Assembly: GCA_947306705.1 (NCBI GenBank)
Contig: CAMZHD010000004.1
Span: 1-42,307 of the forward strand
Origin: an uncultured Caryophanales bacterium
GTDB lineage: Bacteria; Bacillota_I; Bacilli_A; RF39; UBA660
Length of the DNA: 42,307 bases
Reading direction: 5' to 3'
The translations under genes and the position numbers were made by a program. Of the stretch, positions 1-42,307 are shown piece by piece (position 1 is the first letter of the stretch; each line of letters starts with the position of its first letter). Under the pieces are notes generated by a model that made no database searches, had not been told where the DNA came from, and saw only the letters and a list, made by a program, of their open reading frames with translations.

Positions 1-451
1 GTCCCTTTGGAATATTTAACATTTCAAAGTTATATTTATCTTCCTCAATTTCAGGGCCATCTACAACATCATATCCCATAGATAAGAATACATCTTCTAC
101 TTCTTCAATGACTTTCTCTAAAATATGAGGAGCACCAACCGCTACCTTTGTAGCAGGTAAACTAATATCAACACTTTCATTTTCTAATCGTTTATTTAAC
201 TCTAAAGTATCAATCTTCTCTTTCATTGAATCATAATACTCATTAAATTGATTTCTTAACTCATTTACCTGAAATCCAAAGTCTTTTTTCTCTTCATTTG
301 GAATATTTTTTATTTCACTATTTAATTCCGTAATAAGACCTTTCTTTCCTAAATACTTTACTTTTAGATCATTTAATTGTTGAAGATCTTGTAAATCAAC
401 TAAATCATTTTTCAACAATTCTTTTACCTCTAATACCTTTTTATTTTCCAT
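1..451 (-). CDS. pheS: Phenylalanyl-tRNA synthetase alpha subunit, N-terminal part (runs off the left edge)
   Basis: Minus-strand translation from the ATG at 449-451 (MENKKVLEVKELLKNDLVDLQDLQQLNDLKVKYLGKKGLITELN...VAVGAPHILEKVIEEVEDVFLSMGYDVVDGPEIEEDKYNFEMLNIPKG) matches the PheS pattern; AGGAGG just upstream; preceded by a T-box. Confidence 0.93.
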   Translation of the reverse strand, partial: MENKKVLEVKELLKNDLVDLQDLQQLNDLKVKYLGKKGLITELNSEIKNIPNEEKKDFGFQVNELRNQFNEYYDSMKEKIDTLELNKRLENESVDISLPATKVAVGAPHILEKVIEEVEDVFLSMGYDVVDGPEIEEDKYNFEMLNIPKG

Positions 452-469
452 AAATCCTCCTAAAAAAAA

Positions 470-665
470 TAACTATAAATATAAGGACGAAAATTCGCGG
501 TACCACCTTATTTCATAGTTATTTTACTACACACTCAAATCTTTTAACGCAAGATATACGCTTATGATTAATAAGAACTCCATAGGCGAATTCATGAACG
601 ATTCTAAACTGTTTCCACCAACCACAGTCTCTCTCAATAGTCTCTATTCACTACTACTCCTCTTC
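470..665 (-). promoter_or_regulatory. T-box riboswitch leader, Phe-type, controlling pheS
   Basis: Minus strand contains AAGGTGGTACCGCG (T-box core), a terminator AATAACTAT...ATAGTTATTTTTTTTT, and a candidate specifier TTC in CATGAATTCGCC (complement of 588-590). UGGU matches an A73 discriminator as in tRNA-Phe. Confidence 0.92.
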
Positions 666-719
666 ACAGTCGATACACATAGTATAACACACAATTCAAA
701 ATAAACATAGTTTTTTTCA

Positions 720-1343
720 TTATCTTTTATATTGTTGATAAAGAGCATGGGCTCTTTCATACGATTGATGACACGCATGAATATACATTCTAGATTTTAC
801 TCCCATATATCCCCAAGCAGAATTGTTAATATAATCATCCGCAAAAGCATCTTTATTATCCCGGAATACACAATTTTCACGACATTGATTTAATAAGATA
901 TCCAAATCACTTTCTTCCTCTGAATCAACCGTAATTTGTACTCCTAAATCATATTCCAAGTCCAATTCACTCTCTTTTTTAATAGCCCATACTTCTTCTG
1001 CCATTTTTAAACATTCTATATAAAAAGGTCTATCTTTCTTAAAAACTTTTAAACCAACTCGACTCGCAAAACCACATAACCAAGTCAGTAAATCCATCTT
1101 TTCTCTTTCTCTCTCTGCTCTACATCCAACGATAAATAACTTAGTCATGATATGAACCCAGTCATCTTCTTCTAAAGGAATTCCTCCCTCTAATTTTGCA
1201 AATACTTCTTGCGTTTTATCAAGAGACTCTACATAATGAAAATACTCTGTTGCGCTATGATTATAAAACATATCTTTTTCTTCGGAATCCATTTTCTCAT
1301 AAAGAACATTTAAATCTGTTTCAATCTTTACCATAGACATCAC
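720..1343 (-). CDS. Hypothetical protein (207 aa)
   Basis: Long ORF between frr and the pheS leader; AGGTG near the start; family not recognised. Confidence 0.7.
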   Translation of the reverse strand: MMSMVKIETDLNVLYEKMDSEEKDMFYNHSATEYFHYVESLDKTQEVFAKLEGGIPLEEDDWVHIMTKLFIVGCRAEREREKMDLLTWLCGFASRVGLKVFKKDRPFYIECLKMAEEVWAIKKESELDLEYDLGVQITVDSEEESDLDILLNQCRENCVFRDNKDAFADDYINNSAWGYMGVKSRMYIHACHQSYERAHALYQQYKR

Positions 1344-1361
1344 CTACTATCATTATAACAA

Positions 1362-1390
1362 AAAATTACTTACTAAACAGTAAGTAATTC
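1362..1390 (-). terminator. Intrinsic terminator overlapping the 3' end of frr
   Basis: GAATTACTTACTGTTTAGTAAGTAATTTTTT hairpin on the minus strand. Confidence 0.8.
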
Positions 1391-1921
1391 ATCTTCTTTA
1401 TTTTTTAATTCCGCTTCAATCTTTTTATTATATTCATTTACTAAATCTTGAATGTCCTTTTCCATTCCTTTTTCTGCGTCTTCTGGAAGTTCTGCTTTCT
1501 TAACATCTTCCAATCCATCATGACGAATATTACGGATAGATACTTTAGCATCTTCTGCGATAGCTTTTACTTGTTTTGCAAGTTCTCTTCTTCTCTCTTC
1601 TGTTAACTCTGGAATCACAATACGAATGGTTTCTCCATCATTTCCAGGAGTATATCCAAGGTTAGAAGCAAGGATTGCTTTTTCAATCGCACCTAAAGAA
1701 CTCTTATCAAATGGTTTAATAAGTAACTGTCTAGCTTCTGGAACAGAAATCGTTGCAAGTTGTTTTAAAGGAGTCATGCTTCCATAGTACTCTACCATAA
1801 CTCCATCTAAACTAGAAGGATTTGCTCTTCCAGCGCGTACCGTTGTAAATCTTTTTGTTAAATTCTCCATTGTTTTATCCATTTTATCCGTAATCTCTAA
1901 TAAAATCATATCCGTATCCAT
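1373..1921 (-). CDS. frr: Ribosome recycling factor
   Basis: RRF signature ENLTKRFTTVRAGRANPSSLDGVMVEYYGSMTPLKQLATISVPEARQL; start placed at MDTDMIL after GAGGTGG. Confidence 0.96.
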   Translation of the reverse strand: MDTDMILLEITDKMDKTMENLTKRFTTVRAGRANPSSLDGVMVEYYGSMTPLKQLATISVPEARQLLIKPFDKSSLGAIEKAILASNLGYTPGNDGETIRIVIPELTEERRRELAKQVKAIAEDAKVSIRNIRHDGLEDVKKAELPEDAEKGMEKDIQDLVNEYNKKIEAELKNKEDELLTV

Positions 1922-1961
1922 CAAATACCACCTCGTATTCATTATATCTTATTTTCAAACA

Positions 1962-1999
1962 AAAAAAAAGAGATTTTAGATTACATCCGTCTCTTTTTT
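1962..1999 (-). terminator. Terminator at the end of the protease/anchor gene pair
   Basis: AAAAGAGA...TCTCTTTTTTTTT; the stop codon lies in the loop. Confidence 0.7.
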
Positions 2000-3328
2000 A
2001 AAGATATGCTTAAATCTTGGAAAAATAACTAATCCAAAGAATACTAGTAGAAGAATAAATTCTACAACACATACAATGGCATATGGATTTACTTTCTTCT
2101 CAACTTTTGCAGGCTCTAAATCTGCTTTTGTTAAGAAGTACTTATCTCCTTCTACACTAAACTCAACCATTCCATTTTTAACAACTAAATCTTTTTGTTT
2201 TAGAGTAGTCTTTTTTCCTTTTGTATCATAGGTATATAAAGATACTTTTTCTCCATCTTTATATTGATCTCCTACATAGATTTGAGTTTTAACTCCCTTA
2301 GAATATTTTTGATTAGGGAATGTTAAATAAACTCCTTGACGATATCCAACTAATTCATCAAATGTATCTTTATCAGAAAATTTAAAATCAATTTTAGATT
2401 TCATTGGACTTACTTGGTCTAAAGTTTTTCCATCTACAATCCATGTATAAAGAATAGAATTCTCTTCTCCATTTTGAACAAAATGAACTTCTTTTTTAGA
2501 ATCTTTAATCTTTTTCATCATATCTGTTGTGATTTCATCATCAGGATTTAAAGATACATAAACATCTTGATCTTCATCTTCTAAAGCTTCATCAAATCTC
2601 TCAACTGTATAAAGATTATCTTTACGAGTAATGGTTAAGTAATAAGATTTAGAAGCACCATTCTCAGCTTGTACAAGAATCATGAAACTATTCTCTCCTA
2701 CAGCTAAAGGAGCTTCTCCCATTCCACTAACAACAGCTTTACTATCTTCCGCAACAGCTTCAATTTTAATCTTAGTAATGGAATTTTTAACAATTAAAGA
2801 ATAATGTGTATCATCAATCTTCGTTAATTTGTAATCATCAACTGCTAATTTTGATAAATTCGTATTTCCACTTCTACTATCCGTAACAGGGTTAACTTGT
2901 TGACCTCCGCCTCCTCCGGATGGAGTTGGATCAGGTGTAGGAGTTGGTGGAGGAGCAGGCCTCTCTGCAAATGTTACCGTAACAGATCCTGTTGGATAGG
3001 AAGTAACATCTGTATCATAATCAGATACATCTCCAGATAAACTAACCGTGAATGTTCCAGGGGTAGCAGAAGATAATGTATAAGATTGAGATCCTCCTAC
3101 ATTACCATTCATATCAGCACCTGCAATAACATCATTAACACTTCCTGATACTCTTAAATTCCAAGTACAAGCAAAGTAGTTAACCGTAACAGTTACATTG
3201 TCTCCTACATAAGCATAAGTTGTACTTGCAGATATACTTGCATTAGCAGCAAATACACCTTTTGGTAAGAATACCCCTACCGATAAAACGAAAGCAAATA
3301 TCCAACGAACTATTTTTTTATTCATCAT
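1976..3328 (-). CDS. Secreted, C-terminally membrane-anchored protein with an N-terminal beta-sandwich (cohesin-like?) domain and a cadherin-like beta-sandwich domain
   Basis: Signal peptide; ISASTTYAYVGDNVTVTVNY... beta-sandwich; Pro/Gly linker; LSKLAVDDYKLTKIDDTHYSLIVKNSITKIKIEAVAEDSKAVVSG (PF12733-like pattern); C-terminal TM and basic tail. Confidence 0.75.
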   Translation of the reverse strand: MMNKKIVRWIFAFVLSVGVFLPKGVFAANASISASTTYAYVGDNVTVTVNYFACTWNLRVSGSVNDVIAGADMNGNVGGSQSYTLSSATPGTFTVSLSGDVSDYDTDVTSYPTGSVTVTFAERPAPPPTPTPDPTPSGGGGGQQVNPVTDSRSGNTNLSKLAVDDYKLTKIDDTHYSLIVKNSITKIKIEAVAEDSKAVVSGMGEAPLAVGENSFMILVQAENGASKSYYLTITRKDNLYTVERFDEALEDEDQDVYVSLNPDDEITTDMMKKIKDSKKEVHFVQNGEENSILYTWIVDGKTLDQVSPMKSKIDFKFSDKDTFDELVGYRQGVYLTFPNQKYSKGVKTQIYVGDQYKDGEKVSLYTYDTKGKKTTLKQKDLVVKNGMVEFSVEGDKYFLTKADLEPAKVEKKVNPYAIVCVVEFILLLVFFGLVIFPRFKHIFKKETDVI

Positions 3329-6017
3329 CTGAATTCCCCTTTCTTTGGATGGTTCCAGTACCTTTTAAGTATTTAACAATTTTTAATAAATCAGCTGAAT
3401 TAATCGTACTATCATCATTACAATCAGCAGCTTTATAGTAAACTCCTGTAAGAGTTGTACCCTTCAAATGTTTAACAATCTTTAATAAGTCAGCCGAGTT
3501 AATATTTCCATCTCCACTGGCATCTCCACGAACGATATTTGTAAATTGAGCAACTGTCGTATTACCATTCATAATTTTAACAGTACTTCCTGTAGAAATA
3601 TAACTTTGTCCTTTCATATCAACTTGAATCGTATAACCACTAGGAATTGTAATATAACCCTTAAATACGTTTTGACTTGTATTTGGTTCAATGAAATCAA
3701 TGGTATTATCATCATAATTAACATCATAATGATTGATGACATAATCACCTGTTTGGATAACTCTCCATTGCGCATATAACTTAACGACAGCTCCTTGAGT
3801 AGAACTTAAATTAGATACGTTTTGACCATTCGTATAAGAAGTTCCACTACCATTAGCATTTGTATTCCATCCAACGAATTCATAATTCGTTCTTGTAAAC
3901 TTATTAGCAGATAAAGTAGCACTCGTTCCATATGTAAAGCTTTGATTACTCATAGAACCCGTTCCACCATTAGCATTGAACTGAACGGAATAAGTAATAG
4001 GATTCCATTGTGCATATAAACTCATATCTTGACTAATTGGATTCATTGCTTGTCCGGCATTATAAGAAGTACCACTACCATTTGCTTTTGTATTCCAACG
4101 AACAAATTGATATCCAGTTCTAGTAAACGTATTCGCATTCAAATTAAAGTTAGTAAATGGAACGACCGTTTGTGTTACATTCGAACCACTACCACCATTT
4201 GGATAATAAATTACTTTATACGTAGCATTTCCAACAATAATTGGTATTTCTTTTGTCGTATTAGAATAGGTTAATTTCAATTTATAAACACCCGTTGGTG
4301 TATTAGAAGCAACTGTTAAAATTGGATTTAAATCATTCTTAGCGACTTTATTATTAGAAAAACTAAAGTAACTAGAAGCACTTCCTCCACTAGAATTTAA
4401 GAATGAATAACTAATATTACTATTAGAAGGAACATTCTTTGTATTGGTATAAAGTCTAGCAGTATAGGTACTTGATAAAGTACCAACATTGATCGTACTA
4501 ATAGAAGGCTCAATCACTGGAGTTGTATTTACATTAGAAGTAAATACCGCAATTGTATTACGTAATAACGTTACATTATTTGTACTTGCAACAGTAACAC
4601 TAAAAGTAGAATCATTTAAAACAACATTTAAATCAGATAAATCAACAGTAACAACACCTGGATAAGTAACATTAACCGTTTTAACATTATTATAATTGGC
4701 ACTACTTGAATTAACAGAAATGTTATAATTACCATTTTTTCCATAAGCAAAGAACTTAATCTTCTGAACTTTCTCACTCGTATTAATCTTCTTTGTAAAA
4801 GAATGTGTATAAGAACTATTATAATAAATACGATAAGCTTCTATAGAATTATGATAATTATTATCCCAATTACGATTACTCATAGAAGACATATCTGTAA
4901 AGATATAAATATCATCCTCTAAAGAATCATAAGCAATATATACATAAGAATAGGTATTTCCCCAAGAATTACGAACTAACCAAGCACCAGTACCGGTAAC
5001 CGGATTACTACAAGAAGTATAAGATGTATGAGTAGATCCTGAAATACAATACTTATAAGAATAGTTATCATCCCATCCAATAATCTGCATAGCATGACCA
5101 CCATCTTGATTACAAGTAGTATCTACTCGAATAATTTGTTTTCCATCTGTATTCGTAGCACTACAAGAATACCCAGGAGCTTGTGTACCAATATAGGCAC
5201 CACCATTATTCATAATCAATTCTTTGGCAGCCCTAACAATATTATTTCTTTCCGTAGTAGTCGTTGAACTTGTAATGGTTGGCATCTTAACAGAACTATT
5301 TAATTCATAAACAGAATTTCCATAGTTTAATACTTCTGATAATTCTTTTTTCTCCATTGTGTTAGAAAATGGCATGGTAGACTCACTTACTAAACCAATT
5401 CCATTCGTAAGTAATACAGTAGAAACTAAGAAGTTTCCTCCAGATGCTAATTCACGATTTCCATTTTCATTTTCATAATCTTTAATACCATCCGTAGAAG
5501 CAGCATAATCAAGTTGTCTTGTTGAAAAGATATTATTTTGATTAAACTTCAACATTCCATAACTCTCTGCTTGTTCTACTGCAGTAAAAGACCAACATAA
5601 ATCAAGAACTCCTTGATTCTTTAAAGATGTAATATAACTTCTATTATTATAATTTCTCAAATCAAAAGAAGTTGGTAAATTTGCTTTTACTTCATTTACG
5701 GTATAATCAACTGCATAAGCAATTGGTATTTCATCTACATTTTCTTTTTCTTCCTCAGATAATTCCAAATAATGAATATATTTTGGATTTAAATAAGGGA
5801 CATTCTCTTCTTTATTCACTTCTGTAGGAAGAACTTCTCCTGTCTCTTCATAAACTTCTTGAATATATTCTTTTACCTCATCGGATAAATAAGAATATGG
5901 TTTAGTCTCTAAAACATGAACAATTCTATCTTCCTTCAAAGTTGAATGAAATGCAAAATAACAGCCAATCACGGCAAATAAAAGAAGTACTACGAATAAC
6001 AATTTTTTCTTCTTCAT
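3318..6017 (-). CDS. Secreted papain-family (C1A) cysteine protease with two Listeria-Bacteroides repeats and a C-terminal type I dockerin
   Basis: QGVLDLCWSFTAVEQ (Cys), GGHAMQIIGWDDN (His), WLVRNSWGN (Asn); repeats GYQFVRWNTKANGSGTSY...LYAQW; dockerin GDASGDGNINSADLLKIVKHLKG...ADCNDDSTINSADLLKIVKYLKG. Confidence 0.92.
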   Translation of the reverse strand: MKKKKLLFVVLLLFAVIGCYFAFHSTLKEDRIVHVLETKPYSYLSDEVKEYIQEVYEETGEVLPTEVNKEENVPYLNPKYIHYLELSEEEKENVDEIPIAYAVDYTVNEVKANLPTSFDLRNYNNRSYITSLKNQGVLDLCWSFTAVEQAESYGMLKFNQNNIFSTRQLDYAASTDGIKDYENENGNRELASGGNFLVSTVLLTNGIGLVSESTMPFSNTMEKKELSEVLNYGNSVYELNSSVKMPTITSSTTTTERNNIVRAAKELIMNNGGAYIGTQAPGYSCSATNTDGKQIIRVDTTCNQDGGHAMQIIGWDDNYSYKYCISGSTHTSYTSCSNPVTGTGAWLVRNSWGNTYSYVYIAYDSLEDDIYIFTDMSSMSNRNWDNNYHNSIEAYRIYYNSSYTHSFTKKINTSEKVQKIKFFAYGKNGNYNISVNSSSANYNNVKTVNVTYPGVVTVDLSDLNVVLNDSTFSVTVASTNNVTLLRNTIAVFTSNVNTTPVIEPSISTINVGTLSSTYTARLYTNTKNVPSNSNISYSFLNSSGGSASSYFSFSNNKVAKNDLNPILTVASNTPTGVYKLKLTYSNTTKEIPIIVGNATYKVIYYPNGGSGSNVTQTVVPFTNFNLNANTFTRTGYQFVRWNTKANGSGTSYNAGQAMNPISQDMSLYAQWNPITYSVQFNANGGTGSMSNQSFTYGTSATLSANKFTRTNYEFVGWNTNANGSGTSYTNGQNVSNLSSTQGAVVKLYAQWRVIQTGDYVINHYDVNYDDNTIDFIEPNTSQNVFKGYITIPSGYTIQVDMKGQSYISTGSTVKIMNGNTTVAQFTNIVRGDASGDGNINSADLLKIVKHLKGTTLTGVYYKAADCNDDSTINSADLLKIVKYLKGTGTIQRKGNSDDE

Positions 6018-6107
6018 ACATTCCACTCCTATTCTATTTCATTATAACAAAGAATAAAAAAGGAGTAAATAAAGTGAAAAAAAAGTTTACACTATATGAC
6101 AAAAAAA

Positions 6108-6122
6108 AACACATAAAGTGTT
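6108..6122 (-). terminator. Intrinsic terminator of the 225-aa gene
   Basis: AACACTTTATGTGTT followed by a T run on the minus strand. Confidence 0.75.
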
Positions 6123-6124
6123 TT

Positions 6125-6802
6125 TTAATAATTACATACAAAGAAAATAAATGTTACAAAAGCTAAAAACATAATACTAAAGATTGCGAATAACACTAAT
6201 GTAACTGCATCTAATACACTACCCTTTGTAGTATCAATCGCTACATCTCCAACATATGCTTCTTCATCAAAAGAAGGTAACTCTTCTTTAAGATCCGTCT
6301 TTTCATCAAATGAGATATCATATAGTGTTCTCATTTCATCTTCAAGACGATTCATTTTAAGAGTAGATTCAGTATCTTCTACTTTCTTTTCTTCTTTTTT
6401 AACTGGTTTCTTCTCAACTGGTTTAGTCTCTTTTTTAACCGGTTTTCTCTCTTCTACGACAATAGCTTCTTTTTTCTTCTTTTGTGGTCTTTCCGCAACT
6501 ACAATAGCTTCTTTCTTAGGAGTACTCTTCTTAGGTGTTGTACTCGTTGTACTCTTTTTAGGAGTAGTAGTCTTAGGTGTAGTTGTTGTCTTAGGTGTAG
6601 TCTTTGAAGTACTACTCTTAGTAGTAGATGTTTTCGTTTTCGTAGAAGTTGTCGTTGTCTTCTTAGGAGAAGATTTTTTAGCGGCTTCTATCTTAGCTTT
6701 TTCAATAATAGTAGTATCATCTAATTGTTTCTTTTCTTTTAATAAATTATCTAATTTTTTATTGACTCTTTTACGTGTAGAACTAGAAGTTTTATTAGCC
6801 AT
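6125..6802 (-). CDS. Low-complexity Lys/Thr/Pro-rich protein with a C-terminal TM segment
   Basis: KTTPKTTTTPKTTTPKKST tracts, duplicated KKEAIVVAERPQKKK/KKEAIVVEERKPVKK, and a hydrophobic C-terminus. Confidence 0.75.
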   Translation of the reverse strand: MANKTSSSTRKRVNKKLDNLLKEKKQLDDTTIIEKAKIEAAKKSSPKKTTTTSTKTKTSTTKSSTSKTTPKTTTTPKTTTPKKSTTSTTPKKSTPKKEAIVVAERPQKKKKEAIVVEERKPVKKETKPVEKKPVKKEEKKVEDTESTLKMNRLEDEMRTLYDISFDEKTDLKEELPSFDEEAYVGDVAIDTTKGSVLDAVTLVLFAIFSIMFLAFVTFIFFVCNY

Positions 6803-6854
6803 AATCTCATCCCCTTATTTGCGTCATTATTATACCAAAAAATCCCAAAAAAAC

Positions 6855-6870
6855 AAGTAGTAAACTACTT
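6855..6870 (-). terminator. Intrinsic terminator
   Basis: AAGTAGTTTACTACTT followed by GTTTTTTT on the minus strand. Confidence 0.7.
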
Positions 6871-6882
6871 ATTTTTTAATTT

Positions 6883-8445
6883 TTAAAAAGCTGAACAATT
6901 GGTATTAGAAGTACTTCCTATACTTTCTTCTTTATTATATCTAAATTCCAAACATTGTTCATTGTTTGTTGGTGATTGAAACTTAAAGATCAATTCTCCA
7001 TTAAGAGCATAACAATATCTATAATTTCCATAATCGAATTTTCCAAAATTATGAATTTCTTTTCCTTCAATCGTAACTAATTTGATTTCTCCATTCTGTT
7101 CTACCAGTACATAATCATCTTTAACATCAAATACTTTATAACTTGCAAGTAGTTCTTTTCCTGAAAAATCAAATAAGTTTTTATAATTTCCATCCCCTCT
7201 AAACATTACATATTTATTAAAGATTGTATAGTCAGAATACGTAACAGGAACAATTTCTTCTCCTGTACGGTAATTGATAATACCACTTTTGATATCATAT
7301 GGGAACGAATTCCTATTAACGGTCGTAGCAACGATAGAGCCCTTGTCTAAAACAGTATATTCCATAGTTGTACGTCCTTTTCCATATGTAAGAGCATAGA
7401 TAGGTTGAATTGTAAAATTACCCGTTTTAATATTCATAACTCCAATTGTGAACATATCACAAGTAGGACTTACAACAACATATTCCGTATCAAATTCTTT
7501 TCCATATTTTATCGGATAAACAGAACAGTATTTATTACCAAATAATTTTTCTTTTTTCTTAAAATTATAAATCGCAACAGAACGATTTTCTTCCGTAGCA
7601 TAATAAACATAAGTAGGATCTATATCTCCTAATATTCTTAAAGTACTATGAGGCTCATCAATCGTAAACTCATAAATATCATATTCTTTTAACTTAGATG
7701 GTTTCGTTAATCTTGCCTTCTTATCCTTTTTAGAGATATAAACATGAAGAGCTTTATCATCCAAAATAATTGGTTCCTCTTCTTCCTCTTGCTTTTCTTT
7801 TCCATAAGAATACTTCGTCTTTACTTGATCAATACTACAATCGTTTAAATAAACATCTCCATCTTCATAGATTTCATGAATATTACAAACAATATCATAT
7901 TCATATCCAACTAATTCTTCTGCTTCATCAAATGATAATAATTTTTGCTTTTGTTGCAAATAAATAATTACAAGTTGGTGAATCGCAGATCCATAATCTT
8001 CAATAATTTCTTTTTGTTCTTTATCCGTAAGAGTATGATCTTTCTCTTTATTCTCTGCTTTTGGTCTACTTAAAATAAAGAACAACAAAATAAATAAAAC
8101 AAAAACAGTAACAACACCCAATATTAAGTATAAATAGAAATTAGTATCATTTTTCTTGATAGGTTCTTCTTTCTTTTCTTCATGCTTTTCTTCTACAACA
8201 GGAGTTTCTTCAACCTTTTCTTCAATTACTTCTTCTTTTACTTCTTCAACAGGTTCTTCCTTTACTTCCTCTACTGTCTCTTCTTTGGAAAGATCTTCTA
8301 TTTTATCAATCTTTTTTGTATCATCATCAGAAGGAACAACTTCTTCTTCTTTCACAATTTCTTCTTTTTTATGAATTTCTTTTTCTTCATTTAAAATATT
8401 ATTAATTTGCTCATCAATTTTATCAATGCTATCTTTTTCCATCAT
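6883..8445 (-). CDS. Membrane-anchored protein: acidic Glu/Val/Lys-rich N-terminus, one TM, extracytoplasmic C-terminal domain (possibly beta-propeller/WG-like)
   Basis: EEVKEEPVEEVKEEVIEEKVEETPVVEEK; TM FYLYLILGVVTVFVLFILLFFIL; start at MMEKDSIDK after GAGGTG. Confidence 0.7.
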   Translation of the reverse strand: MMEKDSIDKIDEQINNILNEEKEIHKKEEIVKEEEVVPSDDDTKKIDKIEDLSKEETVEEVKEEPVEEVKEEVIEEKVEETPVVEEKHEEKKEEPIKKNDTNFYLYLILGVVTVFVLFILLFFILSRPKAENKEKDHTLTDKEQKEIIEDYGSAIHQLVIIYLQQKQKLLSFDEAEELVGYEYDIVCNIHEIYEDGDVYLNDCSIDQVKTKYSYGKEKQEEEEEPIILDDKALHVYISKKDKKARLTKPSKLKEYDIYEFTIDEPHSTLRILGDIDPTYVYYATEENRSVAIYNFKKKEKLFGNKYCSVYPIKYGKEFDTEYVVVSPTCDMFTIGVMNIKTGNFTIQPIYALTYGKGRTTMEYTVLDKGSIVATTVNRNSFPYDIKSGIINYRTGEEIVPVTYSDYTIFNKYVMFRGDGNYKNLFDFSGKELLASYKVFDVKDDYVLVEQNGEIKLVTIEGKEIHNFGKFDYGNYRYCYALNGELIFKFQSPTNNEQCLEFRYNKEESIGSTSNTNCSAF

Positions 8446-8481
8446 AACACCTCTATTATAAAGGTATCTCAAATCAAAAAA

Positions 8482-8506
8482 AAAGTACATAGAATTATGC
8501 ACTTCT
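8482..8506 (-). terminator. Intrinsic terminator overlapping the 3' end of the 690-aa gene
   Basis: AAGTGCATAATTCTATGTACTTTTTTTTT on the minus strand. Confidence 0.7.
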
Positions 8507-10558
8507 TTTTTTATAATAAGTAAAACTTGTCATTCCAACTGTAAAGATTAGTAAGAAAATACTAAATACATTTCTAAAAGTACCTGGATTTAATAATTGA
8601 ATTTGTACTTGTGTTTCTCCTGATTGAACAACATCTACTTCATTGCTTTGAACCTCACTTGTTCCAATAAAAGAAACACCTGGTTTTGCACCTTCTTTTA
8701 TTCTTCCTTGATATGTATAGATCTTGTTATCCCCCTCTTCCAAGACATCTAATATCCAAGAAATAGAATGAGTATCAGAATGATATACTCCCTTATGATT
8801 CGAACTATCTTCTACATATTCTACTTCTTTAGGGAGTTTAGTAGTAATCACATTATTCGTAGAAGTTATATTTCCAGTGTTTTCAACAATGATTTGATAC
8901 TCTAACAAATCATTTTTTGATACAACAACAGAATCTTTTTGATTAACATAGTTTTTAATACTTAAAGCAGGTACTCCATATTCATTGACTACTTCAAAAG
9001 CACAAGGTTTGTGGCCTGCTCCAAAACCATCTCCTAAGGCTTTAAAAGGTCCACTTGAGCAAGAAAATATTACATCAGAACCTACTCTTGGATAAATACT
9101 TTTATATGTCTTTTTCCTATCATAAGGAGCGAAAGAATAGTCTCCCATACTACATCGTAAGTATACAGAAACTAACGGAGAATCGCTAGAAACTTCTTGA
9201 TTTGGATCTACATAAAACTCAAGATTTAATTCAAGTGGAAGATATACAATAAACTTCTTTTTAGAAAAACCAACTGGTACAACAGTTTCTTCCAATATCA
9301 TAGGTATATATGCTTGACCATCAATACTATAATTACCCGTTTTGCTTAAATAAGCTCCATTTCCCCAAACAACATCATCTTGAATTTTTTCCAAATCACC
9401 ATAAGTTTGGATAGATTCTAACACTTGTTTATAATCACTACTGAACAATTGATATACTTCTAAAAAACCTGATGTAACATTCGAATTACCAGAAGTCCTT
9501 TTTAATTGACAATCACCAATCTCAATTCCATTAGAGAGATAATAGTAATTTTCCTCTAAACTATTTTTTGGATTAGAAGATAGTTTATAATTACCATCTA
9601 AGTTTTTCAATTGAAAAACAACACCCGGTAAAAATTCATGATTTGGATCAAATTTATCAACTCTTAATTTAAACTCAAATTGACCCATTCTATCAATAGA
9701 ATCTCTTACTCTTTTTTGTGTATGAATTTCAACGACATTTGTCTCTCCAACTACAAACTCCAAAGTATTATCATTTATTTCTACAGAAGTACCATTAAGA
9801 GTTGCTGAAACAATTTCAAAATCTGGAGAAACATTATAAACAATACTCTTAGTTTCTCCATATTTTCCACTCATACAATTGGAACAAGTAACTCCTAAAT
9901 CTAGATTTTGAACAATATCAAATTCAACTGGAGTAAATCTAACATCTAAATAAATGTCATAATTATTATTTACCTCAGAAGGATATTCAATTTCATAAAT
10001 ATTATTTCCTAAAGGAGTAGCATCAAATACCGAAGCATTGATTTCACTGGACCTTCTATATTTTAAATTCGCTGTATATCCATAATCAGGTGTTAATTGT
10101 ACTTTTACTTTATCTCCCCTTAATCCAGTAGGATTTTCTAGAATCGTAACAGTACAATGACTGTATTCATTATCCATAAACGTTTGATATACATAAATAA
10201 TATCATAATCTTTATAACCGCTCATACGAAATCTTTGATTATATTTGATTTTAAGGCTCTCTAGGCGAGTATCTATTCTCATATTAAAACGACTTAAAAC
10301 ACTCAATGGAATATCACGAATTGAAAAATCCAAGTCTGTTTTTGTGAATCTTACTTCACGTCCAAAAGATCGATCAGAATCATCTAATAATGTCTTAAAT
10401 ACCCCCGCAACATCTTTTTCATCATCAAAAGCACAAATGCCACTACATTTGCTTTCCCAATCCGGATTATAATTTCCTTCATCAGTCCAAGAATCTGCAT
10501 AAACAGGATGACAAAAGAAGAATCCTAAAAACAATAGAATTAAAATAGTCTTTTTCAT
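8495..10558 (-). CDS. Secreted, C-terminally anchored surface protein, paralog A, with a DUF11-like repeat and a putative NPGTF sorting-type tail
   Basis: Signal peptide; YQIIVENTGNITSTNNVITTKLPKEVEYVEDSS (DUF11-like); tail LLNPGTFRNVFSIFLLIFTVGMTSFTYYKKRSA; closely parallels the 698-aa neighbour. Confidence 0.82.
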   Translation of the reverse strand: MKKTILILLFLGFFFCHPVYADSWTDEGNYNPDWESKCSGICAFDDEKDVAGVFKTLLDDSDRSFGREVRFTKTDLDFSIRDIPLSVLSRFNMRIDTRLESLKIKYNQRFRMSGYKDYDIIYVYQTFMDNEYSHCTVTILENPTGLRGDKVKVQLTPDYGYTANLKYRRSSEINASVFDATPLGNNIYEIEYPSEVNNNYDIYLDVRFTPVEFDIVQNLDLGVTCSNCMSGKYGETKSIVYNVSPDFEIVSATLNGTSVEINDNTLEFVVGETNVVEIHTQKRVRDSIDRMGQFEFKLRVDKFDPNHEFLPGVVFQLKNLDGNYKLSSNPKNSLEENYYYLSNGIEIGDCQLKRTSGNSNVTSGFLEVYQLFSSDYKQVLESIQTYGDLEKIQDDVVWGNGAYLSKTGNYSIDGQAYIPMILEETVVPVGFSKKKFIVYLPLELNLEFYVDPNQEVSSDSPLVSVYLRCSMGDYSFAPYDRKKTYKSIYPRVGSDVIFSCSSGPFKALGDGFGAGHKPCAFEVVNEYGVPALSIKNYVNQKDSVVVSKNDLLEYQIIVENTGNITSTNNVITTKLPKEVEYVEDSSNHKGVYHSDTHSISWILDVLEEGDNKIYTYQGRIKEGAKPGVSFIGTSEVQSNEVDVVQSGETQVQIQLLNPGTFRNVFSIFLLIFTVGMTSFTYYKKRSA

Positions 10559-10578
10559 AAACTTCACCTACTACCTTA

Positions 10579-10607
10579 ATTATATCGTGCAAGATATAAT
10601 CGTTCAA
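10579..10607 (-). promoter_or_regulatory. Sigma-A-type promoter for paralog A
   Basis: TTGAAC-N17-TATAAT on the minus strand. Confidence 0.7.
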
Positions 10608-10623
10608 TATTATTGCAAAAAAA

Positions 10624-10643
10624 GAAATGTCATTTGACACTTC
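10624..10643 (-). terminator. Terminator of paralog B
   Basis: GAAGTGTCAAATGACATTTCTTTTTTT on the minus strand. Confidence 0.75.
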
Positions 10644-10653
10644 TTTTAATAAA

Positions 10654-12750
10654 CTAATTGGTTCTTTTAGAGTAGACAACTCCTGTTATTCCAACCAGTG
10701 TAATGAATACTAGGAAAACAACTAATAGATTTCGAAAAGTACTTGGATTCAATATTTGTATTTGTACTTGTGTTTCTCCTGATTGAACAACATCTACTTC
10801 ATTACTTTGAATTTCACTTGATCCAACAAAGACAACTCCCGATTTAGCTCCTTCTTTTATCTTACCTTGATATGTAAAGGTATGTTCCTCTGCTTCTGCT
10901 AATGTATCTAGTCCCCAAGTAATAGAATGAGAAGAATCATCATATACTCCATTTTCACTAGCACTATTTGAAACATATTCAATTTCTTTTGGTATTTTTG
11001 TAACAATAACATTACTCGTTGAATTTGCATTTCCAATATTTTTTACTACAATTTGATATTGTAATGGATCATTTTGAGAAACAACAATAGAATTTTTATG
11101 ATTTACAAAATTTTGAATAGATAATGCTGGAACTCCTGATACATTTATAACCGTCAATGTACAAGAAGAATCTCCTGCGCCTTTACCTAAAGACGGAAAA
11201 TGATCTCCAGGATGAGGTGTGTCTTCATAACCACAATAGGAATAATATTCGTACTGTTGGAAAACCTCTAAAAAGCTTTTATCTAAGATACTCTCATCAT
11301 ATGGGAAAAACATAAAAGTATTAGAATCAGATTGAATAGTCATAGACACTAAAGGACTATCTCCTGAAAGAGGTTGATTCTCATCCACATAAAATTCTAA
11401 CCAAACATCAACAAGAGCATAAGCAATAAAATTCTTCTTAGAATATCCATTTGGTACAATGACTTCTTCTAATATAAAAGGAATCATAAATTCACCAGAA
11501 ACAATATAATTACCAGTAATTAATACTTCCGCAGGATCATGATTATAATCAAGAGCCTCTAAACTAGAAAGATCAGAATAAACACTAAATTGATCTAAAG
11601 CTTGTCGAATAGAACTTGGTAGTATTTGATAAACCTCTAAGAATCCTGGAGATACAATTGGATTTCCAGACGTTCTTTTGATACGTGTCTCTCGACCACC
11701 AGCCACTTCTGGATAAACAATCCAATAACGAGACCTTTCCAATGAATCTGCCCCAGAAAAAGATTTTACATGAAAATTGTTATCAACATTTCGAAGATTA
11801 AACTGAACACCTGGTAGGTACCTTCCATCAGTACCTATTTTATTAATGGAGATAGTAAAATTTAATTTTCCTTGTTTGATTACGGAAGATCTCATTCTTT
11901 TTAAAGTATGGATTTCTACTACTACATTTCCAGTAACATCTAATTCTAGTTTATTATTAACTAATTGTCGACTGACTCCATCCACCGTAACAGAAGTGAT
12001 TTCAAAATCCTCTGAGACATTATACTCAATCACTTTATGTTCTCCATATCCAGCAGAAGTACAATTGTTACAAGAAACTCCTAAATCTAAGTTTTGAACA
12101 ATATCATAAGTAATTCCTCGAAAGGAAACCGTTGGATAAATATTATAATTACTTGTGTCATCTACAGATGGATAAGGAATCTCATAAATATCATTTCCCA
12201 ATGGAACAGCATCAAGTAACAATGCAGTTGTTCCAGTAGTCGTTCGATATTGAAGAGTCGTATATTCATAACCTGTATTGGGTATTACTTTTAATCGTAC
12301 TTTATCTCCTCTTAATCCAGTAGGATTTTCAAGAATTGTAATCGTTCCATTAGAAGTCGATGGAAGAATCGTTTGATAAACATATTCTATTTCATATGAA
12401 CCAGCGCTCGAAACTTGAAACATCTGACCATATTTTACTTTAATATGCATTCCTGAATAAGCAAATCTTACACTCAATCGATTAATACAACTAGTTGGAA
12501 TATCATGAATCGAAAAATCTAAATTTGATTTAGAATATTGAATTTCTCCAAATTGTATATATCGATTTTCATCATAACTTTTCATAATTCCGGCTAAATC
12601 TTTTTCATCCGTGAAATTACAAAAAATAGAACCACACTTGCTTTGCCAATCAGGATTATAATTTCCTTCATCGATCCAAGAATCTGCATAAACAGGTTTG
12701 GAAATTAAAATCATTCCAATAAATAATAAGATTAAGAATACTTTTTTCAT
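10654..12750 (-). CDS. Secreted, C-terminally anchored surface protein, paralog B (DUF11-like; NPSTF tail)
   Basis: YQIVVKNIGNANSTSNVIVTKIPKEIEYVSNSAS; tail ILNPSTFRNLLVVFLVFITLVGITGVVYSKRTN; shares SWIDEGNYNPDWQSKCG...ENPTGLRGDKV...QNLDLGVSCNNC with paralog A. Confidence 0.82.
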   Translation of the reverse strand: MKKVFLILLFIGMILISKPVYADSWIDEGNYNPDWQSKCGSIFCNFTDEKDLAGIMKSYDENRYIQFGEIQYSKSNLDFSIHDIPTSCINRLSVRFAYSGMHIKVKYGQMFQVSSAGSYEIEYVYQTILPSTSNGTITILENPTGLRGDKVRLKVIPNTGYEYTTLQYRTTTGTTALLLDAVPLGNDIYEIPYPSVDDTSNYNIYPTVSFRGITYDIVQNLDLGVSCNNCTSAGYGEHKVIEYNVSEDFEITSVTVDGVSRQLVNNKLELDVTGNVVVEIHTLKRMRSSVIKQGKLNFTISINKIGTDGRYLPGVQFNLRNVDNNFHVKSFSGADSLERSRYWIVYPEVAGGRETRIKRTSGNPIVSPGFLEVYQILPSSIRQALDQFSVYSDLSSLEALDYNHDPAEVLITGNYIVSGEFMIPFILEEVIVPNGYSKKNFIAYALVDVWLEFYVDENQPLSGDSPLVSMTIQSDSNTFMFFPYDESILDKSFLEVFQQYEYYSYCGYEDTPHPGDHFPSLGKGAGDSSCTLTVINVSGVPALSIQNFVNHKNSIVVSQNDPLQYQIVVKNIGNANSTSNVIVTKIPKEIEYVSNSASENGVYDDSSHSITWGLDTLAEAEEHTFTYQGKIKEGAKSGVVFVGSSEIQSNEVDVVQSGETQVQIQILNPSTFRNLLVVFLVFITLVGITGVVYSKRTN

Positions 12751-12770
12751 CTATCTCACCTACTATCTAA

Positions 12771-12799
12771 ATTATATCGAGTAATAATCATCCATTCAA
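12771..12799 (-). promoter_or_regulatory. Sigma-A-type promoter for paralog B
   Basis: TTGAAT-N17-TATAAT on the minus strand. Confidence 0.7.
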
Positions 12800-12813
12800 T
12801 ATTATCAATAAAA

Positions 12814-12837
12814 AAGAAGTATCATTTGACACTTCTT
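12814..12837 (-). terminator. Terminator downstream of tsf
   Basis: AAGAAGTGTCAAATGATACTTCTTTTTTATTG on the minus strand. Confidence 0.8.
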
Positions 12838-13745
12838 TATTTTGCAGCATTCATTTGAGCAGCTACTTCTTCAGCAAAGTTTTCTTGTTTCTTTTCAATT
12901 CCTTCACCAACAGCAATTCTTGCCATGAAAGTAACTTCTCCACCGTTTTCTTTTACATATTTTTCAACAGTCATAGAAGAATCTTTAATAAAGTCTTGCT
13001 CTACTAAGCAATTTTCCTTAAAGAACTTAGAAAGTCTACCAGTAGCCATCTTATCCAAGATTTCATCAGACTTACTTGCATTCTTTGGATCATTCTTAAT
13101 TTCTGCTTTAATAATTTCTTTTTCATGTTCAACCATATCAGTTGGAACAGCATCACGATTAACAGCAATTGGGCTCATAGCACATACTTGCATAGCTACA
13201 TCTCTAGCAACATCTCTTGCAGTATCTCTATCTTCAATTCCTTTAACGATAACTACAGATGTAATTCTTCCACCCATATGTGAATAAATTCCAAATGTTT
13301 CATCATCTTTTTTCGTAAATCTTTGGAAACGTCTAAAACTAATTTTTTCTCCAATCGTAGCAGTTTCCTCAACAATTCTTTCAGCAACTGTTTTTCCATC
13401 TTCAAGTTTTACTTCATTTGCTTCTTCTGTATCCTTACATTTAGCAAACATTAAAGCTTTATCTAATTCTTTTACTAATTCATGGAATTTTTCATTCTTT
13501 GTAACGAAGTCTGTTTCACAGTTTACCTCAAATAGAATTGCTTCATTATCATTACTAGATCCTACTGTAATTCCTTCTGCAGCAATTCTTGATTCTTTCT
13601 TAGCAGCTTTAGCAATACCTTTTTCTCTTAGCCAATCAACGGCCTTATCCATATTACCTTCACATGCTTCAAGTGCCTTCTTACAATCCATCATTCCAGC
13701 ACCTGTTTTTTCTCTTAATTCTTTTACATCACTTGCACTAAACAT
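12837..13745 (-). CDS. tsf: Elongation factor Ts
   Basis: VKELREKTGAGMMDCKKALEACEGNMDKAVDWLREKGIAKAAKK. Confidence 0.98.
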   Translation of the reverse strand: MFSASDVKELREKTGAGMMDCKKALEACEGNMDKAVDWLREKGIAKAAKKESRIAAEGITVGSSNDNEAILFEVNCETDFVTKNEKFHELVKELDKALMFAKCKDTEEANEVKLEDGKTVAERIVEETATIGEKISFRRFQRFTKKDDETFGIYSHMGGRITSVVIVKGIEDRDTARDVARDVAMQVCAMSPIAVNRDAVPTDMVEHEKEIIKAEIKNDPKNASKSDEILDKMATGRLSKFFKENCLVEQDFIKDSSMTVEKYVKENGGEVTFMARIAVGEGIEKKQENFAEEVAAQMNAAK

Positions 13746-13778
13746 TTTTATTCCTCCTTACATTCAATATTTAAAAAA

Positions 13779-13796
13779 GGAGTGATTCCTCACTCC
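13779..13796 (-). terminator. Hairpin with T run between rpsB and tsf (terminator or attenuator)
   Basis: GGAGTGAGGAATCACTCCTTTTTT on the minus strand. Confidence 0.7.
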
Positions 13797-13810
13797 CTTA
13801 TAAGTACAAA

Positions 13811-14785
13811 TTACTTTGTTAAAGCTTCTACTAATTCAGCTTTCTTCATAGTAGAATATCCTTTGATTCCTTCTTCTTTAGCTTTTGCTTTTAAATCAGC
13901 AAGAGTAAGACTATTTAAATCAACAGATTCTTCTTTCTTTTCTTCTTTCTTAGTTGCTTTCTTTTCTTTCTTTTCTACTACTTCAACTGGTTTTTCTTCT
14001 TTAGTTTCTTCTTTAATTTCTTCACTTACTTCAGAAGCGTTTTCTTCAACATTTGTCTTTTCAGCTTTTCCTTTATCATCTTCACTAATAAAGTCTAAAA
14101 CTTCATTTCCATTTACTTCAGCAATTGCATTTGTTAAAACTCCAATTAAAAGTTTAACAGAACGAACTGCATCATCATTACCTGGAATAACATAATCAAC
14201 CATATCTGGATCACAGTTAGTATCTACAATACCAAATACTGGAATTCCTAAAATACGTGCTTCTTTAATAGCAATCTCTTCTTTACGAGGATCAACAATT
14301 ACCATTGCTTGAGGCATTTTCTTCATTTCACGAATTCCTCTTAAGTTTTTATTTAATTTATCGTATTCTTTACGAAGTCCGATAACTTCTTTCTTAGGTA
14401 ATGCTTCAAAAGTACCATCTGTTTCCATTGTTTCAATTTCTTCCATTCTACGAATTCTAGAACGAATAGTTTTGAAGTTTGTTAAAGTTCCACCTAACCA
14501 TCTTTCATTTACGAAATACATGTTAGTTCTAACAGCAGATTCCTCTGCAGCTTCTTGAGCTTGTTTCTTAGTTCCTACAAATAATACTTTTCCTTCATTT
14601 TGAGCAATCTCTTTCATTGCTTCATATGCTTCTTCAAGTTTCTTAACAGTTTTTTGTAAATCGATAATATAAATATCATCACGTGTAGTGAAGATATACT
14701 CCTTCATCTTAGGATTCCATCTTCTCTTTTGATGTCCAAATTGAACACCAGCTTCTAGTAAATAATTCATTGATACAACAGTCAT
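13811..14785 (-). CDS. rpsB: 30S ribosomal protein S2 with an acidic/Lys-rich linker and a C-terminal Rho_N/SAP-like module
   Basis: [41 protein letters not shown]; tail [35 protein letters not shown]; start after AAGGAG. Confidence 0.97.
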
Positions 14786-14817
14786 TTTTTTAAATCTCCT
14801 TTTCGTTTTCATCTTCT

Positions 14818-14870
14818 ACTAGTTTCTAAAATGAACCACCCTTAGGCACTCGATTCATCAATTCACTAGT
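14818..14870 (-). ncRNA. Putative structured leader RNA upstream of rpsB
   Basis: ACTAGT...ACTAGT outer stem and inner TGAATC/GGTTCA stem with a GCC-TAAG-GGT tip, between the rplT stop and the rpsB start. Confidence 0.5.
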
Positions 14871-14880
14871 ATGTTTATTT

Positions 14881-15456
14881 TTATTTATCTTCCTTTTTTG
14901 TTGTTTTCTTAGTTGTAGTCTTTTTAACTGGTTTTTCTTCAGTCTTAGCAGTTGCTTTCTTAGTAGTTGTTTTTTTAGCAGGTTTTTCTTCAGCAACTTC
15001 TGCTTTCTTTTCTTCTTTTACTTCTTCTTTTTTAGCTACTTTCTTAGCTGCTCCAATTGTTACTTCTTTTTCAGCAACTTTCTCAGTTTTTGTAACTTTT
15101 CCAGCTTTACCATCTTTAGCTACTTTTACTAATTCGCTAAATGCTTTTGGATCGTTAATAGCAACTTCACTAAGCATCTTTCTATTAACTTCTACTCCAG
15201 CCTTAGTAAGACCTTCAATAAATCTTGAATAAGAAATTTCATTTTGTCTACAAGCAGCATTAATTCTTGTAATCCATAATTTTCTAAAATCTCTCTTCTT
15301 TTGCTTTCTGTCTCTAAATGCATATTGACCAGAATGCATTAATTGTTCTTTAGCAGATTTATATAATCTATGTTTACTTCCAAAGTAACCTTTTGCTTCT
15401 TTTAATACTTTTTTATGACGAGCTTTTGTAACTGCTCCATTCTTTACTCTTGCCAT
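14881..15456 (-). CDS. rplT: 50S ribosomal protein L20 with a ~70 aa Lys/Thr/Glu-rich C-terminal extension
   Basis: [70 protein letters not shown]. Confidence 0.97.
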
Positions 15457-15480
15457 GCTTCTTCCTCCTTCAAAATTTTA

Positions 15481-15666
15481 TTAGATTACGTTCTTTAATC
15501 TATTATGATCAGCCTTACTTAGGTTTGATCCCTTTCTGCAACTTCTATTGAAGCTTGCACTTTTACTACCAGTATTGTGTCTACTTCCTGGTTTTCCAAT
15601 AACAACGTCATTCTTACGTTTTCTTACTACTTTCGCAGTACCTTTATGTGTTTTAATTTTTGGCAT
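15481..15666 (-). CDS. rpmI: 50S ribosomal protein L35
   Basis: MPKIKTHKGTAKVVRKRKNDVVIGKPGSRHNTGSKSASFNRSCRKGSNLSKADHNRLKNVI. Confidence 0.95.
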   Translation of the reverse strand: MPKIKTHKGTAKVVRKRKNDVVIGKPGSRHNTGSKSASFNRSCRKGSNLSKADHNRLKNVI

Positions 15667-15680
15667 ATTTATTTCCTCCT

Positions 15681-16211
15681 CTATTTATTTGTTTTTGGTG
15701 CTAATAACATAGTCATAGTTCTACCTTCTAGCTTAGGACTTTGCTCTATATCTGCAATCTCTTTTACTCTTTCAGCAAATCGATCAAGTACTTCCTTACC
15801 AAGCTCTGTATGAGCCATTTGACGTCCTTTAAAACGTACTGTAAGTTTTACTCTATCGCCTTTTTCTAGATACTTTGTTGCATTTCTTAACTTTGTTTCA
15901 AAGTCTCCAACATCAATAACAGGTGATAAACGATATTCTTTTAGTTCAGACATACTAGCCTTTTGTTTCTTTAAAGCTTCTTTTGCTTTCTTTTGTTTTT
16001 CATAACGGAATTTATTATAATCCATTACTTTACAAACTGGTGGATTAGCATTAGGGCTAATTAAAACTAAATCAAGGGCAGCATAACTAGCTAATGTTAA
16101 AGCATCCCCAATAGATTTAACTCCCACTTGCTCTCCATTTGGTCCAATGACTAGAACCTCTGGCACTTTAATCTGATCATTAATCAACAAGTTACTATTA
16201 TCCTTTGCGAT
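15681..16211 (-). CDS. infC: Translation initiation factor IF-3, probable AUC start codon
   Basis: IAKDNSNLLINDQIKVPEVLVIGPNGEQVGVKSIGDALTLA...; GGAGG sits 8 nt upstream of ATC (16209-16211). The ATG at 16226 overlaps that Shine-Dalgarno and has none of its own. Confidence 0.93.
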   Translation of the reverse strand: MAKDNSNLLINDQIKVPEVLVIGPNGEQVGVKSIGDALTLASYAALDLVLISPNANPPVCKVMDYNKFRYEKQKKAKEALKKQKASMSELKEYRLSPVIDVGDFETKLRNATKYLEKGDRVKLTVRFKGRQMAHTELGKEVLDRFAERVKEIADIEQSPKLEGRTMTMLLAPKTNK

Positions 16212-16238
16212 AAAAAACACCTCCATAAAATAAGAAAA

Positions 16239-16360
16239 GCAGATATAGTATTTATATCCGCTAAAAAACCATAATAAATCTAATAATAGACAAATCTTCG
16301 GCTTTTTACCTATCGCTATTCGCTGATCAGGTGGATATAAATCTCTTTCCTTTTTTTCTT
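16239..16360 (-). promoter_or_regulatory. L20-type autoregulatory leader of infC-rpmI-rplT with an attenuator
   Basis: Minus strand: ATTTATATCC (16333-16342) is fully complementary to GGATATAAAT (16250-16259); the latter also lies in the terminator hairpin GCGGATATAAATACTATATCTGC-TTTTC. The position matches known L20 leaders. Confidence 0.8.
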
Positions 16361-16370
16361 GACTAGTAGT

Positions 16371-16399
16371 ATTTTACATATTATTTCTTTATTTGTCAA
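16371..16399 (-). promoter_or_regulatory. Sigma-A-type promoter of the infC operon
   Basis: TTGACA-N17-TAAAAT on the minus strand. Confidence 0.8.
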
Positions 16400-16417
16400 C
16401 TATTTTTAGAAAAATCT

Positions 16418-17287
16418 TTACTTATAGATTCTAATCTTTTGATCCTCTTCTCCATCATAATACAATCCAGCAAAATGCTTTCCGTATTTTTCATCCTCTT
16501 GAAGTCCTTTCTTACTAGATGCAAAACTAGAATAATAACCAGAATGAGAAATCGTATCATCTAAATTAAATCGTATATTTTTATGATCAATCCCAGCAAA
16601 AATAAGTTGCATTAAAATAACTGGTTTAATATTAATATGAAAACGATTATCCTCCCCATAAATAATACTTCTACTCCATACCCCAGAATCCTTCGCCCAA
16701 GAAGGATAAAATTCATGAATCCATCCATCTCCCGCACAAGCACTTACATAGGCAAAGATATCTTCTACTTTAGAACCATATCCCCTTCGTAAAGCTTCTA
16801 CAATCATCATAGGAAGCTTTTGATCAATCATTTCTCCACTACAATGACTAATCGCAGAAACTCCATTCTTCTTATCACATATCATCACAACAGGGCAATC
16901 AGATACAGGATGTCCTATCACAACTCTAGGAGTTTTAGAAGTAACAATTAATATATTTTGATGAATAGAAGCAGATCCTGTTGGATGAGCCTCTACATAA
17001 TCTGGAGTAATCTCAATAGAGGAATCAAGAGAACCCTTTTGTTCAGAAGAATACATAAAGTCTCCATCAAATCCAAAAGCATTTCCAAAATTCTTATGAT
17101 GAATTCTACAAATTGTATCTTTATCTTTTGATAAATCATATTGTTCTAATTTATCTAAATCGATTTGATGAACATAACGAATCAAATCCCGATCTTCTTC
17201 TGTTAAATTAGAATATCGAACAGTAGCAGCATTCATAGTACCAAACTTATTTTGACTCTCTATTATTTTTAACACGCACTTCACCAC
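16418..17287 (-). CDS. Divergent laccase-domain / PgeF-YfiH-like protein; start site uncertain
   Basis: VVIGHPVSDCPVVMICDKKNGVSAISHCSGEMIDQKLPMMIVEALRRGYGSKVEDIFAYVSACAG resembles Cu-oxidase_4 (PF02578) with degenerate metal-site motifs. Confidence 0.62.
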   Translation of the reverse strand: MVKCVLKIIESQNKFGTMNAATVRYSNLTEEDRDLIRYVHQIDLDKLEQYDLSKDKDTICRIHHKNFGNAFGFDGDFMYSSEQKGSLDSSIEITPDYVEAHPTGSASIHQNILIVTSKTPRVVIGHPVSDCPVVMICDKKNGVSAISHCSGEMIDQKLPMMIVEALRRGYGSKVEDIFAYVSACAGDGWIHEFYPSWAKDSGVWSRSIIYGEDNRFHINIKPVILMQLIFAGIDHKNIRFNLDDTISHSGYYSSFASSKKGLQEDEKYGKHFAGLYYDGEEDQKIRIYK

Positions 17288-17963
17288 ACTTCTTTATAAA
17301 TGCATCAATGATTTTTTTAGAATTATCATCAAAATCATAACTAATCTCAGGATGCCATTGTACTCCCAAATGAAAAGTTAAATCATCTCTCTCAATAGCT
17401 TCAATCGTTCCATCTTTAGAAAAAGCAACACTCTGATACAATGGATTCTCTAACACATGATAACGATGAAAACTATTCACTACAATTTCATCCTTTTCAA
17501 GTATCTTATCCAACAAAGAATCTTTTCGAGTTGCAACCACATGGGTTAATTCATCATCATTTTCTTGGAAATGGTTCATATCACTTTCAACTTTCTCTAC
17601 TTGAAATTTCTTTCCATAAGAACTCATCAATTGCATTCCTAAACAAATACCTAATGTTGGTATATCTCTTTCAACACATCTTTCTAATAAATATTGATCA
17701 TAAGGAGTAATCTTAAACCCTCCTGGAAAAACAACTCCATCTACTAGATTTAAATACTCTTCTATCTCTTCTTTTTCCTTCTTCGTTAATTCTGGAAAAT
17801 CAGGATAATGAGTATCGGCATAATCAAGAGGTTGTACTTGTACAATAGGAATAATAAAAGCTCCTGCTTTTTGAAAACATTGTCTAACTTTTTCTCCTAA
17901 ATATAAAATACATCTTCCATCTTCTAAATGACTATATTTTAAAGGAATCCCTATTCTTATCAT
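17247..17963 (-). CDS. Gamma-glutamyl-gamma-aminobutyrate hydrolase family (peptidase C26) class I glutamine amidotransferase
   Basis: DGVVFPGGFKITPYDQYLLE, TLGICLGMQLM (nucleophile Cys), HLGVQWHPE; start MIRIGIPL after AGGAGG. Confidence 0.92.
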   Translation of the reverse strand: MIRIGIPLKYSHLEDGRCILYLGEKVRQCFQKAGAFIIPIVQVQPLDYADTHYPDFPELTKKEKEEIEEYLNLVDGVVFPGGFKITPYDQYLLERCVERDIPTLGICLGMQLMSSYGKKFQVEKVESDMNHFQENDDELTHVVATRKDSLLDKILEKDEIVVNSFHRYHVLENPLYQSVAFSKDGTIEAIERDDLTFHLGVQWHPEISYDFDDNSKKIIDAFIKKCGEVRVKNNRESK

Positions 17964-17992
17964 ACAAATACCTCCTAAAAAAGTATAACAAA

Positions 17993-18021
17993 AAAAAGAA
18001 GAGATGACAAACATCTCTTCC
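17993..18021 (-). terminator. Terminator ending the TasA-like gene cluster
   Basis: GGAAGAGATGTTTGTCATCTCTTCTTTTTTTTG on the minus strand. Confidence 0.75.
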
Positions 18022-18027
18022 AACAAA

Positions 18028-19596
18028 TTATGGATATATTAAATAATAGGCAGAACTCCATCGATTAAGACAAACACAACCACTTGATGGACAAGAAACA
18101 CCAAATCCACTCTCACAACGGAAATTATCATTCATAGCTATTATATGTAACCATAATAAATAATTTGTACCCTCATTAGCAACATATTGAAAATCATCAA
18201 CAGTTAAATAAGAGGTAGTGCGATTCACATATATTTCAAATTGTCCTGTTGATGTATAATTCGATCCAGCACCTACTCTTGCCAATAAAGCATCCGCATA
18301 CATCCAGTAAGAAGTTTTCGCAAGAGTAACAATTGCATAATAAGTTGTATTTCCACTTACTTCTATAGATGCAGTTGCTCCATACGTAGCCGTAGTAGCA
18401 CTAGAGTTTGTATTCCATCCTTTAATGCTAAAATAGTTGCTAAAAGCTTGTCCATTTTTATTAGTTCCAGATAAATTATTAATTCCAGGAGCTGTAACAC
18501 TACATTTTCCATTGGCACCAGGAGTACAAGTTCTAGTAACATTAGAAGTATTCCAAGTTGCCTTATTATAATTAAAGTTTACCGTATATGGTTGCCTACA
18601 AATGTTATCACTTGCTAAACTATATCCTGTAGTACAAGCTGTTGCTGTACATACATTTGAAACTGTATTATTATTCCAAGATGGAGTAGCCCAAGAAGAA
18701 GTTCCAGAATAACCTTCACAATTTGTTGTGCAAGATGTAGTAGTACCAGCAGTACTTGTTTTTCCAGTAGCGCATACCTTACAAGCAATTTGTCCTTCTT
18801 CATCTTGATAAGTTCCTGCCGGACATAAAGTACAAGTATCAGATTCTGATAAACTATAAGATCCCTTTGGGCAATTACTGCGTCCGTGTGTTTCTATTGG
18901 ATCATAATTATAAGTTCCACCAGGGCAAGAACTTCCCGCTTCACATGGAACGCAATCACATGTACCAGCTGGTAAATAAGTACCTTCCTCACATACAACA
19001 CTACTACAAGCAGCTACATCTTCTTCCGTACCATCTGCTTGGATATAAACTACTTCAAACTGAATGGTTAATTCTTGATCTTCTGTTGGATAGACAGACT
19101 CATCGACTCCATCTTTATATAAGAACCGTACTAAGATTCTTTCAGAATCATTTACATCTAACCTTTGTCTAGGAGCAAGTTCTACTCCATTTATATAAGT
19201 CACAACGTACTCAAGATATTCTTGTTGCTCCGTAGTCAAAACAGGAAGAACATTAACAGAATCAATCATGGCATTGATAGTACCTTCATTCACAACATCT
19301 ACCGTAAATTCATAGAAATCTCCAGGATTTTCCAACTGTGCTGCAAAAGAAACAGAAGTTGGTGTCGTGATAGAAGCTTCTGTAGTAGCTGTGACACTTC
19401 CTGTAGTTACTTCCAAATTCTCAAAATGAATATCCCAACGAGCTTCTAACATTTTAGAAACACCATCAATACTCATAGTCGTTGTTAAAAAAGCATAACC
19501 TACTGTTAAACTTACAAGAGATAAGAATAAAAACATAAAAACAAAAGAACGTTTTGGATTATATCGAAACTTTCTTAAAAAACGTCTAAGTTTCAT
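18028..19596 (-). CDS. TasA/camelysin-like (SipW-dependent) protein fused to GCC2/ephrin-receptor-like Cys-rich repeats and a Listeria-Bacteroides-like repeat
   Basis: N-terminus NPKRSFVFMFLFLSLVSLTVGYAFLTTTMSIDGVSKMLEARWDIHFENL...LENPGDFYEFTVDVVNEGTI; Cys-rich CPKGSYSLSESDTCTLCPAGTYQDEEGQIACKVCATGKTS. Confidence 0.83.
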   Translation of the reverse strand: MKLRRFLRKFRYNPKRSFVFMFLFLSLVSLTVGYAFLTTTMSIDGVSKMLEARWDIHFENLEVTTGSVTATTEASITTPTSVSFAAQLENPGDFYEFTVDVVNEGTINAMIDSVNVLPVLTTEQQEYLEYVVTYINGVELAPRQRLDVNDSERILVRFLYKDGVDESVYPTEDQELTIQFEVVYIQADGTEEDVAACSSVVCEEGTYLPAGTCDCVPCEAGSSCPGGTYNYDPIETHGRSNCPKGSYSLSESDTCTLCPAGTYQDEEGQIACKVCATGKTSTAGTTTSCTTNCEGYSGTSSWATPSWNNNTVSNVCTATACTTGYSLASDNICRQPYTVNFNYNKATWNTSNVTRTCTPGANGKCSVTAPGINNLSGTNKNGQAFSNYFSIKGWNTNSSATTATYGATASIEVSGNTTYYAIVTLAKTSYWMYADALLARVGAGSNYTSTGQFEIYVNRTTSYLTVDDFQYVANEGTNYLLWLHIIAMNDNFRCESGFGVSCPSSGCVCLNRWSSAYYLIYP

Positions 19597-19651
19597 TTTA
19601 TCACTCCTCTACCATATAATTCATTATATCAAAAATCATAAATATAAAACA

Positions 19652-19677
19652 ACAAAAAAAGCATTAAAAATGCTTTT
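19652..19677 (-). terminator. Hairpin/terminator between TasA-like genes
   Basis: AAAAAGCATTTTTAATGCTTTTTTTG on the minus strand. Confidence 0.7.
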
Positions 19678-19699
19678 TATAGAATAGTCAAAATTAAGA

Positions 19700-20941
19700 C
19701 TAGTCTTTTTCTAAATATAACCTAAACGCTGGTGCAATTCCGACATTGTTTTCTGTTCCAGATAGACCAATTGAATCACCTGTATTGGAAACTTCTCTAT
19801 ACCACCACATATTATTTCCTTCAGCAACTCTAGTCCAATAAGCTGTATCTGTTCCATTATATTGTTTGATACGATCTGCATTGGTATTATGAGTTTGATA
19901 ATAATCTAAAGTAGCAGTAGAACTAGCAGCTGTATCATATTCATAAGAAAGTCCCAATTCTTTCAAGGATAATAAGAATAATTTATTAGTTGTAGTATAA
20001 TTTTCTGCTCCTGTATTTGATCCATGCCCAGAAACAACTGTTGTGTTCGCAATCACACTTTGCAAATCACTTGGAAGAGCATTATAAATCGTACTATCAA
20101 GATAAGATGAATTTAAGGTATTTGGCCATCCTCCTATATTCAAAGGATTATCAGATAATTGTTGAATAGTAATAATATCAGCAAATTCAAAAACAACTTC
20201 ACACGCAGTTTTTGATTCTAATTCACAATTAGTAGTAGAAGTATTAACAATTCGTAGCGTATGAGTACCAAAATCACCCATATCTATTTCTTTTGTCTCT
20301 CCAACTTGAAGTATATCATAGTAATTAACAATATCATCCCAACTCATATTTGAGAAATTACGATGTTCTATTTCTTCTCCTCTTCCCTGAACATAATCTA
20401 TCGAAATGGAACAAGAAAAATTAACATCTTCTAAAGGATATACAGATTCATCATTACGAATTCTATATTGAAAACGAACTAATAGTGTTTCTTGATCCCC
20501 TGCATTTAATGTATCTCCTTCTTGAATATTTACTTCATCTAAATAAGTAACATAATATTGAAAGTATTCTTCCTGTTCTGCAGTCAACTCAGGAAGGATG
20601 TGAATCTGCTCAACATGAGCATCAATGGTTCCTGCATTTACTACATCTACTGTAAATTCATAGCAATCTCCAGGATTTTCTAATTGAGCTCCGAAAGTGA
20701 TAGAAGTCGGAGTTGAAATCGTTGCAGGAGTTGTTTCGGGTACATTATCTGGCACAACTAAATTATCAAAATGAATATCCCAACGCGCTTCCATCATTTT
20801 AGAAACACCATCAATACTCATAGTCGTTGATAAAAAGGCATAACCAACGGTTAAACTAACAAGAGATAAAAACAAAAACATAAACATAAAAGAACGTTTT
20901 GGATTATATTTCATTTTTCTTAAAAAATATTTTAGTTTCAT
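19700..20941 (-). CDS. TasA/camelysin-like protein with a DUF6273-like C-terminal domain
   Basis: N-terminal 75 aa nearly identical to the 522-aa paralog; C-terminus WWYREVSNTGDSIGLSGTENNVGIAPAFRLYL. Confidence 0.8.
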   Translation of the reverse strand: MKLKYFLRKMKYNPKRSFMFMFLFLSLVSLTVGYAFLSTTMSIDGVSKMMEARWDIHFDNLVVPDNVPETTPATISTPTSITFGAQLENPGDCYEFTVDVVNAGTIDAHVEQIHILPELTAEQEEYFQYYVTYLDEVNIQEGDTLNAGDQETLLVRFQYRIRNDESVYPLEDVNFSCSISIDYVQGRGEEIEHRNFSNMSWDDIVNYYDILQVGETKEIDMGDFGTHTLRIVNTSTTNCELESKTACEVVFEFADIITIQQLSDNPLNIGGWPNTLNSSYLDSTIYNALPSDLQSVIANTTVVSGHGSNTGAENYTTTNKLFLLSLKELGLSYEYDTAASSTATLDYYQTHNTNADRIKQYNGTDTAYWTRVAEGNNMWWYREVSNTGDSIGLSGTENNVGIAPAFRLYLEKD

Positions 20942-20960
20942 TCTATCCCTCCTTATAAGA

Positions 20961-20985
20961 ATAAAAAGCATCTAAAGGATGCTTC
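20961..20985 (-). terminator. Hairpin/terminator downstream of the 248-aa gene
   Basis: GTAAGAAGCATCCTTTAGATGCTTTTTATTC on the minus strand. Confidence 0.65.
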
Positions 20986-21732
20986 TTACAATATTTCTAT
21001 ATCATCGTCTGCTTTAAGAATCTTCTTTGGTAAATCTGTAAATACAGCAGTTACATCTTCTAACACTTTAATAATTTGTGGAGTATCTGTATCGTGTTGT
21101 ACTTCTATTTGTTGTGTATATTGTAAATCCTCTTCGACTTGTTGTTCTTGTTGTTGAACTTGTTGTTCTTGTTCTTTTTTACGAACAGGAGATACTTTAT
21201 AACTCTTTTGATTTGATAATTTAACAATTGTTGTTTTATCAATAGATTCTAACATTTCAGAATCAATATCTTTTTCACGTTTTCTTTGAATCTTTAAATT
21301 ATTTAATTCAATTTCTACAGGAGAAACTACATCTGGTTGTACCTTCTCAATATAGATATAAGCTACTTTGTCATCTAATAATACAAAGGAGCAAGATTCT
21401 ACTTGTTTTAAATAACAAATTGGTTTACGAATTTCTAATTGTGCATCTACTAAATCATCAATACTAGATAATTCAATAATACTTCTTCCTGTCATATCAG
21501 GAACAGTACTACTCTTAACCAATACAGAATCAAATGTGTTTAAAATATCTTTAATATTTCTTTCATAAGCATTTCCTGTTTGGCGGAACATAAAACGAAT
21601 TCCAACAAGTAAAGACACAATGGCAGCTGTAAACAATAATATGCAATACTTACTATAAACACCTGTTCTCATAGAAAAACCTGCTATTCCTAACAACAAA
21701 GCAATTCCTAAAAAGAGAAAGCCTTTTTTCAT
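20986..21732 (-). CDS. Two-TM protein with a DUF5305-like soluble domain and a Gln/Glu-rich tract
   Basis: IELSSIDDLVDAQLEIRKPICYLKQVESCSFVLLDDKVAYIYIEK; KKEQEQQVQQQEQQVEEDLQYTQQIEVQ; adjacent to sipW-like. Confidence 0.6.
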   Translation of the reverse strand: MKKGFLFLGIALLLGIAGFSMRTGVYSKYCILLFTAAIVSLLVGIRFMFRQTGNAYERNIKDILNTFDSVLVKSSTVPDMTGRSIIELSSIDDLVDAQLEIRKPICYLKQVESCSFVLLDDKVAYIYIEKVQPDVVSPVEIELNNLKIQRKREKDIDSEMLESIDKTTIVKLSNQKSYKVSPVRKKEQEQQVQQQEQQVEEDLQYTQQIEVQHDTDTPQIIKVLEDVTAVFTDLPKKILKADDDIEIL

Positions 21733-21743
21733 AGTATCATCTC

Positions 21744-22895
21744 CTATTTTCTACTATTAAAGTATTCCGACAACCATACCGTTGGGTAGGCAATGTAAGG
21801 AATACGTATTTTTACAATTCCTTGTACTTGGCTCTGTTTTACTTCTGCAGGATCTGCTGCATTATTTGCATCTCCCTTTGTTACATAGTAAACAGTACCT
21901 TTTTCATCATGAACTTCTATAACTCTATGGACAATAACTTTCTTACCTTTCTTATAAGCAATAACGTCCCCTTTCTTCAAAGGTTCCTCATGTACTTTCT
22001 TTAAGATAAGAGCATCACCCTTATTAATTTTAGGTTTCATAGAATCAGATCCTACCCCAATCATATAATGAGGGAAGAATCCAGATATCAAAGCAGCTAA
22101 TATAATAACAATTGCTGCAAGTGGGATATCCCAAATACTAAAGTTTTCTTTACTAAAGATGTATTGTGGTTGTTCTAGATGTTCATCAATAATGGTAAAG
22201 GCTGCAATATAAATCAATGATGGTAAAGCAATAAATACCATAGAATGTAGATAATCTCCAATATCTGGTACAATTGGTACCAAGAATATATAAATATCAA
22301 CAATCAAACGATAGAACAAAGGAACACGATATCCAATGTTATAGCATAAATAACTAAGAACAGCATTTTTAATCGTAATTGGTAACAATACGGTAGCAAA
22401 CTGTCCAAATAATAAAGATACATCTTGTACTTGTAAAGTACGAATACTAATAGCAATTTCAAATACTGTTAATAAAACGGTATATAAAACTGCAATATAT
22501 TTTTTATCTCTATTTGCCCATAATACAACATAGCGGAATATTTCAGTCAATATAATAACAATAATTGGGGCAACTATATTATCTAATAATGTTAAGAAAC
22601 TTCTAGAATAAGCATTCTTTAGGAAACCAACAACAAATCCTAGACCATACATAATGACAAAAGCTAGTCCTATGTAAAAGATGGTTACCCTAAAAATATT
22701 CTTACTCATATAAGTAGACTTATATTTTCGAATACCTAGTAACCAGATTGCTAAAGATACCATAATCAATAAGAAAGATGCATTAATAATTTCAGAACAT
22801 TTCATGAAATTTTGGAATAATACGACTTTATATAAAATGATATATAGTATGAATATAGCAAATATAGAAATATTTTTAATCATTCTTTTTGACAT
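21744..22895 (-). CDS. sipW: Signal peptidase I, ER-type (SipW-like, S26B), with a large multi-TM N-terminal extension
   Basis: GSDSMKPKINKGDALILKK (Ser), KVIVHRVIEV (His instead of Lys), VTKGDANNAADP; several predicted TM segments precede the catalytic domain. Confidence 0.9.
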   Translation of the reverse strand: MSKRMIKNISIFAIFILYIILYKVVLFQNFMKCSEIINASFLLIMVSLAIWLLGIRKYKSTYMSKNIFRVTIFYIGLAFVIMYGLGFVVGFLKNAYSRSFLTLLDNIVAPIIVIILTEIFRYVVLWANRDKKYIAVLYTVLLTVFEIAISIRTLQVQDVSLLFGQFATVLLPITIKNAVLSYLCYNIGYRVPLFYRLIVDIYIFLVPIVPDIGDYLHSMVFIALPSLIYIAAFTIIDEHLEQPQYIFSKENFSIWDIPLAAIVIILAALISGFFPHYMIGVGSDSMKPKINKGDALILKKVHEEPLKKGDVIAYKKGKKVIVHRVIEVHDEKGTVYYVTKGDANNAADPAEVKQSQVQGIVKIRIPYIAYPTVWLSEYFNSRK

Positions 22896-22953
22896 AACAA
22901 TCCCTCTATATTCCTTTATACCTTTATACATCTACTAAGTTAGTAGACATATA

Positions 22954-22994
22954 AAATTATAAAGGAGACTACCAAAAGGTAGTCCTTTATAATT
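22954..22994 (-). terminator. Long intergenic hairpin between the tasA-like and sipW-like genes (attenuator/stability element)
   Basis: AAATTATAAAGGACTACC-TTTT-GGTAGTCTCCTTTATAATTT on the minus strand. Confidence 0.6.
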
Positions 22995-23000
22995 TATTTA

Positions 23001-23537
23001 TTAAGCTTGTTCGTAGTTCATTGAAGCTGTTAAAGTTAAGTTTTGTGCAGATGTAGGTAATTGACTTTGACTAATGCTTCTATCGAATTCAACTCTAACT
23101 TTGAAGTTTTTAGATGCACCAGCAGCAATTGTTTCACCTACAACAATAGCAGTTCCATCAGTGTGAGTAAATGTATAGTTAACATAAACATCTTGTGCAG
23201 TACTTACTCCTGAAATAGTTGGTAAAGCACTTAACTTAGCAGGTACACTACCAGCGTTAGTAACGTCAACTGTAAATTCATAGAAATCACCAGGGTTATT
23301 AAGATTTACAGCATAATTAAGTGTAAGATTATTACTTGCTGGATTTGGAGCAGTTGTAGCAGTTACACTTCCTGTTGTAACTTGTACATTAGCAAAATGT
23401 ACATCCCAAGAAGCAACGTTGATTCTAGAAGTACCATTAATATTAAGTGTTTGACTTAATACAGAATATCCTACAGTAACTCCGATCAATAATAATAACA
23501 ATACAATTACACTAACACTTCTCTTTACTTGTTTCAT
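23001..23537 (-). CDS. TasA/camelysin-like secreted matrix protein
   Basis: MKQVKRSVSVIVLLLLLIGVTVGYSVLSQTLNINGTSRINVASWDVHFANVQVTTGSVTATT...NNPGDFYEFTVDVTNAGSVPAKLSALP; next to an ER-type signal peptidase gene. Confidence 0.88.
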   Translation of the reverse strand: MKQVKRSVSVIVLLLLLIGVTVGYSVLSQTLNINGTSRINVASWDVHFANVQVTTGSVTATTAPNPASNNLTLNYAVNLNNPGDFYEFTVDVTNAGSVPAKLSALPTISGVSTAQDVYVNYTFTHTDGTAIVVGETIAAGASKNFKVRVEFDRSISQSQLPTSAQNLTLTASMNYEQA

Positions 23538-23680
23538 CAAAATTCTCCTTCCATTTATCTTATAAATCAATTATAGAGGACAAATTCAATTATATGCAAT
23601 AAATCTGTCAATATTTTTTTGTACTTTACACGTCAATTAGTCAATTGTTAGGTAAAATAATTGTAAATATGTTTTAAAAC

Positions 23681-23706
23681 AAAAAAAAGAATTCTAAAAT
23701 TGAATT
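23681..23706 (-). terminator. Terminator overlapping the glyS stop codon
   Basis: AGAATTCAATTTTAGAATTCTTTTTTTT on the minus strand; the TAG stop is inside the hairpin. Confidence 0.75.
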
Positions 23707-25064
23707 CTTTCTTGAATATAAGGAATAACTTCCTCTACTTTTAATGTAATTTGTTCCATTGTATCTCGATCTCTTACAGTAACGGTTCCATTGTTCATTG
23801 TTTCATCATCTACTGTAATACACCAAGGAGTACCAACTGCATCACTTCTACGATATCTTTTTCCAATAGAACCTGACTCATCATAAGAAGTCATAAAGTG
23901 TTTAGATAATTCATTGTAAAGTTCAATTGCTTTTTCACTATGATATTTCTTTACCAAAGGAAGTACACATACTTTATAAGGAGCTAAGTAAGGAATAAAC
24001 TTCATTACTTCTCTTGTTTCTCCATCTTCCAACGTCTCTTCACAATAACTATTATCTAGAATTGCAAGAACTAATCTGTCACAACCTACAGTAGATTCTA
24101 TAATATAAGGAATAAACTTTTCATTCGTTTCTGGATCTAAATATTCTTGAGAAACTCCAGAGAACTCTTGATGACGAGTTAAATCAAAGTTTGTACGGTT
24201 ATGAGTACCATTGATTTCTCCCCATCCAAAGTTAAAGTTATATTCAATATCACAAGCTTCTTTTGCATAATGAGCTAATTTCTCATGATCATGATATCTT
24301 AGTTTTTCTTCAGGAATTCCTAAATCCATAAAGTATTTCTTTGCATATTCTTTAAAATAAGCATATAAATCACTATCGGTTCCTTCCTTACAGAAAGTTT
24401 GATATTCCATTTGTTCAAATTCAATCGTACGGAATGTAAAGTTACCTGGAGTAATCTCATTACGAAAGGCTTTTCCAATTTGTCCAATACTAAATGGTAA
24501 TTTTGCACGCATCGTTCTTTGAACATTTAAGAAGTTAACATACTCTCCTTGTGCATTCTCTGGTCTTAAATAAACCTTGTTCTTTCCATCTTCTACGACT
24601 CCTCTATGAGTTTCAAACATCAAATTGAATTGACGAATATCTGTATAATCACTTTTCCCACATTTTGGACAAGGTACTTTCTTTTCACGGATATAAGCCA
24701 TCATTTCATCTTGTGTCATTCCATCTGCATGAGCTTCTGGGTCATAATCATCGATTAAGTTATCCACACGATGACGACTCTTACAATGTTTACAATCAAT
24801 AAGTGGATCAGAGAAGCTTCCTACATGTCCACTAGCTTCCCATACTCTTGGATGCATCAAGATAGCAGCATCTACTTCATATGCATTAGGTCTTTCTTGA
24901 ACAAATCTTTTTCTCCATGTATCTTTTACTGCATTTTTAATTCTACTTCCTAAAGGACCATAATCCCAAGTATTTGCAAGACCTCCATAAATCTCACTTC
25001 CTTGGAATATAAATCCATATTGCTTACAATAATTGACTAGTTTTTCCATCGTTAGTTTTTCCAT
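23694..25064 (-). CDS. glyS: Glycyl-tRNA synthetase (single-chain, class II)
   Basis: YCKQYGFIFQGSEIYGGLANTWDYGPLGSRIKNAVKDTWRK; LEEVIPYIQERIQF-like C-terminus; GGAGG 5' of the ATG. Confidence 0.97.
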   Translation of the reverse strand: MEKLTMEKLVNYCKQYGFIFQGSEIYGGLANTWDYGPLGSRIKNAVKDTWRKRFVQERPNAYEVDAAILMHPRVWEASGHVGSFSDPLIDCKHCKSRHRVDNLIDDYDPEAHADGMTQDEMMAYIREKKVPCPKCGKSDYTDIRQFNLMFETHRGVVEDGKNKVYLRPENAQGEYVNFLNVQRTMRAKLPFSIGQIGKAFRNEITPGNFTFRTIEFEQMEYQTFCKEGTDSDLYAYFKEYAKKYFMDLGIPEEKLRYHDHEKLAHYAKEACDIEYNFNFGWGEINGTHNRTNFDLTRHQEFSGVSQEYLDPETNEKFIPYIIESTVGCDRLVLAILDNSYCEETLEDGETREVMKFIPYLAPYKVCVLPLVKKYHSEKAIELYNELSKHFMTSYDESGSIGKRYRRSDAVGTPWCITVDDETMNNGTVTVRDRDTMEQITLKVEEVIPYIQERIQF

Positions 25065-25377
25065 TTTCTTTTTCCTCCAATTTTCCTAATAATTCCATAA
25101 AATCTCCTGATATAGTCATCTCTTCTAAAGGAGACTTCGTAATTCTACCTTCTTGATAAGAATAATCTAATTTTCGTAGAATAGAATCAAAGACACTATT
25201 TTTATTATATAAATAGATATCTTTTTTATCTAAAATACCTTGAAATAAATCATTCATACTCCCCAGTCCACCCGGTAAAATCAAAACCGTATCTGCTTCA
25301 TCATAATCTACTTGTGGATAAGATGATACCATCTTTTTTTCTAATGATTCTTCTTCTCCCGACACATATAAATTCAT
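25024..25377 (-). CDS. Short LOG-family-like protein (C-terminal half only)
   Basis: EADTVLILPGGLGSMNDLFQGILDKKDIYLYNKNSVFDSILRKLDYSYQEGRI resembles the PGGxGTxxE core; the N-terminal Rossmann half is absent; overlaps the glyS start. Confidence 0.6.
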   Translation of the reverse strand: MNLYVSGEEESLEKKMVSSYPQVDYDEADTVLILPGGLGSMNDLFQGILDKKDIYLYNKNSVFDSILRKLDYSYQEGRITKSPLEEMTISGDFMELLGKLEEKENGKTNDGKTSQLL

Positions 25378-25392
25378 AAACATCCTCCTATA

Positions 25393-25516
25393 ACAAAAAA
25401 ACTTCTAGAATATCGTAAGGACGAAGATTACTCCGCGGTTCCACCTTACTTATTCTAGAAGAATCAGCTCTTATCTATACTGCTCTGGGTTTTCCACACC
25501 CGTCATCACACCTATG
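25393..25516 (-). promoter_or_regulatory. Compact Gly-type T-box leader
   Basis: AAGGTGGAACCGCGG core (UGGA complements a U73 discriminator, as in tRNA-Gly); terminator CTTCTAGAATA...TATTCTAGAAGTTTTTTT; only ~70 nt between the predicted start and the T-box core. Confidence 0.82.
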
Positions 25517-25521
25517 CATTC

Positions 25522-25549
25522 ATTATATCGTACCAAAAAAAATTGTCAA
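25522..25549 (-). promoter_or_regulatory. Promoter of the Gly T-box operon
   Basis: TTGACA-N16-TATAAT on the minus strand. Confidence 0.8.
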
Positions 25550-25572
25550 GTTTTAAGCTGACAATTTTTTAG
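25535..25572 (-). terminator. Terminator of the 86-aa gene, overlapping the -35 of the next promoter
   Basis: AAAAAATTGTCAGCTTAAAACTTGACAATTTTTTTT on the minus strand. Confidence 0.65.
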
Positions 25573-25813
25573 AATACTTTGCTACTATTTTATGTTTGGC
25601 ATTTTTAACAACTCTAGTTTGTACTTTCTCTTCCAAAGCTGATAAAGCTTGATAGCCAGAATAAATGACATAAATATCTCCTACTAAAAATAAATAACGA
25701 ATAATAGAGGTATCTAATTTAAATAATAAACTAAATACAAATACGCCTACAAAACATAGAATAACTTCTACTATATCTAAAATGATTAGAGTCTTTTTTT
25801 GTTTATCTTTCAT
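25553..25813 (-). CDS. Small two-TM membrane protein (86 aa)
   Basis: Hydrophobic segments VEVILCFVGVFVFSLLF and YLFLVGDIYVIYSGYQAL; complete ORF. Confidence 0.65.
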   Translation of the reverse strand: MKDKQKKTLIILDIVEVILCFVGVFVFSLLFKLDTSIIRYLFLVGDIYVIYSGYQALSALEEKVQTRVVKNAKHKIVAKYSKKLSA

Positions 25814-25824
25814 ATACTTTCCCC

Positions 25825-26277
25825 CTACACTAATTGTTCATATGAAATTTGAAAACTTGAATCAAATTGATAAGAATCCTCTAAAATTGGATTTTTATAA
25901 GAAACGATATATTTCAATTTTTTAGATTCACCTTTTTTAATGACATCTCCTAATTGAATTTCTTTTCCATCATCATAAGATAATTGATAATCAATATATG
26001 GATCATCATGAATTATATAATCTGATATTTCAATATCAACACTTGTATCATTAATTACATCAAATGATATTTCATAAGAATCTCCTAAGTGAGTTAAATC
26101 CGCAGTATAATTAATACTTAATCCATCTACACCTTGGAAATGAACATTATCACTATAAGTAACATGATCATAATAAATACCTTTTAATGATTTTTGATTC
26201 TCAACCGAAAACGAATCAAACAATACTCCGAATAGTAATAATGCTCCTATTACTATTACATTCATATATTTAACCAT
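25825..26277 (-). CDS. Divergent TasA/camelysin-like secreted protein
   Basis: VHFQGVDGLSINYTADLTHLGDSYEISFDVINDTSVDIEISDYIIHDDPYIDYQLSYDDGKEIQLGDVIKKGESKKLKYIVSYK aligns by eye with the 189-aa TasA-like protein. Confidence 0.72.
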   Translation of the reverse strand: MVKYMNVIVIGALLLFGVLFDSFSVENQKSLKGIYYDHVTYSDNVHFQGVDGLSINYTADLTHLGDSYEISFDVINDTSVDIEISDYIIHDDPYIDYQLSYDDGKEIQLGDVIKKGESKKLKYIVSYKNPILEDSYQFDSSFQISYEQLV

Positions 26278-26328
26278 AAAACCCCCGCATTTAGAAATGA
26301 ACCCCCTATCACTCCCAAATGTGCATAT

Positions 26329-26357
26329 ATTATAACATATTTTTATAGAAATGTCAA
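26329..26357 (-). promoter_or_regulatory. Consensus sigma-A-type promoter upstream of the divergent TasA-like gene
   Basis: TTGACA-N17-TATAAT on the minus strand. Confidence 0.85.
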
Positions 26358-26393
26358 TGAATATAAATATACATGATAATGTTCGCAAAAAAA

Positions 26394-26411
26394 ATAGTTC
26401 AAATGAACTAT
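26394..26411. terminator. Symmetric terminator hairpin downstream of the 818-aa prepilin-like gene
   Basis: ATAGTTC-ATTT-GAACTAT flanked by A/T runs on both sides. Confidence 0.75.
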
Positions 26412-26420
26412 TTTTTTATA

Positions 26421-28877
26421 TTAGAAATAACGTGGATGAGATTCACATTTTTTATAATTACCATTTACACAAGATAAGTAATCATAATCTGACCAATCAC
26501 TCCATGCTGAGTAGACAGAACATCCACATATCGGACTACGATTATGAAGTGCACAATAACGCGTACGGCAGTTATAAGCATAGAATCCAGATTCAGCTCC
26601 TGCACAATCCGCTAATCCATCATAACATTCTCCATAAGGAGCATTTGTCCAAGTGTTCGTACAACGCCATCCACTCCATCCAGAAAGAGTTTCACATCCT
26701 GCTTCAGAACATCTTGCCCAAGTATTACAAGAACGAGTCTTCTGACGCCAATACGTTGTAGTAGTAATTGTTACTGTACAAATACTTGTATTTCCTAATC
26801 CATCATTCATACGATATTTTGTAGTAGAAGTCAATTTTGAGAAGTTTCTTGTACCTCCTGCTCTATCACAGTGATCTTCTTCTTTGGCACTTCCACAACA
26901 TCCTACTAAAGAATCATGGCAGAAGGCAGTTCCATCTACTCCATCTAGACTTCCTGCATTTGTTTTTGTTACCGTACAATATGGACCAGTACGATCTAAG
27001 TTAACAGTAAAATCTCCACTAAAGTCTCCACAGTTACCAGCAGTATCACAAGAACGGAATTTAACAGTAGAAGTTCCTTCTGAGTTTACATTAAAGTAAT
27101 TCCCTTTTTTATTCGAATTGCTTCCACAAGCACCAGAAGTCGTATATCGATAGTATACCCCACCAGATAAGGCATCAGTCGCATCTTCTCCTTGTGTAAA
27201 TACATATCCAGATAACCAACTTCCTGAACTATATCCAGATAGTCCAGAACTAGAAGTTGCATTACCACTACCTTTTTTATATCCTCTTGTAACAGCTTTT
27301 CTAGGAACTGTACGGTCCATATCTGCTTGAATAATAAAGATTGTATCATTACCCGCTTTATCTTTAACCGTTAATCTTCCTTGTCTCATTCCTTCTGATG
27401 TTAAAGTAAGATTAAAGCTTTCACTTCTACTTCCACAGTTGGTAGTAGAAAGATTTGGTTCTGGATATTTTACTTCTGGTATTCCTTCTGGGTGTCCAGT
27501 ACTGAATGAATTATAATTACTATCTGATTTTTTATTAATATTTTTTGGATTGGTTTCCCATTTATAACTAGCTAGATGCAAGTCGTCCGTAATCGTTACA
27601 GTAATAATAATTCCATTTGGATAATTATCTTTATTCATCCAATTATTTACTAAATCTTTATACTGATTAAATTGAACGGTTTCATTTTCTGTGGATGTTG
27701 TAACGGCTCCGTTAAATATAGATCCACCAGTTGCATTACCATTCGCATCTCTCTTATAAGCATTAATGGTAATCGTTGGTCTTACTAAGTCTACATTAAC
27801 TCTTACACGACAAGTGTTTTCTGTAAACGCTAAAGAACATGGATCAGAAGTAATATAATTAGTTGCGATATTAACATTCTTTGCATTATCTTGTACTTGG
27901 ATATATCCATATTCAGAAGATGTTTGATACTTGTTTGGCCAAGTACGAGTAAACGTATCTCTGATACATCCACTTCCATCTCCATCAGAACAAGTAGCTG
28001 TGATTTTTCTAGATTTCTTTGTACTATAAACATTTACCCAATCAGTATCATTTTTGGCTTGATTATCAATCGATACACAGATTGGATTCGTTGTATCTTG
28101 ATAAGTGGCTTGTCCAGAAGAATCTTCTGTAGAAACAGTCTCATCTAAAATACCACCTTTATTATTACGAACTGTTGCTTTTACATAAACATGAGAAGAA
28201 GTTGTAACATCGATATAATCTCTTAAAGGTTTCTCAAGAGTAATTTCAGTTTCTCCTCCTCCACTTAATGTACCAGAGTTATATACCTCTTTTACATCCA
28301 TAGAATCATGCGTACTAGTAGAAATAGAATAACTATATCCATCAATTGGTATTAAATGATTATTTGCATCTCTTCCACCCGTAATTGTAATGACAATTTT
28401 AGCTTCCGAAACATTTTCAAATACATTAGCATTTTCTTCTCCCGAAGCATCTGTAAATAAAATACTAATGGTTGGGATTGGTGCTTGTTCTTCTGCAGGA
28501 GGAACTTCATCTCCACAATATAGATGAGGAGTATAAATATATTTATCTTTTGATTGTTTATAAACCGTAACATTCGAATGTTCCATGCAGGATTTTCCAT
28601 CCCCATTTTTGATATCTTCTTTAATATATTTATTATTCTTTAAAACAGAAATAGAAATCGTAGTAGTTTCTCCAATGACTTTTGGCATTTCACTTTTATG
28701 ATCTTGCATATAACTTTCTGTTGCCATTACAATCGTCTTTTCTTGCTCTTCTTTCTGTGCTTTTTTACTTCTTTCAATCACTCTTGAAACAGACATAATA
28801 GTAATAATAGATAATATACCTAGAATTGTGATAGCTCCTAACAATTCTATTAAAGAAAATCCTTTTCTACGCTTCAT
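26421..28877 (-). CDS. Giant prepilin-type protein (type IV pilin N-terminus) with Ig-like and C-terminal Cys/Trp-rich domains
   Basis: MKRRKGFSLIELLGAITILGILSIITIMSVSRVIERSKKAQ; C-terminus CNTWARCSEAGCETLSGWSGWRCTNTW...YSAWSDWSDYDYLSC. Confidence 0.85.
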   Translation of the reverse strand: MKRRKGFSLIELLGAITILGILSIITIMSVSRVIERSKKAQKEEQEKTIVMATESYMQDHKSEMPKVIGETTTISISVLKNNKYIKEDIKNGDGKSCMEHSNVTVYKQSKDKYIYTPHLYCGDEVPPAEEQAPIPTISILFTDASGEENANVFENVSEAKIVITITGGRDANNHLIPIDGYSYSISTSTHDSMDVKEVYNSGTLSGGGETEITLEKPLRDYIDVTTSSHVYVKATVRNNKGGILDETVSTEDSSGQATYQDTTNPICVSIDNQAKNDTDWVNVYSTKKSRKITATCSDGDGSGCIRDTFTRTWPNKYQTSSEYGYIQVQDNAKNVNIATNYITSDPCSLAFTENTCRVRVNVDLVRPTITINAYKRDANGNATGGSIFNGAVTTSTENETVQFNQYKDLVNNWMNKDNYPNGIIITVTITDDLHLASYKWETNPKNINKKSDSNYNSFSTGHPEGIPEVKYPEPNLSTTNCGSRSESFNLTLTSEGMRQGRLTVKDKAGNDTIFIIQADMDRTVPRKAVTRGYKKGSGNATSSSGLSGYSSGSWLSGYVFTQGEDATDALSGGVYYRYTTSGACGSNSNKKGNYFNVNSEGTSTVKFRSCDTAGNCGDFSGDFTVNLDRTGPYCTVTKTNAGSLDGVDGTAFCHDSLVGCCGSAKEEDHCDRAGGTRNFSKLTSTTKYRMNDGLGNTSICTVTITTTTYWRQKTRSCNTWARCSEAGCETLSGWSGWRCTNTWTNAPYGECYDGLADCAGAESGFYAYNCRTRYCALHNRSPICGCSVYSAWSDWSDYDYLSCVNGNYKKCESHPRYF

Positions 28878-28934
28878 GATATCACCCTATCTTACTATAA
28901 ATATATTACTATTTTTAAGAAAAAAAGTAAATAA

Positions 28935-28958
28935 AAAAAGAATGTCTCCATTCTTTTT
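28935..28958 (-). terminator. Intrinsic terminator of the cyclophilin gene
   Basis: AAAGAATGGAGACATTCTTTTTTT on the minus strand. Confidence 0.75.
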
Positions 28959-29643
28959 AATTCATCTTTTGAACTTCTGGATAAGTCTTTCCTTTTAAAT
29001 CGATAACAGACTTTTCTATCACAACATTATGAACCAATTTACCAGATTCTTGATCGGCTACTCTTTCTCTTTTTGCAATCTCTTCAATAGCTTTAAATCC
29101 ATCAATTACTTTTCCAAAAGAAGCATATTGTCCATCTAAGGAAGTAGCATCTTCAATACAGATAAAGAACTGACTACCTGCAGAGTTTAAATTTTGGGAT
29201 TCTCTTGCCATGGAAATAACCCATTTCGTATGAGATAAAGTATTATTAAATCCATTAATTGTAAATTCACCAAAGATAGAATATCCAGGTCCTCCAGCTC
29301 CATTTCCTGTAGGATCTCCTCCTTGTAGTACAAACCCAGGTACTAAACGATGGAATGAATTATGATCATAAAATCCACTCTTTACTAATGAAATAAAATT
29401 ATTAACCGTATTAGGAGCAACACTAGGATATAGTTCCATTACAATCGATCCATAGTTTTCTACTTTCATCGCAACAACAGGATTATTCGTATCATAATTT
29501 AAAGATACCTCATGAGAATCGGTTGAATAATCGATTCCTAAATAATCTGCTTCATATTCTACTGTCTTAGGAGATACAAATAAAGATAATCCAAGTACTC
29601 CTACTAATAATACTATTCCTATAATTATAACTGCTTTTTTCAT
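28957..29643 (-). CDS. Membrane-anchored/secreted cyclophilin-type peptidyl-prolyl isomerase
   Basis: GSIVMELYPSVAPNTVNNFISLVKSGFYDHNSFHRLVPGFVLQGGDPTGNGAGGPGYSIFGEF; N-terminal hydrophobic segment. Confidence 0.95.
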   Translation of the reverse strand: MKKAVIIIGIVLLVGVLGLSLFVSPKTVEYEADYLGIDYSTDSHEVSLNYDTNNPVVAMKVENYGSIVMELYPSVAPNTVNNFISLVKSGFYDHNSFHRLVPGFVLQGGDPTGNGAGGPGYSIFGEFTINGFNNTLSHTKWVISMARESQNLNSAGSQFFICIEDATSLDGQYASFGKVIDGFKAIEEIAKRERVADQESGKLVHNVVIEKSVIDLKGKTYPEVQKMN

Positions 29644-29644
29644 A

Positions 29645-31015
29645 TTATTTCCTTTCTAAAATATCTCTAGCGACATAAACACCACTAGCAGATGCATGAG
29701 ATAGAGAGTGTGTAACACCACTACCATCTCCAATGACATATAGTCCTTTATACTTCGTTTCAAGATGTTCATCAATAGCGACTTCCATATTATAGAATTT
29801 AACTTCTACTCCATAAAGTAATGTATCATCATTGGCAGTACCAGGCGCTATCTTATCTAATGCATAAATCATTTCAATAATACCATCTAATATTCTTTTT
29901 GGTAGTACAAGACTTAAATCTCCCGGAGTAGCATTTAATGTTGGAACTACTAATCCTTCATTAATTCTTCTCTCTGTACTTCTACGACCTCTAATTAAAT
30001 CTCCAAATCGTTGAACAATCACTCCTCCACCAAGCATATTAGAAAGTCTCGCAATACTTTCTCCATAACCATTACTATCTTTAAATGGTTCTGAGAAATG
30101 TTTCGAAACTAATAATGCAAAATTTGTATTATCCGTATGTTTCTCTTCATCTTCATAACTATGTCCATTAACAGTTACAATTCCATTTGTATTTTCTGTT
30201 ACAACAATACCATGAGGATTCATACAAAAAGTTCTTACATTATCTTCATACATCTCTGTTTTATAAACAATTTTACTTTCATATAATTCATCTGTTAAAT
30301 CAGAGAAAATAACATGAGGAAGTTCTACTCTAACTCCAATATCAACACGATTGGATAACGTTTCGATATCTAGTTTTTTACAAACATTTTCCATCCATTT
30401 ACTTCCACTTCTACCAACAGAAACAATACATTTAGGAGCTACATAAGATCCATTCTCTGTAACAATCGTATAGTTTCCTTTATCTACATCGATTGTTTTA
30501 ACAGGTGTTTCAAAGTAGAAATCAATTTTATCTTTCATTTGATTATATAAGTTTTCAAGTACAATATAGTTCTTATCAGTTCCAAGATGTCTTACAGAAG
30601 CATTTAATAATTTTAACTTATTCTGCATACAAACCTTTCTTAAATCAGAACCTGCAGTAGAATAAAGTTTTGTTCCTTTACCACCATTTTTCATATTGAT
30701 ATCATCAACATAATTCATAAGATCAATAGCTTCTTGTGCTCCAATATGTTCATATAAAGTACCACCAAAGTCATTTGTAATATTATACTTTCCATCTGAA
30801 TGAGCTCCTGCTCCTCCAAATCCACTCATAATAGAACAACTCTTACATTTAATACATTCCTTAACTTTTTTATCAGCTAAAGGACAATATCTTTTACTAA
30901 GTTCTTTTCCCGCTTCAAAGATTGCAATCTTCAATTTAGGAGCCTTCGTCATTAATTCATAAGCACTAAAAATACCACCTGGTCCAGCACCAATAATAAT
31001 TACATCATATTTCAT
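29645..31015 (-). CDS. NAD(P)/FAD-dependent oxidoreductase (COG2509-like)
   Basis: MKYDVIIIGAGPGGIFSAYELM; CKSCSIMSGFGGAGAHSDGKYNIT; LYVIGDGSGVTHSLSHASASGVYVAR. Confidence 0.9.
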   Translation of the reverse strand: MKYDVIIIGAGPGGIFSAYELMTKAPKLKIAIFEAGKELSKRYCPLADKKVKECIKCKSCSIMSGFGGAGAHSDGKYNITNDFGGTLYEHIGAQEAIDLMNYVDDINMKNGGKGTKLYSTAGSDLRKVCMQNKLKLLNASVRHLGTDKNYIVLENLYNQMKDKIDFYFETPVKTIDVDKGNYTIVTENGSYVAPKCIVSVGRSGSKWMENVCKKLDIETLSNRVDIGVRVELPHVIFSDLTDELYESKIVYKTEMYEDNVRTFCMNPHGIVVTENTNGIVTVNGHSYEDEEKHTDNTNFALLVSKHFSEPFKDSNGYGESIARLSNMLGGGVIVQRFGDLIRGRRSTERRINEGLVVPTLNATPGDLSLVLPKRILDGIIEMIYALDKIAPGTANDDTLLYGVEVKFYNMEVAIDEHLETKYKGLYVIGDGSGVTHSLSHASASGVYVARDILERK

Positions 31016-31132
31016 TTCAATCACCGTTTTTATCATACCATAAAACAAAAGAATTAAGAAAGTACTTTACATTGATTTCTAAAAATTCTCTCAAGAAAAA
31101 TATTCTTATGATAAAATAGAATTGGTGATACT

Positions 31133-32047
31133 ATGACAAGAGAAGAAAGAAATCAAGAAATGCATGAAGAAATCCAAGAAGAAGAAAAAAAAGAACGTCG
31201 TAAAAAATGGACAAAACGAATCATAAAAGGAATCCTCTTTCTAACAGTATTTTTAACTCTCTTCTTCACGTATACAACGTATGTATCAACCGTCAAAATA
31301 GAAACAAGAGAATATCGTATTATTAGTAAAAAAATTCCTGATAATTTAAATGGATTAAAAATCATTCAATTTAGTGATCTTCATTATGGAAGTACTATGT
31401 TTCAAGAAGAACTACAAAAAGTAATTGATTTATCAAATGAAAGAAATCCAGATATCATTGTTTTCACAGGAGATTTAATATCCAAGAATTATAAAGTCTC
31501 TTCCGAAGAACAAGAAGAAATTATTACACTATTAAAAAGTATGAAATCCTCTCTTGGAAAATATGCCATTCTAGGAGATGAAGATAATGAAAGCATTTCT
31601 ACTATCTATAATCAAAGTGATTTTATGGTTCTTAGAAATGAATATGATTTAATCTATAAAGATACAAATAATCCAATCTTATTAGTAGGAATCTCTTCTA
31701 TTACAAAATCAAAAGAATTTGAAAAAGGATATCAATACTTCTCATTAGAAGGACATAATCCTGATATTTATACAATCACGATTCTTCATGAACCAGACAC
31801 AGTAGATGAAATACTAAGAAGTTATTCTTCAGATTTATTCCTCGCAGGACATTCTCATAATGGAAATATAAGAGTTCCTTTTATGAAATTCTCTTTCATA
31901 AAAAAAGAAAATGCTAGAAAGTATGATCAAGATTACTATAAGATAGGAAATTCAGAGTTATATGTTTCTAGTGGACTAGGAACAGAAAGTGGATTTAGAC
32001 TTTTCTGTAGACCCTCTATTAATTTTTTTAGATTATCAAATCATTAA
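31133..32047 (+). CDS. Membrane-anchored metallophosphoesterase (YkuE-like) with a variant third motif
   Basis: KIIQFSDLHYGS, DIIVFTGDL, AILGDEDNE, FLAGHSHNGNIRVP. Confidence 0.85.
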   Translation: MTREERNQEMHEEIQEEEKKERRKKWTKRIIKGILFLTVFLTLFFTYTTYVSTVKIETREYRIISKKIPDNLNGLKIIQFSDLHYGSTMFQEELQKVIDLSNERNPDIIVFTGDLISKNYKVSSEEQEEIITLLKSMKSSLGKYAILGDEDNESISTIYNQSDFMVLRNEYDLIYKDTNNPILLVGISSITKSKEFEKGYQYFSLEGHNPDIYTITILHEPDTVDEILRSYSSDLFLAGHSHNGNIRVPFMKFSFIKKENARKYDQDYYKIGNSELYVSSGLGTESGFRLFCRPSINFFRLSNH

Positions 32048-32053
32048 AACAAG

Positions 32054-32075
32054 GCTTTAATCAATTGATTAAAGT
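32054..32075 (+). terminator. Terminator of the metallophosphoesterase gene
   Basis: CTTTAATCAATTGATTAAAG-TCTTTTATT. Confidence 0.65.
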
Positions 32076-32119
32076 CTTTTATTATGATAAAATTTCGATA
32101 GAAAGAAAGGAGTTTTTTT

Positions 32120-33562
32120 ATGGCAGATGATAAAAAATTCGTAGAAAAAATAACTTCTAGAGAAGAAGATTTTGCTTCATGGTATACCGATGTAGTAAAA
32201 GAAGCAAAATTATGTGATTACTCTAGTGTGAGAGGATGTTTAAATTATTTACCGAATGGATATGCTATTTGGGAAAATATACAAAAAAACTTAGATGAAA
32301 GATTTAAGAAAACAGGAGTACAAAATGTATCACTTCCAATGTTAATACCAGAAAGTCTCCTACAAAAAGAAAAAGATCATATTGAAGGATTTGCTCCTGA
32401 AGTTGCTTGGGTAACAAAGGGAGGAGTAGAAGATTTAGAAGAAAAATTCTGTATCCGCCCTACTTCTGAAACTCTATTCTGTGATGTATGGCAAAAACTA
32501 GTAAAGTCATATAGAGATTTACCATTAGTATGGAATCAATGGTGTTCTGTATTAAGATGGGAAAAAACAACGAGACCATTCTTAAGAAGTAGAGAGTTTT
32601 TATGGCAAGAAGGTCATACTCTACATGCAACATATGAAGAAGCAGAAGCTAAAACAAAAGAGATGTTTCAAGTTTATTATGACTTTGTAACACAAGATCT
32701 CGCAATCCCACTAATCTGTGGAAAGAAAACAGAAAGTGAAAAATTTGCAGGAGCAGAAGATACTTATACCATTGAAGCAATGATGCATGATGGTAAATCT
32801 CTTCAATCAGGTACTTCTCACTTCTTTGGTTCTGGATTCCCAGATGCATTCAATATTAAATACTTAGATAAAGAAAACCAACCACATAGTTGTTACGAAA
32901 CAAGTTGGGGAATGTCTACTAGAATTATTGGTGCCATTATCATGGTACATGGAGATGATTCTGGTTTAGTATTACCTCCAAGAATTGCTCCTACACAAGC
33001 AACGATTATTCCAATTGCTCAACAAAAAGAAGGAGTATTAGAAAAAGCAAATGAAGTTTTAGAGAGACTACAAAAAGTAAATATTCGTACGAAATTAGAT
33101 GATTCTGAAAAGTCTCCTGGATTTAAATATTCTGAACAAGAGATGTTAGGAATCCCTGTTCGTATTGAATTAGGACCAAGAGATATTGAAAATAATGAAT
33201 GTGTTGTTGTTAGAAGAACTACAAGAGAAAAAACAGTTATTTCCTTAGATGAAATCGAAACAAAATTACCAGAAATATTGGAAGAGATTCAAAAAGAAAT
33301 GTATGAATCTGCAAAACAATTCCTAGAAGAACATATCTATTCTGTAACAACCCTAGAAGAAATGAAGAAAATCGGAGAAGAAAAGATTGGATTCATCAAA
33401 GCTATGTGGTGTGGAGATCCTGAATGTGAAGATAAAATCAAAGCAGAAACAGGAGGATATGGATCTCGTTGTATCCCAGAAAAACAAGAACATTTATCAG
33501 ATACTTGCGTTTGCTGTGGAAAAGAAGCAAAAGAAATGGTTATCTGGGGAAAATCTTATTAA
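32120..33562 (+). CDS. proS: Prolyl-tRNA synthetase (short, archaeal/eukaryote-like type)
   Basis: [83 protein letters not shown]. Confidence 0.97.
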
Positions 33563-33569
33563 AAAGAAA

Positions 33570-33591
33570 AGAGAGAATTATGAATTCTCTC
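33570..33591. terminator. Shared convergent terminator between proS and the 183-aa gene
   Basis: AGAGAGAATTATGAATTCTCTCT flanked by A and T runs. Confidence 0.75.
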
Positions 33592-34129
33592 TATTTTTTA
33601 TCTTTTGAACCGTATCTTCCACTTTAAAACGAATCGCATCTAATGGGACATGATCTTCTTCATGTAAATGCTCTATAAAAGCAACTAATTCTTCTAACTT
33701 ACAATCATATAATAATGTCTCTGGTAATTTTACACTACTCATTAAATGTTTAAAATCTAAAGCACTATTTTTTTTCACAGGAAGTCTACGATAGTAGAAA
33801 AAACTTCCTTGTCCATAATCTACTCCAATATCAAATCCAATTCCTTTGTATTGGATAGAATAATACTCTCCTAATGGTTCTTTATAAGGGTAGATATAAT
33901 TCTCAGAAGAATATTCTTGAATGGCTTCAAAAAAGAATGGTAAACATCCTAATTGTTTACGATCTTCTATAGGAAACATTTCTGCATCAGCAGCATCAGC
34001 ACTACACTGTGGAACTTTCTTACTAAAAGTCATTAACCAATCCATATATTCTGTAGAATATAAGAGTTTTTCAAAAAACTCTTTTCTTTTTTCGGTTCTT
34101 TCAATTTGTTTTTCAATGGATGTTTTCAT
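33578..34129 (-). CDS. Hypothetical protein (183 aa), coupled to the receiver-domain gene
   Basis: Complete ORF overlapping the upstream ORF by 17 nt; family not recognised. Confidence 0.7.
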   Translation of the reverse strand: MKTSIEKQIERTEKRKEFFEKLLYSTEYMDWLMTFSKKVPQCSADAADAEMFPIEDRKQLGCLPFFFEAIQEYSSENYIYPYKEPLGEYYSIQYKGIGFDIGVDYGQGSFFYYRRLPVKKNSALDFKHLMSSVKLPETLLYDCKLEELVAFIEHLHEEDHVPLDAIRFKVEDTVQKIKNRENS

Positions 34130-34532
34130 GTTCGTTCTTCCTTTCTATAAAATGTTTTTGAATAAGCGTTTGAAAGGTTTCTCTCATAGAAGTAGAAAAA
34201 TCAAACGGAACTGTCCCAATGACAAATTCTCCATATTCATCAGGAATACAAACAGAATCACTAGAACAAACAATAGTAGGAATTGGTAAATGAACTCTAG
34301 AAAGTTGTATTAACACTTCTAGACCCATTCCTCTTTCTGGAACATCACCATCATAAGAAGGAAAAATCCAATCCAATATTAACAAATCAACTTTTCCTGC
34401 ATTCTTTGCCAAATGGTACAACCCACTATGCATCGATTCAAATTCTTGGAATGTTTTTTCCTTTAAAAAAGAAAAATCATTTTTAATTCTTTCTCTTTTA
34501 TAAGGATCATCATCAATAATTACAATATTCAT
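34113..34532 (-). CDS. Stand-alone response-regulator receiver-like protein
   Basis: MNIVIIDDDPYKRERI; DLLILDWIFPSYDGD; PTIVCSSDS. Confidence 0.8.
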   Translation of the reverse strand: MNIVIIDDDPYKRERIKNDFSFLKEKTFQEFESMHSGLYHLAKNAGKVDLLILDWIFPSYDGDVPERGMGLEVLIQLSRVHLPIPTIVCSSDSVCIPDEYGEFVIGTVPFDFSTSMRETFQTLIQKHFIERKNEHENIH

Positions 34533-34563
34533 TGGAACCGCCTCTGTTTCTTAGTATAACATA

Positions 34564-35232
34564 TTATTTCTTTTTCGGAACAGTATATTGGTAACTCTCT
34601 TTAATAAAGGATAATATTTCATCATCTGTTAATCTTTCATCTAGCGCAAGAGATACCCAATATTTTTTATTCATATGATAAGCAGGAAAGACCCCTTCTT
34701 TTTTTAAATAAGTAGGAATCATCTGATCATCTAACTTAACATTCATCACATCAACCATACCCTCATGATCTTCTATTTTACTTCTCTTGATATTCATCAC
34801 AATCGCATACCATTTATGACTCTCTTTATTTTTAAAAACTCCACAGTCAGGAGTAGACTCCCATTCGAAATAAGGATGGTCTCCATAGATTTTAAAAATC
34901 TTTTCACTAATACGATTTGCCTGTTCACTTACAAAGTTTCTTTGAAGGAAACAATGATCTCGAATATCCCTCAAAATAGAAAGATACTCTTCTCTAACTT
35001 TCCCCGCAAACTCCCCTAAATTCTTTTCGATTCGATATCCAATATACTCTGTATCCATATCGAAATCCCATACACATCCAGATACTTTTCCATCTTCTAT
35101 CACAACTCTTACTTGAAAAGAATCTTTTAATATATTCTTAGAGTATCGATAAGACTCCCCTTCCTTCAAAAACCCATATTCTATGAGTTTATCTGGAAGA
35201 CATATACATTTATGAAATAGTTCTTCTTCCAT
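34564..35232 (-). CDS. MmcQ/YjbR family protein
   Basis: C-terminal half: YGDHPYFEWESTPDCGVFKNKESHKWYAIVMNIKRSKI...MIPTYLKKEGVFPAYHMNKKYWVSLALDERLTDDEILSFIKESY. Confidence 0.85.
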   Translation of the reverse strand: MEEELFHKCICLPDKLIEYGFLKEGESYRYSKNILKDSFQVRVVIEDGKVSGCVWDFDMDTEYIGYRIEKNLGEFAGKVREEYLSILRDIRDHCFLQRNFVSEQANRISEKIFKIYGDHPYFEWESTPDCGVFKNKESHKWYAIVMNIKRSKIEDHEGMVDVMNVKLDDQMIPTYLKKEGVFPAYHMNKKYWVSLALDERLTDDEILSFIKESYQYTVPKKK

Positions 35233-35261
35233 AAAATCACCATTATTAGTATACCATAAAA

Positions 35262-35283
35262 AAAAGCAAAACTATGTTTTGCT
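35262..35283 (-). terminator. Terminator downstream of the glycosyltransferase gene
   Basis: GAGCAAAACATAGTTTTGCTTTTTTTT on the minus strand. Confidence 0.75.
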
Positions 35284-36228
35284 CCCCTTAAAAAAGATCA
35301 TTCCAATGATAAGACAAATTTCAGTTAGAATTTTTGAAACAATGACTCCTGGTATTAGAAAGTGAAAACCAAACAGTAGAACTGTTGATAAAACAATTTT
35401 ACCAAGAGATTTTAATATGGAATGACTCTTTTTCCAAAAATAATATAGTAAACAACAGATAATCCCAGATAGTATATTGGATACTAAATAGGATACTCCT
35501 AGTAATAACAAACAATATAAAATAATATTTAAAAAGAAACAGAAAATAGAACTGGCAGAATACTTACATATTTCTTTATAAATTTTAAAAGAATCTTTAA
35601 TAGGATGAAAATGAGAAGAAGAATTATTATCAATATAAATCGTTTCAATCGGTATTTCATGAATCGTAATACCTTCTCCTGCACATCTCAATAACATTTG
35701 TATTTCATATTCATAACGTTCTCCAGGTATTTCAATCATACGATCTATTAAATGATTCGAAAAAGAACGAAGACCTGTTTGCGTATCAAATACACGAGTT
35801 CCTGTTGCGAGTGCGAATACTCCTCTTGTGATAGTATTACCTAATTGACTACGAAGAGGAACATCTTTATCAAATCCACGACTACCAAGAACTAATTCTT
35901 CTAAATGATCTTGATTATAAGCAAATAACTTTTTTGCATCTTCAATTTGATGTTGTCCATCACAATCCATTGTCACAACTACATAGTCTTCTGGAATCAT
36001 ATTCTTGATATAAGAAAATCCAGTCTTCAAAGCACAACCTTTTCCTCGATTCACTTCATGGGTAAGAACAATACAATCCTTAGAAATGCTTTCAAAGATT
36101 CTTTTAGATTCCACACTACTACCATCATTTACCACAATAATATCAAAGTTTTCTTCTTTTAATTGATGAATTAATTTTTCCAGTTTAACATCTGGTTGAT
36201 AAGCAGGTATTAATACAATGTTTTTCAT
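35272..36228 (-). CDS. Family 2 glycosyltransferase with a C-terminal GtrA-like multi-TM domain
   Basis: VLIPAYQPDVKLEKLI; DIIVVNDGSS; VVVTMDCDGQHQIEDA; several C-terminal TM segments. Confidence 0.92.
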   Translation of the reverse strand: MKNIVLIPAYQPDVKLEKLIHQLKEENFDIIVVNDGSSVESKRIFESISKDCIVLTHEVNRGKGCALKTGFSYIKNMIPEDYVVVTMDCDGQHQIEDAKKLFAYNQDHLEELVLGSRGFDKDVPLRSQLGNTITRGVFALATGTRVFDTQTGLRSFSNHLIDRMIEIPGERYEYEIQMLLRCAGEGITIHEIPIETIYIDNNSSSHFHPIKDSFKIYKEICKYSASSIFCFFLNIILYCLLLLGVSYLVSNILSGIICCLLYYFWKKSHSILKSLGKIVLSTVLLFGFHFLIPGVIVSKILTEICLIIGMIFFKGSKT

Positions 36229-36250
36229 AGGATTCTCTCCACTCTTTCAA

Positions 36251-36270
36251 GAAAAAAAGATTCATTAAAT
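36251..36270 (-). terminator. Terminator downstream of the sortase gene
   Basis: AAAGATTTAATGAATCTTTTTTT on the minus strand. Confidence 0.7.
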
Positions 36271-36275
36271 CTTTT

Positions 36276-37295
36276 TTAATAGGTACTAGCTGAAATCAAT
36301 TTAGCATGAACAACTTTTCTACCTTTATTATCATCTGTACAAGTAGATAATGTAATAATCTTATCAGAAATCGTAACAGTATTATCAACTTCAATAATAT
36401 TTCTACCAGCAATTGTATTTAAGAATTGTTGATACTCATCTAAATTATAAAAACTAGTTTGAATATAATAGATTTCAGGATCTATATAATAAGCAGAAAA
36501 TACTTGATACGTAAAGATTTGTCTATCTGCTGTTAAAACACGGATTTTGATATCACTTTGTTTATTTTTAAATAACTTATCAATACTTCCAAAAGAAGTC
36601 TTATTCAATAAATTATGTCCATAGAATACCGTATTAGAATCTTGCATATTAGAAGAATTACGATAATCCATAAAAGTCCATCCGTTCACAGAATAAGAAT
36701 AATCATAAGAATGATTTAAATAATAATCATTATTGTCTGTTTGAACAATTGGATAATTTATGTTAGTACCTTCTACCATGATCCACGCAACTGTATCTGC
36801 ATTTTTATTTCTTAAATCTTCAAAATTAATATCTCCTAAAGAATACTTTCCATAGATACGATATAGATTCATTTCTTTACTAAATAAAATATTCTCTTCT
36901 GATGCGGATGCCATATCACTAGAAGCAGGTGTAGTATCAGATGATATAACAGGTACCTCTTCAAAACGAAATTGTGTAGTATCAACAGGAGCTACATAGA
37001 ATGTATCAAATAAGTATAATCCTGCAAGAAACCAAACAATAACCATAACAATATGAGATGGTTGTTCTTGACGTACTTGAAAATAATGAATAACTTTATC
37101 CAAAGAAGAAATGGGAAGCAATTTCTTCATCCATTCAAAAATCTTTTTGAAATAAAAATAAAATCCCCTAGATAAAAATAAAGATAGTGCTTGAAATCCC
37201 CTTACAAACCAGCATACTATCTTATAAGGAATGAAGAGTATGAACTTAAAAACAGTAAAAATGTATAATCCAATAAATTGAAATACTTTTTTCAT
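36276..37295 (-). CDS. Class B-like sortase with an extended N-terminal membrane region
   Basis: DTVAWIMVEGTNINYPIVQTDNNDYYLNHSYD; FYGHNLLNKTSFGSIDKL; IITLSTCTDDNKGRKVVHAKLI (TLxTC). Confidence 0.9.
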   Translation of the reverse strand: MKKVFQFIGLYIFTVFKFILFIPYKIVCWFVRGFQALSLFLSRGFYFYFKKIFEWMKKLLPISSLDKVIHYFQVRQEQPSHIVMVIVWFLAGLYLFDTFYVAPVDTTQFRFEEVPVISSDTTPASSDMASASEENILFSKEMNLYRIYGKYSLGDINFEDLRNKNADTVAWIMVEGTNINYPIVQTDNNDYYLNHSYDYSYSVNGWTFMDYRNSSNMQDSNTVFYGHNLLNKTSFGSIDKLFKNKQSDIKIRVLTADRQIFTYQVFSAYYIDPEIYYIQTSFYNLDEYQQFLNTIAGRNIIEVDNTVTISDKIITLSTCTDDNKGRKVVHAKLISASTY

Positions 37296-37296
37296 A

Positions 37297-37635
37297 CTAC
37301 ATCTCATCTATGACGGCAATGATATAAGGGGTATCATAGTCATATTCTTCTTCTTTTTGTTCTTGAGAAACAACTGGCATCTCCCCAGTAGGCTCGATAA
37401 CCATTGTATATTGCTTTTGAATTTCATTTTCCGCATCCACAACAGGTAATGGCATTAAAACAGGTTCTTCATATTGAACTTGTTGTTGTACACGAGAAAC
37501 AACTTTTGGCGTAGAAACCATAGATACTTTAGAAGTACGTTGTGCACGTAAACCTTTTTTCTCTATAATAGTCACAATAATACCCGTGATAATAGAAACA
37601 GTAATTAAGATGGTCAAATACAAGTATATTATCAT
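37297..37635 (-). CDS. Small bitopic membrane protein coupled to the sortase gene
   Basis: TM MIIYLYLTILITVSIITGIIVTII; the sortase ATG follows its stop (TAG-T-ATG). Confidence 0.65.
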   Translation of the reverse strand: MIIYLYLTILITVSIITGIIVTIIEKKGLRAQRTSKVSMVSTPKVVSRVQQQVQYEEPVLMPLPVVDAENEIQKQYTMVIEPTGEMPVVSQEQKEEEYDYDTPYIIAVIDEM

Positions 37636-37770
37636 AACTATTCTCCTTTCTACCCATAATAGTATCTATTATAATTATAAAATAAGAATTCTATTTTTCA
37701 ATTATTTTACGTAAAAAGAAGTGTAAATCATTGTAAAATAAGATGTAAAAAGAATAATAGTTGACAAAAT

Positions 37771-37800
37771 AAAAAAGTAATCCAAAGATTACTTTTTATT
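37771..37800 (-). terminator. Terminator downstream of the 228-aa gene
   Basis: AAAAAGTAATCTTTGGATTACTTTTTTATTTTG on the minus strand. Confidence 0.75.
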
Positions 37801-38463
37801 ACAAAGTGAAGAATAATCACTAAATTCATTCAATTTCTTAATAGACTTCAATTCTGGTTCAGAGAACTTTCCATCTTGATAACGTATTACATATGTCATT
37901 GATGCATCACGATCTTGAAACTCTTGATATAAATTACAAGCATCAATCTCTACAAATGCTTCATTAGGCATATCTACAAAAGTATTCTTTTGAAAGAATC
38001 TTGAAACTTCTACCGTCATTTCATTTTCTTTAGAATCAACCTTTTTAACATACCAGAAATCATCTTCTCCAAAATGAATCTCTTCTGATGAAAAATTACC
38101 CATTTGATATTGCATTAATCGAATATTACCATTTTCATCTTTTACAGGAAATAACAAACTATCTTCGTATGTATAAATAGCATCTCCGATATAAGGTTTA
38201 TCAGCAGAGGCAAAAATTACATAATCATTATAAGTAATCTCATAAGAAGAATCTCCATTCTTTTTAACAGTTAATTCATTATCATTAAATTCAAATGACT
38301 TATTACATGCTTTTTTCACACATTTTTCTAAATTCAAAACATTGTATTTTTCATTCAAAACAACCGTTTGATTCTTAACAACAATTTTAGTAACTAATAT
38401 AGATGCTAAAATCAAAATCAATATACACAATACGATAATAATAATATCTTTTTTCTTTTCCAT
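37789..38463 (-). CDS. Single-TM extracytoplasmic protein, tandem paralog 2
   Basis: KCVKKACNKSFEFNDNELTV...PYIGDAIYTYEDSLLF...C...SLCNKK parallels the adjacent 229-aa protein. Confidence 0.75.
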   Translation of the reverse strand: MEKKKDIIIIVLCILILILASILVTKIVVKNQTVVLNEKYNVLNLEKCVKKACNKSFEFNDNELTVKKNGDSSYEITYNDYVIFASADKPYIGDAIYTYEDSLLFPVKDENGNIRLMQYQMGNFSSEEIHFGEDDFWYVKKVDSKENEMTVEVSRFFQKNTFVDMPNEAFVEIDACNLYQEFQDRDASMTYVIRYQDGKFSEPELKSIKKLNEFSDYSSLCNKK

Positions 38464-38476
38464 ATTGTCCTCCATA

Positions 38477-39157
38477 CTAATTACATAAATTTCTATATTC
38501 TTTATATTCTTTTAATGGAAGTGTTTCTGTATTAACAGCTTTACTAAACTTTCCATCTTTATAAGTAATTTCAAATGCTTTATAAGCATCATAATCTGCG
38601 TATTTTTGGAAGTTTTCACAAGTAGTAATTGGAAGCATATTATGAGCAGCTGCATCTACAAAATCCGTATCATTTAAGAAACGATCGGTTTTAATCGTAA
38701 TTTTATTATCATTTACTTCTACACTTTTATAAATCCAGTCTGGATCTTCTTTCAATAAAGTAAACTTTTGAAAATTTAAGTCATCAGGATCATATACTAC
38801 ATCATAAAAGTTTTCTGGATCACTATACACAAGATAAACAAGTTTATTATCAAATGTATAGATTTTATCTCCTAAATAAGGATATTCAGAAGAAGCTTGA
38901 ATGACTTTTTTATTATAACGAATTTGATAGTTTAATGACTCATCTACTACAATGGATATTTTATTATTATTGAAAGTAAATGTTTCATTACAAGTTTGAT
39001 GACTACATTTAGAAATATCAATTGTATTAAATTGTTTATATTGGTCGGATTTTGTATCCATTGATTGATCTTTATCAATGGATACAACTCCTATCGCAAC
39101 GCTTAAAGCAGCTAGTATAATCACTAATACTATAATAATAATATTCTTTTTATTCAT
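38477..39157 (-). CDS. Single-TM extracytoplasmic protein, tandem paralog 1
   Basis: KCSHQTCNETFTFNNNKISI...PYLGDKIYTFDNKLVY...C...NLCN. Confidence 0.75.
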   Translation of the reverse strand: MNKKNIIIIVLVIILAALSVAIGVVSIDKDQSMDTKSDQYKQFNTIDISKCSHQTCNETFTFNNNKISIVVDESLNYQIRYNKKVIQASSEYPYLGDKIYTFDNKLVYLVYSDPENFYDVVYDPDDLNFQKFTLLKEDPDWIYKSVEVNDNKITIKTDRFLNDTDFVDAAAHNMLPITTCENFQKYADYDAYKAFEITYKDGKFSKAVNTETLPLKEYKEYRNLCN

Positions 39158-39166
39158 ATATATCAC

Positions 39167-42139
39167 CTACTTTAATACGACTCCAAAGTCACTTGTGTTA
39201 AAGACTCTGATCCAATATCCGTCTTGAGTATGAACAGAAGCATTTGATTGATAGATTCTAAATCCAGAAAGAGTATATCCAGAGTTTAACATAAATACTG
39301 TAAAGGTATCCGGATAGAATCCTTGTCCTTCAGAACCTCCAGAATATAAGTTAATCGCAGTAGATTCTCCATAGACAGACATTGCTCCCAATAATACTAA
39401 TGGTTTTACATAACCATTGTTTACCATTTGTTCCAATGTATAGAAGGAACCATTAATCTTAAATTTAAGTCCAGATACTGTAATGTTAGAAGATCCTCCA
39501 CCATTACGAACTTGGAAGTAAATTGTTTTTTCTCCACTAATACCAGTAAACGTATAGTCGTGGGTTCCACTACTGACAGAATTATCAGAACCATTAATAA
39601 CAGGACTAATATATTTTCCAGCAAGAGGACCAATATTACATCTTTGATCTGTGAAGTCCCTCTTACCATCTAATGAAAGAATATATCTTTCCAATCCATA
39701 ATTATTTAATACATCATTTCCGCCTGTACAGTAACCACGATTACCTTCACTAAACCAGTCATCAAATCCCCAGTTTCCAGAAGAATGAGCATTTCCTGAA
39801 TATCCATAACCTCTAAAATAACCCCAGAACCATTTAACATTCTTGTAACATGATCCTCCAGATACAACAGCTATTCTATTTTTATATCCAGCACCAGAAG
39901 TATTATAGTTTGTACTATATCCATAATTCCATTTACATGCAGCAGAAGATGTCTGCGCAGCTGCGGTTGTTGATTGACAGTTAGGACAATTTGTACAGTC
40001 AGATCTTTGTTTTCCTTTTGTTGCTGAACGGTAAGATCCTTTTGGACAAGCAGTCTTATTATTTCCACCAGTACAGTAGTATCCTGGAGGACAATCAATA
40101 CATTTTCCTCCACTTTCATAAGTACCTGCGGCACATTGTTTCCATTGAGCATAATAAGTAACAGTTCCACTAGAAACAGCATTTTTAATACTTGCACCTT
40201 CTGCTAAAGCATTACCTGAATTTTCTTTCTTCCATCCAGTAAATCCATGTCCTGTTTTAGCAAATCCATTACTTGCTAACGCACAATCTTTATCAATGGT
40301 ACATACATGAGAAGCTACAGATCCACTCGTAGAAGTATTTCCATTATAAGCAACTGTAAAGGTATTAGGTTTCCAGTTAACTTTAACAGTGACCGTACAA
40401 TCTTTTGTAGAATAATCACAAATTTTACTTGGATCAACACTAGTTGAAGATTGACTGAACTTACTATTAGCAGTCTTACATCCACTAACGCAAATCCACT
40501 CTTCTCCACTAATTCCAATATATCCTTCTTTTGTGATATTTAAATATTTCGTATTATTATAATTTGTCAAATCCATCGTAGTAGCATTGAAATCTACTCC
40601 TTTGGTTAAAATCTTATTATTCTTTAGAACAATACTATTAGAATCAGTTGTCCAAGAATAAACAGTTCCTTCATCTGAAGTTGTAGATGGAGTTAATACA
40701 CCACCATCAGCAACCTTGAATTGGAAGATTACTTGATTTGGTCTCCAGATTGCATAAACCGTTAAATCTTTATCAACTTTTGTATCTTTAGTAACTTTTG
40801 TACCCGTTCCATCTTTCTTCGTATTCCATTCAACGAATGTATAATTTGTTCTTGTTGTCGTACATAAAGTTCCCCAAGTTCTTTCTTCTTCCCATGTATT
40901 GAAAGTAAATGATTTACTACCAGGATCACAAGCAACTCCACCATTTACATCATAAGTAAGTGTATACTTTTGAGCAACTCTATAGTCAAATGCTTTTGTA
41001 CGATAGTTTCCAGCTTGGTCAGCTACTGTTACATATACTTTATGTTCTGAAGCATCATACTTCGTACTAATTTTCTTTTCTAATACTTTATCTTTATCAT
41101 ATTTCTCATAATCTCCACCGATTTTCTTAAGATCCGTTAGTTTCTTAGAACAAGTATCTTCATCATAAGAAATACACATTTTTAATTTATCAGCAGGTGT
41201 ATAATGTTCATCTGTTACCGCTAATTTAAGTTTTGGATACCAACTATTATAATTAGATACTGAAGAGATAACAGTCGAATCATTAAATACTGGTTTTTCA
41301 TTATCTAACGTATATGGTCCAAGGTAAACATAGGCATCTGTTCCTTCTTTTGCCCAGTTTTTAGATGCAATATCTTGTAATCTATCTACTCTTAAAACTA
41401 AGTAATATTTGCCTGTAAGATTACTTGGTGTACTAATTTGTTTTGAAGCAGCTTGAATAGTCTCCCCTGCTTCAATTTTCTTAGATTGAACCGTTGCAGA
41501 TTCTATACGAAAATTCAATGTGTTCCAACCCTCTACTACATCAGGAGTCTTAGTGGCACTAAATCCATATTGAATAATAGGTCCCATATTAATACCAGTA
41601 CTACTAGAAATAATAACCTTCATAGCTCTTTCCTTATAAGCAAGAGAATTAGGATTTGTAATATCCGTAGTGAAAGACATAATAACTTCTGCATCAATAG
41701 AACAAGTATCACTAGAAACAACACCATTTTTTGGATACTTAATAGAAACATTTACGTTCCCCTTAGAATCTTTCTTTCCACATCCGATACTGGAAGCATA
41801 TCCATATTTATCTCCTAGTTTAACAACCCTAACATAAGTGTCTTCTGACTCACAACTGACATTATCCACATCAATGTCTTGAATTAAATTTTTCTCTTTT
41901 AATTCATCATAATGAATCAATACACATCCAGACTTTTCATGTCCAAATAAATCCTCTTCATAAGAGTCAACATACAACTTGGCAGCAAAACGAATACTGT
42001 CCATGTAAGTCGTATATTTTTTGTTTTCATTTCCCTGTTGAATATTTCGAACAAGTGGAATACTAATTGCTGTAACAATACCAAGAATGACAATAACAAC
42101 TAATAATTCCGTCAACGTAAAACCCTTACGGTTCTTCAT
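39167..42139 (-). CDS. Giant prepilin-type protein (990 aa) with Listeria-Bacteroides repeats, a GCC2-like Cys-rich repeat and a Gly-rich C-terminal domain
   Basis: MKNRKGFTLTELLVVIVILGIVTAISIPLVRNIQQ; YTLTYDVNGGVACDPGSKSF...WNTKKDGTGTKVT...VYAIW; CPPGYYCTGGNNKTACPKGSYRSATKGKQRSDCTNCPNC. Confidence 0.87.
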   Translation of the reverse strand: MKNRKGFTLTELLVVIVILGIVTAISIPLVRNIQQGNENKKYTTYMDSIRFAAKLYVDSYEEDLFGHEKSGCVLIHYDELKEKNLIQDIDVDNVSCESEDTYVRVVKLGDKYGYASSIGCGKKDSKGNVNVSIKYPKNGVVSSDTCSIDAEVIMSFTTDITNPNSLAYKERAMKVIISSSTGINMGPIIQYGFSATKTPDVVEGWNTLNFRIESATVQSKKIEAGETIQAASKQISTPSNLTGKYYLVLRVDRLQDIASKNWAKEGTDAYVYLGPYTLDNEKPVFNDSTVISSVSNYNSWYPKLKLAVTDEHYTPADKLKMCISYDEDTCSKKLTDLKKIGGDYEKYDKDKVLEKKISTKYDASEHKVYVTVADQAGNYRTKAFDYRVAQKYTLTYDVNGGVACDPGSKSFTFNTWEEERTWGTLCTTTRTNYTFVEWNTKKDGTGTKVTKDTKVDKDLTVYAIWRPNQVIFQFKVADGGVLTPSTTSDEGTVYSWTTDSNSIVLKNNKILTKGVDFNATTMDLTNYNNTKYLNITKEGYIGISGEEWICVSGCKTANSKFSQSSTSVDPSKICDYSTKDCTVTVKVNWKPNTFTVAYNGNTSTSGSVASHVCTIDKDCALASNGFAKTGHGFTGWKKENSGNALAEGASIKNAVSSGTVTYYAQWKQCAAGTYESGGKCIDCPPGYYCTGGNNKTACPKGSYRSATKGKQRSDCTNCPNCQSTTAAAQTSSAACKWNYGYSTNYNTSGAGYKNRIAVVSGGSCYKNVKWFWGYFRGYGYSGNAHSSGNWGFDDWFSEGNRGYCTGGNDVLNNYGLERYILSLDGKRDFTDQRCNIGPLAGKYISPVINGSDNSVSSGTHDYTFTGISGEKTIYFQVRNGGGSSNITVSGLKFKINGSFYTLEQMVNNGYVKPLVLLGAMSVYGESTAINLYSGGSEGQGFYPDTFTVFMLNSGYTLSGFRIYQSNASVHTQDGYWIRVFNTSDFGVVLK

Positions 42140-42217
42140 AGAATCACCTCTATTATGATTATATCAATGAATATGATTATAATCAAACCATAATAATAGA
42201 GAAATACACTGTTTACA

Positions 42218-42243
42218 CAAAAAAAACAATCTTTCGATTGTTT
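42218..42243 (-). terminator. Terminator downstream of tRNA-Pro
   Basis: AACAATCGAAAGATTGTTTTTTTT on the minus strand. Confidence 0.75.
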
Positions 42244-42252
42244 ATTATTAAA

Positions 42253-42307
42253 TGGTCGGGAAGACAGGATTTGAACCTGCAACCCCTTGGTCCCAAACCA
42301 AGTGCTC
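42253..42307 (-). tRNA. tRNA-Pro(UGG), 3' part (truncated by the window edge)
   Basis: Minus strand: CTTGG-TTTGGGA-CCAAG anticodon arm, GGTTCAAATCC T-arm, encoded CCA. Confidence 0.9.

Follow-up and report, generated by a model that had tools for sequence, protein, structure and literature searches.

A dockerin-bearing papain-like protease and its neighbouring membrane protein: a probable one-cargo, one-receptor docking cassette

Genes and domains of the locus

The window (the whole 42,307-nt stretch of DNA that was analysed) carries a gene for a papain-like protease and, directly after it, a gene for a putative membrane anchor (Table 1). The protease length given is counted from the ATG at 6017 and becomes 902 aa if a GTG start is used. 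As the initial annotation had stated, the two genes overlap by exactly 11 nt. A Shine-Dalgarno-like AGGGG precedes the first ATG by 7 nt. With reading frames that overlap or, in relatives, almost touch, both genes are probably expressed from one transcript. They sit within a row of surface-protein genes flanked by tsf and frr.

Table 1. Positions of the two genes and their features in the window
Feature	Position	Strand	Basis
C1A (papain-like) protease, 899 aa	3318..6017	-	ORF, Pfam, active-site residues
X-module-like domain before the dockerin (X-dockerin dyad)	3528..3719	-	PDB matches, relatives
Type I dockerin, repeats DASGDGNINSADLLKIVKHLKG / DCNDDSTINSADLLKIVKYLKG	3366..3527	-	PF00404, E 4.8e-11
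11-nt gene overlap ATGATGAATAA	3318..3328	-	sequence
Putative membrane receptor/anchor, 450 aa	1976..3328	-	ORF, Pfam, structure model
Proposed dockerin receptor of the short type (A5), a beta-sandwich of ~92 aa at the N-terminus	2969..3244	-	A5-A4 hhalign, covariation
Cadherin-like beta-sandwich PF12733, anchor aa 174-236	2621..2809	-	Pfam, E 1.1e-5

The protease starts with a hydrophobic segment (about aa 5-22), followed by a propeptide-like region, the C1A domain (aa 114-357; Pfam Peptidase_C1, E 5.5e-12) and a beta-rich region. After these come List_Bact (Flg_new) repeats (Pfam, E 5.6e-21), the X-module and, at the very end, the dockerin (Dockerin_1, aa 831-884; Pfam, E 3.3e-9). The active-site set is intact (Gln135, Cys141, His308 and Asn350), and together with the profile match it places the enzyme in the papain family C1A. 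The description as a C1A protease with a C-terminal two-repeat dockerin stands. The closest solved relative is 4ci7/4d59 (E 1.5e-6; PDB title 'cell surface-associated cysteine protease'), which we take to be Cwp84 of Clostridioides difficile. By analogy with it, the likely job of the protease is the processing of surface proteins.

The two dockerin repeats are about 22 residues long, and each has the complete calcium-ligand set of a type I dockerin (PF00404) at positions 1, 3, 5, 9 and 12 (D-S-D-N-D and D-N-D-N-D). The best PDB match is to the serine-protease dockerins 8x39/8x3a of C. thermocellum (2e-8). A PF00404 search found this single dockerin place in the whole assembly. With a completeness of 74.6 %, the assembly may lack a further dockerin or receptor. 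The X-module had gone unremarked before. It is retained in relatives, and the X-dockerin stretch weakly matches the CipA X-dockerin chains 2b59_B, 3kcp and 5g5d_B (E 0.004-0.03) over both of its parts.

The signal peptide, beta-sandwich, linker, cadherin-like domain and transmembrane helix that the initial annotation had assigned to the partner were all seen. The order is signal peptide, short cohesin-like domain, Pro/Gly linker, cadherin-like domain, an alpha/beta domain (about aa 240-400), the helix (about aa 415-443) and a short basic tail. The alpha/beta domain, modelled with a pLDDT of 86.8, is an addition to the earlier description. The cadherin-like PF12733 domain is present in the anchors of 57 of 62 relatives.

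Conserved pairing and the proposed receptor domain

A missing pairing in relatives had been set beforehand as a possible refutation of a two-gene system; the survey was run and the claim survived. A dockerin gene is followed by an anchor gene in 55 of the 60 dockerin-bearing family genomes inspected, and an independent anchor-led scan of genome contigs gave the same order for 60 of 66 dockerin ORFs. The median spacing is 10 nt, with 60 of 62 pairs between -15 and +35 nt. Such pairing is far above chance and holds across dozens of genera, at differing genomic places. Among the 39 species of the genus, 18 have both genes, two the dockerin only, none the anchor only and 19 neither (Fisher p 3e-9, ignoring phylogeny). 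No natural dockerin-anchor fusion was found among the anchor-led loci.

We grouped the N-terminal domains of the anchors into alignments of a short (A5, the window's), a middle (A6) and a long type (A4), alongside a cohesin alignment (A9). The long type consists of cohesins by PDB profile search (3l8q, 1.6e-9), and several long-type anchors match Pfam Cohesin above the cut-off. In hhalign, A5 matched A4 at 96.0 % (E 4.9e-9); the A4-A5, A4-A6 and A4-A9 links all reached 96-98 %, with negative controls below 2 %. Homology can thus be followed from cohesins (A9, PDB) through A4 to A5 and A6. Direct sequence and profile comparison of A5 and A6 with cohesins failed, and only the long type links up. 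The Cohesin profile (PF00963) had no match in the partner or elsewhere in the 74.6 % complete assembly, and a PDB sequence search with the window's N-domain returned no cohesin. Foldseek with a read-through model from a relative listed CARDB, PKD and other Ig-like folds and the dockerin 8x39 among its top 50 matches, with no cohesin, and the full anchor model produced tandem-Ig noise. Structure comparison did not recover the cohesin fold, a nine-strand jelly roll of about 140 residues, for the ~92-aa domain; judged on these models, structure search alone does not identify it. We therefore keep the initial proposal of a cohesin in an altered form: it fails by direct comparison with Pfam, PDB and Foldseek and holds through the long relatives, and by sequence the window's N-domain is best described as a shortened, diverged cohesin-like form, tied to cohesins solely via these longer relatives.

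The N-domain covaries with the dockerin (r 0.62; partial r 0.56 when controlling for other regions; 0 of 2000 permutations), with a value of 0.006 for the X-module control. The covarying dockerin positions are 10, 11, 13, 14, 17, 18, 20 and 21, in both repeats, and positions 10 and 11 are published determinants of cohesin recognition (PMC8063739). The N-domain type goes with the dockerin class and not with the enzyme class: C1A enzymes occur with A6/DY (L066, L074) as well as with A5/SADLL, and so do S8 enzymes (A6/DY in L063 and L076). When the X-dockerin and N-domain of a close relative were modelled with AF2 as a stop-read-through stand-in, the pLDDT was 90.9 and the pTM 0.75, where calculation gives about 0.48-0.62 if the parts are not placed relative to each other. 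This pTM is consistent with the N-domain as dockerin receptor, although AF2 may be reproducing complexes that it already knows. Taken together, adjacency, co-occurrence in the genus, covariation at recognition positions and the cohesin homology of the long relatives indicate that the outer domain of the anchor is very probably the receptor of the dockerin, even though Pfam, PDB and Foldseek do not recognise the window's own domain as a cohesin.

A candidate docking mechanism and its alternatives

Since plug (dockerin) and socket (N-domain) vary jointly in more than 100 relatives, the pair very probably represents cellulosome docking reduced to one enzyme and one anchor. We put the probability of a one-cargo, one-receptor cohesin-dockerin cassette at about 0.78, where we infer physical binding, calcium dependence and surface location from sequence. 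The C-terminal helix would insert the partner in the membrane and leave its cohesin-derived domain exposed on the outside. Into this domain the dockerin, loaded with calcium, would plug, which would keep the protease at the cell surface in fixed stoichiometry. The dockerin-receptor pair would be a constant, co-evolving connector, and the enzyme ahead of it exchangeable. The earlier label of protease display is too narrow, because S8 subtilases and SH3-type proteins also occur as cargo of the same cassette. The glucosaminidase identity of the latter was judged by eye from conserved motifs, and Pfam Glucosaminidase matched at 1e-3 in 2 of 57.

The suggestion that the partner anchors the protease holds in part. 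A receptor role for the dockerin is supported, but the protease appears to have a membrane segment of its own, as other proteases of the genus do, so anchoring by the partner may be just part of the story. Its N-terminal hydrophobic segment looks uncleaved; the C1A and S8 cargo in the genus starts with 18-20 hydrophobic residues with no obvious signal-peptidase site, while SH3-type cargo outside the genus has classical signal peptides (all by eye, without SignalP). The VIGC at the N-terminus of the window's protease suggested a lipoprotein, a reading that we abandoned for lack of conservation of the Cys. The protease is itself probably a type II membrane protein, for which the hydrophobic segment may suffice as anchor even if the partner is absent, and the receptor would then be a second, orienting tether. 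The dockerin-receptor contact could even join two membrane-anchored proteins with no attachment role at all, gating, orienting or clustering the protease. We give this a little less than an even chance; the segment might still be cleaved at an unusual site. This reading agrees with the docking cassette and differs from it solely in the purpose of the receptor.

It is unlikely that the partner is an independent, co-transcribed surface protein, for example of an envelope operon, with the dockerin binding something else. The surrounding surface-protein row would suit such a protein, as would an assembly with no recognisable cohesin at its present completeness. However, the pairing is kept over dozens of genera in different genomic places, the covariation links the N-domain to the dockerin and does not extend to the X-module, and genus members that lack the dockerin also lack the anchor. 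Pfam cross-matches raised the idea that the N-domain resembles chagasin (I42) and inhibits or chaperones the C1A protease instead of receiving a dockerin. Chagasin is likewise an Ig-like beta-sandwich, and 11 of 62 anchors match I42, one above the curated cut-off (L110, 2.2e-7). The window's N-domain has no such Pfam match, the anchor also accompanies S8 subtilases and SH3-type proteins, and we rejected this very improbable idea because the N-domain follows the dockerin rather than the enzyme. Least probable of all is an ordinary multi-enzyme cellulosome with parts missing from the incomplete draft: many dockerins are present in some relatives (G006, G057 and G081 among them), but most of the relatives above 90 % completeness hold just a few dockerin and few Pfam cohesin places each, with no multi-cohesin scaffoldin seen, the cargo is proteases or SH3-type proteins rather than plant-wall enzymes, and instead of a multi-cohesin scaffoldin and several dockerin CAZymes the window's assembly has one dockerin place and no Pfam cohesin.

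Significance and comparison with known systems

Dockerin-cohesin docking is known chiefly from plant-fibre machines. This locus and those of its relatives point to a simpler and common use in gut bacteria with small genomes and no cellulosome, where one enzyme would be paired with a single membrane receptor encoded beside it. Within the literature searched, no account of this cassette turned up, nor any paper that connects dockerins with RF39 or the PF12733 sandwich, which is weak evidence of novelty. On balance we lean towards a widespread and previously undescribed docking cassette of small-genome gut Bacilli and some Lachnospiraceae, in which a dockerin enzyme is dedicated to an adjacent single-domain membrane receptor. 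It would comprise at least three receptor/dockerin specificity classes, the short and middle types (the window's included) would be shortened cohesin derivatives and new dockerin-receptor types, and C1A, S8 and SH3/glucosaminidase-like heads would be swapped before the constant connector. The short receptors escape standard cohesin models, so the number of systems of this kind is probably underestimated, and annotated dockerins without a partner may often have their receptor next door. More than 100 natural paired sequences in these classes could serve to work out the code of dockerin specificity and could help in building orthogonal protein connectors.

The cassette shares a C-terminal X-module and dockerin, and a probable cohesin-type receptor on a surface protein, with the C. 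thermocellum CipA X-dockerin and its surface type II cohesins. Here, however, the enzyme itself bears the dockerin with no scaffoldin, and the proposed receptor has one short cohesin-like domain with a transmembrane helix and no SLH. Cwp84, the closest solved relative, is likewise a C1A cell-surface cysteine protease. It is attached via CWB2 modules rather than a dockerin.

The Limousia mucinolysome also comes from gut bacteria with dockerin peptidases, and many MAGs from a wide range carry both Pfam modules (PMC12997984). It differs in its multi-cohesin scaffoldins and CAZymes, and short receptors like those found here would escape that survey because it relied on Pfam models. Clostridium perfringens glycoside hydrolases, as far as the discussion in PMC12997984 goes, assemble by pairwise cohesin-dockerin contacts without a multi-cohesin scaffoldin, as is proposed here; there, both partners have glycoside hydrolase modules and no adjacent membrane receptor is described. 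Another likeness is RflaF_05439 of Ruminococcus flavefaciens, an NlpC/P60 cysteine peptidase whose X-dockerin binds the surface-attached cohesin ScaE (PMC3573020). Both are papain-fold peptidases with an X-dockerin, and the proposed receptor here would likewise lie on the cell surface. RflaF_05439 belongs to another peptidase family and is one of more than 220 dockerin proteins, with a cohesin that is sortase-attached (PMC3573020), whereas the protease described here probably has a dedicated receptor gene next to its own.

The gene pair in the window

The window corresponds to contig C4 in an assembly of 1.29 Mb (74.6 % complete). The titles of related records name uncultured Bacilli, Erysipelotrichaceae or Tenericutes of rumen and gut origin. 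The C1A protease gene and the anchor gene share 11 nt, and a Shine-Dalgarno-like AGGGG lies 7 nt upstream of the first ATG of the latter. Pfam assigned Peptidase_C1, List_Bact repeats and a type I dockerin to the protease. The ORFs, Pfam and the sequence thus bear out the initial annotation of a dockerin-bearing protease with an overlapping partner gene. The active-site set Gln135, Cys141, His308 and Asn350 is fully present, and the closest solved structure is that of Cwp84, a surface protease of Clostridioides difficile. Among solved structures, the stretch of dockerin and preceding domain (X-module) aligned weakly to CipA X-dockerin chains, and the dockerin itself was closest to those of a C. 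thermocellum serine protease. It is the single dockerin place detected in the 74.6 % complete assembly, in which no Pfam cohesin was found anywhere.

The anchor model (pLDDT 86.8) contains a signal helix, an N-terminal beta-sandwich (N-domain, residues 29-121), a cadherin-like domain and a C-terminal helix, as had been proposed, with an extra alpha/beta domain between the last two. Elsewhere in the window we noted further surface-related genes. The two adjacent paralogues are possible substrates of the protease.

Coordinates of features in the window
Feature	Position	Strand	Remark
frr	1373-1942		
Anchor gene	1976-3328	minus	
Protease gene	3318-6017	minus	
Two adjacent paralogous surface proteins	8495-12750		690 and 698 aa, each with C-terminal membrane segment; DUF11 match in the first (690 aa)
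tsf	12837-13745		
TasA-like exported proteins	18028-19596, 19700-20971, 23001-23570		within 18028-23570; by eye
SipW-like signal peptidase	21744-22931		amid the TasA-like genes; by eye
Large protein, 818 aa	26421-28877		type IV prepilin-like N-terminus GFSLIELL, repeat-rich surface region; by eye
Sortase-like protein	36276-37307		N-terminal membrane segment; by eye
Large protein, 990 aa	39167-42139		type IV prepilin-like N-terminus GFTLTELL, repeat-rich surface region; by eye

Conservation of the pair and its cargo

Dockerins were present in 71 of 147 related genomes, and in these 71 we inspected the surroundings of the dockerin places for the neighbouring gene. The layout recurs: the dockerin lies near the enzyme C-terminus, usually within ~15 residues of the end, and a median gap of 10 nt leads to a gene encoding a signal peptide, a beta-sandwich, a PF12733 (cadherin-like) domain and, in most cases, a C-terminal TM. 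Of the 60 family genomes inspected, 55 have at least one pair of this kind. A second, independent scan, led by the anchor and partly covering the same contigs, found 66 dockerin ORFs across 79 loci; the anchor adjoins 60 of these ORFs, among them those of two isolates, [Clostridium] fimetarium DSM 9179 and Lachnospiraceae C6A11. The suggested pairing is therefore kept in relatives. Within the genus, 18 of 39 species have both dockerin and anchor, 2 the dockerin only, none the anchor only and 19 neither (Fisher p 3e-9, ignoring phylogeny); one genome, G027, was entered via its contig-end fragment. One locus (L087, G041:C4:102723-103238) encodes a 326-aa protein with three near-identical tandem C-terminal dockerins and no adjoining anchor. 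Two records titled Candidatus Saccharibacteria (L151, L157) hold anchors very similar to those of this Bacilli family; these bins are perhaps mislabelled or contaminated.

The cargo varies while the connector stays the same. Protease display, as first proposed, would fit C1A and S8 cargo, but SH3 proteins are the cargo in most other genera. By eye, the motifs of these SH3 proteins look like those of a cell-wall glucosaminidase, an assignment that Pfam confirms for few. About seven genomes, that of the window included, have the cassette of enzyme and anchor genes between tsf and frr; in the window these two flank a whole row of surface-protein genes (1373-13745). With the cassette at this place, tsf and frr are 5.7-10.9 kb apart, against 1.2-3.7 kb in most species that lack it there, so the cassette behaves as a module that can be gained or lost.

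Identity and probable specificity of the N-domain

The anchors carry three N-domain types, long A4, middle A6 and short A5, which includes the window. A4 matches cohesins of solved structures (1.6e-9), and several anchors exceed the Pfam cohesin cut-off. Sequence and profile comparisons gave no direct match of A5 or A6 to cohesins, but in profile comparisons A5 and A6 matched A4, and one another, with a probability of 96-98 %, with controls (cadherin-like domain, column-shuffled profiles) all below 2 %. Because A5 reaches cohesins only via A4, the N-domain of the window is best described, from these comparisons, as a shortened cohesin relative; by the usual tests it is no cohesin. Foldseek backs no more than a small Ig-like beta-sandwich for the window type. 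Giant ORFs of about 2900-3300 aa in four genomes (G007:C5, G048:C8, G054:C1, G066:C27) combine Pfam cohesin and dockerin in one polypeptide, possibly a self-assembling surface protein.

Among 111 non-redundant pairs, A5 goes with dockerins of type NSADLL..RQHL, A6 with ..DYV.IKNHIM and A4 with.LDLL.VQK.IL. For the 106 pairs with complete regions, N-domain and dockerin distance matrices correlated at 0.62, or 0.56 as a partial correlation after control for the X-module and the remaining anchor domains; none of 2000 permutations equalled this (maximum 0.17), and the partial correlation of the N-domain with the X-module was 0.006. The association is borne by dockerin columns 18, 13, 17, 20, 10, 21, 14 and 11 in both repeats, and positions 10 and 11 are published recognition determinants (PMC8063739). 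Calcium positions 1, 3, 5 and 12 showed near-zero association and position 9 some. Within A5, the four loci with V17 dockerins (window, L065, L080, L143) all lack the receptor GPVSGC-type segment, which is absent in 3 of 33 other A5 loci (Fisher p 5e-4, post hoc and on related sequences).

One A5 and one A6 pair coexist in a single genome (G003), and in both the dockerin class matches the N-domain type. C1A proteases, and likewise S8 subtilases, occur with both A5 and A6, and the dockerin class always fits the N-domain type. The N-domain type thus goes with the dockerin and not with the enzyme, which argues against a role as protease inhibitor. In another genome (G063), the anchor N-domain of locus L110 (3426-3755) exceeds Pfam's threshold for I42, the family of chagasin inhibitors (2.2e-7), which shows that profiles can confuse I42 with these putative receptors.

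Proposed docking and known systems

In the close relative L143 the two genes share a reading frame and are separated by 12 nt, and we translated the DNA past the stop to obtain a substitute linker. With 27 naturally paired and 64 unpaired alignment rows, the AF2 model of this read-through reached pLDDT 90.9 and pTM 0.75. By calculation, two unplaced folded parts would give a pTM of about 0.48-0.62, and a value of 0.75 translates into a mean error between the parts of roughly 4-5 A. The model is consistent with docking of the dockerin on the N-domain. The partners would be translated together and then exported, and the anchor, held in the membrane, would catch the dockerin with its outer domain. 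C1A and S8 cargo of the genus opens with a hydrophobic segment of 18-20 residues with no evident cleavage site, unlike the SH3-type cargo of other genera with its classical signal peptides (both by eye); the protease in this genus may therefore be tethered at both ends.

Dockerin-bearing peptidases are on record in C. thermocellum and in Ruminococcus flavefaciens (PMC3573020, PMC2930009), and C. perfringens is described as using cohesin-dockerin contacts in a pairwise manner (PMC12997984). Our literature search found no account of an arrangement in which a dedicated single-domain membrane receptor is encoded next door, uses shortened cohesin derivatives and takes exchangeable cargo. Compared with known cohesin-dockerin systems, it is the putative dedicated receptor next to its partner, the shortened cohesin derivative and the swappable cargo that appear to be new.
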